This document shows, piece by piece, positions 1-64,000 of a stretch of 64,000 bases of DNA (its first letter is position 1; each line of letters begins with the position of its first letter). A program made the position numbers and the translations under genes. Under the pieces are notes generated by a model. The model made no database searches and was not told where the DNA came from. It was given only the letters and a program-made list of their open reading frames with translations. The DNA lies in NCBI RefSeq assembly GCF_900108095.1, contig NZ_FNWL01000003.1, positions 236,501 through 300,500 on the forward strand, read 5' to 3'. Origin of the DNA: Natronorubrum sediminis. GTDB lineage: Archaea > Halobacteriota > Halobacteria > Halobacteriales > Natrialbaceae.

Positions 1-1250
1 AGCAATCCGACGTCCGTCGTCGGGCCGTCGAGGAACGACTCCCCGTCGTGGAGTTCCTCGATCGTCACGTCCGCGACGCCCGTCGCCTCCTCGAGAACGG
101 TGGTCTCGAGCGTGCTCGTGGCGGTCGTCAGCGCCGACAGCGTGCGGGCCTGATCGACGAGCAACGGTGCTGCGTCGGTTCCGTTGTCGCTGTCGGGGCG
201 CTCGAGCGCGTGGGACACGACGCCGTCGTCGACGAGATCGGACCGCAGGGTCTCGAGGGCGCGCTCAGCGTACCGTCGCGCTCGTTCGTCGTCGGTGTAG
301 GCGTAGTACGTCAGTAGTCCTTCGATAGCGAGCGCGTTCGACCCGGCGAAGACCCCGTCGTCGACCGGCGGTTCGTCCGCGTCGGCCCGGTCGGTCGCGT
401 CGAGTCCGTGCGCATCGTCGTCACCGGGAGCCTGACTGTTCGCGAAGGCGTCGACGTCGTCGTTCCACAGCGTCGTCGTGAGGTACTCGATCGTCCGTTC
501 AGCAGGCTGGTGATACTCGTCTTTCCCCGTGTGGAGGTAGGCGTTCGCGAACGCACGAACGAGCGCACCGTTCGAATCGAGCAGCTTCTCGTGTTGCAAG
601 CCGGTCCAGTCTCGGTCGGTCGCGAACCGATAGAAGCCGCCGTCGTACTCGTCTAACAGATTCGCACTCACCGCGTCGAACGAACGCAGCGCCATCTGCT
701 GGTCGCGTTTGAGGGCGAACTCGAGGGCGTCCGGAAGCGGGAACTTCGGCTGTTGGCCCCAGCCACCGGCAGTTTCGTCGTACGCCTCCGTGAGCTGGCC
801 CAGCATCGCGGCCTCGACGTCGCCAGAAAGCTCACCCGCGGGCGGGTTGTCCTCGCGAAGCGGACGCGGGATCCGTCCAGCGCCGCTTCCCTTGGTGTCC
901 CACATCGTCCGAACGCTGTCGAGCACCTGTCGCATGCCGTCGGGCCCGAGGTACCCCGCACCGGTTAGCACCGAGCCGTCGGGTGCGAGAAAAACCGTCG
1001 AGGGAAAACCGCCCATGTTGTACCGGTCGCGAACGCGTGGATACCGATCGACATCGACCCGAATCGGCACGAAACTGTCGTTGACGTGTGCCGCGATTCG
1101 CGGCTCCGCGTAGGTTTCTGCATCCATCTCGTGACAGTGGTCACACCACGTCGCCGTGAGCGAGAGCAAGAGCGGAACGTCGGCATCAGCCGCTTCGTCG
1201 AAGGCCTCCCGTCCCCACTCGCGCCACTCGACGCGTGTCGGATCGTCCAT
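1..1250 (-). CDS. Thioredoxin domain-containing protein (DUF255/YyaL-SPATA20 type), 3' end missing
   Basis: Reading leftwards from the ATG at 1250 the frame stays open to the window edge (about 416 codons), so the C-terminus is outside. The N-terminus has a thioredoxin fold with the redox motif WCDHC at residues 35-39 and a later GGFPSTVFLAPDG segment. After residue 160 comes the start of an alpha/alpha barrel (GGWGQQPKFPLPDALEF) typical of the DUF255/N-acylglucosamine-epimerase-like architecture. The family is cytosolic and its substrate is poorly defined; a redox or sugar-related role is only family-level knowledge. The upstream gene (FxsA) is divergent, so this gene starts its own transcript. 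Family assignment is confident, function is not. Confidence 0.85.
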   Translation of the reverse strand, partial: MDDPTRVEWREWGREAFDEAADADVPLLLSLTATWCDHCHEMDAETYAEPRIAAHVNDSFVPIRVDVDRYPRVRDRYNMGGFPSTVFLAPDGSVLTGAGYLGPDGMRQVLDSVRTMWDTKGSGAGRIPRPLREDNPPAGELSGDVEAAMLGQLTEAYDETAGGWGQQPKFPLPDALEFALKRDQQMALRSFDAVSANLLDEYDGGFYRFATDRDWTGLQHEKLLDSNGALVRAFANAYLHTGKDEYHQPAERTIEYLTTTLWNDDVDAFANSQAPGDDDAHGLDATDRADADEPPVDDGVFAGSNALAIEGLLTYYAYTDDERARRYAERALETLRSDLVDDGVVSHALERPDSDNGTDAAPLLVDQARTLSALTTATSTLETTVLEEATGVADVTIEELHDGESFLDGPTTDVGL

Positions 1251-1442
1251 ACGGGAGCCTCGAGTGTCGCACGCGTAAGCCCTTCGTTCGAACCGGCTGC
1301 GTCGCCCGGTTTTGAGAATGGATCGATGAGTTGCTGAACTACCAAGTCGCCGATAGCTGGGGTGGCGACGAGCCGAGTGGCCGCCTCGCCGAGTGAGACA
1401 CGAGAGTAAAGCGTTTTCACCCTCCACCGGCTATATCGTGGC

Positions 1443-2051
1443 ATGCTCCGGTGGCTCTTCGCGTTGATGCTCATCCCGTTTTTGGATGCGGTGATCCTGG
1501 CAGTCGTCGTTAGCCAGACGACGTACCTCGGCTGGGTTGGGATGGTGCTACTCGTCGTTTTGACCGGGCTCGTCGGCATGGTGTTCGTCCGTGCCGAGGG
1601 TCGTCGAACCATCCGGAAGATGCAGCGCTCGATGATTCAGGGAGAGCCGCCGACGAACCAACTCTTAGACGGCGGCCTCCTGATCGCAGCCGGTGCCTTC
1701 CTGCTCACCCCCGGATTAGTCACGGACCTCCTTGGCTTCTTGCTCGTCTTACCGCTAACCCGGATCCCGATTCGGGCCGGCCTCAAGCGCTTCGTGATCG
1801 TCCCCTACGCGGACAAGAAAACCGGCGGCTTCGCGAGTGGGAACGTCTGGACGTTTGGCTTCCCCGACGAAGAGATGGCTCAGGAGACCCAAACTGGCTC
1901 GAGTGGTGATGGAACGGTCGACCTCGGTGCCGACGACTACTCCGTCGACGCTGGTGGTCAGCAATCCTACACGGTCGATCTGGGTAACGAACGCACGTCG
2001 GACGCGTCGGGAGAATCGACCGACGACGACGGGGAAGAGCCAACTCGGTAG
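1443..2051 (+). CDS. fxsA: FxsA family membrane protein
   Basis: A 202-residue protein beginning MLRWLFALMLIPFLDAVIL, with hydrophobic segments at about residues 3-22, 26-48 and 75-103 and the FxsA-type block GGLLIAAGAFLLTPGLVTD. The last 70 residues are an acidic, low-complexity haloarchaeal tail (many D, S, G, T) and probably cytoplasmic. FxsA was named in E. coli because its overproduction relieves exclusion of phage T7 by the F plasmid; its normal role is unknown. The ATG at 1443 is the first in frame and gives the family's usual N-terminus. It is monocistronic, between a divergent thioredoxin-like gene and tRNA-Ile. Confidence 0.85.
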   Translation: MLRWLFALMLIPFLDAVILAVVVSQTTYLGWVGMVLLVVLTGLVGMVFVRAEGRRTIRKMQRSMIQGEPPTNQLLDGGLLIAAGAFLLTPGLVTDLLGFLLVLPLTRIPIRAGLKRFVIVPYADKKTGGFASGNVWTFGFPDEEMAQETQTGSSGDGTVDLGADDYSVDAGGQQSYTVDLGNERTSDASGESTDDDGEEPTR

Positions 2052-2118
2052 CAGTTCTCACAGTCTTCCAAGAAAGAAACGCTTAAACGTACCACCCGGC
2101 AACTACTGATTGCGACGC

Positions 2119-2192
2119 GGGCCAATAGCTCAATCAGGTTGAGCGCCACTCTGATAAGGTGGAGGCTCTCGGTTCAAATCCGAGTTGGCCCA
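2119..2192 (+). tRNA. tRNA-Ile (anticodon GAT)
   Basis: A complete cloverleaf can be folded by eye. The acceptor stem GGGCCAA (2119-2125) pairs with TTGGCCC (2185-2191), followed by discriminator A. The D stem is GCTC/GAGC. The anticodon arm is CCACT-CTGATAA-GGTGG, with GAT in the loop. The variable loop has 5 nt and the T arm is CTCGG-TTCAAAT-CCGAG. There is no intron and CCA is not encoded. The DNA just downstream is decayed, which fits use of this tRNA 3' end as an integration site. Confidence 0.95.
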
Positions 2193-3719
2193 CTACTTTT
2201 CAGACGAACAATTTCGTGAGTCGGGAATCTGTGACGAATCTCGAATCATTGTGTTCGAACGTTTCGCTCTCCCCTCCGCATTCTCTCGCTCACTGACGGG
2301 TGAGCCACTTCTCGAACTCGAGTCGAAAGCTGTCGCGTATATCGTTGAACCGCACTTTGCACGAGACGAACCTCTGGCGGTCTCCGCGCTGTGTAGGTGG
2401 GTCAAGATGGAGCGTAACCGCCTTCTCAACTTGCGGGTAGGTGAGTAGAGTACCCAGAGAACGATTTGCACAGTTTGTCCACTACTATAATACACATCGA
2501 ACTGACCAATCACTCATCACACGGATGCCAGCGGAGGTGCCGACTACAGTGGATACTAGAATTAATTACTCACACAAAATGGGGGTGGGACACGGACGCT
2601 GTCGTTCACTGTTATAAGTTCAGCAAGTGGCTTAGGGAATCGGTTGGTGGGTACCGTCTGTAGTAGTCTCCAGCACTCTGTAACCGAATTTAGTTCGGAA
2701 TCGGCCACTGGTGACGTAACGAAGCCGAGGCTATTACAGGCTCAACGGCCTGTGACGGCCGACGCCTGAATGCGCGACCCCGTTTAGCACGACGATCGAA
2801 CCCTTTCCAACGTCTTAATCTCGAGTTCGTTGGTTTCGTCGAGATATTGTTGGACGAGCGTCGGCGTCTATGTTGGCGGTTAATCTCGACTCTCTCTGGT
2901 GGTCCGTGGACCGTTTCTGCGAATTCGTTTTGCGCTTTCTCCCAGACTGGGTGTATATCAGAAACGGCCTGCTCGAGCGATTCCACACCGATGAGTCGCT
3001 TGCGCCGACTATCGACCGTTCGTTGTTGACCGTCGCACTATTTGGCTAACTCAGTCGACACAACGCCGTTCTTGTGCGTTATTGCAGCCAAGAGCCGTTG
3101 TATTGGCTCCTCTCACCACATTGTCGGAGGGCACTTTGCAATTTCCGACAAAGATTTGGTCGAGATGATCCATCATAACGAGGAATATATTGAGTAGAAA
3201 CTTCTACTGTGAACTATCGGTAGTGACAATCTGAAATAAAGATATTATTCCTGTCATCTCTAATATGCGGTCTACAGCGCTCGGTATCTCTTCCGAATCT
3301 GCTCTATAGGGGTGTCACAAAGATATTCGTGGTGGACGGCCCCAGACGCCCGGGCATGTGCCGGCTCGTGTCTGAGGCCACAGTTACCGGCGAACACATT
3401 CTTACTGGCTCTACACTGCCGCCTCGAGGTCCGTAAACGACACTTCTTCCTCATTTGCGAGGTGGTGGTGCGGTCGCGTGCCTCTTCGAGAAGATCCGTA
3501 CGACCACCAATAGCATTTGTAGCCACCGTGACTGCGTTCTTCGTGAAGTGTACACTACCCGACACCGGCATCGGCGGTTTCTCGTTGTCTCTTCCTCGTT
3601 CTATCGGTCGAAGTCGACGCGCTCTAATGACTCACCAGGGCCATTGATAGTAAACTCAAACTATTAGTGTGGTGATTTGAACCGACGTGCTTATCTAGAA
3701 TGGGTGAAAAACACGAGTG
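2193..3719. other. Gene-poor, AT-richer stretch with decayed coding remnants
   Basis: No convincing intact gene in about 1.5 kb. On the minus strand around 3040-2770 a coding-like frame (containing SDIHPVWEKAQNEFAETVHG) is followed in another frame by VQQYLDETNELEIKTLERVR and then a stop, as if one frameshift broke a small gene. On the plus strand about 3017-3197 there is an open frame without a start ending GGHFAISDKDLVEMIHHNEE. A minus-strand frame of 99 codons at 3571-3272 has no recognisable family. Base composition is lower in GC than the flanks, suggesting a decayed insertion beside the tRNA. Confidence 0.5.
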
Positions 3720-4304
3720 ATGAGTGGGTATGGGTGTAAAGTTTGTCGAATATTAGACGAATATGGTATGGAGCGATACGAAAAACAACTACTTCAGCAG
3801 TGGCAAGCCGATCAATCTCAGCGAAAAGGCTATAGGCAACTTGCGGACTGGTTCAACACGCTGATGTTACGTCGTGAAATGGACCGTGCAGGTCTTTCGA
3901 CTCTCGGCGATGAAGCCGAATCGAAGTACGAGCGACTGCAGTCAGAGAAAGCGATTGCCGAGGAAGTTGCTACTGAGTTATCGAACGCAGGAGTTCCGAC
4001 CGAGCAGTTGCGGAAGGACTTCGTTTCCTACGGTGTCATTCGGACCCATCTAAAGGATTGTCTTGATTCCGATGTCGAACTCTCGAGTGGCGAATGGGAA
4101 CGGGAAGCGATTGAAATATCCCAAAATCACGCGACGACGAAAATCGAGGAAGCTGTTCGTTCGCTTCAAAATAAAGGGAAGCTGAGCACGGGTAGTGAGA
4201 TTACGGTTTCTGTGAACGTCGAACTCGAATGCGAAAACTGTCACACGCGCGTTCCCGCGGATCGAGCGATCCGACGGGGCTACGTTTGTGATTGCGATGA
4301 CTAA
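3720..4304 (+). CDS. rdfA: RdfA family protein (rod-determining factor A-like)
   Basis: A 194-residue haloarchaeal protein matching the RdfA layout as I know it. It has an N-terminal CKVCRILDEYGM block (residues 6-17), a QLADWFN helix with a following LMLRREMDRAG, the motif DFVSYGVIRTHL (100-111), and a C-terminal zinc-ribbon-like part with Cys171, Cys174, Cys190 and Cys192. RdfA was identified in Haloferax volcanii as needed for rod shape; its mechanism is unknown. I chose the ATG at 3720 over the GTG one codon upstream. The SMC-related gene starts 2 nt after the stop, so the two form one operon and probably one functional unit. This copy adds an N-terminal CxxC (Cys6, Cys9). Confidence 0.8.
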   Translation: MSGYGCKVCRILDEYGMERYEKQLLQQWQADQSQRKGYRQLADWFNTLMLRREMDRAGLSTLGDEAESKYERLQSEKAIAEEVATELSNAGVPTEQLRKDFVSYGVIRTHLKDCLDSDVELSSGEWEREAIEISQNHATTKIEEAVRSLQNKGKLSTGSEITVSVNVELECENCHTRVPADRAIRRGYVCDCDD

Positions 4305-4306
4305 CC

Positions 4307-6148
4307 ATGTCTGATCACACACTTCAAATTGAACTAGAAAATATTGGGGGTATCGAACGAAAAGAAATCTCTATTACTGAGGGAGCAACCTTCATTCAGG
4401 GCCCGAACGCAGCGAACAAGAGTTCGTTCCTCAAGGGACTCCTCTTCGCACTCGGAGGGAGGTCGGTTCCGATCCGAAGCGGCGCGGATGAAGCCCGCGT
4501 GAAGTTATCAGTCGGTGATAGGCAAGTCGAGCGAGTTGCGAAGCGAACGACGGCCGGTATCGAGACGGATGGTGAGGCGTGGGTTACCGATTCCGACGAC
4601 GCCACCCTTCTCAAGCGGTTTGCAGGATTACTCGAAACTAATTCGCTCAGGAGCGCTGTCACCCGTAACGACGACGTCGAGTCGCTGCTCAAAGAGCCGA
4701 TAAACATCGAAGCACTCGAAGAGGAGCGGTCGTCGAAAATAAGCCGAAAGCGGGAGCTTACCAACGAAATTGAGTCGACTAGTGATATCGATACCCGTCT
4801 CGATAACAAAGAACAGGAACTCACGGACAAACGCGACCGACTCGACGAACTCGAATCGACGCTCGAAACGTTGTACGCGAAACAGGAAACGACTGATACC
4901 GACGACACCCTCCAGGAATTACGAGAGGAGCGTGCGGACTTACGGTCTGACGAAGCCGACTGTGACTCACAGATCGAACAGTTCGAGGCCGCTGCCGACC
5001 GCCTTGAACAGCGCACAAACGAAATCGAAGAAAATCTCGAAGACGCCCGCGAGGCTGTCGAAGAAACCGACGTCGAGACACTCAAAGTAGAACGCGAGAA
5101 CGCCCGATCTGAACTCGACGAGGTCCGTGAGCGCCTCGACGTCCTCCAATCGGCGCTCACCACCAACCGAGAAATGCTCAACTCCGAGTTTACCGGCGTG
5201 CTCGGACGCGATTCGGGGCTAATGGGAGATGAAGTGACCTGTTGGACGTGTGGACGATCGTCACCCGTCGACGATATCGAGGAGACCGTTGCCGAGTTGA
5301 CGGAACTCGTCGAAACAGATAAACGACGAAAACGAGACCGTGAACCGGAGATCGAAGAACTCACCGAGCAGATCGAGCAGGTCCAACGCTCCGAGTCGGA
5401 AATACAACGGCTCGAGACGGAAAAACGAGACGTCGAACAGAAACTCGAGAGTCGTCGTGATTCCCTCGAGGAGCAACGCGAGCGTCGCCAGTCGATCCGA
5501 GAACAACTCGAAGAACTCGACGACGAGATCGCTGAACAGGCTGCCGACCAGCGCTCTGAACGATCGGAACTGACCGACGAGATCGAGGAGACGAGGGTCG
5601 GAATCCAGACGCTTCGCCGAGAGATCGAGCGACTCGAAGAGACCTGTGAATCGCTCCGTGACAAACGTGTTGCGCTCCAACAAAAACGAGAGGCGGTCGA
5701 CGAACTCTCTGAAGAAATCACGGCGCTAACTGATCGGATCGAAAACCTCGAGAACGAACTCAAAACGGTGTTCAACGACACGATGGACGATCTGCTCGAT
5801 GTCCTCGAATTCGATCGAATCGAGCGCGTCTGGCTCGACGGTACATTCGAACTCGTCATTGCTCGAGAAGTCGACGGCCAGGTCCAATCGGACTCGATCG
5901 AGCACCTCGCAGAGAGCGAGCGTGAAATGATCGGTCTCGTTCTCGCGTTGGCTGGGTTTATCACGTACGATGTCGACGAGGTCACACCAGTACTGGTCCT
6001 CGATTCGCTCGGTGCGTTCGACGCCGAACGGACACGCCGTCTCGTGGATTACTTCGCCGACGAGACGGAGTATCTGCTAGCGACGGTACACCCGGAATCC
6101 ACGGTCGATACCGCGTTCGAAACGATCACGTTCGAACCACCCGTCTAA
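4307..6148 (+). CDS. Archaea-specific SMC-related (Sph-type) ATPase with zinc hook
   Basis: A 613-residue Rad50/SMC-like protein. An N-terminal ATPase half carries the P-loop variant GPNAANKSS (residues 32-40), with Asn where the Walker A consensus has Gly. Long heptad-rich coiled coils at about 125-300 and 325-490 flank a zinc hook TCWTCG near residue 311. The C-terminal half has a signature-like LAESEREMIG near 533 and Walker B VLVLDSLGAFD near 561, followed by a His switch in ATVHPE. The start MSDHTLQIELENIGGIE matches the haloarchaeal family paired with RdfA. The likely role is DNA- or envelope-linked structural work with RdfA; this is inference from the pairing. Confidence 0.85.
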   Translation: MSDHTLQIELENIGGIERKEISITEGATFIQGPNAANKSSFLKGLLFALGGRSVPIRSGADEARVKLSVGDRQVERVAKRTTAGIETDGEAWVTDSDDATLLKRFAGLLETNSLRSAVTRNDDVESLLKEPINIEALEEERSSKISRKRELTNEIESTSDIDTRLDNKEQELTDKRDRLDELESTLETLYAKQETTDTDDTLQELREERADLRSDEADCDSQIEQFEAAADRLEQRTNEIEENLEDAREAVEETDVETLKVERENARSELDEVRERLDVLQSALTTNREMLNSEFTGVLGRDSGLMGDEVTCWTCGRSSPVDDIEETVAELTELVETDKRRKRDREPEIEELTEQIEQVQRSESEIQRLETEKRDVEQKLESRRDSLEEQRERRQSIREQLEELDDEIAEQAADQRSERSELTDEIEETRVGIQTLRREIERLEETCESLRDKRVALQQKREAVDELSEEITALTDRIENLENELKTVFNDTMDDLLDVLEFDRIERVWLDGTFELVIAREVDGQVQSDSIEHLAESEREMIGLVLALAGFITYDVDEVTPVLVLDSLGAFDAERTRRLVDYFADETEYLLATVHPESTVDTAFETITFEPPV

Positions 6149-6235
6149 ATTCACCTCAGGGTTGTCGTTTCGCACCTCCCACCACCGACAGCACTCGCGC
6201 ATTGGCCGGGGGCGATCCAATTGTTGTGTCGCTTA

Positions 6236-6721
6236 TTAATAAACTGGAAGGTAGTTCCTAATATTCACGGCTCGATCCGTTTCGATGAAGTGATTGATCT
6301 CTCTCACCGAGTCGAGGGCCTCCAGACGAACGAGCAGGTCTCCAATTTCCGAATTCGATTTCGCGGTCATGATCCCGTAGAGGTCGATGGTTCCGAATCC
6401 TTCGGCGACGAACCAGAAATCCATGTCTGCCATCGCTTCGAACGCATCTCGCTTCGAGTTCTCACAGTTCTCGGTTTTGATCGTGACGAGAACGATTTCC
6501 CAACTGTTGCGTTCCGGACGAGGGAGAAAGAAACTCGTCATGTCGTCGAGTAACGTCGTCACGCGTCGGCGGACCCCTTCGCTACTGAGTTCGATTCCGT
6601 GCTGTGCCAGTTCGTCCGAAATATCTGCGTACGGGCTTCGAGGATCGTTCGCAAGGATCTCGAGGATTCGTCGGTCGATCTCGTCGATTTCGAGAACGGT
6701 ATCGTCGGAGCGATCAGTCAT
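6236..6721 (-). CDS. Lrp/AsnC family transcriptional regulator
   Basis: A 161-residue protein. The N-terminal winged helix (LEIDEIDRRILEILANDPRSPYADISDEL) is followed by a second helix pair ending in SSEGVRRRV. The C-terminal half is a RAM/AsnC-type ligand domain (WEIVLVTIKTENC; SEIGDLLVRLEALDSVREIN). It probably acts as a DNA-binding multimer sensing an amino acid or another small acid. It is the only recognisable regulator in the window and sits at the left border of the catabolic island, so it is a candidate controller of it, though nothing here proves that. The ATG at 6721 lies 25 nt from a TATA-like box. Confidence 0.85.
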   Translation of the reverse strand: MTDRSDDTVLEIDEIDRRILEILANDPRSPYADISDELAQHGIELSSEGVRRRVTTLLDDMTSFFLPRPERNSWEIVLVTIKTENCENSKRDAFEAMADMDFWFVAEGFGTIDLYGIMTAKSNSEIGDLLVRLEALDSVREINHFIETDRAVNIRNYLPVY

Positions 6722-7025
6722 GGTTGAATACTCTTGCTACCAAGCCTTAAAATCGCTAGACGATTGCCGTCGATACGTACTCCATCGATACACTAGAACA
6801 AACTCAATTACCGTTTTGATATTGAGGCGGTGTTGTAGTCTCCATGCATTCTCAGTTGCCTTCTGCGTGCAGTTAGCACGCGACAGCTGATCATGCATCG
6901 CACGCGGCAGGCGTAAATCACCTGGTAGTGAATACCGGTCAACAAATTTCGTCTCGTGACGTACCGGTAGATACTCTCCTGACCAGCTGTACCCCTACTC
7001 TACGGTATCGAGGCGCAACGGCGTC
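6722..7025. other. Intergenic region between Lrp gene and ligase
   Basis: About 300 nt holding the Lrp promoter at its left end. The remainder has stop codons in all frames at short intervals and I see no gene or strong repeat. The right part is the 3' side of the leftward ligase gene. Confidence 0.5.
6746..6753 (-). promoter_or_regulatory. TATA-like box of the Lrp gene
   Basis: On the minus strand the sequence reads TTTTAAGG, centred about 28 nt before the ATG at 6721. This is the haloarchaeal spacing for a leaderless mRNA, so translation would begin at or within a base or two of the transcript start. Confidence 0.45.
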
Positions 7026-8555
7026 TCATATCAGTTCATCTTTGAGGATCTTCCCGGTCGGATTTCGCGGTAGTTCCTCGTGGAACTCGACCTCACGGGG
7101 CTTCTTAAAGTCGGCAATATGGCTCCCGACGTACTCGCTGACCTCCGCGTCGGTCAGCGACTCGCCATCGTGGAGTACGACGGCCGCTTTCACGCGCTCG
7201 GTCCACGCTTCGTCTGGAACGCCGACAACGGCGACCTCCGAAATTTGTGCGTGTTCGTGCAAGACTTCCTCGATTTCGGCGGGGTGAATGTTCTCTCCGC
7301 CAGAGATAATCATATCGTCGTATCGCCCGATGAAGTGGAGGAATCCGTCTTCGTCCCGCCGGACGAGGTCAGAAGAGACGAAGTACCCCTCGTCGTCGAA
7401 CACCTCATCGGTCTTTTCGGGCATTCCGAGATACCCTTCGAACACGGTCGGCCCGCGGTACGCGATTCGACCAATATCGCCGCGATCCACTTCGTCCCCG
7501 TCGTCGTCGACGATCTTAACGGCGACGTTGACGATCTCCCTCCCGATGCTGTCTGGCTTCTCGAGTGCGTGTTCTGGCCCGAGCAGACAGGTGACAGGGG
7601 ACGTTTCGGTCTGGCCGAACACCTCGTAGAGATTCGTGTCGAACGATTCGATAATCGCTGTTTTGAGTTCTTCGCCGGACGGTGCGCCACCGGTCATGTA
7701 GTGATCGAAGGCGGAGAGATCGTAGTCTTCGAACTCGTCGACAGTGAGTAGCGCTCGACTCATCGTCGGTACGAAAAACGAGCCGGTAATGCGTTCGGTT
7801 TCGATGACCTCCATCACACGAGCAGGATCGAATTCGTTCATCAGATACGTCGTCGATCCGCAGTAGAAGGTGTTATTGAACAGTGCGAACGCCGCGATGT
7901 GAAACAGCGGGGTAACGACGAGAAATCGATCTTCCTGCTCCTCGAAATGACAGCTGTAGACGGTGTTCACGGAGTTCTGGATGACGTTGTCGTGAGTGAG
8001 GACGCAGCCTTTCGGTTTCCCCGTTGTCCCGCTCGTGTACATGAGCGCGGCGGCGTCGAGTCGAGTCGGCACGACGTCGACGCGATCAATGGAAACACCA
8101 TCGCGGGCGGCATCGAGGCCGTCGGCAAAGGCGGGAACGTCCGCTCCGAGGTACAGGTATTCACCGATCTGTACGTCGTCGTTCCTAGCGACCGTCGAAA
8201 TCGTTTCCCTCGCCTCGGAGTCGAAGAGGCACACCGACGCGCCGCTATCCTCGAGAACGTAGCCCACTTCCTCGTCTTTGAACCGGTGGTTGATCGGTAC
8301 CGGCAGGGCCCCGAGTTTCATCGCAGCGTAGTAGGAGTAGATCGTCTCCGGATGATTTTGCATGTAAACGGCGACTCGGTCGTCCTCGGTGACCCCGCGG
8401 TCAGCGAGCACTCGAGCGACCTGATTCACCCGGTCGTCGAACTCGCGGAACGTGATCGAGTCTCGAGTTCCATCGACGAGCGAAACGAGGCAGTCGTCGT
8501 CGGGATACTTGCGCGCATTCGTCTCTGCGAGGTCTCCAAGAGTCAGCCCGTCCAT
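7026..8555 (-). CDS. Class I adenylate-forming acyl-CoA ligase
   Basis: A 509-residue ANL superfamily enzyme that should activate a carboxylic acid with ATP to the acyl-AMP and then the CoA thioester. Visible motifs: P-loop LMYTSGTTGKPKG, YEVFGQTETSP (A5), GYFVSSDLVRRDEDG (A7), GRYDDMIISGGENIHPAEIE (A8) and the catalytic Lys in PRNPTGKILK near the C-terminus. The start at 8555 (MDGLTLGDLAE) aligns with two close paralogues at 31774 and 46613; an upstream in-frame start would add an unlikely arginine-rich extension. The substrate cannot be read from the sequence; medium- or branched-chain acids are possible. Confidence 0.9.
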   Translation of the reverse strand: MDGLTLGDLAETNARKYPDDDCLVSLVDGTRDSITFREFDDRVNQVARVLADRGVTEDDRVAVYMQNHPETIYSYYAAMKLGALPVPINHRFKDEEVGYVLEDSGASVCLFDSEARETISTVARNDDVQIGEYLYLGADVPAFADGLDAARDGVSIDRVDVVPTRLDAAALMYTSGTTGKPKGCVLTHDNVIQNSVNTVYSCHFEEQEDRFLVVTPLFHIAAFALFNNTFYCGSTTYLMNEFDPARVMEVIETERITGSFFVPTMSRALLTVDEFEDYDLSAFDHYMTGGAPSGEELKTAIIESFDTNLYEVFGQTETSPVTCLLGPEHALEKPDSIGREIVNVAVKIVDDDGDEVDRGDIGRIAYRGPTVFEGYLGMPEKTDEVFDDEGYFVSSDLVRRDEDGFLHFIGRYDDMIISGGENIHPAEIEEVLHEHAQISEVAVVGVPDEAWTERVKAAVVLHDGESLTDAEVSEYVGSHIADFKKPREVEFHEELPRNPTGKILKDELI

Positions 8556-8861
8556 GTTCGTGTTCTCATTAGTAGCGTAATAGTAGTTGTGACGACGGTT
8601 CGAACAGGGGAGACGTCTAGGAGACAATCGGTACGACCTTGGTATCTACTGACCGAGTTCGCAGGAAATCCATGTCCCGGTTGGGTCGATACAATTTCTT
8701 CCGTACCAGAGAGAGGCGACACACGACTCACCCTCGCCGTTCTCACAGCGACGGAGACGACTCACAGAACCCGGTTTCTAACGCTGACTCGAGATGCGTA
8801 TCGGGCTACGAACGTCCCACCGTGGTCATCGTGGCCAGCACCGCGACTCGTGAGCGAGAAG
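8556..8861. other. Intergenic region, no gene seen
   Basis: About 300 nt separating two leftward genes. Open frames here are short, arginine-rich and lack family features. The promoter of the ligase at 8555 should lie at its left end, but I see only a weak candidate there, the minus-strand stretch TACGCTACTA near 8573-8582. Confidence 0.4.
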
Positions 8862-9095
8862 TCACACTCGAGACGACTCCTGACGAACCGTGATCCGATA
8901 GTAGTCGGTGAACTTGATGATATCGTCCGACTCGAACGTGTTGCAAATCTGTTTAGGAGTTGCCATATCTCGTTCGTCAGTTTCGATTAGACGGGGAAAC
9001 CGTTCCTTCGCACGTTCCGGGAGTTCGTCGTAATGGTACACTCTCGAATCCGGCGGTATTCCGTCTACGAGCGTGAGTGTGATTTTCTCTACCAT
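8862..9095 (-). CDS. Small conserved-looking haloarchaeal protein, unknown function
   Basis: A 77-residue frame starting at the ATG at 9095 (MVEKITLTLVDGIPPDSRVY), preferred over an in-frame TTG five codons upstream. The segment VYHYDELPERAKERFPRLIE looks like small haloarchaeal proteins that carry a YDEL...AKxRF helix; I recall such families only as unnamed domains. No metal motif, signal peptide or membrane segment is visible. It is monocistronic, between a ligase and a divergent thiolase. The amino-acid composition (acidic, few repeats) supports a real gene. Confidence 0.55.
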   Translation of the reverse strand: MVEKITLTLVDGIPPDSRVYHYDELPERAKERFPRLIETDERDMATPKQICNTFESDDIIKFTDYYRITVRQESSRV

Positions 9096-9528
9096 GGGTG
9101 CGTGGGTCAAGGTGTGCGGTCCGACCGTTTGTATGTTTCCCTAGCGGAATTGTCTGTTACTGCCGCACAAATGGTTAATCATTCTCTTTTTATATGCGGT
9201 ATTTGAAGAAACTCTCCTCAATTATCACCGTGCTACCATCGTATGCCAACAGTTTTCGACCATTGTCTCACTGCCTCGAGTGGCAACACAGACGTGACCC
9301 CGGGACAATTCGAACGCTTCTTGCGATCAGTGTGTGGTTCCTGAGAAACTTGCGAGCGCAAACGCTGAATACGCCCCCTCGACACGGATTGCGACTCATT
9401 CACACAAGAATCTCGGTCGGTCCAACCGGTTCAATGCTCTCTGAACGGGCTATTCAGCGTGTGACCTGTCGCACGACGAATACAAACGAAACCTATTACT
9501 ACCGCGGGTGGTATTGGCACACGCATCA
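9096..9528. other. Divergent intergenic region upstream of thiolase
   Basis: About 430 nt between the leftward small gene and the rightward thiolase. Near 9490-9503 the sequence CCTATTACTACC lies 26-39 nt before the thiolase ATG and may be its TATA region. A 112-codon frame in the middle has no protein-like features and is probably chance. Confidence 0.45.
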
Positions 9529-10686
9529 ATGAAAGAAGCAGTGATTGTCGACGCAGTACGGACCCCGTTCGGAAAGCGGGACGGATCGTTTCGAGATACA
9601 CACCCACAAGACCTCGCGGCAGAGCCACTGAAGGCGCTTCGAGAACGTAACGGATTCGAACCCGAGACGATCGAAGACGTCATTTACGGCTGTGTCTCGC
9701 CGATCGACGAGCAGGGACTCAATATCGGCCGTCTCGCGCCGATGGTCGCCGGCTGGGGCGATATCGTTCCGGGTGTGCAACTCAATCGAATGTGTGGCTC
9801 GGGCCAGCAGGCGCTCAATTTCGCCGCGGCGAACGTCATGGCCGGTCAACACGACGTGCTGATCGCGGGCGGCGTCGAGCACATGACTCGGGTGCCGATG
9901 GGATCGGACGGCGGCGAGGGAAGTGGACTCACGGACACGTACTTCGACCATTTCGACGAACGAACCCATCAGGGCGAGGGTGCCGAACGGATCGCCGAGG
10001 AGTACGACCTCTCACGTGAGGAACTCGACGAGATCGCCGTCGATTCACAGCGCCGCTGGGGCGAGGCGTGGGAAGATGGCCGGTACGACGACCAGGTCGT
10101 TCCCGTCGAGACCGAACTCGAGGGAGAAGAGATCGTTATCGAACAGGACGAGCACCCGCGTCCCGGAACCGACCTCGAGACGCTCTCGAACCTGCCGCTG
10201 GCGTTCCGCGAGGAGGGGGATGGATTCCACCACCCCGGCAACTCCTCGGGAATCGTCGACGGCTCCTCGGCGCTGCTCGTCGCCAGTGCAGAGGCGGCCG
10301 AAGCACACGGCTGGGAACCCATGGCTCGAATCGTCCAGACGGAGGTCGTCGGTGTCGACCCCGTGACGATGTTGAAAGGCCCTATTCCGGCGACGAAGCA
10401 AGTCCTCGAGCAAGCCGACCTGGATATTTCGGACATCGACCTCTTCGAGGTCAACGAGGCGTTCGCCTCCGTCGTCGGTGCCTGGCTCGAGGAGACGGGC
10501 GCGTCCTGGGAACAGGTCAACGTCAACGGCGGCGCGATCGCTCACGGCCACCCACTCGGGGCGACCGGGGCGATGCTCACTACGAAACTCGCCCACGAAC
10601 TCGAGCGCACCGGTCAGGATCGTGCGCTCTCGACGATGTGTATCGGCTTCGGGCAGGGTATCGCGACGATCATCGAGCGCGTCTAA
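9529..10686 (+). CDS. Acetyl-CoA C-acyltransferase (thiolase)
   Basis: A 385-residue thiolase of the biosynthetic/degradative superfamily. The nucleophile Cys89 lies in RMCGSGQQA. The His motif NGGAIAHGHPLGATG and the C-terminal second cysteine in TMCIGFGQG are intact, so it should be active. The likely reaction is thiolysis of 3-oxoacyl-CoA (final step of beta-oxidation) or its reverse. The ATG at 9529 gives the usual family N-terminus MKEAVIVDAVRTPFGK; an upstream GTG is out of line with homologues. It stands alone on the plus strand with a leftward MDR reductase following. Confidence 0.93.
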   Translation: MKEAVIVDAVRTPFGKRDGSFRDTHPQDLAAEPLKALRERNGFEPETIEDVIYGCVSPIDEQGLNIGRLAPMVAGWGDIVPGVQLNRMCGSGQQALNFAAANVMAGQHDVLIAGGVEHMTRVPMGSDGGEGSGLTDTYFDHFDERTHQGEGAERIAEEYDLSREELDEIAVDSQRRWGEAWEDGRYDDQVVPVETELEGEEIVIEQDEHPRPGTDLETLSNLPLAFREEGDGFHHPGNSSGIVDGSSALLVASAEAAEAHGWEPMARIVQTEVVGVDPVTMLKGPIPATKQVLEQADLDISDIDLFEVNEAFASVVGAWLEETGASWEQVNVNGGAIAHGHPLGATGAMLTTKLAHELERTGQDRALSTMCIGFGQGIATIIERV

Positions 10687-10971
10687 CGCGCCGATTCTCT
10701 TCTCGCCGTCTCGATCGGATCGGGTAGACGACGTCGAGACGAACGCCGCACTCGGACAATTCGATCGCCACGGATCGACCGAATCGGGACGGAGTCCGAG
10801 GCCCATACGTGTCGACAGAAGACGACTGAGGTGACACCATTGGTGGGGCGATGAGCGAGCGAACCGAGTCGGTCTGATGCGAGTCGAGAGACGGAAACTG
10901 CCGCGTTCGACGCCGGGTTAGGAGGGCGCGGAAAATTCGCCTCCGCTCGAGTCGAACGACGTGACAAAGAG

Positions 10972-11982
10972 TCAGGGCTCGACGACGAGTTTGCCGAGCG
11001 CGTTTCGATCGTCCATATCGGCGAACGCCTGATCGGTGTCGTCGAGCGAATAGCGTTCGTACACGACCGGATCGAGTCGGCCGTCGGCAACCAGATCGAC
11101 GAGACGCTCGAGATCCGACTGTGTTCCCATCGTGCTCCCGATGATCCGCTTGTGATTCAAGAAGAGATCCCCCATCGTGAGCGTCGAGGTCGGCCCCGCC
11201 GTCTGTCCGCAGATCGCCATGCGTCCGCCGCGTCGCAGGACGTTTTGTCCGACCTCGGTGTACGGGCCACCGAGGTGGTTGATCGTCACGTCGACGCGGC
11301 CAATCTCGAGGACCGCATCGCGAATCTCGTCGGGATCGCCGGATTCGATGACGTAATCGGCGCCGAGCGTCTCGAGCCGATCGAGTTTCTCTCGAGAGGT
11401 CGACGTTCCGATCGTCCGAGCGCCGAGAACGTCGGCGAGTTGGACGGTGGCGACACCGACGCCACCGGTCGCACCCGGGACGAACACGAGGTCACCGGGG
11501 CCGACGTCGGCTTCCTCGAGCATACGGAACGCGGTCATGTACGCCACGGGGATCGCTGCCGCGTCCACGGAGTCGACGTTGTCCGGGAGCCGAATAAGTC
11601 GATCGGCGTCGACCGCCGCGTACTCCGCGAGGCCGCCGTGGTAGAGATTGAATCGTTCACAGTGGGTTTCCGGCCCGTCACGGCAGTACCGACAGGAGCC
11701 ACAGGTCTGATTTGGACAGAGCAGAACGCGGTCGCCCGGTTCGACGCTCTCGACGTCGTCGCCGACCGCCGAAACGGTGCCGGCAACGTCCATCCCCGTG
11801 ACGTACGGCAGCTGGTCTTCTTCAACCCGGAAGCCATCGCGGAGGATCCACAGGTCGTGGTGGTTGATCGAACAGGCCTCGACCTCGAGAACCGCCTCTC
11901 CGGGGTTCGCCTCGGGATCGGCGAACGATTCGACTTCGACGTGCTCCGGACTACCGATTCCGGTGAACGCTGCGGCGCGCAT
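10972..11982 (-). CDS. Zinc-dependent medium-chain (MDR) alcohol dehydrogenase/quinone reductase-like oxidoreductase
   Basis: A 336-residue MDR protein. The N-terminal GroES-like fold contains INHHDLWILRDG, and the structural zinc loop has Cys ligands in CGSCRYCRDGPETHC. The Rossmann half has the cofactor motif GATGGVGVATVQLA. The His and Cys around the usual catalytic zinc (SINHHDLW, CPNQTCG) are present, so a zinc alcohol dehydrogenase or an enoyl reductase is possible. I chose the ATG at 11982 (MRAAAFTGIGSPEHVEV); the longer frame adds a non-homologous leader. It is close to the ligase at 12137 on the same strand, with a 154-nt gap. Confidence 0.87.
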   Translation of the reverse strand: MRAAAFTGIGSPEHVEVESFADPEANPGEAVLEVEACSINHHDLWILRDGFRVEEDQLPYVTGMDVAGTVSAVGDDVESVEPGDRVLLCPNQTCGSCRYCRDGPETHCERFNLYHGGLAEYAAVDADRLIRLPDNVDSVDAAAIPVAYMTAFRMLEEADVGPGDLVFVPGATGGVGVATVQLADVLGARTIGTSTSREKLDRLETLGADYVIESGDPDEIRDAVLEIGRVDVTINHLGGPYTEVGQNVLRRGGRMAICGQTAGPTSTLTMGDLFLNHKRIIGSTMGTQSDLERLVDLVADGRLDPVVYERYSLDDTDQAFADMDDRNALGKLVVEP

Positions 11983-12136
11983 ACACAGTGTCTGGCACAG
12001 CCGGCGATATATAGCTGCTGTTCGGCGAAGTGGTTCCGTGCGTTCAGCTTCAATTCGTGAAAGACAGGTCTCCTCGAGCGGGGTCTCCGAACCCACAGTA
12101 CGACCGGAACCGCCGTAACGGATCAGTTTCCCGCGA

Positions 12137-13711
12137 TCAGTTCTCGTTTCGGAGCTTGTACTTCTGAATTTTCCCGCTGGGGTTTCGCGGGAGTTCCTCG
12201 TGGAACTCGTAATGGCGCGGGCGCTTGAACTCGGCGAGGTCGTCGCTCTCGCGGCAAAATCTCTCGAGTTCGTTCGCGGTTAGCTCACCGTCTGGAACGA
12301 CGTACGCGACGACACGTTCGCCCCAGTCGTCGTCCGCTTCGCCGATCACTGCGGCCTCGGCGACGCCGTCGTATTGGTAGAGGACGTTCTCGATTTCGGT
12401 CGGGTAAATATTCTCGCCGCCGCTGATGATCATGTCGTCGATCCGGTCGACTAAGAAGAGGTAGCCGTCCTCGTTGAGATACCCCGCGTCGCCCGTGAAG
12501 AACCAGCCGTCGCGAATCGCGTCCGCGGTCTTCTCCGGTTCGTTCCAGTACTCTTTCATCATCGGCGGCCCCCGGAGGATAATCTCACCCGTCTCACCCG
12601 TTTCAACGGTATCGTCGGGACCGACGGGGTCGTTCGGATCCTCGTCCTCGGTTGGCTCGACGATGCGAACCTCGTGGTTCGGCGCGGCGCGACCGACGCT
12701 TTCCAGATGCTCGCGGACCTCGAAGGGAAGGATGAACGTCGCGCACGGCCCCATCTCGGTCATTCCGTAGGCCGTGGCGTAGTCCTCCGTGAACGTCTCG
12801 ATGCACTCCTCGAGCAGCGACGGCGGCATCGGTGCCGCGCCGTAGACGCCGAGAGAAAGCGACGACCCGTCGAACGAGTCGAGTTCGCGTGACGTCTCCA
12901 GGAGCTGTCGCCAGATCCGCGAGGCAACGAAGAGGTGGGTCGCGCGTTCCTCGTCGACGACCTCGAGGGCGCGTCGGGCGTCGAAGTCGTGGAGGATCAC
13001 CGTCTTCGCGCCGAGGTTGATTCGCGCGAGGAGTCCGCAGTTGAGTTCCGCGTTGTGATACAACGGCATCGCCGAGATGCCGACGTCCGCGAAATGTAGC
13101 CCCATCTGGCCGGCGTAGAGCGTGTTGTGGTAGGTCGCATCCCGGTGGGAGTGGACGACGCCTTTTGGCCGACCGGTCGTCCCGCTCGTGTACATGATCG
13201 CGTACTGGTCCGTCGAATCGATCGAGACTGACGGCGCGGTAGTATCCGACTTCTCGAGGAGGTCGTGGAACCCGACCGCGTACGCCGGCGTTTCTTCGAC
13301 GTCGTCGTCGATGTAGACGTACTCCTCGACCGTAGAGAACTCACCGCGGCCGTTCTCGACCGTCTCTTGCGTCGCCGCTTCGAAGATGAGAACTGTCGAC
13401 TCGGAGTCCTCGAGGATGTACCCCACCTCGCTGGGCGCGAGTCGGTAGTTGATGGGGTTGAAGACGGCACCGGCGCGCAGGAGTCCGAACAGTGCAACCG
13501 CGAATTCGGCGGAGTTGTGGAGCAACAGCGAGACTCGATCACCCGTTTCGACGCCGCGATCTCGATGCGCGTTCGCGAACCGGTCGACTCGCTCGTCGAG
13601 TTCGGCGTAGGTGAGTCGGACGTCCTTCCGAGGGTAGCTGATCGCCTCTCGATCCGGGTACTTTCGCGTCGTCCGCGACAACGTCTCCGGCAGTGTGGGG
13701 AGATAATCCAT
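12137..13711 (-). CDS. Class I adenylate-forming acyl-CoA ligase
   Basis: A 524-residue ANL enzyme with IMYTSGTTGRPKG, YGMTEMGPC, GWFFTGDAGYLNEDG, DRIDDMIISGGENIYPTEIE and the C-terminal catalytic Lys in PRNPSGKIQK. It groups with long-chain-type/fatty acyl-CoA synthases rather than with the three near-paralogues elsewhere in the window. It starts at the ATG at 13711 (MDYLPTLPETLSRTTRKYPD); the 26-residue upstream extension lacks similarity. It reads away from the LLM gene at 13917, so the 205-nt spacer holds divergent promoters. Confidence 0.9.
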   Translation of the reverse strand: MDYLPTLPETLSRTTRKYPDREAISYPRKDVRLTYAELDERVDRFANAHRDRGVETGDRVSLLLHNSAEFAVALFGLLRAGAVFNPINYRLAPSEVGYILEDSESTVLIFEAATQETVENGRGEFSTVEEYVYIDDDVEETPAYAVGFHDLLEKSDTTAPSVSIDSTDQYAIMYTSGTTGRPKGVVHSHRDATYHNTLYAGQMGLHFADVGISAMPLYHNAELNCGLLARINLGAKTVILHDFDARRALEVVDEERATHLFVASRIWRQLLETSRELDSFDGSSLSLGVYGAAPMPPSLLEECIETFTEDYATAYGMTEMGPCATFILPFEVREHLESVGRAAPNHEVRIVEPTEDEDPNDPVGPDDTVETGETGEIILRGPPMMKEYWNEPEKTADAIRDGWFFTGDAGYLNEDGYLFLVDRIDDMIISGGENIYPTEIENVLYQYDGVAEAAVIGEADDDWGERVVAYVVPDGELTANELERFCRESDDLAEFKRPRHYEFHEELPRNPSGKIQKYKLRNEN

Positions 13712-13844
13712 ACCACTACGTTTCTGTATCGACGTGTTAGCTTTTACGTCGGTAATCCCAATCGTCGGTCGATCGCATACTGCAGCCATCCCCCCGTCGA
13801 ATGGAATCGGAGGACGACGGACGGGCAGACCCGTGAGCCTGTAA

Positions 13845-13852
13845 ATTTATAC
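13845..13852 (+). promoter_or_regulatory. TATA box for leader ORF/LLM gene
   Basis: ATTTATAC lies 24-31 nt upstream of the ATG at 13876 (the leader ORF), not of the LLM start at 13917. This spacing predicts a transcript starting at the leader ORF. Confidence 0.5.
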
Positions 13853-13875
13853 TCGGTCGACTGGAACTACGGGTG

Positions 13876-13920
13876 ATGTATCGGTTCGAAACGAATCTCA
13901 CCGGTGGTGTCATCGAATGA
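13876..13920 (+). CDS. 14-codon leader ORF overlapping the LLM start
   Basis: ATG at 13876 followed by 13 more sense codons (MYRFETNLTGGVIE) and a TGA that overlaps the next ATG as ATGA. The start sits at leaderless distance from the TATA box at 13845. It may be translated to deliver ribosomes to the LLM start, which has no good Shine-Dalgarno sequence. It is too short for homology evidence, so its reality rests on geometry. Confidence 0.35.
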   Translation: MYRFETNLTGGVIE

Positions 13921-14924
13921 ACGAAGCTCTCGATCTGGTCGTCATGACGGGTGATCACGACACGCACGAGTCGATCGTCGATCGCGTTCGTCGAGCGGAG
14001 GAGCTCGGATACAGCCGCGTCTCGATGGGGGAAGCGACGGGGTGGAGTATCGTCCCAACGCTCTCACTGATCGCCGCTCAGACCGACGAGATCGGCATTT
14101 CGAACGACGTCTTCTCGCCGTACGGCCGGTCGCCGGCGGTGCTCGCTCAGACGGCCCTCGCCCTGCACGACCTCTCGGACGGTCGGTACCGACTGGGACT
14201 CGGACCGAGTTCGCCCGCGCTGACCGAACAGTGGCACGGAACGTCGTTCGACCGTCCGTTGAGACGACTTCGCGAAACGCTCGAGGTAATCCGGACGATC
14301 TGTACTGACGGAACCTCGGCCTCCGAGGGCCAGATATTCGATCAACGGGGGTTGTCCTACGACCGAGACGCTCCCGAGACGCCGCCGAAGATCGACCTCG
14401 CGACGCTCGGGCCGAAAGCCACGGAACTAACCGGCCGATTCGCGGACGGGTGGGTTCCACAGCTGTTCTCGACGGACGGACTCGAAGACCGATTAGCGGC
14501 TCTCGAGCGAGGAGTCGAACTCGGAGGGCGCGACGCGAGCGACGTCCGCGTTAGTCCGATCCTGCGATGTATTGCGAGTGAAGATCGCGAGCAGGCTCGC
14601 TCGAAGGCCCGGTCGATGCTCGCGTTCCTGATCGGTGCCTACGGACCGTACTACGGTGATTCGGTAGCTTCACAGGGGTACGAGGACGTCGTCAAAGCGA
14701 TACGAACAGCGTGGAACGACGGCGACCGCGCGGGGATGTCCGCAGCGCTCTCCGACGAGGTCCTCGACGAGTTCGCGGCTGCGGGGACGCCCGAGGACGT
14801 TCGCTCGCGCGTCACTCGATACGCCGCCGTCGACGGTGTCGATGCGGTTCGCGTTGGGTTCGTCGGCGGGATGACCGATGCCGAAAAGAACGCGACGATG
14901 ACGGCACTGGCCGACTTGTTGTAG
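13917..14924 (+). CDS. LLM-class flavin/F420-dependent oxidoreductase
   Basis: A 335-residue (beta/alpha)8 bacterial-luciferase-like protein. Family marks: AEELGYSRVSMGEATG, the SPYGRSPAVLAQTALALHDLSDGRYRLGLGPSSP block, and PPKIDLATLGPKATELTGRFADGW. In haloarchaea this family usually uses coenzyme F420, related to methylene-tetrahydromethanopterin reductase, but the substrate here is unknown. It resembles the LLM at 34665 in length and motifs. Within an acyl-CoA island it could oxidise an alcohol or reduce an enoyl or carbonyl group. Its ATG overlaps the stop of a short leader ORF (ATGA). Confidence 0.88.
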   Translation: MNEALDLVVMTGDHDTHESIVDRVRRAEELGYSRVSMGEATGWSIVPTLSLIAAQTDEIGISNDVFSPYGRSPAVLAQTALALHDLSDGRYRLGLGPSSPALTEQWHGTSFDRPLRRLRETLEVIRTICTDGTSASEGQIFDQRGLSYDRDAPETPPKIDLATLGPKATELTGRFADGWVPQLFSTDGLEDRLAALERGVELGGRDASDVRVSPILRCIASEDREQARSKARSMLAFLIGAYGPYYGDSVASQGYEDVVKAIRTAWNDGDRAGMSAALSDEVLDEFAAAGTPEDVRSRVTRYAAVDGVDAVRVGFVGGMTDAEKNATMTALADLL

Positions 14925-15038
14925 CTTGCCTCGAGGCGAGAACAACCGGATTTCGATAGTGTGGGTCGGGAACAACATCCTCGAGAAGCCGCGACACGAA
15001 CCGCTGTCGACGCTCGCGACAATCGCCGTCGATTCCCA

Positions 15039-15126
15039 GGATGTTATAGCATGACTGAAATTCACCGTTGACACACCAAGAACTATGCTAATACAGAGCG
15101 TGTGGGATGTTATAGCATGACCGAAA
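15039..15126 (+). repeat. Duplicated gene-start sequence, two 22-bp copies 66 bp apart
   Basis: The 22-bp sequence beginning GGATGTTATAGCATGAC occurs at 15039-15060 and again at 15105-15126 with one mismatch. The second copy contains the true start codon (15117) of the MBL-fold gene. The first gives a six-codon frame MTEIHR and a stop. The offset is exactly 66 bp (22 codons). This looks like a duplication of the 5' end of the gene that left a vestigial start. Confidence 0.8.
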
Positions 15127-16046
15127 CCGTGTCTACGCCGAAACATCGAGAGCTCAGCGACGGGCTCTACTGGACCCAGGAGTGTCTTCCACTGGGCACG
15201 CTCAGCGAATTGCAGCAGTTCAATCTCGAGGAATGGGTTGGAGCCGACGAGGACGTCCACGGCTGTCAGAACGCGTATCTCCTCTCCGACGAGCAAAACC
15301 TGCTGTTCGATACGCTCACCCAGCCGAACGGCGATCACGTCGTCGAACTGATCGACGACCTGCTCGAGGGGGAATCCCTCGACTATCTCGTCATCTCGCA
15401 CCCGGAGGCCAATCACGCGGGCAACACCTTCACCATCCTCGAGGCGTACCCGGATGCGACGCTGCTGGTCCCCGGCGAAGCGGCTGGCTACGGAAGCGGA
15501 CACGGAGCGGAACACGAACTCTATCACATCGCGTCCGACACGCCAGCAGACGTCGATCAGGTTCCAAACGAGATTCGGTACGTCGAACCCGGTGAGACGA
15601 TCGATCTGGGGACGCACACGGTCGAGTTCGAAGCGCCGTTGTTCCCCGATCACTCGTTTACGCTGTGGATGAGCGAACGAACGACGAACACCCTGTTTAC
15701 GGTCGACTGGATGGGATTTCTCCATCAGAGTTCGAACTGTGTGACGGTCGCGAGCGACCTCGACCGCGACGTCGCCGTCGAACAGGTGTTCCGATTTCAC
15801 GCACTGGCGTTTCCCTGGATGCGCTTTGCCGACCTCGATGCGATCGAACGCGCCGTCGACGACGTCAGAGACAGACTCGACCCCGACATCATCGCACCAG
15901 CCCACGGGATGGTCCTGACCGAGGATCTGGACGCGTACCTGAAGCGCTTCCTCGAGGCCGTCGAGGCGCTGTCTCGAGAAGGTGAGCCGAGCAATATGGA
16001 GAGCAAACTCGAGTACATATTGCGCCCGCCGGAGGTGGATCGATGA
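15117..16046 (+). CDS. Flavodiiron-like MBL-fold protein (ODP domain only)
   Basis: A 309-residue metallo-beta-lactamase-fold protein resembling the diiron domain of flavodiiron proteins, without the flavodoxin domain. Ligand-like positions: HPEANH (the H-x-E-x-D-H motif with Asp replaced by Asn), VDWMG supplying the bridging Asp, and APAHG with the last His. The start LSDGLYWTQEC and the NAYLLSDEQNLLFDT strand pair are family-typical. Reduction of O2 or NO, or a hydrolase/oxygenase reaction on a CoA thioester, are possibilities; the Asn suggests altered iron chemistry. It forms an operon with the next gene by an ATGA overlap. Confidence 0.8.
   Translation: MTETVSTPKHRELSDGLYWTQECLPLGTLSELQQFNLEEWVGADEDVHGCQNAYLLSDEQNLLFDTLTQPNGDHVVELIDDLLEGESLDYLVISHPEANHAGNTFTILEAYPDATLLVPGEAAGYGSGHGAEHELYHIASDTPADVDQVPNEIRYVEPGETIDLGTHTVEFEAPLFPDHSFTLWMSERTTNTLFTVDWMGFLHQSSNCVTVASDLDRDVAVEQVFRFHALAFPWMRFADLDAIERAVDDVRDRLDPDIIAPAHGMVLTEDLDAYLKRFLEAVEALSREGEPSNMESKLEYILRPPEVDR
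16031..16037 (+). promoter_or_regulatory. Strong Shine-Dalgarno inside the 3' end of the first MBL gene
   Basis: GGAGGTG, a full match to the 16S rRNA tail, lies 5 nt before the ATG at 16043. With the ATGA overlap it supports reinitiation and coupled translation of the two MBL proteins. Confidence 0.7.
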
Positions 16047-16774
16047 CGACGAAACTCACCGACGACGTCCACTGGATCTCGAGTTGCCACCCGGACGACG
16101 AGTATCACATGCACATGTCCGAGTACCTGATTCGAGGCGAGAACGGCACCGTGCTCGTCGATTCCGGCTCGAGCCACTATCGCGACGAGATTATTGCAGA
16201 AATCGATCAGCTCACCGACGGAAACGGCCCGGACGTCATACTGCTCACCCATTCGACGCTCCCCCACACCGAGAACGTTCCCGCGTTCGAATCGGAGTGG
16301 GGTGAGATCAAGACGGTCGCCGCTACAGGCCGTTTTCCCGAAATCGTCGGTCTGCCGGACGCGGAAGCCCGACAGCTCAACGCGCCGGTCGAGTTCGCCG
16401 GCCGACCGTTTACGTGCATTCATCCGTTGCTCACCGACGTAACGGTCTCTCAGTGGGTCTACGACCACGAATCGGGCGTCCTGTTCACGGCGGAGGCGTT
16501 CGGACACTACCACGACCCAGGGAACTGTGACCTGACGACGGCTGAAATCGACGGTGGCCTGTCAGCGGATCACGTCGACGCGTTCTACCTCGATAAGATT
16601 CCGTTCGTCGACTACCTCGACCGCGAGCGACTCGGTAACGCCTTCGAAACGCTCTTCGACACCCTCGACGTGACGTACGTCGCTCCCATTCACGGCAATC
16701 CCATACCCGGCGAGCGTCTCGATCGCTACGTCGACGACGTAATCGAAGCGCTCGAGCCCCCGACGACAGCGTAA
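16043..16774 (+). CDS. MBL-fold protein with degenerate metal site
   Basis: A 243-residue relative of the preceding protein. The equivalent of the metal motif is THSTLPHTEN (H-S-T-L-P-H), so the Glu and Asp ligands are missing, while the later HG in APIHGNPI is kept. The N-terminus WISSCHPDDEYHMHMSEYLI and the FGHYHDPGNC segment are intact. It may bind a different metal set or none and serve as a partner subunit of the upstream protein, with which it is translationally coupled. The 3' spacer of 127 nt leads into the ACAD pair. Confidence 0.75.
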   Translation: MTTKLTDDVHWISSCHPDDEYHMHMSEYLIRGENGTVLVDSGSSHYRDEIIAEIDQLTDGNGPDVILLTHSTLPHTENVPAFESEWGEIKTVAATGRFPEIVGLPDAEARQLNAPVEFAGRPFTCIHPLLTDVTVSQWVYDHESGVLFTAEAFGHYHDPGNCDLTTAEIDGGLSADHVDAFYLDKIPFVDYLDRERLGNAFETLFDTLDVTYVAPIHGNPIPGERLDRYVDDVIEALEPPTTA

Positions 16775-16847
16775 TCGAGGGTGAGCGTTCCGGAGTTACG
16801 GTTCGAACCCAGGATAGTCTCTCGTCGGAACAGGTAGACAATAGGGG

Positions 16848-16858
16848 ATATATTATAT
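16848..16858 (+). promoter_or_regulatory. TATA box upstream of the ACAD pair
   Basis: ATATATTATAT-like run about 45-54 nt before the ATG at 16902. The spacing implies a short 5' leader of about 20-25 nt containing GGAGA near 16883. Confidence 0.45.
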
Positions 16859-16901
16859 GAACTGACGTGTTACCATCTGATCGGAGACGAAGAGTACCAC
16901 C

Positions 16902-18107
16902 ATGGACTTTAGCTATACGAACGAACAGGAGACGTTTCGCCACGAGTTGCGCGCGTGGCTCGAGGAGAACGCGCCGGAGGGTTGGCTCGAGGGCCCGGAA
17001 CTACCCGACGACGACGCCGAACGCGTCGAATTCCTTCGAGACTGGCAACGAACGTTGGCCGACGATGGGTGGGCAGGCGTCCATTGGCCCGAGGAGTACG
17101 GCGGTCGAGGTGCGTCGTTGGTCGAGCAGACGATCTATCGCGAAGAGATGGCGCGGATCAACGCACCGCCACAGATTAACCTCATCGGGATCAACCTCAT
17201 CGCGCCGACGCTGATCGAAGTCGGAACCGAAGCACAGAAACAACGATTCCTGCCGGAGATCCTCAGTGCAGAGGAGATCTGGTGTCAGGGGTACTCCGAG
17301 CCGGAAGCGGGGTCGGACGTCGCGAGCCTCACGACGAACGCCGAGGCGAACGGCGACGGCGAGTGGCTCGTCAACGGCCAGAAGATCTGGACCAGTTACG
17401 CGCACGTCGCCGATTGGTGTTTCCTCGTCACGCGGACCGACGACTCCGGAAAGAAACACGAGGGGCTCACCGTGTTCCTCGTCGAAATGGATCAGGACGG
17501 AATCAGCACGGAACCGATCCACCAGCCACACGACGATCGGACGTTCAATCAGGTCTACTTCGACGATGCGGTCGCATCTGAGGATCTCGTCGTCGGCGAG
17601 ATCGATCGGGGCTGGGACGTCGTCATGACGCTTTCGGCGTTCGAACACGGTTCGACGTCGATCTATTCGATCGAACAACGGTATCTGGACCTTCTCGAGT
17701 ACTGTCGGACCGAGACGCGAAACGGAATGCCGTTGGTCGAGCGGGACCGGATCCGTCAGCAACTGGCAGATTTCGACGCACGAATTCAGGCGGCAAAGGC
17801 CACCCACTACAGGAACGTCAGTAAACAGGCGGAGTCAGGAACTCCCGGGCCGGAGGGGTCGATGGACCTCCTCATCAGCGACGAACTCAGACACGATCTG
17901 CTCAACTTCGCGGTGAACGTCCAGGGGCCGGCCGCGGCCCTGTGGGAGAACGGCCACAATGCCTTCGACGAGACGTCCGGCTACATCCGATCGTACGGCG
18001 CGTGGATCGCCGCCGGAACGGGCGATATCCAGCGAAACATCATCGGCGAGCGGGTGCTCGGCTTGCCGAAGGACAACAAGAGCAAAACGAGCCACCGGAG
18101 TGAGTAA
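16902..18107 (+). CDS. Acyl-CoA dehydrogenase, first subunit of a probable heteromer
   Basis: A 401-residue ACAD. Motifs: GWAGVHWPEEYGGRG, YSEPEAGSDVASL (FAD/substrate loop), VNGQKIWTSYAH, and the C-terminal GTGDIQRNIIGERVLGLPKD. The FEHGS segment in the middle resembles the catalytic Glu region of actinobacterial FadE alpha subunits, which work as alpha2beta2 enzymes on bulky (steroid side-chain) acyl-CoAs. Expected reaction: alpha,beta-dehydrogenation of an acyl-CoA with electrons passed to ETF. The next gene, another ACAD, begins 2 nt after the stop, supporting a two-subunit enzyme. Confidence 0.88.
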   Translation: MDFSYTNEQETFRHELRAWLEENAPEGWLEGPELPDDDAERVEFLRDWQRTLADDGWAGVHWPEEYGGRGASLVEQTIYREEMARINAPPQINLIGINLIAPTLIEVGTEAQKQRFLPEILSAEEIWCQGYSEPEAGSDVASLTTNAEANGDGEWLVNGQKIWTSYAHVADWCFLVTRTDDSGKKHEGLTVFLVEMDQDGISTEPIHQPHDDRTFNQVYFDDAVASEDLVVGEIDRGWDVVMTLSAFEHGSTSIYSIEQRYLDLLEYCRTETRNGMPLVERDRIRQQLADFDARIQAAKATHYRNVSKQAESGTPGPEGSMDLLISDELRHDLLNFAVNVQGPAAALWENGHNAFDETSGYIRSYGAWIAAGTGDIQRNIIGERVLGLPKDNKSKTSHRSE

Positions 18108-18109
18108 CG

Positions 18110-19270
18110 ATGGATGCGAGACTAACCGAGGAACACGAGCGCGTACAGGAGACCGCACGAAAATTCATCGAATCCGAGGGCGGAACCGACCTCGCGAGAC
18201 GACAGGCGGACGGCGAGAACGTCGTCGACGACCTGTGGGACGAACTCGCCGATCTCGACTATACAGCGATCACCGTTCCGCTCGAGTACGGCGGATTCGG
18301 CGAGGGGATGGTGTACCTGGCGGCACTGCTCGAGGCGGCGGGTCGGTACGCGCTGCCCGGGCCGCTCCCCGAGACGGCGGCCGTCGCCGTGCCGTTGATC
18401 AGGGATCTCGGTACCGACGACCAACGGTCGACGTACCTCCCGGCGGTCGCTGATGGCGACCTACGTCTGAGCCTCGCCGTATACGACGACGAAACCGAAC
18501 CTCTCCCGGGCAGTATTCAGATGGGAGCCGAGCGTCTCGGTGAAGCGGAGACGGCCGAGTTCCGGCTCGACGGGACGAAAACCCTGGTCCCGTACGCTGG
18601 GGAAACCGACGTGGTGATCGTCGCGACCCGAACCAGGGTGAGCCAGGGATACGACGGCGTCTCGCTGTTCGCGGTCGAAACCGATCACGATGCCGTCGAG
18701 ACGACCCGGATGGACAGCCTCGATTGGGCCCGGCCGATGTACGAGCTTTCGATCGACGGACTCACCGTCGACGAGGAGGCGCTGATCGGCCCGCTCCACG
18801 GCGGCGGAAGCGCGCTCGTAACCGCGATGGATCGGTTTTCCGTCGCCGGCACCGCGATGCTCGTCGGAGCCGCTGACAGGGCAGTCGAGCTTTCCGCCGA
18901 ATACGGCAACGAGCGCGAACAGTACGGGCAGCCGATCGGCCGGTTCCAGGCGGTTAAACACCGAACGGCCGATATGTGGGTTGACATGCAGGGTGCCCGC
19001 TCGCTGGTCTACTACGCCGCGTGGGCTCTCGACGGAGACAAACCGGACGCCGCACGCGCTGCCGCCGCAACGAAATCCTTCGCGGCTGACCGCTTGCACC
19101 GCGTCTTCGGCGACGATATCTGGAATCACGGCGGGATGGGGTTCACCTGGGACCACGACGCCCACATCTACCTGAAACAGGCCAAGAGCTGGCGAAACTT
19201 CCTCGGTTCCCCCGAAGCAAACCGAGACCGACTCATCGACGCACGACTCGCGACCGAACGAAACCGGTAA
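18110..19270 (+). CDS. Acyl-CoA dehydrogenase, second subunit of a probable heteromer
   Basis: A 386-residue ACAD of the shorter, more divergent type. It has YTAITVPLEYGGFGEGM, a weakly conserved middle, YGNEREQYGQPIGRFQAVKHRTADM, and HGGMGFTWDHDAHIYLKQAK near the end. The usual C-terminal EGTxxIQ is replaced by SWRNFLGSPE, so the conventional base is absent. This matches the non-catalytic or half-site partner in heteromeric FadE pairs. GGAGTGA at 18097-18103 is its Shine-Dalgarno sequence, 6 nt before the ATG. It is co-transcribed with the first subunit. Confidence 0.87.
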   Translation: MDARLTEEHERVQETARKFIESEGGTDLARRQADGENVVDDLWDELADLDYTAITVPLEYGGFGEGMVYLAALLEAAGRYALPGPLPETAAVAVPLIRDLGTDDQRSTYLPAVADGDLRLSLAVYDDETEPLPGSIQMGAERLGEAETAEFRLDGTKTLVPYAGETDVVIVATRTRVSQGYDGVSLFAVETDHDAVETTRMDSLDWARPMYELSIDGLTVDEEALIGPLHGGGSALVTAMDRFSVAGTAMLVGAADRAVELSAEYGNEREQYGQPIGRFQAVKHRTADMWVDMQGARSLVYYAAWALDGDKPDAARAAAATKSFAADRLHRVFGDDIWNHGGMGFTWDHDAHIYLKQAKSWRNFLGSPEANRDRLIDARLATERNR

Positions 19271-20233
19271 GCACGGCCCATCACTCGAGGGATTCGATCG
19301 GCGCTTTTGATTCGTCCAGTGGCTCTCTCCGGGCGGTCGGTACGTCCCGGTCTCGTTCTTCCGGATTTCCCACCGCTGAAACAGCAAGTCGTCAGTCCAT
19401 AGCGTTATATGTGTGTTTGCTGTTACACAGTGTCATGATACGTTCCGAAACGCCGCTGTTGGATGGGTTCGGTGGTAATGCCGGTGACGGTGGTACGTTC
19501 TCTGGAACGTAGGCAACAGTCGAGGTTGGAAAGACGATTCATCCACGAATCTACTATTGGCACCGATGCGTCCGTCGCTTCCTTCAGCAGGGTGGTACTT
19601 CTCCACAGTATCGTGTCGACGGTCTCTCCAGTTCGAGACCACGGTTCCGCCCGGAATGGTGGTGGCACGACCGCACGTTCTCAGTCTATCGTAACAACTG
19701 AAACGGGTTACACACTGATCGCCGAACTGTTTGGTGATCAGGGGTGCACTGACGTGCAGTAGCTACGAGAGTGCGACCTGCTGACTCGATCGCCTTTTCG
19801 GTAACCGAATCGAACCATCACGTTTCGTTATACAATATGGCTACCTTCGCCTTTTCTCTCACACCTAACCCGACTAACTCTCTCCATTGATTAACACCCT
19901 AAGGGTGTTATTCGTGAGTCTGGCTCTGTTACTGTCCCATGTGAACACGACTCATTGACGTTGCGTTTCTCTCGGCCGGAGAACGTGTTTCGACGGCCGA
20001 CAACGACACTGGTCGCGTTTGCGACACCGAAACGGTGAACGGCTCTCTCCGACTACCGAATCCGTCGACTCACTCCGACATCAACCGTCTCGGCGCGGGT
20101 TTTCGAACCGGAAGCGATCTATCGAGATACGACCACGAAGTCGATCTTTCGACCACCCGTACACTTATCATGTCGGTTGTCGACACACCACTTGCTAACT
20201 GTCCCATGCTCTCTCAACAGAGGTGTCGATCCG
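19271..20233. other. Long intergenic region with a palindrome, no clear gene
   Basis: About 960 nt. Frames here are short and lack family features, though a minus-strand frame around 19668-19423 could be a worn remnant. The notable element is the 19-bp palindrome at 19892. The 11-mer ACTGTCCCATG occurs near 19932 and again near 20192. A 25-codon upstream ORF at 20170-20247 overlaps the next gene's start by 14 nt. Confidence 0.5.
19892..19910. promoter_or_regulatory. 19-bp palindrome, putative operator (copy 1)
   Basis: TAACACCCTAAGGGTGTTA is a perfect 9+1+9 inverted repeat. A near-identical sequence lies at 61999-62017, and similarity continues into the 3' flank (TTCGTG versus TTTGTG). It lies about 325 nt upstream of the HMGS-like/DUF35/thiolase operon. 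Confidence 0.6.
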
Positions 20234-21229
20234 ATGGTTGTAATTGACGGTACTGGCGGGTACGTTCCGCTGTACCGAATCGATCGTAGCGATATTGCCG
20301 ACCAACACGGCGGTCGCGGTCGCGGCGAGAGTGCGGTTCCCGCTCGCGACGAAAACCACGTGACGATGGCGAGTGAGGCGATGACGACTGCGCTCGACCG
20401 ATCGGCGGCGGCGGCCGACGACGTCACAGCTGTGTTCACGGCCAGTGTCAGCGACCGATTCGCCGAACACGGTATCGCTGCCCAGATCGCGTACAGGGCC
20501 GGTCTGTCGAGCGACGTACGAACCGGGGATTTCCAGGGTAGCGGCCGTGCAGCGGCCGACGCGCTGGCGACGGCAACCGAGTACGTTCGCGCGACCGACG
20601 CCCCCGTCGTCGTCGCGGCGGTCGACGTCATGCCAGTCGAACCCGGCGGCGACGATGAATCGATGATGGGCGCCGGCGCTGGCGCACTCGTTCTCCGACC
20701 AGATAGTGACGACCCGATGGCGACGATCGACGCGGTCGGCCAGGCGACGACGGGCTTTCTCGAGCGCCATCGTGAACACGGCGAGTCGGCCACTGCCGGC
20801 GATGCTCGATTCGAGCGCCGCAAGGGAGTCACGCCGGCGGTCTCGACGGCATTCGACCGAGTCGAAACCGACGGAGAACTCGAGTACGGCGTTGCCAGCG
20901 CACCCGGGTTTCGACTCGCTCGAGCGGCGCTCGAACCGATCGACACCGAACGCGTCTCGACGTGGAACGAAGTCGGCTACGCGGGAACGGCGACGCTGTT
21001 GCTCGATCTGTGTCACGCGATCGAGTCCGTCGACGCCGGTTCGACGATCGGTGCGGTCGCCTACGGGCAGGGCGGTGCCGACGCGTTCGTCGTCTCGGTT
21101 GCAGATGGCGCGAGCAACCTCGACGGGTTGACCGTCGCGAAGCAACTCGAGGCAAAGGAGTACGTCCCGTACGTCAAGCATCTTGAATACCGCGAGCGAT
21201 ACGACTACCAGGGAGTGCCAAACGCATGA
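20234..21229 (+). CDS. HMG-CoA synthase-like (thiolase-fold) protein lacking the nucleophilic Cys
   Basis: A 331-residue protein of the HMG-CoA synthase/KAS III fold, starting VVIDGTGGYVPLYRIDRSDIAD with the family's early Gly-Tyr-Val-Pro strand. The TMASEAMTTALDRS, AAQIAYRAGL and MMGAGAGALVL blocks fit. Where HMG-CoA synthases carry the acylated Cys, this protein has DFQGSGRAAADAL, so the nucleophile is replaced. It may act as a scaffold or acyl-CoA-binding subunit rather than a condensing enzyme. The next gene (DUF35) overlaps as ATGA and a thiolase follows, the same trio that forms the archaeal thiolase/HMGS complex. The ATG at 20234 is chosen over upstream GTGs. Confidence 0.8.
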   Translation: MVVIDGTGGYVPLYRIDRSDIADQHGGRGRGESAVPARDENHVTMASEAMTTALDRSAAAADDVTAVFTASVSDRFAEHGIAAQIAYRAGLSSDVRTGDFQGSGRAAADALATATEYVRATDAPVVVAAVDVMPVEPGGDDESMMGAGAGALVLRPDSDDPMATIDAVGQATTGFLERHREHGESATAGDARFERRKGVTPAVSTAFDRVETDGELEYGVASAPGFRLARAALEPIDTERVSTWNEVGYAGTATLLLDLCHAIESVDAGSTIGAVAYGQGGADAFVVSVADGASNLDGLTVAKQLEAKEYVPYVKHLEYRERYDYQGVPNA

Positions 21230-21645
21230 GCGGACCACGATATCACCGAACCAGGAGACAAGATCAGCGGCTGGTGGCCTTCGAGTGCCAGTCGTGTGAC
21301 TACGTATCGTTTCCCGACGAAAAACGGACGTGCAAACGCTGTGGCGACGCACCGGCGACCTTCGAGGAGGTACAGCTTGCCGAACGAGGCGAGATACAGA
21401 CCTTCGTCGTCCAGGAGTACCTCCCCGACGACATCGAAGTGCCACAACCGCTGGCGATCGTCGACCTGCCACAGGCGGACGGGTCGGGCGAATCCGCTCG
21501 CGTCTACGGGCTGTTGACCGAAACGGAACTCGAGGAACTGTCGGTCGGGACCGAGGTCGTCGCCCGGTTCCGTGAACTGTTCGACGACGGCGAGCGGCCG
21601 ATTAACTCCTTCAAGTTCTCGGTCCCCCGCGAGGTGAAACGATGA
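21226..21645 (+). CDS. DUF35 zinc-ribbon/OB-fold protein
   Basis: A 139-residue protein. The N-terminal rubredoxin-like zinc ribbon has CQSC and CKRC (near residues 22-39) and is followed by an OB-fold (GEIQTFVVQEYLPDDIEVPQPLAIVDL). DUF35 proteins bind CoA and bridge thiolase-fold enzymes, passing acetoacetyl-CoA between thiolase and HMG-CoA synthase in archaea. It overlaps both neighbours by ATGA junctions, so the three proteins are probably made in fixed ratio and assemble together. Confidence 0.9.
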   Translation: MSGPRYHRTRRQDQRLVAFECQSCDYVSFPDEKRTCKRCGDAPATFEEVQLAERGEIQTFVVQEYLPDDIEVPQPLAIVDLPQADGSGESARVYGLLTETELEELSVGTEVVARFRELFDDGERPINSFKFSVPREVKR

Positions 21646-22799
21646 CCGACGCACACGTCGTGGGATCGGGTATCATCGACTTCGGCGAGAAGTACGAGTG
21701 GTCGTTCGACGACCTCCTCGAGGGGGCGTACCTCGACCTCGTCGAAAGCGTCGATCACGGTATCAATCCGACGGCCGACATCGACGCGATCTGGTACGGC
21801 ACCCTCGATATCGCGAACGAGGGATCCTCGGGCGCGGCCGTTGCCCACGCAACTGGCCTCTTCGAGAAGCCGGCGACCCAGATCGTCAATGCCTGTGCAA
21901 CTGGCAGCGACGCGTTCCGAAACGCTGTCCAGGCCGTCAAGGCCGGCGACATCGAGGTTGCACTCGTCATCGGCGCGGAGAAGATGCTCGATTCGACGGA
22001 AGGACTCATCGGCGGCGCCGCCCTCGAGCGCCTCTGGCGCGGGCGAGGCGTGACGATGCCCGCGTTCTTCGGCATGCGAGCGACTCGGCACATGGAGCAG
22101 TACGACACCACCCGCGAGCAGATCGCGGAGGTATCCGTCAAGAACCACGAGAACGGGACGAAATACCCCCACGCCCACCAGCAGTTCGAGTGCTCGGTCG
22201 ACGACGTTATGGAATCAGCGACCGTGTCGTACCCGCTCAACCTCTACGACTGCTGTCCCGTGACCGACGGCGCGTGTGCGGTGCTCGTGACCAACGACGA
22301 GCGTTCCCGCGAGTTTACCGACGCGCCGGTTCGCGTCGCCGGCTACGGCTTCTCGACGGACTCGTTCATGCGCGGCGACGACCTGGCGCTGACGAACTTC
22401 CCGGCCTCGAGGCAGGCCTCGAGTATGGCCTACGAGCGGTCGGGCTACGGCCCCGACGATATCGACGTCGCCGAGGTCCACGACTGCTTCTCGATCACCG
22501 AACTGATCACCTACGAGGACCTCGGGTTCTGCGAGCAAGGAGAGGCTGGTGCCTTCATCGACGAGGGCATTCCACATCTCGACGGCGAAAAGCCGGTGAA
22601 CCCCTCCGGCGGCCTCCTCTCGAAGGGCCATCCGATCGGGGCCACCGGCGTCGCACAGATTGCCGAAATCTTCGAACAGCTTCGGGGCGAAGCTGGCGAC
22701 GTGCAGGTTCCCGACGCCGAGGTCGGCCTCCAGCACAACATCGGGATCGGTCGCAATGCGACCGGAGCGGTGTCCTGTGTGAACGTTCTGGAGCGGTAG
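21642..22799 (+). CDS. Thiolase family protein (SCP2/archaeal acetyl-CoA acetyltransferase type)
   Basis: A 385-residue thiolase of the SCPx/archaeal class. The nucleophile Cys85 is in QIVNACATGSDAFR. The His in VAEVHDCFSITELI and the KGHPIGATGVAQ motif are intact. GAGGTGA at 21631 serves as ribosome binding site ahead of the ATG at 21642. With the DUF35 protein it probably forms an acyl-CoA thiolase complex. Since the HMGS-like partner lacks its Cys, the complex may perform thiolysis or aldol-type cleavage of a branched or cyclic acyl-CoA instead of HMG-CoA synthesis. Confidence 0.92.
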   Translation: MTDAHVVGSGIIDFGEKYEWSFDDLLEGAYLDLVESVDHGINPTADIDAIWYGTLDIANEGSSGAAVAHATGLFEKPATQIVNACATGSDAFRNAVQAVKAGDIEVALVIGAEKMLDSTEGLIGGAALERLWRGRGVTMPAFFGMRATRHMEQYDTTREQIAEVSVKNHENGTKYPHAHQQFECSVDDVMESATVSYPLNLYDCCPVTDGACAVLVTNDERSREFTDAPVRVAGYGFSTDSFMRGDDLALTNFPASRQASSMAYERSGYGPDDIDVAEVHDCFSITELITYEDLGFCEQGEAGAFIDEGIPHLDGEKPVNPSGGLLSKGHPIGATGVAQIAEIFEQLRGEAGDVQVPDAEVGLQHNIGIGRNATGAVSCVNVLER

Positions 22800-22838
22800 T
22801 CTGCGTAACTCCCCTTTCCGTGTCGTCTTTGCCCTGAA

Positions 22839-23699
22839 CTATTTTGTCGCGGTCTCGAGAAACGACCCCACCCGTTCGACGAAGTACTCCGGGCGCTCCT
22901 CGGGAATCCAGTGACCGGCGTTCTCGAGGACCTCCCCCTCGACGTCGGTCGCGACCGCGTTCATGTCCTCGATTGGAAGGCTGCGAAACGACGCCTCACC
23001 GCCGAGTGCGAGCACGGGTATCTCGAGGGGCGTTTCGGCGTGAGCTGCGTTGTTCTCGGCGTCGTCGTCGTACGCACGGTAGTATTCGAAGCCCCCGCGA
23101 AGTCCGCCGGGTTGGGAGTAACAGCGAACGTACTCGTCTCGGGCGTCGGAATCGATCGCGGCGGGGTCGTACGCGCCCTTCTTGTAGAACCACTCGAGGT
23201 ACAGCCGTTCCCGACCGGCGACGAGTCGCTCCGGCAAGTCCCGAACGCCGTGGAAACGCGTGTGCCAGAAGTGACGCTTTTCGTCTTCGCGGATGCCCGG
23301 CAGCCCCGCCTCGAGGACGCACAGCGCCGCGACTTCTTCTCTATACTGGGCCGCGTACGCGTAGGCCGTCGGCATCCCCCAGTCGTGCCCGACGAGCGCG
23401 ATTCGTTCGTCACCGTGTCCGAGTGCGTGGACGAGTTCCCGAATATCCGTCGCGACGGTGTCCTTGTCGTACCCTGACAGTGGCGTCGTTGAATCACCCA
23501 TCCCACGAAGATCGGGCGCGATCACGGTGTATTCGCTGGCGAACGCCGGAATGACCTCCCGCCACTCGTACCAGGTCTGTGGCCAGCCGTGGAGCAAGAC
23601 CAGCGGCGGGCCCGACCCGGCGGTTACGTAGTGTATCGAAACGTCGTTGACACGCTCCGTCCCGTGCGCTCCCTCGTCGATTCCGTTCGACCTAGTCAT
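22839..23699 (-). CDS. Alpha/beta hydrolase (epoxide hydrolase/haloacetate dehalogenase type)
   Basis: A 286-residue alpha/beta hydrolase. HGWPQ (37-41) forms the oxyanion region. The nucleophile is Asp106 in GHDWG, which marks the epoxide hydrolase/dehalogenase group rather than serine esterases. The cap region contains LEWFYKKGAYDP and the catalytic His is in NAGHWIPEERPE. It may open an epoxide or hydrolyse a C-X bond in a side-branch of the pathway. Start chosen at the ATG at 23699 (MTRSNGIDEG). It is convergent with the thiolase operon. Confidence 0.88.
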   Translation of the reverse strand: MTRSNGIDEGAHGTERVNDVSIHYVTAGSGPPLVLLHGWPQTWYEWREVIPAFASEYTVIAPDLRGMGDSTTPLSGYDKDTVATDIRELVHALGHGDERIALVGHDWGMPTAYAYAAQYREEVAALCVLEAGLPGIREDEKRHFWHTRFHGVRDLPERLVAGRERLYLEWFYKKGAYDPAAIDSDARDEYVRCYSQPGGLRGGFEYYRAYDDDAENNAAHAETPLEIPVLALGGEASFRSLPIEDMNAVATDVEGEVLENAGHWIPEERPEYFVERVGSFLETATK

Positions 23700-23806
23700 A
23701 TGACAACTGTTATCACGACAATAGTTCACCCTTTGCATTCTGGGGCCGGGTTCGCCCGATGGCTCACCGCGGCGATTCTGGCCAAGTCCGCGGCCTCGAA
23801 CGAGGA

Positions 23807-24394
23807 TTAGTCCGGTCGCTCCATCTCGAATCGATTGTCGATCCTGTCGTAGGATCCACCGGAGAGTCGACCGACGATGTCGAGTTTCGACGTGTCGACT
23901 TTTCCGTTTGTGGTGACGTCGTCGCGGACGTAGACCGAAACGACTTCTCCCAAGACGAGCGAACTCGAGCCGACGTCGAGAACGTCGTGTAGTTCACACT
24001 CGAAGGCGGCGGCCACCCCCGCGACTCGAGGCGGTTCGACGACCGCAGCGGCTTCTCGCTCGAGATCCGCGTCGTCGAACTCGCTCTCGGACGACGGCAG
24101 TTCGGCGCTCGTCTGATTCATCGCGTCGGCGAACTCGTTGGTGACGAGATTGACGACGAACTCTTCGGTTTCTCGGACGTTGAGCGTCGTATCCGTGAGG
24201 CCGTCAGGTCTATCGATCGGAGAGAACATGAGGATCGGCGGATCGACGCTGACGGCGTTGAAGAAGCTGTAGGGGGCGAGGTTGTCGACGCCTGCGCTGC
24301 TTCGGGTACTGATCCAGCCGATCGGACGTGGAACGACGAGCCCGGTCAGGGTTCGGTACATCGAGTGGGTGTCATCGCGTGGGTCAATCTGCAT
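23807..24394 (-). CDS. Flavin reductase-like FMN-binding protein
   Basis: A 195-residue split-barrel flavoprotein: LVVPRPIGWISTRS, NLAPYSFFNAVSVDPPILMFSP and ETEEFVVNLV are the classic FMN-binding blocks. Such proteins supply reduced flavin to monooxygenases or act as oxidoreductases on their own. The LLM oxidoreductases in the island are conceivable partners, as is a direct role. It lies 60 nt downstream of the ligase at 24455 on the same strand, so probably in the same transcript. Confidence 0.88.
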   Translation of the reverse strand: MQIDPRDDTHSMYRTLTGLVVPRPIGWISTRSSAGVDNLAPYSFFNAVSVDPPILMFSPIDRPDGLTDTTLNVRETEEFVVNLVTNEFADAMNQTSAELPSSESEFDDADLEREAAAVVEPPRVAGVAAAFECELHDVLDVGSSSLVLGEVVSVYVRDDVTTNGKVDTSKLDIVGRLSGGSYDRIDNRFEMERPD

Positions 24395-24454
24395 TGGTGA
24401 TCGTCCGTTAATCCTCGAGAAAAGAAACCAAACGAGTTTCGGTTCGCGGGCCGA

Positions 24455-26077
24455 TCAGTCCGAGAGTTCCGCGCGTTTGATCTTCCCGCTCGCTGTCTTC
24501 GGGAGTTCACCGATGAATTCGATTTCGCGTGGATACTCGTGTTTCGAGAGTTCTTCTCTGGCGAAGTCGCTGAGTTCGTCCTCGAGTTCCGGCGACGGCT
24601 CGTACTCGCCGACGAGGGTCACGTACGCTGCGACGAGTTTGCCGCGGGTTTCGTCGTCCTTGCCGACGACTGCAGCCTCCTCTACCGCAGGGTGGTTCAA
24701 CAGCGTCTCCTCGACTTCTTCGGGACCGATGCGATAGCCCGAGGAGATAATGACGTTGTCAGCGCGACTCACGTACCAGAAGTAGTCGTCTTCGTCTCGT
24801 CTGGCGAGATCGCCGGTTCGCAGCCACTGGCCGGTAAACGTATCGAGGCTCTTCTCGGGACGCCCCCAGTACGACCCGGTCGGGGATTCGGTGCGTTTGA
24901 TCGCGATCTCGCCGACTTCTCCCTGTTCGACTTCGTTCCCGTCTTCGTCCAGTAACGTAACCTCCGCGCCGGGAAGGACTCTCCCCATGCTGCCGGGTTT
25001 GACCTCCCAATCGTCGAACGCGTAGTTGCAGACGACCATCCCGCCTTCCGTGAGGCCGTAGGAGTCCTGTGGCGGCGCGCCGAGTCCCTCTTCACACCAG
25101 TCGACGGTGTCCTGATCGAGTGCCTCCCCCGCCGAGATCAACACCCGGAGATCGATGTCGTACTCGCTCAGATCGATCCCGGCGGCTCGAGACTGGCGGA
25201 GTGCCGTCGGGGGAATCATCGCGTTGTCGACGCCCCACTGCTCGAGGGTCTCGAAGAACGTGTGAGGGTTGAACTGTCCGCGATAGCAACCGATCGCTGT
25301 CCCACGGATTCCGGACATGATCGTGCCCATGTTGAGTCCGTACGACCACGAGGGCGATGCGGCAACGAGGTAGACGTCGTCGGGACGCAAGTTGACGACG
25401 TACTCGGTGTATGCATAGAGTTCGACGGGCGCTCGGTGTGGACTGAGCACGCCCTTCGGCGAACCCGTCGTTCCGGAGGTGTACGTGAGGGTGAACGGGT
25501 CGTCTGGATGTGTCTCGACGGCGTCGAAGTCGTCGTCGTGATCCCGAACGACGTCGTAGCTGTCGACGGCTACCGAACCGTCGACGGATCCACCGTCTAC
25601 GGTGACGATCCGATCGAGTGCAGGCAAGTCAGCATCGACGATCTCACAGCCGCTCTCGGTCGTAAACAGGACCGACGCTCGCGAGTCCTCGAGTCGATAG
25701 TTCAGCGCGTCCGGTCCGAAGACGGGAGCCAACGGAAGATAGATTCTGCCGGCTTTGATCGTCCCGAAGACGACTGCGTACAGCTCGAACTGGGTGGGGA
25801 GTTTCGCGCCAATTCGGGCACCGCTGTCCGTGTGTTCGACCAAGTAGTTCGCAACCCGGTTTGCAGCGGCGTCGAGTTCGGCGAACGTGTACGTCTCCGT
25901 CTCGCCGCTCTCGAAGTCACGGATTCGGAGGCCGACCTCGTCCGACTCACCGTGGCGGCCGAGCGCTTCGGTCCCGATGTTGAACGACTGCCGGTCGCCA
26001 ACGTGGGCGTGTTCCTCCCAACCGGCTTCGTCGTCGTACAGAGTGGCTGCCGCTTCGTATGCATCCTTGAATGGCAT
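24455..26077 (-). CDS. Acyl-CoA ligase of the benzoate-CoA ligase/medium-chain type
   Basis: A 540-residue ANL enzyme: LTYTSGTTGSPKGV, DSYGLTEGGMVVCNY, WLRTGDLARRDEDDYFWYV, SRADNVIISSGYRIGPEEVE and PKTASGKIKR with the catalytic Lys. The SSGYRIGPEEVE form and the W-W-type N-terminus place it with the benzoate-CoA/medium-chain acyl-CoA synthetases (MACS), as is the ligase at 39955. An aromatic or alicyclic acid is a reasonable guess at substrate. The imperfect palindrome CTATACCGATAG lies 18-29 nt upstream on the minus strand. Confidence 0.88.
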   Translation of the reverse strand: MPFKDAYEAAATLYDDEAGWEEHAHVGDRQSFNIGTEALGRHGESDEVGLRIRDFESGETETYTFAELDAAANRVANYLVEHTDSGARIGAKLPTQFELYAVVFGTIKAGRIYLPLAPVFGPDALNYRLEDSRASVLFTTESGCEIVDADLPALDRIVTVDGGSVDGSVAVDSYDVVRDHDDDFDAVETHPDDPFTLTYTSGTTGSPKGVLSPHRAPVELYAYTEYVVNLRPDDVYLVAASPSWSYGLNMGTIMSGIRGTAIGCYRGQFNPHTFFETLEQWGVDNAMIPPTALRQSRAAGIDLSEYDIDLRVLISAGEALDQDTVDWCEEGLGAPPQDSYGLTEGGMVVCNYAFDDWEVKPGSMGRVLPGAEVTLLDEDGNEVEQGEVGEIAIKRTESPTGSYWGRPEKSLDTFTGQWLRTGDLARRDEDDYFWYVSRADNVIISSGYRIGPEEVEETLLNHPAVEEAAVVGKDDETRGKLVAAYVTLVGEYEPSPELEDELSDFAREELSKHEYPREIEFIGELPKTASGKIKRAELSD

Positions 26078-26160
26078 ACGTTGACAATTACCTGTCTATC
26101 GGTATAGAGTTTTTGTTCGACACGATCATCGTCGGGATGATTCAGTAGAGTCATCGGATC

Positions 26161-27519
26161 TCAGTAATTCGCAGCCGCTTTGACGTCTTCGAACCGTCGC
26201 TCGAGTTCGTCCATCCCCCACTCGTAGACGTCCTCAGGATCCTCTTCTTCGACGATGAGTCGGTTGGTCATCTGGGCGTCGATGTCGAACGAGAGCAAAC
26301 CGAGCGTCTCCGGCGTCGTCGGACTCTCCGAATCCGATACCTGCGGTGCAATCTCCTGGAGGAGGTACTCGTTTCGCTCGAGGAAGTAGCCATCGTCAAT
26401 CTGGAACACGTCGGCGCTGCGGTACTCCTCGTGCTCGAGAATCGATTCGTACGGTGGCAGGAATCGCATCGGCTCCATCAAACTGACGTCGATGTGTCGG
26501 TCGGGACCGTACATGTACCGATTGAAGTCTTTCGCCCCGTCGGTGTGGGTCGCGCCCTCGAGTACCGGTGCACCGGTCATCGTTACGAAGCCGCGAACGT
26601 CCGGATCGACGCCCTCTCGGTGGGGCACGACTTCTTGTTTCGTGTTGAGCGCGACCTCCTCCGCACCGGCTTCGTAGGCTGCCGAACAGACCCACGCGTT
26701 GAGCATGATACACTGGCCGAGACGGCCGCTTGCCCAGTACTCGATCGTCGTGCCATAATCCAGACTCGCCGGGTCCGGCGAGTACTGTTCGAGTTCCTGG
26801 AGCAACTCGAAAACGGCCAGGACGTCGTCTTCCTCGTAGGCTAACTCGACTTCGTCGTCACTATTCCATCGAAACCGGTCGCCACCGGCGTTCACGAGCC
26901 AACACGAGAAGTCGGCGTCCGGTTTTCCTTCCGGACCGGCCGAGAGCCCGAACCCACGGACGTCGTTGTCCATCTCGTCTATCGCCTGCGCGTTCTCGAG
27001 GAGGTCGTCCCACGTTTCGGGAACCTCGAGATCGAGTTCGTCGTAAAGGTCTTCACGATACTGTAGACACCCGATGTACGGGCCGTGTGGAATATTTACG
27101 ATCTGCTCGTCGATCGGCTCGAGGAGGTACTTGAACACCGGCTCACCCCACTCGTCTTCGAGGTCGTCGAGCACGTCGCCGACGTCGGCGAGTTGTCCCT
27201 GATTGACCAGGTCGCCGATTTCGGGGAGGCTCGCGTGGAATATTCCCGGTGGATCCTGTGCCTGCATCAACGTCGCGAGTCGCTGTCGCCCGACTTCGTC
27301 GAGACCGGTGTACTCGTGTTCGACGGGGAGCCCGTACTCCTCCTCGTAGCCGGGAATGAGGTCGTTCTCCCAGTACTCCTGCCATTCGTCGCTCGACAGA
27401 TCGGTGAGTATGTGCAGTTCGTCGTCGTCTGAGCCGCCGATGCACCCGGCTACGAGACCTGCTCCAGCAACACCGATCCCTCCGAGTGCGTCTCGGCGTG
27501 TAATGTTACCGTTTGACAT
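26161..27519 (-). CDS. Extracellular solute-binding lipoprotein (family 1 type)
   Basis: A 452-residue binding protein with a Tat signal (ITRRDALGG) and lipobox ending at Cys26 (AGLVAGC), so it is exported folded and lipid-anchored outside. The body has IVNIPHGPYIGCLQYREDLYDELDLEVPETWDDL, typical of sugar/polyol-type ABC binding proteins. No permease or ATPase of the matching type is adjacent. It sits between a ligase and an ACAD on the same strand, suggesting it captures the acid or a conjugate processed by them. Promoter-like TTTTATCTCC (minus) lies about 25-34 nt before the ATG. Confidence 0.87.
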   Translation of the reverse strand: MSNGNITRRDALGGIGVAGAGLVAGCIGGSDDDELHILTDLSSDEWQEYWENDLIPGYEEEYGLPVEHEYTGLDEVGRQRLATLMQAQDPPGIFHASLPEIGDLVNQGQLADVGDVLDDLEDEWGEPVFKYLLEPIDEQIVNIPHGPYIGCLQYREDLYDELDLEVPETWDDLLENAQAIDEMDNDVRGFGLSAGPEGKPDADFSCWLVNAGGDRFRWNSDDEVELAYEEDDVLAVFELLQELEQYSPDPASLDYGTTIEYWASGRLGQCIMLNAWVCSAAYEAGAEEVALNTKQEVVPHREGVDPDVRGFVTMTGAPVLEGATHTDGAKDFNRYMYGPDRHIDVSLMEPMRFLPPYESILEHEEYRSADVFQIDDGYFLERNEYLLQEIAPQVSDSESPTTPETLGLLSFDIDAQMTNRLIVEEEDPEDVYEWGMDELERRFEDVKAAANY

Positions 27520-27576
27520 GCTCTAGCGGATAACACGACAGGAGATAAAACAGTTCTCCCGATTGATCTCGTCGGT

Positions 27577-28743
27577 CTAGTACGATCGAGGAAGTCCGAG
27601 ATGATGCTCTGCGATGTAGTTTTTCGCCATCTCGTTCGACACTGGCACGGTCTGTGTGAGACGTGAATTTTGCCAGATTTTGTACACCTCGTACTCTTTC
27701 GTGAATCCGTTCCCGCCGTGGGTTTGAATCGCTCGCGACGCCGCTTCAGTGCTGAACTCACTCGTCAGGAGTTTCGCGGCGTTGGTCTCTACGCTGCAGT
27801 CCTCGCCGGAATCCCACTTCGAGGCGGCGCTATATGTGATTTCTCGAGCGGCCAGGAGTTTGGCGTAGGACTCGGCGAGTGGGTGTTGGATCGACTGGTG
27901 GGAACCGATGGGGTGTCCGAAGACGTCGCGGTCGTTCGCGTATTCGACTGCGAGGTCGACCGCGCGCAGTCCGCCCCCGAGCGCGCTTGCTGCGCCGGCG
28001 ATGCGTTCGGTATTGAGGGTGTCGAACATGAGTTTGAACCCGTCGTCGACGGTTCCGAGAATGTCGTCTTCGTGTACGCGGAGGCCGTCGATAGAGACCT
28101 GATACTGGTGTTCGAACCACGGCACCGCCGTGTCGAGCGTCGACAGCGAAACCGCGTCACGTTCGGCGGGTTCGGAGATCAGAAACAGCGTACCGCCGTG
28201 AGCCGGGTTCGATGGATCGAACGGTGACGTCCGGGCGACCAACAACATCTCGTCCGCGGTTTCGACGCTACTGATGAACGTCTTTTCGCCGTGGATGACG
28301 AACTCGTCCCCATCGCGCTCGGCGGTCGTCTCGATCGAGAGGGTGTTCGTTCCCGCGTTCGCCTCGGTCAGCCCCATACAGAATTTCATCTCGCCGTCGA
28401 CGATCTGGGGGAGGTACGTCGACTTCTGTTCGTCCGTACCGTGGCGTTGGATACTGATCCCGCCGAATACCGGCGTGAGGATGAAGATGATACCACCCTG
28501 CCCGCCGCCGCGCGCCAACTCCTCGATGACGATGGCCATCTCGTGCATCCCCATTCCCTCGCCGCCGTACTCCTCGTCGATCGCGACACCGAGCCATCCG
28601 TTGCCCGCGAGTTCCTCCCAGTACTCCTCGGGGAATCGTTTTTCTTCGACGTGTTCGCGCCAGTATGTCGGATCGAAATCAGCGGCGAGGTCTTGGACTG
28701 AGTTACGGATCAACTCGTGAATGTCAGTTTCGCGGGTCGGCAT
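27577..28743 (-). CDS. Acyl-CoA dehydrogenase with atypical C-terminus
   Basis: A 388-residue ACAD: GWLGVAIDEEYGGEGMGMHE, MGLTEANAGTNTLSIET, IHGEKTFISSV, and YANDRDVFGHPIGSHQSIQHPLAE. At the C-terminus, HGGNGFTKEYEVYKIW is followed by RLTQTVPVSNEMAKNYI, so the EGTxxIQ segment with the usual catalytic Glu is missing. Other ACADs of this PVSxEM type exist and place the base elsewhere; I cannot locate it here. It is probably the dehydrogenation step acting after the ligase at 24455, since both read leftward and flank the binding protein. Confidence 0.87.
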   Translation of the reverse strand: MPTRETDIHELIRNSVQDLAADFDPTYWREHVEEKRFPEEYWEELAGNGWLGVAIDEEYGGEGMGMHEMAIVIEELARGGGQGGIIFILTPVFGGISIQRHGTDEQKSTYLPQIVDGEMKFCMGLTEANAGTNTLSIETTAERDGDEFVIHGEKTFISSVETADEMLLVARTSPFDPSNPAHGGTLFLISEPAERDAVSLSTLDTAVPWFEHQYQVSIDGLRVHEDDILGTVDDGFKLMFDTLNTERIAGAASALGGGLRAVDLAVEYANDRDVFGHPIGSHQSIQHPLAESYAKLLAAREITYSAASKWDSGEDCSVETNAAKLLTSEFSTEAASRAIQTHGGNGFTKEYEVYKIWQNSRLTQTVPVSNEMAKNYIAEHHLGLPRSY

Positions 28744-28817
28744 ACACGGTATTCACCGCAACCATCAATAAATCAACCACATTTCGTCGCTGTTACGGTT
28801 CGCTCTGGGCAACTCGA

Positions 28818-29891
28818 TCAGATGGATTTAATTTCCGCGTGTAGCGACTCGAGTTCTTCTTGCACTGGAACGATTTCGTCCCAGTCGAACCACAACACGT
28901 CGTCCGGGTGATCCGTATAATCGTGGCGCTCGGTAATCTCGTCGGGCGGATCCTCGAGTTGCACCGGATACCGGTGACCAAGCGTTAATTCGACGGCGTT
29001 CTCGCGTTCGTAGAGGAAGTTGAGAAGGTCGTAGACGTCCTCTTTCATTTCACTTTCATCGACGACAGTGAAGGCAGTCGAGTAGGTCAAACAACCCTCT
29101 TCGGGGATAACGTAATCGACGGGATGACCCTCCTCGACGAGGTTTTCGGTACGGCCACCCCAGCCTTCGACCAGATGCGCCTGCTCTTCGCGAAGCAGAC
29201 GCATCCACTCGTCGCCCGCCACCCAGTAGTTGAAGGTGTTTTGATGGAACTCCTCCATCTCGCTTGCAACTTCGTCCCAGAGATCGTTGTCGTTGACCGC
29301 CTCGGCCGGATCGATATCGAGGAGTGCACTGGTATTCGCGAATCTGGTAACCGCGTTGTCGTGTAACGTCACCGTGCCCTCGTGTTCGGGTTCCATGATG
29401 TCTTCCCACGATGTCGGTTCAGCCTGCTCGGTACTGTACGCGATTCCCTGTGAGTTATTGTAGTAGAACGTTCCGAGGTCGTGTCCCTCGAGAAACGGTG
29501 CGTCTTGCCAGGAATCTTTGATATTGTCGTAGTTCGGAATCTCTCCGTAGTCGATTTCGGCGAACAGTTCACCGTCGTACTCGAGACGATGTTCGGAGAA
29601 GGCCGCGGGCACGAGATTGGTGAAGTCGAACTCCTCCGGACTCGCTGCGATGAGTTCGAGGATTTCACTATCGTCGCTCACCTCCTGGTGTGTCACGTCG
29701 ACTCCGCTCTCTTCGGACCACTCCTCCATGACCTCGCGTTCTGACTCCTGGGTGATTCCACCGCGACTGATATACGAGAGCGTGTCTCCGCCACCGCCGA
29801 TACACCCCGCGAGGATGGCCGTGCTCGCGATCGTTCCCGTTCGTAATACGTCTCGTCGTGACACTGTTTGTGAATAGCTACCGTCCGACAT
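28818..29891 (-). CDS. PotD-like solute-binding lipoprotein, paralogue 1
   Basis: A 357-residue Tat lipoprotein (VSRRDVLRTG; lipobox Cys30 in ILAGC). The mature part begins with a GGGGDTLSYISRGGITQ block and contains NYWVAGDEWMRLLREEQ, EGWGGR and DYVIPEEGC, features shared by all five paralogues in this window. PotD relatives bind polyamines, but the group is broad. The start at 29891 is preferred because the TATA-like box at 29917-29925 lies at leaderless distance; upstream in-frame ATG and GTG codons lie too close to that box. It is followed by the ACAD at 28743, with a 74-nt gap. Confidence 0.88.
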   Translation of the reverse strand: MSDGSYSQTVSRRDVLRTGTIASTAILAGCIGGGGDTLSYISRGGITQESEREVMEEWSEESGVDVTHQEVSDDSEILELIAASPEEFDFTNLVPAAFSEHRLEYDGELFAEIDYGEIPNYDNIKDSWQDAPFLEGHDLGTFYYNNSQGIAYSTEQAEPTSWEDIMEPEHEGTVTLHDNAVTRFANTSALLDIDPAEAVNDNDLWDEVASEMEEFHQNTFNYWVAGDEWMRLLREEQAHLVEGWGGRTENLVEEGHPVDYVIPEEGCLTYSTAFTVVDESEMKEDVYDLLNFLYERENAVELTLGHRYPVQLEDPPDEITERHDYTDHPDDVLWFDWDEIVPVQEELESLHAEIKSI

Positions 29892-30211
29892 ATGTTCGTA
29901 GCACATCACGTATCAGTACATAAATCCATTCGCCGTCATCACCCCTAATTGTGCATTTCTGGTGGTTATGGAGCGACTTGAATCCGCTTTTCTCGAGTTG
30001 GGGTGGCTTCGAAGGGAGGGACTGTACTGTTGATAGAACGCTCGTGAGTGAGCAGATCCGGTCCAATCGACAGCCCATTGGTAGTAGTTACAACTAGACA
30101 ACAGATTTTTGACGGGCAACGTGGTGGATGATGTTGTATGGTAACTGGTAACAATGGGTCTGTTGGAGCACCGATCGAACGGAACGAACACAACGAATTG
30201 GCGGTGTGGCT
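29892..30211. other. Divergent promoter region with a 26-codon upstream ORF
   Basis: About 320 nt between the leftward binding protein and the rightward amidohydrolase. Minus-strand TATA at 29917-29925. On the plus strand an ORF of 26 codons, starting at the ATG at 30138, ends at 30218, overlapping the amidohydrolase ATG at 30212. A weak T-rich box (GATTTTT, 30104-30110) precedes it by about 30 nt. Confidence 0.4.
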
Positions 30212-31309
30212 ATGCTAGACCTCGAGGAGACGTTCATCTACGACTCCATTACGCACGCGTACAACATGGCCCCCTCGAACTACCGGAACGAGCAACATGC
30301 CGAAGGCATCACGGAGATGCTCTACGGCACCGTCGACGGGATCATGACCGAGGAGTACCGTCTCGAGCCCGAGGCGTTCGTTCGGGACTGGGGCGTCGAG
30401 GAGACGGCGAACATGCTGTTCCGGGAGAGCTATACGGATATGTCGACGTTTCATCCCGTCCCGATGTACGCGTTTCACGACGGCCTCGTCGCCAACGAGA
30501 AAGCCGGTACCGTCGTCGACCGGTGGCCCGACCGATTCCGTTCGTACGCCGCCGTCGACCCGCTCCGAGACGAGTGGGAGGAGACGCTCGAGGAGCAAGT
30601 CGACGCCTTCGATCCGATCGGCGTCAAACTCTATCCCTCTCACTGGAGTGCGGACCATCACGAGGGGTGGAGCATGGGCGATCCCGACGTGGCGTTTCCG
30701 GTATTCGAAAAGGCGGCCGATCTCGGTATCGACCTCATCGACATCCACAAGGCGATTCCGTTCGGCCCGGTGCCTCGCGGACCGTACCATCCGCGGGACG
30801 TCGACGTCGCCGCCGAGAGTTTTCCGGACCTCACGTTCAGCATCGTCCACGGCGGGTTCGCGTTCACCGAGGAAACCGCCTGGCAACTGGCGCGATTCCC
30901 GAACGTCTACGTCAATCTGGAGGGAATACCGCCGATCTTGCTCGGCAACGAGCGCCGGTTCGCCGAGATACTTGCCGAACTGATCAGCATGCTCGGCGAG
31001 GACGGGATGGACCGACTGTTCTGGAGTTCTGGCGCGATGTCCGTTCACCCGAAACCGCAACTCGAGGCGTTTCGTGACTTCGAGTTCCCGGAGGACGTTC
31101 GGAAGAACACGAGTGCGATGGGCGACCTTCCACAGATTACCGACGAGCACAAACGGAAGATTCTGGGAGAGAACTACGCCGACCTCATCGGACTGGATAT
31201 CGACGAGGCGAAGTCGCGAATCACGGACGACGAGTTTGCTCGGTATCGAGCCGACAATGGACTCGCCGAGCCGTACTCGACGACGGCCGTCCCCGAGGAG
31301 GTGGCCTGA
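30212..31309 (+). CDS. Amidohydrolase family protein (ACMSD-like) with altered metal site
   Basis: A 365-residue TIM-barrel protein of the amidohydrolase-2 family, which includes decarboxylases (ACMSD), hydratases and hydrolases. The first strand usually carries HxH; here it is YDSITHAYN, leaving only one His. Later positions are clearer: GVKLYPSHW (possible Lys), LIDIHKAIP, FSIVHGGFAF, and a C-terminal FWSSGAMSVHPKP. A decarboxylase or C-C hydrolase on a ring-cleavage product is plausible, with non-standard metal binding. It overlaps the DUF59 gene (TGATG) and leads into the ligase at 31774. Confidence 0.82.
   Translation: MLDLEETFIYDSITHAYNMAPSNYRNEQHAEGITEMLYGTVDGIMTEEYRLEPEAFVRDWGVEETANMLFRESYTDMSTFHPVPMYAFHDGLVANEKAGTVVDRWPDRFRSYAAVDPLRDEWEETLEEQVDAFDPIGVKLYPSHWSADHHEGWSMGDPDVAFPVFEKAADLGIDLIDIHKAIPFGPVPRGPYHPRDVDVAAESFPDLTFSIVHGGFAFTEETAWQLARFPNVYVNLEGIPPILLGNERRFAEILAELISMLGEDGMDRLFWSSGAMSVHPKPQLEAFRDFEFPEDVRKNTSAMGDLPQITDEHKRKILGENYADLIGLDIDEAKSRITDDEFARYRADNGLAEPYSTTAVPEEVA
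31297..31303 (+). promoter_or_regulatory. Shine-Dalgarno of the DUF59 gene
   Basis: GGAGGTG, within the last codons of the amidohydrolase gene, 5 nt before the ATG at 31309. It supports translational coupling. Confidence 0.65.
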
Positions 31310-31686
31310 TGGACGACGATCGGATTCTCGAGCGACTCGACGAGATCGTCGACCCGTGTAGCGCGGCCAACGGAACCGATCTGAGCATCGTCTCGATGGG
31401 ACTAATCGAGGAAATCGATATCGACGGTAGCCACGTCACCGTCTCGATGCACCTGACGACGCCGTTTTGCATGCAGATCCCGTTTTTCATCGACGAAGTC
31501 GAGGATCGAGTCGGGTCACTCGAGGGCGTCGAGTCCGTCACGCTCGAGACTGACTCGGGAATCGAGTGGAGCCAGGACATGATGTCCGAAGACGCCTGTC
31601 GGAAACGCGAGCAGCGAACGCAGGCCCGCGCGGACCGATATCGCGAAACCGCGAGTGATCGTTCGCTCGCTCGGACCGACGGATAG
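31309..31686 (+). CDS. DUF59/MIP18 family protein (metal-sulfur cluster assembly factor-like)
   Basis: A 125-residue protein with the DUF59 fold (IVDPCSAANGTDLSIVSMGLIEEIDIDG; VTVSMHLTTPFC). Cys residues fall at DPC, PFC and EDAC. Relatives include SufT, PaaD and MIP18, which help insert Fe-S clusters into partner enzymes. The start codon overlaps the stop of the amidohydrolase by one base, so the two are likely partners: either the amidohydrolase carries an unusual Fe/S centre, or DUF59 has taken a substrate role. The acidic/basic C-terminal tail after residue 95 is extra to the domain. Confidence 0.85.
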   Translation: MDDDRILERLDEIVDPCSAANGTDLSIVSMGLIEEIDIDGSHVTVSMHLTTPFCMQIPFFIDEVEDRVGSLEGVESVTLETDSGIEWSQDMMSEDACRKREQRTQARADRYRETASDRSLARTDG

Positions 31687-31773
31687 GACGGTTCCTGAAC
31701 GCCTTCCGGCGGTCGACTCGATCGCGTTGTATTGACCGTAATGCCTATGATCAAACCCGTGTTTGGAAGTATC

Positions 31774-33351
31774 ATGCAAGGGTTGACGCTGAGCTGGCTC
31801 GCGGAGCGAAACGCGTACAAGTTCCCCGAAAAGGAAGCGATCGTACTGACACCCGTCGAGGGGGGTCGAACTGCCATCACGAATGCCACGTTCGACAAAC
31901 GGATCAATCAAGTCGCAAACGGGCTGCGACGACGCGGCATCGAGCGAGGCGACAACGTCGCCGTCTACACGGTGAACTCGATCCCGACGCTCGAGATGTA
32001 CCTCGGTGCCATGCGAATTGGCGCGTTGCCAGTGCCCATCAACCACCGGTTTCAGGCCGACGAGGTGCGGTACGTCCTCGAAGACTCCAACGCGGAACTG
32101 CTCTTCTTCGACGATCACGCTGTGGATATCGTCGACGAAATTTCAGCCGACCCAGCGATGCCAGGTGAGACGCTGTTCTACGGGAAAGACCGACCCGACT
32201 ACGCCGACGACTATATCGACTTCCGTGAACAGTCCGGCACCAACTCCATCGAAATCGTCTCCTCTCGAGTCGATGAGGCGATGTTGATGTACACCTCGGG
32301 GACGACCGGCGACCCGAAAGGCTGTCTGCTCACCCACGACAACATCATCCAGATGACGGTCAACGGAATCGTCGAGAAGGCCTTCGAGGGACGCAACGTC
32401 AACGTCGACGGACGCGGCCTGATCGTAACGCCGCTGTTTCACATCGCCGCGTTCGGAATGTTCGTCAACAACTACTACGCGGGTGCGACGACCGTCCTGA
32501 TGGACGGGTTCGAACCGAACCGAGTCATGAACGTGATCGAGGAAGAGGCGGTGACCTCCGGGTTCTTCGTCCCGATGATGGCTCGGGCCCTGTTGGCAGT
32601 CGACGATTTCGAAGACTACGACCTTTCGGCGTTCGAGGAGTTTGGGATCGGTGCTGCACCGTCGGGGAAGGAACTCAAGGAGACGATATCGAAGGCCTTT
32701 GATGCCGACTTACAGGAGGCGTTCGGACAGACCGAGTTGTCACCGACGACGACGCTTCTCCAGCCGAGTCAGGCGCTCGACCATCCGGACAGCGTCGGCA
32801 AACCGGTCCTCAACGTCCTCTTCAAGGTAATCGATCCGAAAACTCGCGAAGAAGTCGACCCCGGTGAGATCGGGCAGGTCTGCTATCGCGGCCCGACGAT
32901 GTTCAACGGCTACTACGGAATGCCCGAGCGGACCGAGGAAACCTTCGACGACGAGGGCTTTTTCGTCTCGGGCGACCTGGTTCGCCAGGACGAAGACGGG
33001 TTCGTCGAGTTCGTCGGCCGTGCCGATAACATGATCATTACCGGCGGCGAGAACGTCTACCCGGCCGAAATCGAAGAGACGCTTCACGAACATCCGGCCG
33101 TCGACGAGGTCGCGATCGTCGGTACACCGGACGATACGTGGGGGGAACGCATCAAGGCCGCAATCGTCCCCATCGACGGAGGGGAGCCCTCGGCCGACGA
33201 ACTACAGCGCTACGTTGGCGAGCGACTCGCGGATTACAAAAAACCGAGAGAGTTCGTGTTTCTCGAGTCGTTACCGCGAAATCCAACCGGAAAAGTTCTC
33301 AAAGCGCCTCTCGAGGACGAAGCGGGCGAGATGGTTGGCTGGGAGTCCTGA
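31774..33351 (+). CDS. Class I adenylate-forming acyl-CoA ligase
   Basis: A 525-residue ANL enzyme: LMYTSGTTGDPKGC, EAFGQTELSPT, GFFVSGDLVRQDEDG, GRADNMIITGGENVYPAEIE and PRNPTGKVLK with the catalytic Lys. It is a close paralogue of the ligases at 8555 and 46613. Their alignment (MxGLTxxxLAxRNAxKFP) argues for the ATG at 31774; two earlier in-frame ATGs (31741, 31747) would add an unshared leader, and GGAAG at 31765-31769 lies before 31774. It follows the DUF59 gene by 87 nt and probably activates the amidohydrolase product or substrate. Its stop abuts the stop of the convergent ACAD gene with no spacer. Confidence 0.9.
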   Translation: MQGLTLSWLAERNAYKFPEKEAIVLTPVEGGRTAITNATFDKRINQVANGLRRRGIERGDNVAVYTVNSIPTLEMYLGAMRIGALPVPINHRFQADEVRYVLEDSNAELLFFDDHAVDIVDEISADPAMPGETLFYGKDRPDYADDYIDFREQSGTNSIEIVSSRVDEAMLMYTSGTTGDPKGCLLTHDNIIQMTVNGIVEKAFEGRNVNVDGRGLIVTPLFHIAAFGMFVNNYYAGATTVLMDGFEPNRVMNVIEEEAVTSGFFVPMMARALLAVDDFEDYDLSAFEEFGIGAAPSGKELKETISKAFDADLQEAFGQTELSPTTTLLQPSQALDHPDSVGKPVLNVLFKVIDPKTREEVDPGEIGQVCYRGPTMFNGYYGMPERTEETFDDEGFFVSGDLVRQDEDGFVEFVGRADNMIITGGENVYPAEIEETLHEHPAVDEVAIVGTPDDTWGERIKAAIVPIDGGEPSADELQRYVGERLADYKKPREFVFLESLPRNPTGKVLKAPLEDEAGEMVGWES

Positions 33352-34578
33352 TTACGTTTCTACGCCGTATTGCTTTGCAATCGTGTTGAGCTGAATTTCG
33401 TCGGTCCCCTCGACGATCCGTTGGATGCGGGCACGATGGAGGTGGTGCATGTACGGGTTCTCCTCGGCCAGTCCGTTGGCTCCGTGAATCTGAACCACGT
33501 CGTCGGCGATGTCCCAGACGGTGTTGGTCGCGAACCACTTGAGGATCGACGACTCGGAAATCGCCTGCTCACCCTGATCGAGCATCCACGCGCACTTGAG
33601 GCCGACAGTATCGGCTGCGAACGCGTTTGCTCGTCCGCGGGCGATCTTGTGTGAGACGGCTTGGTACTTGCCGATGTTTTCGTCGAAGGCCTCCCGACTG
33701 TTGGCGTACTCCGTTGCCTTGTCGAGCAGCCACTCGGCGTGGCCGACCGCCGTTGCGCCGATCTCCACCCGACCGAGGCCCAGAAACGACATGGCGTCGT
33801 AGAAGGCAGAATCGACGTTGCCGAGCACGCGGTCTTCGGAGAGTCGAACGTCGTCAAAGTGAACTTCGGCCTGCACTCCTTCCGCCCCGACGGCGTTGTT
33901 TAGCGATCCGATGTCGTACTCGTCAGGTTCGACGATAAAGCACGTGATGCCTCCGTGTCTGCCGGCTTCCTCCTGTGGGGAGGTCCGTGCGAACACTTGG
34001 ATAAAGTCGGCGTAGGGCGCGTTCGTGATCCATTGTTTCGTCCCGTTGAGTACCCACTCGTCGCCGTCTTTCTCGGCGCGAGTTTCCATGTTCGGCGAGT
34101 CAGATCCCACGCCCGGTTCGGTCTGTCCAAACGCCGTCGACTTCTCGCCGCGCATTGCCGGCTTGAGGTACTTCTCGACCTGTTCGCCCTCGGCCTGAGC
34201 CAGCAGTGGCTTCGGCCCTTCCGGCCCGGCGAGTACGTTCGTCGATAGCGGGACGTCGGATTTCGCGACGTGTTTGTTCGCTCGATACCAGGTAATCGCA
34301 GAGACATCCTCTCCGCCGACGTCCGTGGGCATATTCATCGCGTAGAACCCAGCCTCCGCGCTCTTGCGCCGTACTTCCTGGTGAGCTTCGACGACCTCGT
34401 CGGTTAAGCGACCGTTCGGTTCGTGGCCGAGACGTGGGTTGGTCACCGTTTCGCCCAAGTCGTCGGCGATCGGCTGCACTTCCTGTTCGATGAAGTCATC
34501 GATACTCTGCAAGATGAGTTCCGTTTCCTGGGCCACTCCGAAGGAGACACCCGGATTACTATCTACTGATTTCGCCAT
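33352..34578 (-). CDS. Acyl-CoA dehydrogenase
   Basis: A 408-residue ACAD with the full classical set: GFYAMNMPTDVGGEDVS, FGQTEPGVGSDSPNMETRA, LNGTKQWITNAPYAD, FDENIGKYQAVSHKIA, HGANGLAEENPYMHH and the catalytic Glu in IVEGTDEIQLNTIAKQYG. It should oxidise an acyl-CoA to the enoyl-CoA, passing electrons to ETF. The promoter on the minus strand has TTTATATGG about 25 nt before the ATG at 34578. It is convergent with the ligase at 31774, with which it may share a substrate. Confidence 0.92.
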   Translation of the reverse strand: MAKSVDSNPGVSFGVAQETELILQSIDDFIEQEVQPIADDLGETVTNPRLGHEPNGRLTDEVVEAHQEVRRKSAEAGFYAMNMPTDVGGEDVSAITWYRANKHVAKSDVPLSTNVLAGPEGPKPLLAQAEGEQVEKYLKPAMRGEKSTAFGQTEPGVGSDSPNMETRAEKDGDEWVLNGTKQWITNAPYADFIQVFARTSPQEEAGRHGGITCFIVEPDEYDIGSLNNAVGAEGVQAEVHFDDVRLSEDRVLGNVDSAFYDAMSFLGLGRVEIGATAVGHAEWLLDKATEYANSREAFDENIGKYQAVSHKIARGRANAFAADTVGLKCAWMLDQGEQAISESSILKWFATNTVWDIADDVVQIHGANGLAEENPYMHHLHRARIQRIVEGTDEIQLNTIAKQYGVET

Positions 34579-34664
34579 TACCAGCTACACTATTGTCGAA
34601 ATACCCATATAAAGATCACTGCTAGCTATAGCACTGTTGGCATGACACCACGAGTCATGTCCCT

Positions 34665-35663
34665 CTACGGTGCGAGTGCTGTCATCGTCTCGTGAATTTC
34701 GTCCGTCGTCGCTCCACGCGGGAACGAAACGTAAACCGCGTCGACGCCGTCGATCGACTCGAACTTCTCGAGTTGGTCTCGAGCGTCCGCCGGCGTGCCG
34801 GCAGCGCCCATCTGCTCGCGAAGTTCGGACTGGACGAGGTCGACCGCGTGGTCGCGTTCGTCTTCTTGCCAGGCGTCGTGGATTTCGTGAGCAAGGTCCT
34901 CGTAGCCTTGTCGAGCGAGGTTGTCCCGGTAGAACGTCCCCATGCCGCCGATGTAGAAGGCGATATGCTGTGAGACGAGTTCGTTCGCTCGCTCTGCGTC
35001 CTCGAGTGCACAGCACCCGACCGACAGCGTAACACGAATGTCATCCGGATCGCGATCACCCAATTCGGCACCGCGTTCGAGGTCCTCGAGTCGCTCTTCG
35101 ATGCCGCCGCTGGTGTAGTTGACCGCGTGCCAGCCGTCGGCGAAGCGTCCGACCAGTTCGACCGCTTTCGGGCCGAGCGCCGCTGCGTCGATCGGTGGGG
35201 CCGGGTCGGGCGCGTCACACCGCAGTCTAAACCCGTTCAGATCGAAGTACTCGCCGTCGTACTGCACGGGTTCGCCGGTCAGAACCTGCTTGACGATGTC
35301 GATCGTCTCCCGTGTTCGCCTGAGCGGGTTCCCGAACTCCTGTCCATGCCAGTTCTCGATGACGATCGGTCCGCTCGGACCGACGCCGAGGCGGAATCGA
35401 CCGTCAGTTGCCTCCTGCAACGTCGCTGCAGTCTGGCCCAGCAGTGCCGGCGAGCGCGAGTAGACGTTGACGATACTCGTTCCGAGGCCGATCTCGTCGG
35501 TTCGTTCTGCGGTCGTGGCGATCGCCGTCACGGCGTCTCGACCCCACGATTCCGGAAACCACGCTCGGTCGTATCCAAGCTCTTCCGCGGTGATCGCCTG
35601 ATCGACGAGCGCATCGAGCGTCGGCTGTGCGCCGACTGGCAGAAAGACGTCTCGTTCTGTCAT
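34665..35663 (-). CDS. LLM-class flavin/F420-dependent oxidoreductase
   Basis: A 332-residue LLM protein: ITAEELGYDRAWFPESWGRDAV, NVYSRSPALLGQTAATLQEATDGRFRLGVGPSGPIVIENWHG and PPIDAAALGPKAVELVGRFADGWH. Motif by motif it parallels the protein at 13917, from which it probably arose by duplication. F420 is the likely coenzyme in a haloarchaeon. Its start at 35663 lies 26 nt from a palindromic TATA box that also faces the enoyl-CoA hydratase gene, so the two may be expressed together. Confidence 0.88.
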   Translation of the reverse strand: MTERDVFLPVGAQPTLDALVDQAITAEELGYDRAWFPESWGRDAVTAIATTAERTDEIGLGTSIVNVYSRSPALLGQTAATLQEATDGRFRLGVGPSGPIVIENWHGQEFGNPLRRTRETIDIVKQVLTGEPVQYDGEYFDLNGFRLRCDAPDPAPPIDAAALGPKAVELVGRFADGWHAVNYTSGGIEERLEDLERGAELGDRDPDDIRVTLSVGCCALEDAERANELVSQHIAFYIGGMGTFYRDNLARQGYEDLAHEIHDAWQEDERDHAVDLVQSELREQMGAAGTPADARDQLEKFESIDGVDAVYVSFPRGATTDEIHETMTALAP

Positions 35664-35688
35664 ACGACAGTATGGTCGTAGACGAGTC

Positions 35689-35702
35689 GTATAAAGTTAT
35701 AC
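35689..35702. promoter_or_regulatory. Palindromic bidirectional TATA element
   Basis: GTATAAAGTTATAC is a 6+2+6 inverted repeat. It lies 26 nt from the leftward ATG at 35663 and 24 nt from a rightward ATG at 35726, the correct distance for leaderless transcripts both ways. It may double as an operator. Confidence 0.55.
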
Positions 35703-35725
35703 GTGTGTCACCCACCGCCATAGTT

Positions 35726-35770
35726 ATGTATTCTCATGTGAACCTGAGCGTGTATGCAGGAATCATTTGA
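35726..35770 (+). CDS. 14-codon upstream ORF overlapping the hydratase start
   Basis: ATG at 35726, fourteen codons (MYSHVNLSVYAGII) and a stop at 35768-35770, overlapping the hydratase start (35754) out of frame by 17 nt. Its start is at leaderless distance from the TATA palindrome. Translation of it would compete with, or feed, the hydratase start. Support is positional only. Confidence 0.25.
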   Translation: MYSHVNLSVYAGII

Positions 35771-36539
35771 AACCACGACAGTGGAATTCGACGAAGACAC
35801 CGGCGTTGGACGAGTAACGTTGAACCGACCCGACGCACTCAACGCACTGAGCGGACAACTCCGCGAGGACATCGTCGAAAGCCTTCGACTGCTAAATGAG
35901 CAAAACGACGACGAGATCGCGCTCCGAGTGGTCGTCATCAGCGGTGCGGCGGGGAACTTCTGTGCCGGCGCCGACATCACCGAGTTCGAGGATGCCTCCC
36001 CCGGTGGCAGCCCCGAACGCACCCACTACCAGTTCATTATGGACTTCCCGGTGCCAGTGATCGCAAAGATCGACGGCTACTGTCTCGGCGGCGGACTCGA
36101 GACGGCGATGGCCTGTGACTTCCGGTTCGCGGCCGAGGATGCACGCCTCGGGCTTCCAGAAGTCGACCTGGGTATCATCCCCGGAGCCGGTGGCGTCCAG
36201 TATATTTCCGAACTGGCCGGTCCCGCCGCGGCCAAAGAGATCGCGATGACCGGAGATCACATCAGTGCGACCCGTGCGGACGAACTCGGCATCGTCAACC
36301 GCGTTCCAGACGATCTGGACGAGGCGACACAGAAATTCGCGGAGAAGATCGCCTCGAAACCACCGCTCGCGATCCAGACGATCAAAAATTCCGCTCGCAT
36401 TTCCACTCAGACGTCGCTCAAGGAGGGGATCGATTACGACAATAAGGTGTTCGAGCCGCTACTGGCAACTGAAGATCACAAAGAAGGCGCTCGAGCGTTC
36501 GCCGAAGACGACTACGAGCCGGAGTTCACGGGCCGCTAA
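35754..36539 (+). CDS. Enoyl-CoA hydratase/isomerase family protein (both catalytic Glu present)
   Basis: A 261-residue crotonase. The oxyanion region is NFCAGADITEFE. The two glutamates of enoyl-CoA hydratase are both visible, in LGLPEVDLGIIPGAGG and AAAKEIAMTGD. The C-terminal KEGARAFAEDDYEPEF is family-typical. It should hydrate a trans-2-enoyl-CoA to the 3-hydroxyacyl-CoA. A 73-nt gap separates it from the CoA transferase downstream, so both probably share a transcript. Confidence 0.92.
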   Translation: MQESFETTTVEFDEDTGVGRVTLNRPDALNALSGQLREDIVESLRLLNEQNDDEIALRVVVISGAAGNFCAGADITEFEDASPGGSPERTHYQFIMDFPVPVIAKIDGYCLGGGLETAMACDFRFAAEDARLGLPEVDLGIIPGAGGVQYISELAGPAAAKEIAMTGDHISATRADELGIVNRVPDDLDEATQKFAEKIASKPPLAIQTIKNSARISTQTSLKEGIDYDNKVFEPLLATEDHKEGARAFAEDDYEPEFTGR

Positions 36540-36612
36540 GCCGTTTCGGTACTTCGGGATCCGCCCCGTCCCGAACCCTATTATTGAAGTGAGTCAACGT
36601 GTATCGTACACT

Positions 36613-37788
36613 ATGCAACTCAACGGAGTACGTATACTCGACCTCACACGCTTGCTTCCGGGCCCGTACGCGACCCAACTGCTCGCCGATTCCGGTGCTG
36701 AAGTAATCAAAGTCGAAGACACTGGTGCCGGTGACTACGCTCGACACGGCCAGCCTCGCTCCGAGCGAGACGTCGGCGCCATCTTCGAGATGGTCAACCG
36801 AGGGAAGAAGAGCGTCTCGATCGATCTCAAGTCCGACGAGGGAACGGAGGCCTTCTACCGACTCGTGGAATCGGCTGACGTCGTCTTCGAGCAGTTTCGT
36901 CCCGGCGTCGTCGACCGACTCGGCATCGATTACGAGACGCTGTGTTCGTACAACGAGGACCTGATCTACTGCTCGCTGACCGGGTACGGACAGGAAGGGC
37001 CGTGGTCGGACCGAGCGGGCCACGATCTGAACTACGTCGGGTTAGCCGGACTGCTCGATATGACTCGAGAATCTCCCTCGGATAAACCCCAGATGCCTGG
37101 ATACCCGATCGGAGATATGAGCGGCGGACTGTTCTCCGCGTTCGCGATCACCGAAGCGTTGCTATCGCGCGAACTCGGTAACACCAACGGTGAGTACATT
37201 GATGTCGCGATGAGCGACGTCGTCGCCTCGTTTTCGCAGTCGGTCACGTATCAGGCGCTGACTGGTGATCCGGCCGAACCGCGCCCCGGTGAAACCGCGC
37301 TTTCGGGGAAGTTCCCGTGGTACGACAGCTATGCGACGGCAGACGGCAAATGGGTCACGCTCGCCGCGCTCGAGCCGAAGTTCTGGCGGGCCTTCTGTGA
37401 AGCTGTCGGGGCGGAACACCTCATCGACGCTCACGACGACCACGATACGGAGACGTTCGCGACGGTGCGCGCGGAACTCGAGGACCTGTTCGCCGAACGG
37501 ACTCGTGAGGAGTGGGAGGACGCGCTCGGCGACGTCGATGCGGCTTTCGGCGGCGTCTACACACCCGCAGAGATGGTCGAACACCCACAACTCGAGGCAC
37601 GAGAGATGATCGAGCGACCCGAGAACGCCCCGTCGCGGATCGGCTTCCCCGCACGCTCGAGCGAAGCGCCAGCGGGGGCGGGCGAAACCCTCCCGGCCCA
37701 GGGCGAGCACACCGATTCCGTGCTCTCAGCGGTGGGATACTCGGACGCGGAACTCGAGGAACTTCGGGACGCGGACGCGATACGGTAA
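36613..37788 (+). CDS. Family III CoA transferase (CaiB/BaiF)
   Basis: A 391-residue CaiB/BaiF protein: GVRILDLTRLLPGPYATQLLADSGAEVIKVE at the N-terminus, then MVNRGKKSVSIDLK, FEQFRPGVVDRLG, and the catalytic Asp168 in YPIGDMSGG. The enzyme moves CoA between carboxylic acids, or acts as an alpha-methylacyl-CoA racemase in some members. The frame is open far upstream, but the ATG at 36613 gives the family N-terminus. It provides an ATP-free way to charge an acid, complementing the ligases. Confidence 0.92.
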   Translation: MQLNGVRILDLTRLLPGPYATQLLADSGAEVIKVEDTGAGDYARHGQPRSERDVGAIFEMVNRGKKSVSIDLKSDEGTEAFYRLVESADVVFEQFRPGVVDRLGIDYETLCSYNEDLIYCSLTGYGQEGPWSDRAGHDLNYVGLAGLLDMTRESPSDKPQMPGYPIGDMSGGLFSAFAITEALLSRELGNTNGEYIDVAMSDVVASFSQSVTYQALTGDPAEPRPGETALSGKFPWYDSYATADGKWVTLAALEPKFWRAFCEAVGAEHLIDAHDDHDTETFATVRAELEDLFAERTREEWEDALGDVDAAFGGVYTPAEMVEHPQLEAREMIERPENAPSRIGFPARSSEAPAGAGETLPAQGEHTDSVLSAVGYSDAELEELRDADAIR

Positions 37789-37872
37789 CGACAGTACGGC
37801 TGTGCCGGCCCATTGGTATTCTCGTAGTGTGACTTACTCTCAGCTAAAAACGGTATCGTCGCGGTCGACGGC

Positions 37873-38934
37873 CTAGCCGCTACGGATTTCGTCGAAAGCC
37901 TGTGTCATTTCTTCTTGCATTGGTAACACGACATCCCAGTCGATCCACGTCAGGTCGTCCGGGTGTTCCGTGTAGTCCGGCAATTCAGTGATTTCCTCCG
38001 GCGGATCTTCGATCGGAATTGGGTAGTCGATGTTCGTCGATAGCTCTACGAGGTTGTCCCGTTCGTAGAGCCAATTGAGGAGTTCGTGTACCGTTTCCTC
38101 GTTCTCACTCTCTTCGGGGATCGCGTATCCTTCGCTGTGCGTGACGGCTCCTTCCTCGGGGATGAAGTACTCGATCGGATAGTCGTCAGCCTGTAACGAG
38201 AGGACCCGGCCGCCCCAGGCCGAGGAGATTACCGCTTGTTCTTCACGAAGAAATTGCATGTGTTGGTCGCCCGACTCCCAGTACTGGAAGACGTTCTCGT
38301 GTTGGTCCTCGACCTTCTCGATAATCGCGTCGAAGACGTCGTCGTCTTCGATTTCGTTGATGTCTTCGCCCGCGGCAGCCGCAGCGTTGGCAAAGCGCGC
38401 ATCCGGTCCAGCGAAGAGCGAGATCTGGCCTTCGTACGCTTCGCGTTCGATCTCGTCCCAGGAATCGAACTCGTCGACCTCCTCTGTGTTGTACGCGAGA
38501 CCTTGCGTCGAGATGTACCGGTAGACGCCGTCCTCGTGGTCCTCGAGGAACGGCGCGTCGTGCCACGGTCCGTCGATGTTGTCGTAGTTCGGAATTTCTC
38601 CGTAATCGAGGTCCATGAGGACGTCTGCCTCGCGAAATTGAGCGAACCCGTTCGGCGACGGATTGCAAAAGTCGATCTCGCCGGGACTCCCTTCGAGGAC
38701 GCTGAGCATTTCCGTATCGTCTGCGACCTCCATGTGCTGGACGTCGACGTCGTTTTCGTCCTCCCACTCGGTCAAGATGTCTCTGAATGCATCCTGGGTT
38801 GCACCGCCACGTCCCATGTACTGTAGCGTATCACCGCCTCCGCCGAGACAACCGGAAATCCCAATGCCGGTTGCGACGGCCCCGGTCTGTAATACCCGCC
38901 GACGCGTGATGCCTGGAATGGTGTGTTCACCCAT
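37873..38934 (-). CDS. PotD-like solute-binding lipoprotein, paralogue 2
   Basis: A 353-residue Tat lipoprotein (ITRRRVLQTG; Cys29 in GISGC). The GGGGDTLQYMGRGGATQ start of the mature chain, QYWESGDQHMQFLREEQ, SAWGGR and EYFIPEEGA match the other four paralogues. It is the most diverged of the three within 28-45 kb (MGRGGATQ in place of ISRGGITQ). Start taken at 38934, where the twin-arginine signal begins promptly. It is followed at distance by the convergent CoA transferase. Confidence 0.87.
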   Translation of the reverse strand: MGEHTIPGITRRRVLQTGAVATGIGISGCLGGGGDTLQYMGRGGATQDAFRDILTEWEDENDVDVQHMEVADDTEMLSVLEGSPGEIDFCNPSPNGFAQFREADVLMDLDYGEIPNYDNIDGPWHDAPFLEDHEDGVYRYISTQGLAYNTEEVDEFDSWDEIEREAYEGQISLFAGPDARFANAAAAAGEDINEIEDDDVFDAIIEKVEDQHENVFQYWESGDQHMQFLREEQAVISSAWGGRVLSLQADDYPIEYFIPEEGAVTHSEGYAIPEESENEETVHELLNWLYERDNLVELSTNIDYPIPIEDPPEEITELPDYTEHPDDLTWIDWDVVLPMQEEMTQAFDEIRSG

Positions 38935-39027
38935 GACACCATGTACGGCAATCACTAACATGATAGGTGTTCTGGTCGACTAACCGACTCCAGCAGTTAA
39001 TACAAAACCAGGACGTGCTAGGAAAAT

Positions 39028-39840
39028 TCAGAAGGAGAAGAGGTCGACACCGCCAGTCACGCCGATAACTTGGCCTGTGACGTAACCGGCCTGTTCCGAA
39101 CTGAGGTAGGTGATCATGTCGGCAACGTCGGCTTCACTCCCCAGTGCGCGCATCGGTGTCGCCTCGGCGATTCGCGCGAAGTAGGGGTCGACGTTCTCTC
39201 GTAGTTCGTCAGGGTCCATATCAGACCACTCGCCGACGACGATGTTCGGTGCGATGACGTTCGAGGTGACGCCCGCCTGTGCGCCCTCGAGGGCCATCGT
39301 CTTTCCGACACCGATCATCGCTGCTTTCGTTGCCGAGTAGGAGAACTGACCGAATCCGCCGTACCAGCCGGCCATCGACGACATATTGATGACGCGACCC
39401 CAACCGCGCTCGCACATCCTGGGGAAGACTTCCTTGCTAATATTGTAGGTTCCGGTGAGGTTGATCTCGACGTCGCGATCCCAGACATCGTCCTCGAAGT
39501 CACCGATACGAGCTCTCGCGTCGACCATCGCTGCGTTGTTCACGAGGATGTCGACGCCGCCGAACTCGTCTCTGACGTCGCCGATTGATTCGCTCACGTC
39601 GGCTCGATCCGTGAGGTCACACGCGACTGCCATGGCGTTGCCGCCGCCTGCGGTTTCGTTGATCTCCTCGGCTACTTGCGCGGCCCCGTCTTCGTCGACG
39701 TCTAATGGGACGACGTTGACGCCTTCCTCGGCGAGTTTGCGACAGTCTTCACCGCCAATTCGACCGCCACCGCCGGTGACGACCGCAGTCCTATCGGTAA
39801 TACCTAAATCCATACCATCTCGTGAGATACTGTCTACCAT
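39028..39840 (-). CDS. Short-chain dehydrogenase/reductase (SDR)
   Basis: A 270-residue classical SDR. The cofactor motif is TGGGGRIG (22-29), followed by LVNNAAMVDA, INMSSMAGWYGG and the catalytic SYSATK (Tyr-x-x-x-Lys). The C-terminus carries VTGQVIGVTGGVDLFSF. A Gly-rich motif with R in place of the third usual residue and an Asp after the second strand suggest NAD preference. Probably oxidises a hydroxyacyl-CoA or cyclic alcohol. The ATG at 39840 is chosen; the longer frame has no homologous start. It is divergent from the ligase at 39955. Confidence 0.88.
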   Translation of the reverse strand: MVDSISRDGMDLGITDRTAVVTGGGGRIGGEDCRKLAEEGVNVVPLDVDEDGAAQVAEEINETAGGGNAMAVACDLTDRADVSESIGDVRDEFGGVDILVNNAAMVDARARIGDFEDDVWDRDVEINLTGTYNISKEVFPRMCERGWGRVINMSSMAGWYGGFGQFSYSATKAAMIGVGKTMALEGAQAGVTSNVIAPNIVVGEWSDMDPDELRENVDPYFARIAEATPMRALGSEADVADMITYLSSEQAGYVTGQVIGVTGGVDLFSF

Positions 39841-39954
39841 AATAACAGTTCCCCTTTCGGAAATCTCGGTCGTGTTCGTCTCGGTGACCGAACGTTTCTG
39901 TCCCGTGACCAATGAGAATTTTTAACACAGGAGTTCACCTCTCTGAGGGTACAT

Positions 39955-41652
39955 ATGATAGACGATAGTGATATCGAGCCACGCGTGGATACTTACCGGT
40001 TCTATCGCGAAGAGTGGGACGACTACGAAGAACTGTACGAGTCCTTCGAGTGGGAGATTCCCGAGACGTTCAACATGGCGACGTTCCTCTGTGAACGGTG
40101 GGCGACCGGCGAGGCCCGTCCCGCGCTCTTCGACGCCTCGAGCGCCAACTCGAGAACTCGATACAGTTTCGACCAGCTCGAGGAGAACGCGAACCAGCTC
40201 GCACAGGCGTTCGCCGACCGCGGGATCGAACGCGGGGACCGGATTGCTGTCAGCGGGGCACAGCGAGTCGAAACGCTCGTCACACACATCGCAGCGTGGA
40301 AACTCGGTGCCGTCTCGGTTCCGTTGAGCGTCCTCCTCGGCCCGGATGCGCTGTCGTTTCGCCTCGAGGACAGCGAGACAGTGGCATTCGTCGCCCACGA
40401 CGACAGTCTCGAGGCGCTCCGGACCGTTGCCCCCGATATCGGGGTGCTCGAAACCACGCTCGTCGTCGGTGACGAGTCGCTGACCGACGAGGAGACGGCG
40501 TTCTGGGATGCACTCGAGGGACAGCCATCGACGTTCGAGACCGTTTCGACGCCGGCCGACGATCCGGCGATGATGATCTACACGAGCGGGACAACCGGGA
40601 ACCCGAAGGGCGTGATTCACCCACACCGTAGCATGCTGGGTGCACTGCCGGCAGTGTTGCTCGGCCAGTACAACCTCCAGGTGCGTGCAGACGACGTCAA
40701 TCGCACCGTCGTCGAGTGGTCGTGGATCGGTTCGCTGTATCTCAGTCTCTTCCCGGCGCTGTACTTCGGCACGCCGACGGTTATCGATGCGAGCGGCGAA
40801 TTCGATCCGGAACGGGAGTTCGAACTGATCGATCGGTACGACGTGACGACGACTGGCGGTCCAGCGACTGCGCTTCGCATGCTGGTCCACTCCGAGAGCG
40901 CCGACCGATACGATCTCTCGAGCGTTCGCGTCATCGTTCAGGGTGGCGAGGCCCTCGATCGAGACACGGCAACGCGACTGACCGACGTTTTCGAGAACGC
41001 CGTCGTACACGAAGTGTACGGGCAGACAGAGGCCTTGCAGTTCGTCGCCGACTGCACGGCACTCGGGGTCGACCACCAGTTCGGTAAGATGGGCAAGGTC
41101 GCCCCCGGACACACCGTTCGGATTCAGGATCCTGAAACCGGCGAGTCCCTCGAGCGGGGTGAAGTCGGTGAAATCGCACTCGAGTACGACGGCAACCCCA
41201 TGTGCTTCGAGGAGTACTGGAACCGATCGGACGCTACCGCCGAAAAGGTTCAAAACGGGTGGTTACGAACCGAGGATCTGGGCGTGCTGTCCGAGGACGG
41301 TTATCTCTCCTTTCGAAGCCGAACGGACGACGTCATCATTAGCTCCGGCTACAAGATCGGCCCGACGGAAATCGAGGAGTGTCTGGCCGAACACGACGCG
41401 GTTGCTTCCTCGGGCGTGATCGGCGTGCCCCACGAAACGCGGGGAGAAATCCCCAAAGCGTTCGTGGTACTCACCGACGACGCCGACGCGTCCGAGTCGA
41501 TGCGAGAGACACTCCAAGACCACGTCCGCTCACGGCTGGCGAAGTACCAGTACCCCCGTGAGATCGAGTTTGCCGACGAACTTCCGAAGACGTCGACGGG
41601 CAAGGTTCGCCGTCTCGACCTGCGTAAGCGAGAAGGACTCGCGCCGTCTTGA
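39955..41652 (+). CDS. Acyl-CoA ligase of the benzoate-CoA ligase/MACS type
   Basis: A 565-residue ANL enzyme with an N-terminal extension (YRFYREEWDDYEELYESFEWEIPETFNMA) as in benzoate-CoA and medium-chain ligases. MIYTSGTTGNPKGV, YGQTEALQF, WLRTEDLGVLSEDGYLSF, SRTDDVIISSGYKIGPTEIE and PKTSTGKVRR are intact. It shares its subgroup with the ligase at 24455. It is followed by an MBL protein 51 nt away on the same strand, with its own promoter. An aromatic or medium-chain acid is the likely substrate class. Confidence 0.88.
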   Translation: MIDDSDIEPRVDTYRFYREEWDDYEELYESFEWEIPETFNMATFLCERWATGEARPALFDASSANSRTRYSFDQLEENANQLAQAFADRGIERGDRIAVSGAQRVETLVTHIAAWKLGAVSVPLSVLLGPDALSFRLEDSETVAFVAHDDSLEALRTVAPDIGVLETTLVVGDESLTDEETAFWDALEGQPSTFETVSTPADDPAMMIYTSGTTGNPKGVIHPHRSMLGALPAVLLGQYNLQVRADDVNRTVVEWSWIGSLYLSLFPALYFGTPTVIDASGEFDPEREFELIDRYDVTTTGGPATALRMLVHSESADRYDLSSVRVIVQGGEALDRDTATRLTDVFENAVVHEVYGQTEALQFVADCTALGVDHQFGKMGKVAPGHTVRIQDPETGESLERGEVGEIALEYDGNPMCFEEYWNRSDATAEKVQNGWLRTEDLGVLSEDGYLSFRSRTDDVIISSGYKIGPTEIEECLAEHDAVASSGVIGVPHETRGEIPKAFVVLTDDADASESMRETLQDHVRSRLAKYQYPREIEFADELPKTSTGKVRRLDLRKREGLAPS

Positions 41653-41665
41653 TTCGAAATCGGCA

Positions 41666-41690
41666 GCGAGCGCTTATATATTCGGCTCGC
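41666..41690 (+). promoter_or_regulatory. TATA box framed by an inverted repeat
   Basis: GCGAGC (41666-41671) and GCTCGC (41685-41690) flank CTTATATA (41673-41680), which is 23-30 nt before the ATG at 41703. A repressor bound to the arms would cover the TATA box. Confidence 0.5.
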
Positions 41691-41702
41691 AAACGACCGT
41701 TC

Positions 41703-42692
41703 ATGGCAGATTCCGATCGAACGCCCGCGAGTGGGATCGAGCGACGGGTGCATCGATTCGAGTTCACGGTCGAATGGCCACCGGGACACGCGGCGGCGTA
41801 CCTCCTCGACGGTGACGAAACGGTCCTCGTCGACGCGGGGATGCCCGGCGACGACGCCAGAAGCGAGCTTTCCGCCGGCTTGGCCGCCTCTCGACACGAC
41901 CTCGACGTCGATCACCTCTTGCTCACCCACGCACACAGAGACCACATCGGGCAGGTTCGGACGCTACTCGAGAACGGATCGCCGACCGTGTACGCGCCAC
42001 GACAGATCGCAGAGCGATTCCAACGGGACGTAGAGACGATTGCGACGGCGACCCGGGCGAACCTCGTCGAGGCCGGCGTCGACGAGGACGTACTCGACAC
42101 TGCAGCCGACCGCCTCGTCGGATTTCATCGAACCATCCGGGAGCTACTGCCACTCGAGGCGGTCGACGTCTGGCTCGACCACGGGAGCCCCGTCGACATC
42201 GGCCCGCTTACAGTCGAGCCGATTCACGCGCCGGGCCATCACGTCTCGCAGTACTGCTATCGGACGGAACTCGACGGCGAGCGGACGCTGTTCTCCGGCG
42301 ACGTCGCGATGGAACCGTTTCGCGCGCCGGCACTGCTCGTCAACTTCGACGATGGCGTTCGCGAGTCGGTCACGACCTTCCTCGAGTCGTTACACCGCCT
42401 CACGTCGTACGCCGTCGATCGCGTCTATCCCGGCCACGGCCCGGTACACGCCGAGTACGACGCCATGGTCGCGCGATCGATTGCAGATATCGAGACGCGT
42501 CTCGAGGAGACCGTCGATGCAGTTTCGACGAACGGCACGACGGCGTTCGATCTCGCGTACGAACGAACAGGACGGACGCACGATATCGAACGCTTACTCG
42601 TCGAAACGGTCGGCATGCTCTCTCACCTCGAGACGGAGGGGCGTGTCGAATCGACGCTCGAGGACGGCGTTCGATACTATTTTCCGGTGTAA
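41703..42692 (+). CDS. MBL-fold metallohydrolase with intact zinc motif
   Basis: A 329-residue metallo-beta-lactamase-fold protein. The HAHRDHIG motif supplies the zinc ligands, followed by APGHH, FSGDVAME and YPGHGPVH; all ligands are present. The C-terminal 60 residues form a winged-helix-like tail (FDLAYERTGRTHDIERLLVETVGMLSHL), as in MBL hydrolases related to glyoxalase II/LACTB2. A thioesterase or lactonase role in this island is plausible; a 4-hydroxy acid can lactonise, which makes a lactonase attractive. The start at 41703 fits the TATA box for a leaderless mRNA. Confidence 0.87.
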   Translation: MADSDRTPASGIERRVHRFEFTVEWPPGHAAAYLLDGDETVLVDAGMPGDDARSELSAGLAASRHDLDVDHLLLTHAHRDHIGQVRTLLENGSPTVYAPRQIAERFQRDVETIATATRANLVEAGVDEDVLDTAADRLVGFHRTIRELLPLEAVDVWLDHGSPVDIGPLTVEPIHAPGHHVSQYCYRTELDGERTLFSGDVAMEPFRAPALLVNFDDGVRESVTTFLESLHRLTSYAVDRVYPGHGPVHAEYDAMVARSIADIETRLEETVDAVSTNGTTAFDLAYERTGRTHDIERLLVETVGMLSHLETEGRVESTLEDGVRYYFPV

Positions 42693-42768
42693 GCATGCTG
42701 TCGACGGACCAGTGCGTGTCACCGCTATCGATCGGTGGGTCGGTGGCCACGCCAGTAGTCCACGCGAG

Positions 42769-42777
42769 ATTTTATTA
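42769..42777 (+). promoter_or_regulatory. TATA box for the leader ORF/SDR unit
   Basis: ATTTTATTA ends 24 nt before the ATG at 42801 (leader ORF), and about 100 nt before the SDR ATG. This predicts that the transcript begins at the leader ORF. Confidence 0.5.
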
Positions 42778-42800
42778 TCAGTGCCATGTAACTCAGAACG

Positions 42801-42881
42801 ATGGTACCGAACCACACGATATACGGTGAGCAGAATCGTCCACGATCCAACCAGCCTGTCGAGACGGAGGCTCTCCGATGA
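42801..42881 (+). CDS. 26-codon leader ORF coupled to the SDR gene
   Basis: Starts at the ATG at 42801, at leaderless distance from the TATA box, and ends with a TGA that overlaps the SDR ATG as ATGA. The SDR's Shine-Dalgarno (GGAGG, 42866-42870) lies inside it. The peptide begins MVPNHTIYGEQNRPR. The arrangement matches a translated leader that feeds ribosomes to the SDR start. No homology is expected at this length. Confidence 0.4.
   Translation: MVPNHTIYGEQNRPRSNQPVETEALR
42866..42870 (+). promoter_or_regulatory. Shine-Dalgarno of the SDR gene
   Basis: GGAGG, 7 nt before the ATG at 42878 and inside the leader ORF. Confidence 0.6.
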
Positions 42882-43651
42882 CGCGCTCGCAGTTCAGCGT
42901 CGATGGCCAGACGGCCGTCGTCACGGGTTCCTCGAGCGGGATCGGGAAGGCCATCGTCGAACGCTTTGCCGACGACGGCGCGAACGTCGTCGTCACCTCG
43001 AGAGAAGCGGCCAACGTCGAACCGGTCGCCGACGAAATCAACGAGAGCGATGCCCCCGGCGAGGCGCTCGCACTCGAGTGCGACGTGACGGACCGTGGTG
43101 CCGTCGAGGAACTCGTGCGGACGACCGTCGACGAGTTCGGTAGCCTCGATATTCTCGTTAACAACGCCGGCGCGAGCTTTCAAGCGTCGCCCGCCGAAAT
43201 CAGCGAGAACGGCTGGAAGACGATCGTCGACATCAACCTCCACGGGACGTTCCACTGCTCGCAGGTCGCCTACGAACAGATGAGTGCCGACAGTGGCGGC
43301 CAGATAATCAACGTTGCGAGCGTCGCCGGCCAGCGTGGCTCGAAGAACATGAGTCACTACGGCGCAGCCAAAGCGGCCGTCATCAACTACACGACCTCGG
43401 TAGCGGCCGACTGGTCGGAAGACGACGTGTGGGTCAACTGCATTGCTCCGGGCCTCGTTGCGACGGAGGGTGTTCGAACACAGATGGGAATCGACGGAGA
43501 TGTCGACGCGATCGATCGCTCGAGAGCCGACCGGACGATCGGTCGTCCCGAGGAGGTCGCCGATCTCGCACAGTTCCTCGCCAGTCCGGCATCGTCGTAC
43601 ATCGTCGGCGAGACGGTTACGATAAAGGGTGTCCCACGACTCGAGGAGTAA
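42878..43651 (+). CDS. Short-chain dehydrogenase/reductase (SDR), candidate 4-oxoacyl-CoA reductase
   Basis: A 257-residue classical SDR: TGSSSGIGKAIVERF (from residue 16), ILVNNAGASFQ, NVASVAGQRG and the active-site Tyr-Lys in SHYGAAKAAVINY. It is closest in type to 3-oxoacyl-ACP/CoA reductases and LvaD-like enzymes. In the levulinate pathway the SDR reduces the 4-keto group of 4-oxoacyl-CoA; the neighbouring kinases and ligase make that a reasonable assignment here, but a 3-hydroxyacyl-CoA dehydrogenase role cannot be excluded, since no classical one is visible in the window. Confidence 0.85.
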   Translation: MTRSQFSVDGQTAVVTGSSSGIGKAIVERFADDGANVVVTSREAANVEPVADEINESDAPGEALALECDVTDRGAVEELVRTTVDEFGSLDILVNNAGASFQASPAEISENGWKTIVDINLHGTFHCSQVAYEQMSADSGGQIINVASVAGQRGSKNMSHYGAAKAAVINYTTSVAADWSEDDVWVNCIAPGLVATEGVRTQMGIDGDVDAIDRSRADRTIGRPEEVADLAQFLASPASSYIVGETVTIKGVPRLEE

Positions 43652-43695
43652 CTGATTCGCTCTTCGGGATCGACGTCCGAGAACGGTGTGGTCCG

Positions 43696-44766
43696 TTAGC
43701 TTTGAATCTCGTTGTGTCGCTGCTCTAACTCCTCTTGCAACGGAACGATGTCGGACCAGTCGATCCAGACGAGGTCGTCCGGGTCTTCGGTGTACTCCGC
43801 GCGTTCAGTGATCTCTTCGGGAGGGTCCTCGAGCGGAACGGGGTATTTGTGAGTTTGTGCCAGTTCGACGGCGTTCTCGCGTTCGTAGATAAAGTCGAGA
43901 AGATCGTACACCTCCTCTTTCATGTCGCTTTCCTCGACGATGGAGAACGCGGTCGACCACGTGATACACCCCTCCTCTGGTATAACGTACTCGACCGGGT
44001 AGCCGTCCTCCTGAAGGTTCTCCGCACGTCCGCCCCACCCTTCGGAAACGGCGGCCTGTTCCTCTCGGAGCAACCGCATGAACTCGTCGCCGGCGGTCCA
44101 GTAGGTGAACACGTTCTCGTGTTGGTCTTCCATCTCTGCGACGGCGTCCTCGTAGAGGTCGTCGTCGTTCGCGGCCTCCGCGATGTCGTATCCGAGGCTC
44201 GCGCACGAATTTCCGAACCGCGAAACGGCGCTGTCCTGGAGCGTCAATTCGCCGTCGTACTCCTCGTCTTTCATATCTTCCCACGACGAGATATCGCCGT
44301 GTTCGGTGTTGTAGATCAACCCCTGAGTCGAAATGTAATAAAAAATTCCGTAGGGATTGTCGTCAACGAGCGGTGCAGACTGCCAGGCGTCGTCCACGTT
44401 GTCGTAGTTCGGGACTCGATCGACGTCGATCTCCGCGAAGAGACCCTCGTCGTGCTCGAGTCGGTTGAGTTCGTATGCCCACGATACTAAGTTCGCGAAG
44501 TCGAAGTCGTTCGGATTGGCTGCGATGAGTTCGACCATCTCGGCGTCGTCCGCGACTTCCTGGTGTGTGACGTCGATCCCGCTATCTGCGCTCCACTCTT
44601 CGAACAGTTCGCGTTCGGCGTCCTGCGTGATTCCACCGCGGCTAATGTATCCGAGCGTGTCGTCGTCGCTGCCCCCCAGACACCCCGCAACGGCGGCTCC
44701 CGCGACGACGCTGCCCGTCTGAAGCACCTGTCTCCTCGTCGGTTGTTGAATGGTATTGTCTACCAT
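43696..44766 (-). CDS. PotD-like solute-binding lipoprotein, paralogue 3
   Basis: A 356-residue Tat lipoprotein (PTRRQVLQTG; Cys29 in AVAGC). The DTLGYISRGGITQDAEREL segment, TYWTAGDEFMRLLREEQ, SEGWGGR and EYVIPEEGC are nearly the same as in paralogue 1, making these two the closest pair. It lies convergent to the SDR and divergent from the LvaB-like gene, inside the proposed 4-hydroxy acid module, so it may capture that substrate. A TATA-like box (44791-44798) precedes it. Confidence 0.88.
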   Translation of the reverse strand: MVDNTIQQPTRRQVLQTGSVVAGAAVAGCLGGSDDDTLGYISRGGITQDAERELFEEWSADSGIDVTHQEVADDAEMVELIAANPNDFDFANLVSWAYELNRLEHDEGLFAEIDVDRVPNYDNVDDAWQSAPLVDDNPYGIFYYISTQGLIYNTEHGDISSWEDMKDEEYDGELTLQDSAVSRFGNSCASLGYDIAEAANDDDLYEDAVAEMEDQHENVFTYWTAGDEFMRLLREEQAAVSEGWGGRAENLQEDGYPVEYVIPEEGCITWSTAFSIVEESDMKEEVYDLLDFIYERENAVELAQTHKYPVPLEDPPEEITERAEYTEDPDDLVWIDWSDIVPLQEELEQRHNEIQS

Positions 44767-44790
44767 ACTACTCGTTCCTCACTAGTGGCC

Positions 44791-44798
44791 TATATTAA
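44791..44798 (-). promoter_or_regulatory. TATA box of PotD-like paralogue 3
   Basis: TTAATATA on the minus strand, 25-32 nt before the ATG at 44766, giving a leaderless or nearly leaderless mRNA. Confidence 0.5.
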
Positions 44799-44950
44799 TC
44801 CTCTTATTGCAACCGTCGTCACAGAACGAATACTAACCGATACGGCTAATAAGATAAAATCGGCGGTCCACACAATTGAAGATGAGGCCACAGTCGAACA
44901 GACAACCGGGCGAAACATCTTTTTAGGTGCCAATGGATTGTTGCGAAAGA

Positions 44951-45406
44951 ATGCCACACTTACAGCCAGCACACGTGCTCGAGGAGTTCGCATCGTTCCT
45001 GCAGAACGATGTCAGAGCGGAGATCGACGACGAGTTCGTCGACGGACAGGTGGGATCGATGTCGAGTACGATGCGATATCTTTCACGACAACTGCGGCAG
45101 AAACACGAGATAACGGTTCGACAACGCGATTCGCTGCTCGAGGGACTCGCGGCCATCGAACAAGACTGCGACGACCCAGCAGTCGTCGAATCGGTTGCGG
45201 CCGCCCAGGAACGAATCGAGAGGACGCCTGCAGAAGAGAGCACCGAACTGGAAACCGTCCTCGTTTCGACGTGCAACGACGTCCTCGAGACGATCGACGC
45301 GGAACTCGAGGGCGACGACGCCGGGTCAGCGCGGGAGCCGCTGTACGACTTCTTGCGGGTCCGCGTCGAGGGCCAACTCGAGATGCTCGGACGTGATGCA
45401 CCATGA
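44951..45406 (+). CDS. LvaB-like small protein (resembles DUF6285), partner of the kinase
   Basis: A 151-residue, mostly helical acidic protein starting at the ATG at 44951 (MPHLQPAHVLEEFASFLQNDV). Its N-terminal helix pattern (AxxVLEEFASFLQNDVRAEI...) followed by SSTMRYLSRQLRQKHE resembles the small DUF6285 proteins that sit directly before APH-type kinases in bacteria; in the levulinate pathway LvaB is such a protein and is needed for LvaA activity. Here it overlaps the kinase gene as ATGA, the same arrangement. The similarity is judged by eye and is moderate. Confidence 0.65.
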   Translation: MPHLQPAHVLEEFASFLQNDVRAEIDDEFVDGQVGSMSSTMRYLSRQLRQKHEITVRQRDSLLEGLAAIEQDCDDPAVVESVAAAQERIERTPAEESTELETVLVSTCNDVLETIDAELEGDDAGSAREPLYDFLRVRVEGQLEMLGRDAP

Positions 45407-46479
45407 CACTCGAGGTCGACGACATCACGGGCGAACTCGCAGCGTATCTCTCGGGTCGGTTGGCCGACGACGACGTGACGGTGACCGACCTCGAGCGCCA
45501 CACGGAGGGATGGTCCCGACAAACGATGTCGTTCACGGCTACCTGGACGGACGACGGCACCGAGCGATCGAAGCGACTCGTCGCACGCGTCGATCCGAGC
45601 TACGAGGAGGATCGAACGTTCGATTATCGCAACGATATCCAGACCGAGTTCGAGACGATGCAGTCGGTGTACGAAGCCGACGTCGACGTTCCCGTTCCGG
45701 AGACGCACTGGTTCGAAGCCGATCAATCGGTGCTCGGTGGTCCGTTTTTCCTGGTCGGCCACCGACACGGGACGGCGCCAGTCACTTGGAATCCGCGGGA
45801 CCGCCAGTCACTGTACGACTCCTGGGATCGCGAGGGTAAGCCTTTGCCGAACCACTTCGTCGACGTCATCGCGAACATCCACGAACTCGATGGCGACGAC
45901 GTCCCCTGTCTCGAGACGAAAGACCCCCAGACGGTCGTCGACGAGACGCTCGCGTTGCAGCGACGAAGTTTCGAGGAGATGAACCTCGTCAACGAACCGG
46001 CGGTGAACGAAGTCATCAGTTGGCTCGAGGCGAACAAGCCAGCGGTTCCCGAAACGACGCTCGTTCACGGCGATTTACGCGTTGGAAATATGTTACTCCA
46101 CGAGGAGTCGATCTCCGCCGTACTCGACTGGGAAATGTCGGCCATCAGCGACCCGATGTTCGATCTGGCCTACTGCTCGCTGAAGTATTTCGCCGGAAAA
46201 CTCGTCGATCCGATCGAGCGACCGAACCTGGCGGGTTCGATCGTCGACCGCGAGTGGTTCTACGACGAGTACGAGAAGCGAACCGGCCGGACGGTCGACC
46301 CGGAACGCCTGCGCTACTGGCAGGTTTTCGGTGCGTTCCGAATGATGAACAGCGGTGTCAGCGGTGCCTACCGATACCACACTGGTGAGAGTGACGACGT
46401 TCGAACTGCGTGGTTCCAGTACATCATTCCCGGGCTGATCGAGGATATGCTCGATCTGATCGAAGCCGATCGAACCTGA
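45403..46479 (+). CDS. APH-fold phosphotransferase (LvaA-like acyl-CoA kinase candidate), copy 1
   Basis: A 358-residue kinase of the aminoglycoside/choline phosphotransferase fold. The catalytic loop is VHGDLRVGNMLL (Asp base, Asn metal ligand), the DFG-equivalent is VLDWEMSAISDP, and the N-terminal lobe contains LVARVDP (Lys replaced by Arg at the usual nucleotide-binding position). In bacteria and mammals this group (LvaA, ACAD10/11 kinase domain) phosphorylates the 4-hydroxyl of 4-hydroxyacyl-CoA. Coupled to the small upstream protein and followed by a ligase. Confidence 0.85.
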   Translation: MTLEVDDITGELAAYLSGRLADDDVTVTDLERHTEGWSRQTMSFTATWTDDGTERSKRLVARVDPSYEEDRTFDYRNDIQTEFETMQSVYEADVDVPVPETHWFEADQSVLGGPFFLVGHRHGTAPVTWNPRDRQSLYDSWDREGKPLPNHFVDVIANIHELDGDDVPCLETKDPQTVVDETLALQRRSFEEMNLVNEPAVNEVISWLEANKPAVPETTLVHGDLRVGNMLLHEESISAVLDWEMSAISDPMFDLAYCSLKYFAGKLVDPIERPNLAGSIVDREWFYDEYEKRTGRTVDPERLRYWQVFGAFRMMNSGVSGAYRYHTGESDDVRTAWFQYIIPGLIEDMLDLIEADRT

Positions 46480-46612
46480 GTCGAGTCGGTATTCTCGGTT
46501 CGCTGGCTGATCGTGTCTCGGTCATTTAGTCGTCGCTTTTGAGCAACGTTGCTCTCCTCGGAGTATCGGTCGCGTCACAACAGCTATTCCGGATGATGTC
46601 AATTGACACCAT

Positions 46613-48139
46613 ATGAGCGGCTTGACAGTCGGCCATGTGGCACGGCGAAACGCGCGGAAGTTTCCGGATCAAGAAGCCACGATCTATCGTTCCGACGGAC
46701 GACGGGTCAGTGCGTACACCTACGAGGAGTTCGAAACGCGCGTGAATCGTGTTGCAAACGGCCTCTCGACTCTCGGTATCGGTGCCGGGGATACGGTCGC
46801 CTTGTACATGAAGAACAACGTCGAGACCCTCGAGTGTTTCGTCGGCGCGATGATGATCGGTGCGCGGCCGGTCGCGGTCAACCACCGATTCAAGGGATCG
46901 GAGGTGCGCTACGTCCTCGACGATAGCGGCCCCACGGTCGCGATACTCGATTCGTTCGGTGCGGAGACGATTTCCGAGATCCACGACGACCCCCTCGTTC
47001 CGGTCGAGACGTTTCTCTACGTCGGCGAGCAGCCACCGCAGTTCACCACACCGTACGAACAATTTCTCGAGGACGCGTCGGACGCCGCTATCGACATCGT
47101 TCCGGACCGTCGCGACCAGGCCGCGCTCATGTACACGAGCGGGACGACCGGCCGACCGAAGGGCTGTCGCTTCACCCACGACACCCTCCTGACCCTTGCG
47201 ACCGATGGCGTCTACGAAGGTGACCACCTCGAGCCCGGCAATCGCCACCTCATCGTCACGCCGTTGTTTCACGTCGGCGCGTTCGTGCCCTTCGTCACCA
47301 ACCTCTACGTCGGCGGGACGACGGTGGTCACCGACGGCTTCGATCCGGAGCGCGTCCTGCAACTGCTCGAGGACGAGTCGATCAACTCCTCGTACTTCGT
47401 GCCGACTCAGAGTCGGCAGCTCCTGTCGGTCGACAATGTCGACGCGTACGACCTCTCGGCGCTCGAGAGCTACGGAACCGGCGCTGCGCCGTCGGGCGCG
47501 GAACTCAAACGCGACGTCATGAAGACCTTCGAGACGGACCTCGTTGAGAGCTTCGGACAGACCGAAGCGTTAGCGACCCGCCTCCCGCCCGAGCGGACGA
47601 TCGAGAAGGCCGACAGCGTCGGCCGTCCATCGTTGAACCTCGAGATGAAGGTCGTCGACGATGACGGAAATCGCCTTCCCCCCGGTGAAGTCGGTCGCGC
47701 GGCGTACAGCGGCCCCACCGTCTTCGACGGCTACCACAACATGCCCGAGAAGACCGACGAGGTATTCGACGACGGCTGGTTCGTCTCGGACGACCGCATC
47801 GAGCGAGACGAAGAGGGGTTCGTCTACTTCGTCGGGCGAGCGGACGACATGATCGTTTCCGGCGGTGAGAACATCCATCCGGCTGAGATCGAGGAAGTCA
47901 TCCACGAACACCCGTCCGTCGACGAGGTTGCGGTGATCGGCGTCCCCGACGAGACGTGGGGCGAACGGGTGAAGGCGGTCGTCGTTCCGGACGCCGATGC
48001 GACGGAACTCCAAGCGGCGGATATTATCTCTCACGTCGAAGAACGGATTGCCGGCTACAAGAAGCCTCGAGCGGTCGAATTCCGGTCCGAACTCCCGCGG
48101 AATCCGACCGGAAAGGTACTCAAAACGGAACTCGAGTGA
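46613..48139 (+). CDS. Class I adenylate-forming acyl-CoA ligase (LvaE-like position)
   Basis: A 508-residue ANL enzyme: LMYTSGTTGRPKGC, ESFGQTEALAT, GWFVSDDRIERDEEG, GRADDMIVSGGENIHPAEIE and PRNPTGKVLK. It is a near-paralogue of the ligases at 8555 and 31774. Its place directly after the kinase gene (133 nt) suggests that it makes the 4-oxo- or 4-hydroxyacyl-CoA on which the SDR and kinases act. A seven-codon ORF at 46593-46616 (MMSIDTI) overlaps the start as ATGA. Confidence 0.9.
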   Translation: MSGLTVGHVARRNARKFPDQEATIYRSDGRRVSAYTYEEFETRVNRVANGLSTLGIGAGDTVALYMKNNVETLECFVGAMMIGARPVAVNHRFKGSEVRYVLDDSGPTVAILDSFGAETISEIHDDPLVPVETFLYVGEQPPQFTTPYEQFLEDASDAAIDIVPDRRDQAALMYTSGTTGRPKGCRFTHDTLLTLATDGVYEGDHLEPGNRHLIVTPLFHVGAFVPFVTNLYVGGTTVVTDGFDPERVLQLLEDESINSSYFVPTQSRQLLSVDNVDAYDLSALESYGTGAAPSGAELKRDVMKTFETDLVESFGQTEALATRLPPERTIEKADSVGRPSLNLEMKVVDDDGNRLPPGEVGRAAYSGPTVFDGYHNMPEKTDEVFDDGWFVSDDRIERDEEGFVYFVGRADDMIVSGGENIHPAEIEEVIHEHPSVDEVAVIGVPDETWGERVKAVVVPDADATELQAADIISHVEERIAGYKKPRAVEFRSELPRNPTGKVLKTELE

Positions 48140-48169
48140 TCGGTCGGGAGTGGGTCTCCTCCGCGGCGT

Positions 48170-49417
48170 TCAGATGAAGTCGAAGAGATGGCCGGCGACG
48201 CGACGTTTTTGAATTTCTTCGGAACCCTCCGTGATGCGGTAGCGCCGGTGATGGCGATAGATATGTTCGAACGGCTTGTGCCGACTGTATCCGACGCCAC
48301 CGTGGACCTGCATCGCGCGGTCTGCTGCTCGACAGACGAGGTCGTTCGCCTTGTAGTTACACATCGCGACGAGTTGGCTGATCGAGGATCCCGACTCGGT
48401 CACCATCTCGCCTTCGTCGTCCAGGAGGCGGGCCGTCTTTCTGATCGTATTACGGAGCATCTCCGCTTCCGTGTGCAGTTCCGCGAGCGGGAACTGGATG
48501 GCCTGTCGCGTCGAGAGCGGTTTCCCCCACGTTTCCCGTTCGTTCGCGTAATCGACGGCCTCGTCGATACAGAACTGCGCGGCACCGAGACTCGCCGCGG
48601 CCTGTCGAATGCGGTTTTCGTGGACGAAAAACTGCGCGATGTGGAGCCCTTGTCCTTCCTCGCCGAGGATCGCCGAATCCGGCACTCGAGCGTCGTCGAT
48701 CGACACTTCGGCGTGGTCGGTCGGCATGTTGAACGTCCACCAGAAGTAGTCGACCTCGAATCCGTCGGTGTCTGTCGGCACCAAAAACGCTGTGATACCG
48801 TCGGAATCACCGTCCTCGCCGCTGGTCCGGGCGAACACGAGGTCGTACTCTGCGGCGTGCATCCCGCTGTTCCAGCGCTTCGCGCCGTTGATGACCCACT
48901 CGTCGCCGTCTTTCTCGGCGGTCGTATCCATCCACGTCGCGTCGCTACCGTGGTCGGGTTCGGTGAGTCCGAAGGCGACACCCGTCTCGCCGGCGATGAC
49001 GTCCTCGATCATCGCCTGTTGTTCGTCAGTTCCGAAGCGAAGTAGAATCTGGGGGAATACGGTATTGCCGACGACCGACGCCTCGTTCTGGAGGACGTTG
49101 TGCAAGCCGATCCCCTTGTTGGCCAGGTGCTCCCGAATCACTGCCATCGCGAAGTTCGAGCCGTCGTCACCGCCGACCGCCTCGGGGAGCGCGAACCGGA
49201 AGAATCCCGCCTCGTCCGCGCGCTCTCGCATCTCCTGGAGGAGTTCTACCCACTCTTCGTCGGGTTCACCACCCGACTCCCAGTCGGTACGCGCATGTTC
49301 CCGACGTTCGTCGAAGTACTGGATGTGTTCTTCCTCGAGTGGTTCGATTTCGGTTTCGATGAATTCGTCGAGGTCGTCTATGTATGATTGTAGCTCTTCG
49401 GATGGGCTAATCTCCAT
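48170..49417 (-). CDS. Acyl-CoA dehydrogenase
   Basis: A 415-residue ACAD: GFFRFALPEAVGGDDGSNFAM, FGLTEPDHGSDATWMD, INGAKRWNSGMHAAEYD, YANERETWGKPLSTRQAIQFPLAE, HGGVGYSRHKPFEHIYRH and ITEGSEEIQKRRVAG with the catalytic Glu. It should be a normal alpha,beta-dehydrogenase. Start chosen at the ATG at 49417; the in-frame TTG three codons upstream is less likely. It reads opposite to its neighbours, convergent with the ligase (30 nt between stops), so it is regulated separately. Confidence 0.9.
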   Translation of the reverse strand: MEISPSEELQSYIDDLDEFIETEIEPLEEEHIQYFDERREHARTDWESGGEPDEEWVELLQEMRERADEAGFFRFALPEAVGGDDGSNFAMAVIREHLANKGIGLHNVLQNEASVVGNTVFPQILLRFGTDEQQAMIEDVIAGETGVAFGLTEPDHGSDATWMDTTAEKDGDEWVINGAKRWNSGMHAAEYDLVFARTSGEDGDSDGITAFLVPTDTDGFEVDYFWWTFNMPTDHAEVSIDDARVPDSAILGEEGQGLHIAQFFVHENRIRQAAASLGAAQFCIDEAVDYANERETWGKPLSTRQAIQFPLAELHTEAEMLRNTIRKTARLLDDEGEMVTESGSSISQLVAMCNYKANDLVCRAADRAMQVHGGVGYSRHKPFEHIYRHHRRYRITEGSEEIQKRRVAGHLFDFI

Positions 49418-49674
49418 GTCGACCAACTTATCCGTACACTACCAAAAAATTACGCTTCTTCTCAATTTGTGTAGTCTCCACGGTCTGCTGTAACGTTTTA
49501 CTAGGACACCCACAGAACGGTTCGCGGTTGGGCCTGAAATGATATACCGCAGCCCAGTAGAGGCCGGAACCGATGGACACCAGCCCGTTAGGGGGTGGCA
49601 CCGACGCAGGCCATTCGCGCGATACGAGAGATTTTATGCATGTATCTGAATGGTAGTGATCGAGGTATCCAAGG

Positions 49675-50790
49675 ATGTCCGACGACCAGACTGATTACTT
49701 CGACCGACTCGTTGATCTCGACGCCCTCGAGGCGTTTTTGGCAGCCCATCTCGGCTCGGCCGACGTCTTCGAGGTCGACCGCCACCCGGGAGGCCATTCG
49801 AACGAGACGCTCTTCGTCACGTGGGACGACCGAAATCTCGTTGTTCGTCGTCCTCCACCAGGCGAGACGGCTGATACGGCACACGATGTGATTCGTAAAT
49901 ACACGGTTCTCGAAGCGCTTCAGGCGACCCACGTTCCCGTCCCGACGACGGTCGTCGCGACCGAAGACCACGACATCATTGGCTCTGATTTCTACGTGAT
50001 GGAGAAACGGGAGGGAGTCGTCATCCGCGACGACGAACCCGATCAGTTCGCTACGCCGACGGATCGAACGCGGTTGGGAACCGAGATGATCGACACGCTC
50101 GCTGCGATTCACACTGTCGACTACGAGACGGTCGGACTCGAGGAATTTGGCCGTCCAGACGGATTTACGCAGCGACAGGTCGACCGCTGGGAACAGCAAT
50201 ACGAGTGGGCGTTCGAGGTGACGGCCGAGGCACGCGAGATTCCTGCGGTTCACGAACTAACCGAGTGGTTACAGGCAAACGTCCCATCGGATCATCCACA
50301 CACGCTGGTTCACGGCGACTACAAGCTCGATAACGTGATGTTCGGGCCGGCCGGGGAACGCAACGCATCCTCGAACGAGCGATCGAGTGATGCCCGCGAG
50401 CAACCGCCGGAACTCGAGGCCGTGCTCGACTGGGAGATGTCGACGATCGGTGACCCGTTTACCGATCTCGGCTGGCTCCTCTCGTACTGGCCCGACGAGG
50501 ACGATGCCACGACGAAAGTCGGCACCGCCGGCGACGCCGAGTATCTGCTCCGAGAGGGGTATCACTCGCGAGCGGAACTCGTCGAGCGCTACGAGCAAGC
50601 GACCGGCTATCGCTTCGAGAACGATCGCTTCTATCGCGCGTTGGCCTACTACAAACTGGGCGGGATCGGCGAGATGTTCTTTCGTCGCCACCTCGAGGGC
50701 AACGCCGACGACGACCACTATCCAATCATGGAAGAGCGGGTTCCAGAAATGGCTCGACGGGCACTGCAAATTATCGACGGTGAGGGCTAA
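49675..50790 (+). CDS. APH-fold phosphotransferase (ACAD11-kinase-like), copy 2
   Basis: A 371-residue kinase. The Gly-rich N-terminal GGHSNETLFVTW, LVVRRPPPGE (Arg in the nucleotide-binding position), catalytic LVHGDYKLDNVMF and VLDWEMSTIGDP are all present. This PPxGE...HGDYKLDN form is that of the ACAD10/11 kinase domain and its bacterial stand-alone relatives, which phosphorylate 4-hydroxyacyl-CoA. Residues 240-260 hold a hydrophilic insert (ERNASSNERSSDAREQ). It is a second, distinct kinase rather than a recent copy of the one at 45403. Confidence 0.87.
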   Translation: MSDDQTDYFDRLVDLDALEAFLAAHLGSADVFEVDRHPGGHSNETLFVTWDDRNLVVRRPPPGETADTAHDVIRKYTVLEALQATHVPVPTTVVATEDHDIIGSDFYVMEKREGVVIRDDEPDQFATPTDRTRLGTEMIDTLAAIHTVDYETVGLEEFGRPDGFTQRQVDRWEQQYEWAFEVTAEAREIPAVHELTEWLQANVPSDHPHTLVHGDYKLDNVMFGPAGERNASSNERSSDAREQPPELEAVLDWEMSTIGDPFTDLGWLLSYWPDEDDATTKVGTAGDAEYLLREGYHSRAELVERYEQATGYRFENDRFYRALAYYKLGGIGEMFFRRHLEGNADDDHYPIMEERVPEMARRALQIIDGEG

Positions 50791-50863
50791 CACGACGGGC
50801 ACGTCGATCCGCCACTGGCTGACTCGCGGCGTTCTCGAACTACCACTTCCCTCTACATCTCGT

Positions 50864-50925
50864 CCGATCCCGCTGCAGATCGTTCCCAACGAACCCGATC
50901 CCGCTGCAGATCGTTCCCAACGAAC
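50864..50925. repeat. Perfect 31-bp tandem duplication
   Basis: Two identical head-to-tail units (50864-50894 and 50895-50925), each beginning CCGATCCCGCTGCAGATCGT. Only two copies, no spacer, so not a CRISPR. Confidence 0.9.
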
Positions 50926-50976
50926 GACCGGTATCGCGTCTCAACGGGGTTCCGTCGCGAGCAATTAGTGGTTCTT

Positions 50977-51040
50977 AGACCACCATCCCAACGTCAGCGG
51001 CGCTGTTTTTCAGACCACTATCCCAACGCGGCGCTGTTTT
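50977..51040. repeat. Imperfect tandem duplication
   Basis: AGACCACCATCCCAACG... (50977) is repeated as AGACCACTATCCCAACG... (51012). Both units continue through GCGGCGCTGTTTT, differing by a short indel. The T-run at each end resembles haloarchaeal terminators. Confidence 0.7.
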
Positions 51041-51195
51041 CGAGAGGTGGGACAGTGTACACGGACAAACGTTACCTCCCGAGGTGGAAACGTGTTACAG
51101 AATAACAGTAGCTGCCGACGAGTTTGCAGTCGAATCAGCCGTCTCCAATTCCGGTCTGCGAACGCTCGAGACGATAGTTGCATCTCCTATTGGCG

Positions 51196-52293
51196 TCACC
51201 CTGCCATCACGTCGTTGACCCGCTCCGTAATCTCATCCAGGTTCGAAATCATCGAGTCCCAGTCGATCCAGAGGAGGTCGTCAGGATCCTCGACGTACTC
51301 GAATAGTTCAGTCAACTCGTCTGACGGATCTTCCATGGCCATCGGGTAGTTGTGGCTGGTGCTCAACTCGACGGCTCTATCTGGCTCGTAGAGCCAGTCC
51401 AGGAGGTCGTAGACGTGTTCTTGGTTCTCGCTCTCTTGAGTTATCACGAAGTAGTTCGTGTGGGCGACTGCGCCTTCGTCGGGGATGACGTACTCAGTGT
51501 CCATCCCTTCCTCGTTTAACACCTGCACACGCCCGCCCCACGCCGAGGACGCGTAGGCCTGTTCCTCTCGCATCCACTGCATGAATTGGTCACCGGCGTC
51601 CCAGTAATTGAAGACGTACTCGTTCTGTTCTTCCATCTCATCGAAGACGTCTTCGAACATATCCTCGTCTTCGAAGACTTCGCCGACGTCGTACTCGAGC
51701 GCAGCACAACAGTTCCCGAACCGAGTCGGCGGTGATCCGAACAGCGCGACGTGACCCGCGAGATCGTCGTCTTTGAGATCGTCCCAGGACGTAATCTCGT
51801 CGACGTGTTCTTGGTTGTAGCCGATCCCTTGAGAGGACATGTAGTAGAATATCGCGTCGTCTTCTCCATCGATCGGTGGCGCCTCCTTCCACTGGTCCTG
51901 GACGTTTTCCTCGTAGTTTGGAATCTCGCCAGTATCGATTTCGTCGAACAGTTCGCCGTCGTGTTCGAGTCGCTCTAACGCCAGTCCGAACTGCGCCGGG
52001 TTCGTAAAGTCGAACTCACCTGGATTTTCCGCGATGAGATTGATCATCTCGGTGTCGTCGGCCGCTTCCTGGTGTTGGACATCGATTCCACTGTCCTCGC
52101 TCCACTCTTCGAACATCTCTCGCTCGGCATCTTGAGTCGTCCCACCGCGACTAATGTATCTAAGCGTGTCATCGTCACCACCCATACAGCCGGCAAGGCC
52201 AATCCCTGAAACTACCGCACCCGTTTGCAGGACCCGTCGTCGAGTCGTTCCCCGCCCGTCGTCGGAACCCTGTCTCTTGTTAATCTGTGTCAT
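51196..52293 (-). CDS. PotD-like solute-binding lipoprotein, paralogue 4
   Basis: A 365-residue Tat lipoprotein (TTRRRVLQTG; Cys36 in GLAGC). DTLRYISRGGTTQDAEREMF, NYWDAGDQFMQWMREEQ, SAWGGR and EYVIPDEGA match the other paralogues. The ATG at 52293 lies 22-34 nt from a TATA-like box (52315-52327); the longer frame would read through that promoter. It stands between the kinase and the LLM gene and reads away from the LLM. Confidence 0.88.
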   Translation of the reverse strand: MTQINKRQGSDDGRGTTRRRVLQTGAVVSGIGLAGCMGGDDDTLRYISRGGTTQDAEREMFEEWSEDSGIDVQHQEAADDTEMINLIAENPGEFDFTNPAQFGLALERLEHDGELFDEIDTGEIPNYEENVQDQWKEAPPIDGEDDAIFYYMSSQGIGYNQEHVDEITSWDDLKDDDLAGHVALFGSPPTRFGNCCAALEYDVGEVFEDEDMFEDVFDEMEEQNEYVFNYWDAGDQFMQWMREEQAYASSAWGGRVQVLNEEGMDTEYVIPDEGAVAHTNYFVITQESENQEHVYDLLDWLYEPDRAVELSTSHNYPMAMEDPSDELTELFEYVEDPDDLLWIDWDSMISNLDEITERVNDVMAG

Positions 52294-52314
52294 CGTATTC
52301 TCTTCTTTGGGGGA

Positions 52315-52327
52315 CCATAATAAATAA
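52315..52327 (-). promoter_or_regulatory. TATA box of PotD-like paralogue 4
   Basis: TTATTTATTATGG on the minus strand, 22-34 nt before the ATG at 52293. Confidence 0.5.
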
Positions 52328-52374
52328 TTTGGATGATTTACGGGTGAATCTCTCGGGTAATTAGAATAGGTCAC

Positions 52375-52458
52375 TAAAAGCGGTCGTCGCCTCCGAACAC
52401 AGCACGTGACTCACGATAAAAGCGGTCGTCGCCTCCGAACACAGCACGTAACTCACGA
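52375..52458. repeat. 42-bp tandem duplication between divergent genes
   Basis: Two head-to-tail 42-bp units (52375-52416 and 52417-52458) differ at one base (GCACGTGAC versus GCACGTAAC). Each begins TAAAAGCGGTCGTCGCCTCC. It lies in the divergent promoter region of paralogue 4 and the LLM gene, and could double a regulator site. Confidence 0.9.
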
Positions 52459-52566
52459 CCGCAATTGAACCCTCTTCGGAGTGACTTCCGACCAACGACG
52501 TTCAGTTTAAGGAAGTATTCCTCGGCGGTACTATTATCTTTCTACCTGTCGTTAGTCTGCTCGAAC

Positions 52567-53586
52567 GTGACAGACCTCAAAATCGACACAGCAGTGAAAG
52601 GATTATCGACTGAATCAGCCGACCTTGCGGCCCAAGCCGAATCGTTTGGCTTCGATGGAGTGTTCACACCAGAGACCGACGAAGATCCGTTCCTCCCCCT
52701 TCCCCTCGTCGCCGACCAGACTACCGATATCGAGATCGGTACCCGAATCGCGACGTCCTTCACTCGGTCGCCGATGGTTCTTGCCTACCAGGCGTGGGAC
52801 TTACAGCGATTCACCGATGGTCGGATGATCCTCGGGCTCGGTACGCAAGTCAAAGGACACAACGAACGCCGGTTTTCTGTTGATTTCGAGTGGGAGAGCC
52901 CAGGTTCGCGGCTCCGCGAGGAGGTTATCGCACTCAAACATATCTTCGATGTCTTCCAGGGCAACGAAGACGAACTCGATTTCGACGGCGAGTTCTTCCA
53001 GTTCTCGCTTATGACCGACGAGTTCAATCCCGGCCCGCTCGAGGCTGGTCCTCCGGACATTTGGGTTGCCGGCGTCAGCGAATACATGCTCAAGATGGCC
53101 GGTGACGTGTCGGACGGGCTCTGTATGCACGCGTTTAACACGCCGAAGTACACCGAAGAGGTCATCGTCCCAACGGTCGAGGAGGGCGCCGAAATCGGTG
53201 GCCGCGACCCCAACGACGTGACGCTTTCTGCGAGCCCGTTCCTCATTACGGGCGAGACCGAGGAACGACGCGCCGAAATGCGTCAGGAGGCAAAACAGCG
53301 CATCGCCTTCTACGGATCGACCAGAACCTACCACGACGTCCTCGAGCTACACGGCTGGAAAGACGTCGGAATGGAATTACACGAACTCTCGAAGGAAGGG
53401 AAGTGGGACGAGATGACGGAACTGGTGACCGACGAGATGGTTGCAGCATTTGCGATCGAAGCCGAGCCGGATACGCTTGCGGAGAAAATCGAGGAGAAAT
53501 ACGGTGGTGTTGCCGACCGAATCCAGCTGTCTTTCGACGGGAGCGAGTATTGGAGTGACGTCCTCGAGGAGCTCAAGGACGATTGA
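52567..53586 (+). CDS. LLM-class F420-dependent oxidoreductase (distinct subgroup)
   Basis: A 339-residue LLM protein starting at GTG 52567 (VTDLKIDTAVKGL). The upstream frame has no homologous sequence, and CTATTATCT at 52531-52539 lies at leaderless distance. Marks: AESFGFDGVFTPETDEDPFLPL, SFTRSPMVLAYQAWDLQRFTDGRMILGLGTQVKGHNERRF and DIWVAGVSEYMLKMAGDVSDG. This AYQAWDLQ...GTQVKGH subgroup differs from the other two LLM proteins and is commonly F420-dependent. It probably shares the transcript with the ACAD at 53680, 93 nt downstream. Confidence 0.88.
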   Translation: MTDLKIDTAVKGLSTESADLAAQAESFGFDGVFTPETDEDPFLPLPLVADQTTDIEIGTRIATSFTRSPMVLAYQAWDLQRFTDGRMILGLGTQVKGHNERRFSVDFEWESPGSRLREEVIALKHIFDVFQGNEDELDFDGEFFQFSLMTDEFNPGPLEAGPPDIWVAGVSEYMLKMAGDVSDGLCMHAFNTPKYTEEVIVPTVEEGAEIGGRDPNDVTLSASPFLITGETEERRAEMRQEAKQRIAFYGSTRTYHDVLELHGWKDVGMELHELSKEGKWDEMTELVTDEMVAAFAIEAEPDTLAEKIEEKYGGVADRIQLSFDGSEYWSDVLEELKDD

Positions 53587-53679
53587 GTACCGATCGCTGT
53601 TCATCCTCTATCGTCATCCGAAATCGGTGAGTGTTCCTCAATAGCATAGATTTACAAATGCGTATATTGATCATGTGGT

Positions 53680-54930
53680 ATGGAGTACCACGACTCCGAA
53701 ACAGCACAGGAGGTAGCGGCGCGTGTCGAATCGTTCATGGACGAACAAGTGATTCCTCGCGAGCGCGAGGCACTTCGCAGCGGTGAACCGGTCAGCGAGG
53801 CGGAGATCGAGGAGTTCTGGGGGATGGCGAAAGAACGCAATCTCTTTGCACCGCAGATGCCCGAGGAGTACGGCGGACAGGGACTCGACTTCCAGGACAT
53901 GCTACCGTCGTTCGAACAGGTTGGTCGATCGCTCCTCGGCGCGCTTTCGATCCGAGCCAATGCACCGCACGAGGGGAACATGCACACCCTGGAATTGGTC
54001 GGGACGGAAGCGCAGAAAGAAGAGTGGCTTCGCCCGCTCGTTCAGGGTGAAATCTCGTCTGCGTTTTCGATGACCGAACCGATGGGAGGCGGCGGATCGG
54101 ATCCGAAAATGTTGCAGACGACCGCGCAGAAGGACGGCGACGAGTGGGTCATCAACGGCCACAAATGGTGGACGTCCGACGGTGCTGACGCGGATTTTCT
54201 CCTGGTAATGGCTCGAACCGACCTCGACGCCCACCCCTACGAGGGAACCTCGATCATCCTCGTCCCGACAGACACGGACGGCGTGAACGTGGTTCGAAAC
54301 GTCGGCCACCTCGGCGGTCACGGGATCACCGAGCGAACTGGCGGCCACGCGGAAGTGAAATACGAGAACGTTCGCGTTCCCGTCGAGAACACGGTCGGCG
54401 AAGAGGGAGCGGGCTTCAGAGTCGCGCAGATGCGCTTGGGTGGCGGCCGACTCACGCACTGCATGCGCTACTCCGGGATGGCCGAGCGCTCGCTCGAGAT
54501 CGCAAAAGCATACATCAGCGAACGCGAGGGCTTCGGATCGACGCTTTCGGACAAGCAGGCGCTTCGCCACCGGATCGCCGACGCGGAGACACGCTTACAC
54601 GCTGCACGGGCAACATCACGCCACGCCGCCCGCGAACTCGATCGCAGCGACGCCCGCATCGAAGTCGCGATGGCCAAGAACTTCACTGCGAACGTTACGA
54701 ACGAGATCATCGACCTCGCGATCCAGTGTTGTGGTGCGAATGGGATCGGAAAGGATCTGCCGTTAGCCCACTTCTACGAGAACGTCCGCCCGTTCCGGAT
54801 CGTCGACGGTGCCGACGAGGTTCACCGCCGCTCGATCGCTCGCTGGGCGTTCGACGACGTCGACGAAACGGAGATCGAGAACGTCCTCCGATTCGATGAG
54901 AAGCGGCGCGTGGACGCTCTCGACGAGTGA
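53680..54930 (+). CDS. ACAD10/11- and LvaC-type acyl-CoA dehydrogenase
   Basis: A 416-residue ACAD of the ACAD10/11 branch: FAPQMPEEYGGQG, INGHKWWTSDGADADFLLVMARTD, SIILVPTDTDGV, the signature RLGGGRLTHCMRYSGMAERSLE, and RIVDGADEVHRRSIAR at the C-terminus in place of EGTxxIQ. In mammals ACAD10/11 and in bacteria LvaC use this fold to eliminate phosphate from 4-phosphoacyl-CoA, giving 2-enoyl-CoA, together with an APH kinase. The two APH kinases at 45403 and 49675 and the crotonase 61 nt downstream fit this role. Confidence 0.85.
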   Translation: MEYHDSETAQEVAARVESFMDEQVIPREREALRSGEPVSEAEIEEFWGMAKERNLFAPQMPEEYGGQGLDFQDMLPSFEQVGRSLLGALSIRANAPHEGNMHTLELVGTEAQKEEWLRPLVQGEISSAFSMTEPMGGGGSDPKMLQTTAQKDGDEWVINGHKWWTSDGADADFLLVMARTDLDAHPYEGTSIILVPTDTDGVNVVRNVGHLGGHGITERTGGHAEVKYENVRVPVENTVGEEGAGFRVAQMRLGGGRLTHCMRYSGMAERSLEIAKAYISEREGFGSTLSDKQALRHRIADAETRLHAARATSRHAARELDRSDARIEVAMAKNFTANVTNEIIDLAIQCCGANGIGKDLPLAHFYENVRPFRIVDGADEVHRRSIARWAFDDVDETEIENVLRFDEKRRVDALDE

Positions 54931-54991
54931 GAGCGGCCATCTGATCTGAACCAGAAATACAATACTCTACCAACGAAACCCATTCACAGCT

Positions 54992-55783
54992 ATGAACGAG
55001 TGTAACAACTTCAACGTCGAGCAGACGGAGGCTGGTATCGCGTACCTCTCGATCGAGAGCGAGTCGGCGATGAACTCGCTGAACGACGGCATGACCGAAG
55101 AGCTACTGTGGCTCGGAACGGAACTCAACGAGGACGACGACGTCCGCTGTATCGTTCTGCGCGGATCCGACGGTGTATTCTGTGCCGGCGGAAATATCTC
55201 CTCGTTCGAGGAAAACTCGAGTGCAACGTCCCAGATCCGGCGTGGTGCGTCGTTCCTCAATAACGTTGTCTACCAGCTAAAACGTGGAGAAACGCCGATT
55301 ATCACCGGTATCGACGGACCGGCTGTCGGCGCTGGGTTTGCCCTCGCACTGTTAGGCGACATCTCGCTTATGCACGAGGAGGCATATCTCCAGTTCGGTT
55401 ACCCTGGTATCGGATTGACCGGTGACGGTTCGGCGACGTACTATCTTCCACATCTCGTCGGACTCCAAGAGGCGAAGCGAATCGCGTTGCTCAACGAGCA
55501 AATATCACCGGATGAAGCCGAAGAAATCGGTCTCGTTACGGAGGTTGCGGACAGTGATTCGTTCGACGACCGCCTCGAGGAACTCGCGACCTCGCTCGCG
55601 ACGGGTCCGACCAAGGCATTGAGTTCGATCTCTCGACAGCTCGAGGAAGCGTACGCTCGACAGCTGTCCGAACAACTTGCCAGTGAAGCTACGGAAATCT
55701 CGGAGGCGACGAGGACCGAAGATTACGCAGAAGGTGTGAGCGCGTTCAAGGAGAAACGAGACCCCGACTTCGTCGGCCATTAA
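54992..55783 (+). CDS. Crotonase-fold protein lacking both hydratase glutamates
   Basis: A 263-residue enoyl-CoA hydratase/isomerase family protein. The oxyanion region VFCAGGNISSFEE is intact. Where hydratases have Glu (PE...; AKE...), it has LQFGYPGIGLTGDGSATYYLP and LQEAKRIALLNEQ, with Gly and Arg. It is therefore probably an isomerase (shifting a 3-enoyl to a 2-enoyl double bond) or another crotonase reaction. Its position 61 nt after the ACAD10/11-type enzyme suggests it acts on that product. Confidence 0.88.
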   Translation: MNECNNFNVEQTEAGIAYLSIESESAMNSLNDGMTEELLWLGTELNEDDDVRCIVLRGSDGVFCAGGNISSFEENSSATSQIRRGASFLNNVVYQLKRGETPIITGIDGPAVGAGFALALLGDISLMHEEAYLQFGYPGIGLTGDGSATYYLPHLVGLQEAKRIALLNEQISPDEAEEIGLVTEVADSDSFDDRLEELATSLATGPTKALSSISRQLEEAYARQLSEQLASEATEISEATRTEDYAEGVSAFKEKRDPDFVGH

Positions 55784-55862
55784 TCGGGCTCTGATTTCTC
55801 ACACATCCGTCTATTTTTCGTCGCGCCTCGACGCTCAACTGGCTGAGACCTGAGAGACGAGA

Positions 55863-56945
55863 TTACTCGGTTTTAATCTCGTCCCAGCTTTGCTCAATTT
55901 CGTCCAGATGCTCGAAGACGAGTTGGAAATCCATCCAGAGTAATTCGTCGGGATCCTCGACGTACTCGAGGAGTTCCGTGAGCTCTTCGGGTGGGTCCTC
56001 GAGCGGTGTTGGATACTTGTAATTGAGCGAGTGCTGAACCGCATGTTCCGGTTCGTAGTACCAATTCAGGAAGTCGTAGACGTGTTCTTTGTTGTCGCTC
56101 TCCTCGGCGACCGCCATGAAACTCGAAAACGATGGGGCCCCTTCCTCCGGGATCGTATAGTCAACTGGGTACCCGTCTTCTTGAAGCTGCTCGATTCGGC
56201 CACCCCACGCCGTACTAAGGGCCGCCTGTTCTTCTTGGAGGTACCGCATGAACTCGTCACCACTAGCCCAGTACGTCGTCACTAACTCGTGGTGGTCGCG
56301 TAACTGGTCGTAGACTTCCTCGCGGAGGTCTTCGTCGTCGAGCGCCTCGTTGACGTCTAATCCGGCGTGTGCTGCGCCGACACCGAATCGAGCGTACGCG
56401 ATGTCAGAAAAGACGACGTGGCCATCGTATTCTGACTCGAGTGCGATATCCCACGAGGTTGGCTCTTCTTCGACCATCTCGGTACTGTACGCGAGTCCGT
56501 GCGTAGAGATATGGTATGCGATTCCATCGTCGTGTCCGTCGATGGGTGGTGCCGATTGCCACTCGTCTTGGACGTGTTCCTCGTAGTTTGGAATCTCACC
56601 GTAGTCGATATCGGCGAGGAGTTCACCGTCGTGTTGGCCACGAGCGAGACCGAGTCCCGAGGCGGCGAAATTGGTGAAGTCGATCGATCCAGGATTCTCT
56701 GCGATCATCTGGATCATCTCTTGGTCGCTCGGTGCTTCCTGATGTTCGACGGTGATATCGCTTTCTGCCGTCCACTCTTCCATAATCTCTCGTTCGGCTT
56801 CTTGGGTCGATCCGCCGCGTGAGAGAAACGTGATCGTGTCGTCGCTCCCACCGAGACAGCCCGCTATGGTGAGTCCAGCGACAGCAGCGCCCGTTTGTAG
56901 TACACGCCGTCTGGATCGAGACTGACCCGCGTTGTCACTATCCAT
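55863..56945 (-). CDS. PotD-like solute-binding lipoprotein, paralogue 5
   Basis: A 360-residue Tat lipoprotein (SRRRVLQTG; Cys30 in TIAGC). DTITFLSRGGSTQEAEREI, TYWASGDEFMRYLQEEQ, STAWGGR and DYTIPEEGA fit the group. It starts 427 nt from, and reads away from, the ABC ATPase gene, so it is the binding protein most likely to be the cognate of that transporter. The ATG at 56945 (MDSDNAGQSRSRRR) fits the TATA box at 56969; upstream frames are longer but lack a proper signal start. Confidence 0.88.
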   Translation of the reverse strand: MDSDNAGQSRSRRRVLQTGAAVAGLTIAGCLGGSDDTITFLSRGGSTQEAEREIMEEWTAESDITVEHQEAPSDQEMIQMIAENPGSIDFTNFAASGLGLARGQHDGELLADIDYGEIPNYEEHVQDEWQSAPPIDGHDDGIAYHISTHGLAYSTEMVEEEPTSWDIALESEYDGHVVFSDIAYARFGVGAAHAGLDVNEALDDEDLREEVYDQLRDHHELVTTYWASGDEFMRYLQEEQAALSTAWGGRIEQLQEDGYPVDYTIPEEGAPSFSSFMAVAEESDNKEHVYDFLNWYYEPEHAVQHSLNYKYPTPLEDPPEELTELLEYVEDPDELLWMDFQLVFEHLDEIEQSWDEIKTE

Positions 56946-57372
56946 GTGCCCTGGTGCCACATCAACAGATAAAACGCTTTGCCCAACTGCTGCCATCGTA
57001 TCCGGTCTGCAGTGGGGGCCCCGACTCGAGTTGGCAGGATTTTCTTCTGGCCAGAATTGCAGAGACGCCCTGTGTACCACACGAATTGGACTCCAGAACA
57101 CAGAATATTTCTTAGGTATAGTGGAATATGTGAAACATAATGTTTAATACTGGGGGCGGGATTTCACTGAAATATGTGTACTGGTATCGTGGCCCATTTA
57201 TCGTTGCGTCGGTCGTTTTTTGGACCACCATTCGATGGAACGGGCCTACTGACGTTGATCGGTACACATGGGGTGACCGTATCGCTCGGCGACAATCAAC
57301 ATTGAGATCGGGCTCTAAGGTACACAACGAAATAACCGATCGAGTAGATAATTACTGAGAGAGAAGATACGC
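56946..57372. other. Divergent region between binding protein and ABC transporter
   Basis: About 430 nt, AT-richer in the middle. GATAATTA near 57347-57354 lies 19-26 nt before the ATPase ATG and may be its TATA box. A 72-codon frame at 57140-57358 (start MFNTGGGISLKYVYWYRGPF) has no family marks and I do not call it a gene. Confidence 0.45.
56969..56976 (-). promoter_or_regulatory. TATA box of PotD-like paralogue 5
   Basis: GTTTTATC on the minus strand, 24-31 nt before the ATG at 56945. Confidence 0.5.
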
Positions 57373-58425
57373 ATGTTAGAAATTAAAAATCTTACAAAAT
57401 ACTACGGAGACTTGCTCGCTGTAGACGACGTGTCGTTTCGTGTCGAAGAGGGACAGTTTGCCACGCTGCTCGGACCGAGTGGCTGTGGAAAGAGTACGAC
57501 GTTGCACTCGATTGCAGGGCTTATCGAGGCCACCTCCGGCTCGGTTCACCTCCGTGGTGAAGACGTTTCGACCGTTCCACCGTACGAACGTAATATCGGA
57601 CTGGTGTTCCAGCACTCGGCACTATTCCCACATATGACCGTCGAAGAGAACCTCAGGTACGGTCTGAAGATGCAGAATTTCGAGGGTGACTACGACGCAC
57701 AAATCGAGAAGTACCTCGGAATGGTCCAAATGCTGGATCACGCTGACCACAAACCCGATGAACTTAGTGGCGGTCAGCAGCGTCGAATTTCGTTTGCACG
57801 AGCGCTGGTCTACGAACCGGACATCCTCCTCTTGGACGAGCCACTCACGGGGCTTGACCGCGTGCTCCGAGAAGATATGCGAAACGAAATTCGGGCGATC
57901 CAACGGGAAGTCGACGTGACTACGCTCCATGTAACTCACGACCAGTCCGAAGCCCTGTCGATGTCGGACAAAGTGATCGTAATGAACGAAGGACGGAAAG
58001 AACAAGAGGGCCACCCGTCTAACCTCTACGAACGTCCAGAAACGGAGTTCGTCGCGGAGTTCCTCGGCCAGTCGACGAAGTTCGAAGGTGAGTTCGTCGA
58101 TGCTAGCTCTCCAGTCGTCCAATCAGGGTCGAGAGAAATCCACGTCCAATCGAACGGGCACGTCGAATCGATAGAAGATGACACCATCTCGACGTACATT
58201 CGTCCCGAGGAAATCGACGTTCGTCGCCCGTCACAGGTCAACGGTGAAGTGAACACGTTCGTCGGGACGATTGTGACGATCGAATACCTCGGTCACCGCG
58301 CGGAACTGGAAGTCGAACTCGACGACGGCACGATGATGACTGCGTTTAGCCGGACGTCAGATGAACTGAACGTTGGCGACGAAATTGCGGTACAGTTCGA
58401 TCCCGAGAAGGTGATTTGTGTATGA
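57373..58425 (+). CDS. ABC transporter ATP-binding protein (PotA-like)
   Basis: A 350-residue ATPase of the spermidine/putrescine-maltose-iron type. Walker A GPSGCGKST (34-42), Q-loop in VFQHSALFPHMTV, signature LSGGQQRRISFARAL, Walker B DILLLDEPLTGLD and switch His in LHVTHDQSEA are intact. The C-terminal 110 residues form a TOBE domain (IRPEEIDVRR; GTIVTIEYLGHRAELEVELDDG). Cytoplasmic, drives the two permeases that follow with ATGA overlaps. It is the only ABC ATPase in the window. Confidence 0.92.
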   Translation: MLEIKNLTKYYGDLLAVDDVSFRVEEGQFATLLGPSGCGKSTTLHSIAGLIEATSGSVHLRGEDVSTVPPYERNIGLVFQHSALFPHMTVEENLRYGLKMQNFEGDYDAQIEKYLGMVQMLDHADHKPDELSGGQQRRISFARALVYEPDILLLDEPLTGLDRVLREDMRNEIRAIQREVDVTTLHVTHDQSEALSMSDKVIVMNEGRKEQEGHPSNLYERPETEFVAEFLGQSTKFEGEFVDASSPVVQSGSREIHVQSNGHVESIEDDTISTYIRPEEIDVRRPSQVNGEVNTFVGTIVTIEYLGHRAELEVELDDGTMMTAFSRTSDELNVGDEIAVQFDPEKVICV

Positions 58426-59273
58426 AATTCGGGAACGTCCAACTTCCAGAACTCCCGACAATCTCGGTGCTCGAGGATCGAGCAACACCGAAGTTACTGA
58501 TGGCAGTCGGGCTGGGTTGGCTGACGATTTTCTTTATCATCCCAGTCGTAGTCCTGTTGTTCGAGAGCCTCAACTTCGGCGAGGGATCGCTGCTCGAGAA
58601 CTACAGCACGGCACTGAGCGGTACGTACCTGTGGACGCTTGGCCGGACGATGGCCTACGCCTTCGTTACGACTATCGTGTGCCTGATCCTTGGCTACTGG
58701 ATCGCCTACTATATCGCCTTCAAAGCCAAGCGGCAGATGTTGATGCTGGGGTTCGTCCTCCTCCCACTGTGGATCGCGATCATCATCCGGTTCTTCGGCG
58801 TCTCGTTGTTTTTCCTTCCAACCGGACCGGTCCAGCAGGTGTTCGGGACCGATTTCGGCATCCTCTTCTCGACGTCCGGGGTCATAATCGGACTGACGAG
58901 TGCGTTGTTGCCGTTTGCAATTCTTCCGATTTACAATTCCCTTCAGTCGATCGATGAGGAACTGGTCAACGCATCAAAGATTCTCGGAGCGACGCCTATA
59001 CATACGCTTTGGACGGTTATTTTCCCACTGAGTCTGTCCGGCGTCGTTGCCAGCGCACTATTCGTCTACATCCTCGCCGCCGGATCGTTCCTCGCGCCGG
59101 CGATTCTGGGCGGTCCAGGAGACTTCATGATGGCAAACATCATCGAACAATCGTTCTCGTACAGTATCCCGCTCGCAGCAGCGCTCTCTGTCGTCTTTAC
59201 GGTCGCGCTGTTGATCCTAATCGGGATATTCAACCGCTACGCGAACATCTCGGAGGTGCTTAGCGACCTATGA
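58422..59273 (+). CDS. ABC transporter permease (PotB-like)
   Basis: A 283-residue membrane protein with about six segments, beginning with a cytoplasmic N-tail (KFGNVQLPELPTISVLED) and a first helix near 30-50. The EAA loop that contacts the ATPase is visible as EELVNASKILGATPIHTLWTVIF. Start at the ATG at 58422 overlapping the ATPase stop (ATGA). With PotA-like and PotC-like partners it forms the importer core for one or several of the binding proteins. Confidence 0.9.
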   Translation: MKFGNVQLPELPTISVLEDRATPKLLMAVGLGWLTIFFIIPVVVLLFESLNFGEGSLLENYSTALSGTYLWTLGRTMAYAFVTTIVCLILGYWIAYYIAFKAKRQMLMLGFVLLPLWIAIIIRFFGVSLFFLPTGPVQQVFGTDFGILFSTSGVIIGLTSALLPFAILPIYNSLQSIDEELVNASKILGATPIHTLWTVIFPLSLSGVVASALFVYILAAGSFLAPAILGGPGDFMMANIIEQSFSYSIPLAAALSVVFTVALLILIGIFNRYANISEVLSDL

Positions 59274-60043
59274 CAAACCTCACCACTCGATTGGCTTTCT
59301 ACCCTGTCATTCTGCTCGTCTACGCGATTTTGCTCATCCCAGTGGTAGTCGTCATTGCAACCTCGCTCACCGTCCAATCGTCGCCAACGCTCCCAACCGA
59401 CGGTGTAACGTTAGAATGGTATGCGACGCTCTTTCAAAATCAGCGACTCATCGATGCGATGATCGTGAGTACGATCGTCGCGTGTGCGACAGCAGTCGTC
59501 GCCGGTATCATCGGTACGATCACCGCCTTTGGATTCGTGAGAAGCGAGACCAGCGGAAAGGAGACGCTCGCTACGATTATGTTGTTACCCCTGATGATCT
59601 CGCCGGTGATTACTGGTGTCGCCTTCCTCCGGTTCGGAGGGCTTCTCTCGATACCTCGGGGCTATCCCCAGATCATTCTCGCGCATTCGATTCTGGCACT
59701 CCCGTTCGTGTTCCTTATCGTCCGGTCTCGACTATTGACCTTCGACGACCGCCTCGAGGACGCGTCGATGATCATGGGTGCGAACCGATTAGAGACGACG
59801 CTCAACGTAACGATTCCGGTCATCGCACCTGCGATGATCGCCGGAATGCTGATCGCGTTCGTCATCTCCTTCGGCGAGTTCACCGCGACGCAGTTCCTCG
59901 TTACGCCCGGAACGACGACCGTTCCAATTATTATCTTCAATCAGATCCAGACGGGTCTCAGTCCGGAGATCAGCGCGCTCGCGACGACACTGGTTGCGAT
60001 TATGATCATCGTCAGCGTGCTCGGCGACCGGATCGGCGGATAA
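59270..60043 (+). CDS. ABC transporter permease (PotC-like)
   Basis: A 257-residue membrane protein with about six segments. The EAA loop reads EDASMIMGANRLETTLNVTIPVIAP. Start at the ATG at 59270 overlaps the preceding stop (ATGA). It is followed, after 71 nt, by an acyl-CoA ligase on the same strand, linking uptake with activation. Confidence 0.9.
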   Translation: MTNLTTRLAFYPVILLVYAILLIPVVVVIATSLTVQSSPTLPTDGVTLEWYATLFQNQRLIDAMIVSTIVACATAVVAGIIGTITAFGFVRSETSGKETLATIMLLPLMISPVITGVAFLRFGGLLSIPRGYPQIILAHSILALPFVFLIVRSRLLTFDDRLEDASMIMGANRLETTLNVTIPVIAPAMIAGMLIAFVISFGEFTATQFLVTPGTTTVPIIIFNQIQTGLSPEISALATTLVAIMIIVSVLGDRIGG

Positions 60044-60114
60044 GTTCCGTCGATTCGTTGATTCTGGCCAAACGGTAGTTTCACATTGCCTCGTGGAGAG
60101 TGTTTATTGTACAC

Positions 60115-61659
60115 ATGGAACGTACCGACTTTCGGGACGCGGCAACTGGAAATGCTAGTAAGCTACACGATATTACCGCCGCAGAACGGGGTAGCAAGCC
60201 AGCGATCAAAATGGATGATCGGACGCTAACCCACGCCGAACTTCGCGACCGATCCGCGGCTTTCGCTGGCGGATTAGCAGATCGAGGAATCGAACCCGAC
60301 GACAGGATGTTGCTCTACGTTCCAAACTGCCCGGAGTTTCTGATCGCGTTCTTTGGCGGCCTCAAAGCGGGAACGCCGGTGTCGCCGGCGAATCCCCAGT
60401 ACCAATCGCGGGAGCTTGAACACCAACTCACGGACTCGAACGCTCAGGTCATCGTCACTCACGAGCAACTGCGCGATGTCGTCGAGGAGACGATAACCGC
60501 CACCGAAGCCGATCCGTTGGTCGTTACTGTCGGCGACGCTCGACCGGACGACGTTCCGTTCGAAGCGGTCGACGGAGATCCGATCTGCGTCGATCGTTCG
60601 GACGACGACGTGGCGACGCAACTCTATACGAGCGGGACGACCGGTAAGCCGAAGGGCGTTCTTTCGACTCACAGAAACTTGCGAACGCAAGGGTTTGCGG
60701 GCGTGAATACCGGTGTCGACGATCCCGACGACGAGCGGGTACTCGTGAGTCTCCCGCTGTATCACACGACCGGGGTCTATCACTGCACGTGGCAACCGCT
60801 ACTCAAGGGCGGTTGCGTCTACCTCCGTGATCCCGCCCAGTGGGATCCAGCCGATGCGATGGCGGCAATCGAAGAACACGAGATCAGTTCATTCAATGGT
60901 GTTACCGCGATGTTCGTCGATATGGTTAACGACGAGTCGTTCGGCGACTACGATCTTTCGAGTCTCGAGTCGGTCGGTGAAGGCGGAGCAAAAATGTCGG
61001 TTACGGTCCAAGAAGAGTTCGAGTCGGTTGCGGGAGTGGAGATGTACGAGGGATACGGGCTCACGGAGACGAGCGGTGCGACTCATGCGGGCCACGATTC
61101 TACGTACGGTCCGCGACTCGGTTCGATCGGGCAACCGTTCCGGATGACCGATTCCAAGGTCGTCGACGACGACGGAAACGAAGTCTCACAGGGAGAAGAA
61201 GGCGAACTGTTGGTTCGAGGGCCACACGTGATGAAAGGGTACCACAACCTGCCCGAGGAAACGGAGGCGGCGTTCGACGAGCACGGGTACTTCCGGACAG
61301 GAGACATCGCTCGCTGTGACGAGGACAACTACTACGAGATTATCGACCGAGCAAAGGACGTCATCATCACCGCAGGCTACAACGTGTATCCGAGCGAAGT
61401 TGAAGATCTGCTGAGAGAACACGACGCCATCGCCGACGTTGCGGTCGTCGGTATTCCCGACGAACGGCGGAACGAAGTCCCGAAAGCCTTCGTTGTCCCG
61501 ACACCAGGAACCTCCGCCGGCGAGGACGTTACGGCCGAGGACGTCAAAGAGTTCTCACTCGACAACCTCGCCGCGTACAAACACCCCCGGCAGATCGAAT
61601 TTCTGGAGGAGTTACCCCGAACGACGAGCGGCAAAGTACGAAAAGTCGAACTCGAATAG
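60115..61659 (+). CDS. Class I adenylate-forming acyl-CoA ligase
   Basis: A 514-residue ANL enzyme: QLYTSGTTGKPKGV, YEGYGLTETSGATH, GYFRTGDIARCDEDNYYEII, DRAKDVIITAGYNVYPSEVE and PRTTSGKVRK. The TAGYNVYPSEVE form is that of long-chain/fatty-acid-type ligases. It is downstream of the transporter permeases and may be co-transcribed, a vectorial uptake-activation arrangement. ATG at 60115 chosen; an upstream GTG adds five residues. GGAGAG lies 11 nt before that GTG-to-ATG stretch. Confidence 0.9.
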   Translation: MERTDFRDAATGNASKLHDITAAERGSKPAIKMDDRTLTHAELRDRSAAFAGGLADRGIEPDDRMLLYVPNCPEFLIAFFGGLKAGTPVSPANPQYQSRELEHQLTDSNAQVIVTHEQLRDVVEETITATEADPLVVTVGDARPDDVPFEAVDGDPICVDRSDDDVATQLYTSGTTGKPKGVLSTHRNLRTQGFAGVNTGVDDPDDERVLVSLPLYHTTGVYHCTWQPLLKGGCVYLRDPAQWDPADAMAAIEEHEISSFNGVTAMFVDMVNDESFGDYDLSSLESVGEGGAKMSVTVQEEFESVAGVEMYEGYGLTETSGATHAGHDSTYGPRLGSIGQPFRMTDSKVVDDDGNEVSQGEEGELLVRGPHVMKGYHNLPEETEAAFDEHGYFRTGDIARCDEDNYYEIIDRAKDVIITAGYNVYPSEVEDLLREHDAIADVAVVGIPDERRNEVPKAFVVPTPGTSAGEDVTAEDVKEFSLDNLAAYKHPRQIEFLEELPRTTSGKVRKVELE

Positions 61660-61998
61660 AACCGACCTCGCGCTCGAGCGAACGTAGATGCCGATTACCG
61701 CAAGGCCACCTGTCACAACGGTCGAAGTGTTGGACGCTTTCGTTATCGTTCCGATGACGAGTCGCTATCGACGGTAGTCGTACGCGCTGATCAGTCGACG
61801 GTGAATCTTCACTCAGCGGCGCTGTTTTGTTATTTACCGAGTGCCGAGGAATCACAGCAGTCAGCGTGGCATAGTGCTACTCGTTCGTAGCGCTCCCCTC
61901 TCGAGTCGTTTGGAATTACAGTGTAACGGCGTGTCCATTTCGACGTTGGTAAAGTTCGTTTACGTTCTTGCTTCCATACTCGTCTTATCTCTATCCGA

Positions 61999-62017
61999 TA
62001 ACACACTAAGGGTGTTA
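61999..62017. promoter_or_regulatory. 19-bp palindrome, putative operator (copy 2)
   Basis: TAACACACTAAGGGTGTTA, an inverted repeat with one mismatch, matches copy 1 at 19892 in 18 of 19 bases. It lies about 210 nt before the hydratase start at 62226. Confidence 0.6.
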
Positions 62018-62184
62018 TTTGTGGTGGTATATGTTGGGTGTGGACAACTTACAAAGTGTGTTTCACATTTTCGTGTAGTGAAACTGGACCGACTTCGACG
62101 TCCCGGAGCGACCAGACTCGCCACGCTCTGAACGGACGCGCGGAATCGGTCTCCAACTATTTATCGCTGAAAGAAACGTAGAAA

Positions 62185-62196
62185 TATACCGGTATA
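62185..62196 (+). promoter_or_regulatory. Perfect 12-bp palindrome at hydratase promoter
   Basis: TATACCGGTATA runs into ATAATTATTA, the likely TATA box 23-33 nt before the ATG at 62226. A related sequence CTATACCGATAG precedes the ligase at 26077. Confidence 0.5.
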
Positions 62197-62225
62197 ATTA
62201 TTATTGCGATTGTTGACTACGGCAT

Positions 62226-63029
62226 ATGCGTGAGATTGGCACAGGAAACGTGCTCGTAGACGTCGATGGACACCGTGCTGACGTCGTTTTGAATCGCCCG
62301 GAGAAACGCAATGCGATGAACGAAGACGTGCTTCGAGATCTCAAGCGAGCGTTCGAGGAGGTTCTCGCCGACGATTCCATACGCGCCATCGCGCTACTCG
62401 GTAAGGGCCCGGTCTTCTGTGCGGGAATGGACCTCGAGATGATGTTAGAGCGAGGCGAGCAAGGCGGTGAGCAAGAGATACAGAGTAGTACTGGAAATCT
62501 GCTGGGAGAGGTAATCAAAACGATCGATACCGCGCGTGTTCCGACCGTTGTCGGGATCAAGCGTGCAGCACCGGCCGGGGCATTTGAACTCTCACTTCCT
62601 GCTGACTTTCGCGTCATTTCCACCGACGCGAAGTACGGTGTCATTGAGGTACAACTCGGTACGTTCCCACACGGCGGTGCCACGCAGCGCCTTCCGAGAC
62701 TGATCGGGTTGGCGAAGGCAAAGGAACTCGTCTTGAGCGGCGATTTTATCGATCCGGAAACGGCAGAGCAGGTGGGCCTCGTAAACGAAGTCTGCGAACC
62801 TGAGGCCGTCGACTCCCGCACCCGCGAACTCGCGGACGAACTCGCCGAAAACGCTCCGCTGGGACTGGAAAATGCTCGCAAAGCGCTCAACGCTGCTCTG
62901 GAGATGCCCCTCGACGAAGGGCTTGCGTACGAGCGAGCACTGGGTAACCAACTGGACGATACTCACGATTACACGGAAGGATTCAGTGCGCGGTTAGAGG
63001 ACCGAAAGCCGGAGTTCGAAGGTCGGTAA
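62226..63029 (+). CDS. Enoyl-CoA hydratase/isomerase family protein
   Basis: A 267-residue crotonase: VLNRPEKRNAMNEDVL, the oxyanion VFCAGMDLEMML, and both glutamates in KYGVIEVQLGTFPHGGATQRLP and LAKAKELVLSGD. So it should be a competent hydratase. The stretch EQGGEQEIQSSTGN is an insertion near residue 80. The gene is isolated on the plus strand and has its own palindrome-covered promoter; transcription is probably leaderless. Confidence 0.9.
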   Translation: MREIGTGNVLVDVDGHRADVVLNRPEKRNAMNEDVLRDLKRAFEEVLADDSIRAIALLGKGPVFCAGMDLEMMLERGEQGGEQEIQSSTGNLLGEVIKTIDTARVPTVVGIKRAAPAGAFELSLPADFRVISTDAKYGVIEVQLGTFPHGGATQRLPRLIGLAKAKELVLSGDFIDPETAEQVGLVNEVCEPEAVDSRTRELADELAENAPLGLENARKALNAALEMPLDEGLAYERALGNQLDDTHDYTEGFSARLEDRKPEFEGR

Positions 63030-63284
63030 GCAAACAGGTGCTGCTTTCGCTGTGTGTTTCGATGGTAACGCTTCCACGCTCGCTTTTCCCGGACGAATAG
63101 CACAGTTCTTCCTGTTTCGGTGTTCTGTCCTCGAGAATCACCTCGGGTCCGCTTAAGTGCGGCAGACGCGACACAGATCAAATCACGCGATTTTCTAGCT
63201 TTTTGCTCCCTCGAGCTGGCCTACTTCGGTTGTCGAAGAGTGTCGTCAGTAACCGCACACCAACGTCAAAATACGGTCGGCTGG

Positions 63285-63695
63285 TTATTCCTCGAGCGGG
63301 ACGAACACCGGAATGGCAGCGTCCGCCGACTTGAGAGAGACGAAACGAACCTCGACGCGAGTTCCGATTTCGACCGCGTCGGGCTCACAATCAAGGTTTG
63401 TCAGCAGTCGCGGCCCGTCATCGAGTTCGACATACGAGATAACCAATGGTAGGTCTTCGTCAGGCCACCCGCTCATCGTCCGCGTCACCGAATAGGAGTA
63501 GACTGTCCCCGTACCGGTCGCCTCTCGCCAGTCAACATCGTCGCTGAAGCAGTCTGGACAGTACTCGCGAGGATAGTGGTGGACGAGTCCGCAGTCACCA
63601 CACTCTCGAACGAGTAAGGTCTCGTCGGCGGCAGCCGACCAGTAGCGTTTCGTTTCGGGAGTGATCTCAGGAGTTGGACGTGGCTCCCAACTCAT
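63285..63695 (-). CDS. DUF35 zinc-ribbon/OB-fold protein
   Basis: A 136-residue protein with the rubredoxin-like ribbon CGDCGLVHHYPREYCPDC and the OB-fold GTVYSYSVTRTMSGWPDEDLPLVISYVEL. It begins at the ATG at 63695, overlapping the thiolase stop (ATGA), so the pair is coupled, like the DUF35/thiolase pair at 21226. The longer upstream frame is an Arg-rich shadow of the thiolase gene. It probably holds the acyl-CoA for the thiolase. Confidence 0.9.
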   Translation of the reverse strand: MSWEPRPTPEITPETKRYWSAAADETLLVRECGDCGLVHHYPREYCPDCFSDDVDWREATGTGTVYSYSVTRTMSGWPDEDLPLVISYVELDDGPRLLTNLDCEPDAVEIGTRVEVRFVSLKSADAAIPVFVPLEE

Positions 63696-64000
63696 CGGTC
63701 TTCGCCTCCGAGCACGACCGTTGCGGCGCCGTGGCGAGTCCCGATACTTCCGCCGGTGCCGTGAGCGAGTGCGATATCGGCGTCGACTTGCACCTCGTCG
63801 TTGGCGTCGCCGCGAAGCTGTCGTACCGCTTCGATAACTTTCGTCATCCCGCCGCGATTTGCCGGATGGTTCGAACACAGGCCACCGCCGTCCGTATTGA
63901 ACGGCAACTCGCCGTTCGGGGCCTTGAGCGTCCCACCTTCGACGAACGAACCGCCGTCGCCTTTTGCGCAGAACCCGAGATCCTCGATCGCCTCGAGAAC
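63692..64000 (-). CDS. Thiolase family protein, C-terminal part (runs off right edge)
   Basis: The last 102 codons of a thiolase, reading in from beyond the edge: EAIEDLGFCAKGDGGSFVEGG, LPFNTDGGGLCSNHPANRGGMTK and IALAHGTGGSIGTRHGAATVVLGG. The C-terminal His/Cys region is SCPx-like with NHP in place of the usual GHP. The nucleophile Cys is outside the window, so its state cannot be judged. Coupled to the DUF35 gene by ATGA. Confidence 0.88.
   Translation of the reverse strand, partial: VLEAIEDLGFCAKGDGGSFVEGGTLKAPNGELPFNTDGGGLCSNHPANRGGMTKVIEAVRQLRGDANDEVQVDADIALAHGTGGSIGTRHGAATVVLGGEDR

Follow-up and report, generated by a model that had tools for sequence, protein, structure and literature searches.

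The window analysed here is a stretch of 64,000 nucleotides from the haloarchaeon Natronorubrum sediminis, and it contains an island that is a large acyl-CoA catabolic locus. The features discussed are compiled in Table 1 and are denoted in the text by their first position. All genes that a preliminary description of this DNA had named between 42878 and 55783 are open reading frames of the families given, and every coordinate was borne out. The description had overlooked ACAD 48170, the F420-type LLM oxidoreductase 52465, the MBL-fold hydrolase 41703, the ligase 39955, and the solute-binding proteins in between. Over the stretches compared, the same genes are found in the same order in four other haloarchaea, with identities of 71-100%, and therefore the arrangement has not arisen by chance. 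Kinase 49675 and ACAD 53680 (module A) lie about 3 kb apart in the window, with other genes between them. A gene 53% identical to the MBL-fold hydrolase 41703 is found near a second ACAD with an HCMR motif in the same genome.

Table 1. Features of the island, with positions in the window
Feature	Position	Strand	Basis or remark
AMP-forming acyl-CoA ligase (PF00501/PF13193), candidate activating enzyme	39955..41652	+	84-95% identity in four syntenic loci
MBL-fold hydrolase, possibly a lactonase or thioesterase	41703..42692	+	Family match
SDR, candidate 4-oxo/4-hydroxyacyl-CoA oxidoreductase, LvaD-like role	42878..43651	+	Family and gene neighbourhood
Solute-binding protein of the Tat/lipobox type, one of several encoded in the island	43696..44766	-	Kept in syntenic loci
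Small 151-aa five-helix protein, module B, partner gene of kinase 45403	44951..45406	+	Outside known families
Kinase 1 (APH fold), module B	45403..46479	+	Clade of its own, distinct from that of the ACAD11 kinase
AMP-forming acyl-CoA ligase	46613..48139	+	Relatives near module B elsewhere
ACAD of module B	48170..49420	-	Sister lineage of the HCMR clade
Kinase 2 of module A, APH family, ACAD10/11-kinase type	49675..50790	+	Tree, motifs, PDB matches
F420-dependent LLM oxidoreductase, TIGR03617 (score above the NCBI cut-off)	52465..53586	+	Close to module B genes in Halomarina
Module A ACAD of the ACAD10/11/LvaC type, candidate enzyme for phosphate elimination from 4-phosphoacyl-CoA	53680..54930	+	Residues, tree
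Crotonase (enoyl-CoA hydratase/isomerase family)	54992..55783	+	Family match

ACAD 53680 contains the motifs QMRLGGGRLTHCMRYSGMAER and VDGADEVH. Its alignment to mouse ACAD11 revealed all seven diagnostic residues, R626, R631, H634, C635, M636, R637, and D753, which include the phosphate-site residues R626, H634, and R637 (HCMR) and the catalytic Asp753. These seven residues have been reported to be common to LvaC and ACAD10/11 alone, and HCMR to be an essential motif (PMC12440821). The full set is present in 13 of 13 archaeal homologs, 53680 included, as well as in LvaC and ACAD11, and it is absent from ordinary ACADs. In the tree, 53680, mouse and human ACAD11, and bacterial LvaC form one HCMR clade (100/100, 31 rows), and ordinary ACADs fall outside. 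Judged by its sequence, 53680 is a true ACAD10/11/LvaC-type ACAD and not an ordinary fatty-acyl ACAD, as had been proposed.

Kinase 49675 falls into one clade with the kinase domain of ACAD11 (99/99). Its best relatives among solved structures are 9o56, 3dxp, and the ACAD11 kinase (6.5e-45), and the equivalents of the catalytic Asp220/Asn225 and of the CoA-contacting Arg86/Arg176 are kept in the alignment. Together with its near-perfect co-occurrence with the ACAD, these features support its classification as an ACAD11-type kinase, and agree with the earlier proposal that it is one of two kinases of an Lva- or ACAD10/11-like chemistry. The canonical alpha-C Glu is present in all other aligned members of the clade, including close relatives (G120, G144) and paralogs, and is replaced by Lys75 (codon AAA) in 49675. 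Because the family keeps the Glu and Lys75 is confined to one copy, the exchange bears on the activity of the window's kinase; this copy could have little activity, or the Lys75 base could be a sequence error.

Comparison of 292 Halobacteria genomes revealed that 144 contain both the kinase 2 family and the HCMR ACAD family, one contains the ACAD alone, none the kinase alone, and 147 neither. The starts of the two genes are at most 2.5 kb apart in at least 54 genomes. The kinase/ACAD pair is thus shown to be a widespread haloarchaeal unit, present in about half of the sampled haloarchaea. In a sample of the phylum with 197 genomes, 15 had an ACAD match at E<=1e-75, and all 15 belong to the window's own order. 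This distribution also bears on the view that unrelated small molecules are the substrates of the kinases, e.g., in detoxification or antibiotic modification, and that the kinases lie beside the ACADs by chance or for regulation. The APH fold and the automatic models, which call the kinases aminoglycoside or macrolide phosphotransferases, would fit such a role. However, the scores of these models are weak and far below the curated cut-offs, kinase 2 groups with the ACAD11 kinase in the tree, and all but one of the 145 genomes with an HCMR ACAD (144) encode it, as do none of the others, and therefore we regard this explanation as very improbable.

The family of SDR 42878 travels with the pair, in line with the preliminary description: in 80 of the 292 Halobacteria genomes, it is encoded no more than 12 kb from the kinase, and relatives 61-81% identical to 42878 adjoin module A genes in many Halobacteria. 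SDR 42878 has only 36% identity to LvaD, over 193 residues. Sequence identity is a poor guide to the substrate of an SDR. Several haloarchaeal clusters are neighbored by genes for a 3-hydroxyacyl-CoA dehydrogenase/hydratase and a HAD. An equivalence of this HAD neighbor with the HAD of ACAD10 was considered and dropped, because its best-scoring model is TIGR02253 and not epoxide-hydrolase-N.

The genes of the small protein 44951 and of kinase 45403 overlap by 4 bases (ATGA), and the start of 44951 is supported by the Met and Pro at this site, which are invariant in 11 homologs. A small helical protein overlapping with a kinase is a layout like that of LvaA/LvaB, and 44951 had been called LvaB-like. 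It could be imagined that 44951/45403 is an archaeal LvaB/LvaA pair that acts with 53680 on 4-hydroxyvaleryl-CoA, and that 49675 is a second such kinase. In BLAST, LvaA is indeed closer to 45403 (27.8%, 8e-23) than to 49675 (23.5%, 4e-15), and on a Sulfitobacter plasmid, a related kinase is encoded together with an HCMR ACAD, a ligase, and a protein of 157 aa. Nevertheless, this reading seems unlikely. First, 44951 was rejected as an LvaB relative, because Pfam, NCBIfam, HMM searches, and profile-profile comparison were all negative or at noise level: PF19802 has no match in the protein and DUF6285 none in the genome, HMM matches were no better than those of shuffles, and the profile-profile probability was 3.6%. 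Second, LvaA kinases with a DUF6285 partner form a clade of their own (100/99), and 45403 lies outside of it, joining archaeal homologs (100/100) and then Sulfitobacter/QY30 (94/88). Third, the ACAD linked to 44951/45403 is 48170 and not 53680; the module B ACAD and the small protein occur in the same 7 of the 292 Halobacteria genomes. The predicted structure of 44951 is a confident five-helix bundle (pLDDT 90). A Foldseek search with the model found nothing at E<=0.001, and the best VIA-align Z of the model, 9, is within the range typical of common helical bundles. A link to LvaB might be too distant for sequence profiles.

ACAD 48170 has F, Q, A, and E at the positions of R626, H634, R637, and D753, and thus lacks the phosphate-site residues. 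Relatives of ligase 46613 (53-59%) lie close to module B on Halomarina, Haloterrigena and Natrinema plasmids. As far as can be read from the genes, 44951, 45403, and ACAD 48170 look like a separate, rare module whose chemistry may differ from that of module A. The former view of one chemistry with separate genes and two kinases is supported for the split-gene pair 49675/53680, whereas 45403 belongs with 44951 and 48170, and the two kinases do not look like duplicates in one pathway. Tentatively, and with slightly less than even confidence, we propose that module B is an undescribed second kinase/ACAD pair, in which an acyl-CoA kinase of two subunits, one of them a new small protein, works with an ACAD from a sister lineage of the ACAD10/11 dehydrogenases; because this ACAD lacks the 4-phosphate site, the hydroxyl would be at a different position or the substrate another one. 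An idea for module B is provided by the 25-hydroxysteroid kinase route of Sterolibacterium, which is alike in reaction type, i.e., ATP-dependent hydroxyl removal by phosphorylation and elimination; that route acts on a free tertiary alcohol (PMC8449060).

Mammalian ACAD10/11 remove the hydroxyl of 4-hydroxy acids via prior phosphorylation (PMC12440821, PMC11342911). Module A is like the animal enzymes in both clades, in the seven ACAD active-site residues, and in the positions of the kinase Asp, Asn, and CoA-contact Arg. It differs in that kinase and ACAD are separate genes, in that a fused ACAD10-type HAD is absent, and in Lys75 of the window's kinase. The lvaABCDE sequences used for comparison were from the P. 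aeruginosa plasmid pPA272. The Pseudomonas lva operon shares with the archaeal locus an ACAD of the LvaC type with the same motif (38% identity), an SDR, an acyl-CoA ligase, and an APH-fold kinase, but the archaeal ACAD co-occurs with an ACAD11-type and not an LvaA-type kinase, and the archaeal locus has ABC solute-binding proteins and no DUF6285/LvaB. Bacterial clusters of Deinococcus, Rhodococcus, Roseivivax, Acinetobacter, and Caulobacter plasmids contain the same kinase clade, an HCMR or HAMR ACAD, and an SDR. They are mostly tight operons, while the archaeal kinases and ACADs form clades of their own.

The residue set, the clades, and the co-occurrence give good support to a kinase/ACAD route for 4-hydroxyacyl-CoA in archaea, which is widespread and apparently has not been described before. 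In agreement with the preliminary description, which knew of no archaeal version, no description of one was found in the literature. The window probably encodes the ACAD10/11 (LvaA/LvaC) route in an archaeal version with split genes, adjoined by a second kinase module of possibly different chemistry. With substrates that we infer, an AMP-forming ligase would convert a 4-oxo or 4-hydroxy acid to the CoA thioester, and SDR 42878, judged by gene association, would interconvert the 4-oxo and 4-hydroxyacyl-CoA. A kinase of the 49675 family would phosphorylate the 4-hydroxyl of the CoA ester, as its clade and kept residues suggest. The identical active-site set suggests that the Arg/His/Arg cluster of ACAD 53680 would hold the phosphate, which would be eliminated with redox-active FAD to yield 2-enoyl-CoA. 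Crotonases, a dehydrogenase, and thiolases could then complete beta-oxidation.

The island substrate may be longer or branched. We give an even chance to the possibility that the same chemistry serves a larger substrate, e.g., a terpenoid, a steroid side chain, or an alicyclic or gamma-lactone-derived acid, that the kinase/ACAD pair removes a 4-hydroxyl arising midway, and that levulinate is not the substrate. In its favor, the island has seven or more ligase genes. It also encodes several ACADs, among them the adjacent pair 16902/18110, which lacks the usual catalytic Glu and of which 16902 is pimeloyl-CoA-dehydrogenase-like, as well as a thiolase of the lipid-transfer type (21642) and an OB/zinc-ribbon protein resembling ChsH2 (63285). 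In addition, two further HCMR ACADs and five paralogs of kinase 49675 are encoded elsewhere in the genome. This possibility is compatible with the chemistry of the split ACAD10/11 route, and therefore it is a rival with respect to the substrate only. In favor of the split-gene route, Haloferax mediterranei contains the ACAD, kinase, SDR, and HAD genes on pHME132 and has been reported to grow on levulinic acid at 0.097 per h (PMC12455835). The locus tags of its ACAD and kinase genes are E6P09_RS18920 and E6P09_RS18925, respectively. In the same report, growth on formate was about as fast (PMC12455835), and therefore background growth is possible.

The split-gene route would extend the ACAD10/11-Lva chemistry, which has been reported in mammals and bacteria, to a third domain of life, in the form of a common two-gene unit. 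It offers candidate genes for the unexplained growth of the bioplastic producer H. mediterranei on levulinate, and the analysis brings to light a further kinase/ACAD pair that is rarer and differs in its active site.

The acyl-CoA dehydrogenase (ACAD) encoded at 53680 is, as had been proposed in the preliminary description, of the ACAD10/11/LvaC type and not an ordinary ACAD, and the two motifs named there, QMRLGGGRLTHCMRYSGMAER and VDGADEVH, were both found in the protein. Alignment with mouse ACAD11 revealed that it shares with the mouse enzyme the residues R, R, H, C, M, R and D at the diagnostic positions, as do 12 other archaeal homologues and eight LvaC-type proteins of lva-like clusters; ordinary ACADs, including others from the window, do not share this set. 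In a maximum-likelihood tree all 31 proteins with the diagnostic residues (HCMR ACADs) are united in a single clade (100/100), and the 13 archaeal members form one subclade (100/100). The closest solved structures are 4hr3 and ACAD11 (8v3u, 8v3v, 2wbi).

Kinase 49675 is likewise of the ACAD10/11 type. In the tree a single clade (99/99) unites it and its archaeal relatives (the kinase 2 family) with the ACAD11 kinase and with kinases adjoining HCMR/HAMR ACADs in bacteria, and its catalytic Asp/Asn and CoA-contacting Arg positions are retained in the alignment. Its structure matches are 9o56, 3dxp and the ACAD11 kinase domain. The canonical alpha-C Glu is replaced by Lys75 (codon AAA, 49897-49899), and is present in every other aligned clade member, including the close relatives in genomes G120 and G144, the G120 copy being 98% identical. 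This copy of the kinase may be weak, or Lys75 may stem from a recent mutation or from an error in sequencing. Elsewhere in the Natronorubrum sediminis genome there are five more genes of the kinase 2 family and two more for HCMR ACADs.

Among 292 Halobacteria genomes, the HCMR ACAD family (E below 1e-90) is present in 145 and the kinase 2 family (E<=1e-80) in 144; 144 genomes contain both, one the ACAD alone and 147 neither, with 20 further genomes with ACAD matches of about 1e-61 classed as having ordinary ACADs from the E-value gap, not case by case. Fisher's test, which ignores the relatedness of the genomes, yielded p = 4e-85. Genomes with both and with neither gene occur in the same genera (e.g. 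g2, g3, g5, g7 and g27), and therefore the two genes seem to be gained and lost jointly. In at least 54 genomes no more than 2.5 kb separates their starts, and in at least 80 the family of the oxidoreductase SDR 42878 is found within 12 kb of kinase 2; HAD hydrolase, 3-hydroxyacyl-CoA dehydrogenase/hydratase and MaoC genes are common neighbours. In the window, other genes separate kinase 49675 from ACAD 53680.

The kinase/ACAD module is thus documented by family membership, active-site conservation, co-occurrence and synteny. The kinase would phosphorylate a 4-hydroxyacyl-CoA and the ACAD would eliminate the phosphate with the assistance of its flavin; a ligation step and an SDR step are predicted as well, and the products would enter beta-oxidation. 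Plasmid pHME132 of Haloferax mediterranei ATCC 33500, presumably the same strain as DSM 1411, carries adjacent genes for an SDR (69% identity to 42878), a HAD protein, an HCMR ACAD (62%), a kinase (57%) and a 3-hydroxyacyl-CoA dehydrogenase. For strain DSM 1411, growth in mineral medium with levulinic acid has been reported, with a top rate of 0.097 per h at 0.6 g/L (PMC12455835). Because the same study describes a comparable growth rate on formate, and background growth is thus possible, this is a lead, not yet proof.

The island (about 7-63 kb) is rich in genes for ligases, ACADs, hydratases and thiolases, some of them with steroid- or pimeloyl-type signatures, and therefore a larger compound is at least as likely a substrate as levulinate. 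In two ACADs encoded side by side the usual catalytic Glu is absent, and they are similar to pimeloyl-CoA dehydrogenase or to heteromeric ACAD pairs of the steroid type; a pair 75-81% identical to them is encoded elsewhere in the genome (L045), near kinase 2 genes. A ChsH2-like protein and a lipid-transfer-type thiolase are also encoded, a combination familiar in steroid side-chain catabolism.

All genes listed in the preliminary description were recovered with their coordinates and families; the table includes those that it had missed. Gene order is conserved, at 71-100% identity over the extent of the fetched stretches, in the sampled haloarchaeal genomes G120 and G144, in Salinadaptatus halalkaliphilus and in Natronolimnohabitans innermongolicus. 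Several of the solute-binding proteins are of a related type (DTLxYxSRGG).

Features of the catabolic island and their positions in the window
Feature	Position	Strand	Remark
ACAD pair	16902-19270		
Lipid-transfer-type thiolase	21642-22799		
Six solute-binding proteins	26161-29909, 37873-38961, 43696-44766, 51196-52374, 55863-57101		several interspersed among the listed genes, previously missed
Ligase	39955		previously missed
MBL hydrolase	41703		previously missed
ACAD	48170	-	previously missed
F420-dependent LLM oxidoreductase	52465		TIGR03617; previously missed
ABC transporter (ATPase, two permeases)	57373-60043		one in the island
ChsH2-like zinc-ribbon/OB protein	63285-63878		

The proposal that two kinases serve 4-hydroxy acid chemistry finds support for 49675 with ACAD 53680, but not for kinase 45403, which lies outside the ACAD11 kinase clade. 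With its archaeal homologues it forms a clade (100/100), next to which (94/88) kinases of Sulfitobacter and strain QY30 are placed, each with a downstream partner of about 157 aa; a separate clade (100/99) is made up of the LvaA kinases whose partner is a DUF6285 protein. By BLAST, LvaA from the genuine lva operon of P. aeruginosa pPA272 is somewhat closer to 45403 than to 49675. The start of 45403 overlaps the end of 44951 by ATGA, and the start codon of 44951 is backed by a Met-Pro invariant across 11 homologues. The suggested LvaB-like nature of 44951 is not supported, since no sequence test against LvaB/DUF6285, with the pPA272 LvaB as comparison, gave a significant relation. Its AlphaFold model is a confident five-helix bundle, for which a structural search returned no informative match.

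The families of 44951 and ACAD 48170 occur in the identical seven of 292 genomes (two marginal partial matches set aside), and near kinase 1 (45403) in most fetched archaeal loci; therefore, the three genes are a linked kinase/ACAD set. ACAD 48170 and its relatives are the sister group of the HCMR clade (95/88) and have F, Q, A/S and the catalytic Glu where HCMR enzymes carry R, H, R and Asp. In other haloarchaea (L021, L023, L024, L060, L084) the set is accompanied by genes for hydantoinase A/B (acetone-carboxylase-like), for members of the acetoacetate-decarboxylase family, and for LLM and 2-oxoacid dehydrogenase proteins, which hints that the substrate may be a ketone or a branched compound. 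A Sulfitobacter alexandrii plasmid (L067, 3947-8311) encodes a kinase, a 157-aa protein, a ligase and an HCMR ACAD; the 157-aa protein has no DUF6285 match and no clear match to the archaeal small protein. Histidine-phosphatase-family genes recur beside DUF6285/LvaA-type clusters (L063, L069, L071, L075), as HAD genes do in the haloarchaeal clusters of kinase 2 and HCMR ACAD, so that these kinase clusters seem to be regularly accompanied by a phosphatase.

The preliminary description knew of no archaeal version of the pathway, and in agreement none was found in the open-licence literature on haloarchaea and levulinate, or on haloarchaea with beta-oxidation and phosphotransferases; the word archaea is absent from both ACAD10/11 papers (PMC12440821, PMC11342911). 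The proposed archaeal route of kinase 49675 and ACAD 53680 would be a variant of the already known ACAD10/11-Lva chemistry.
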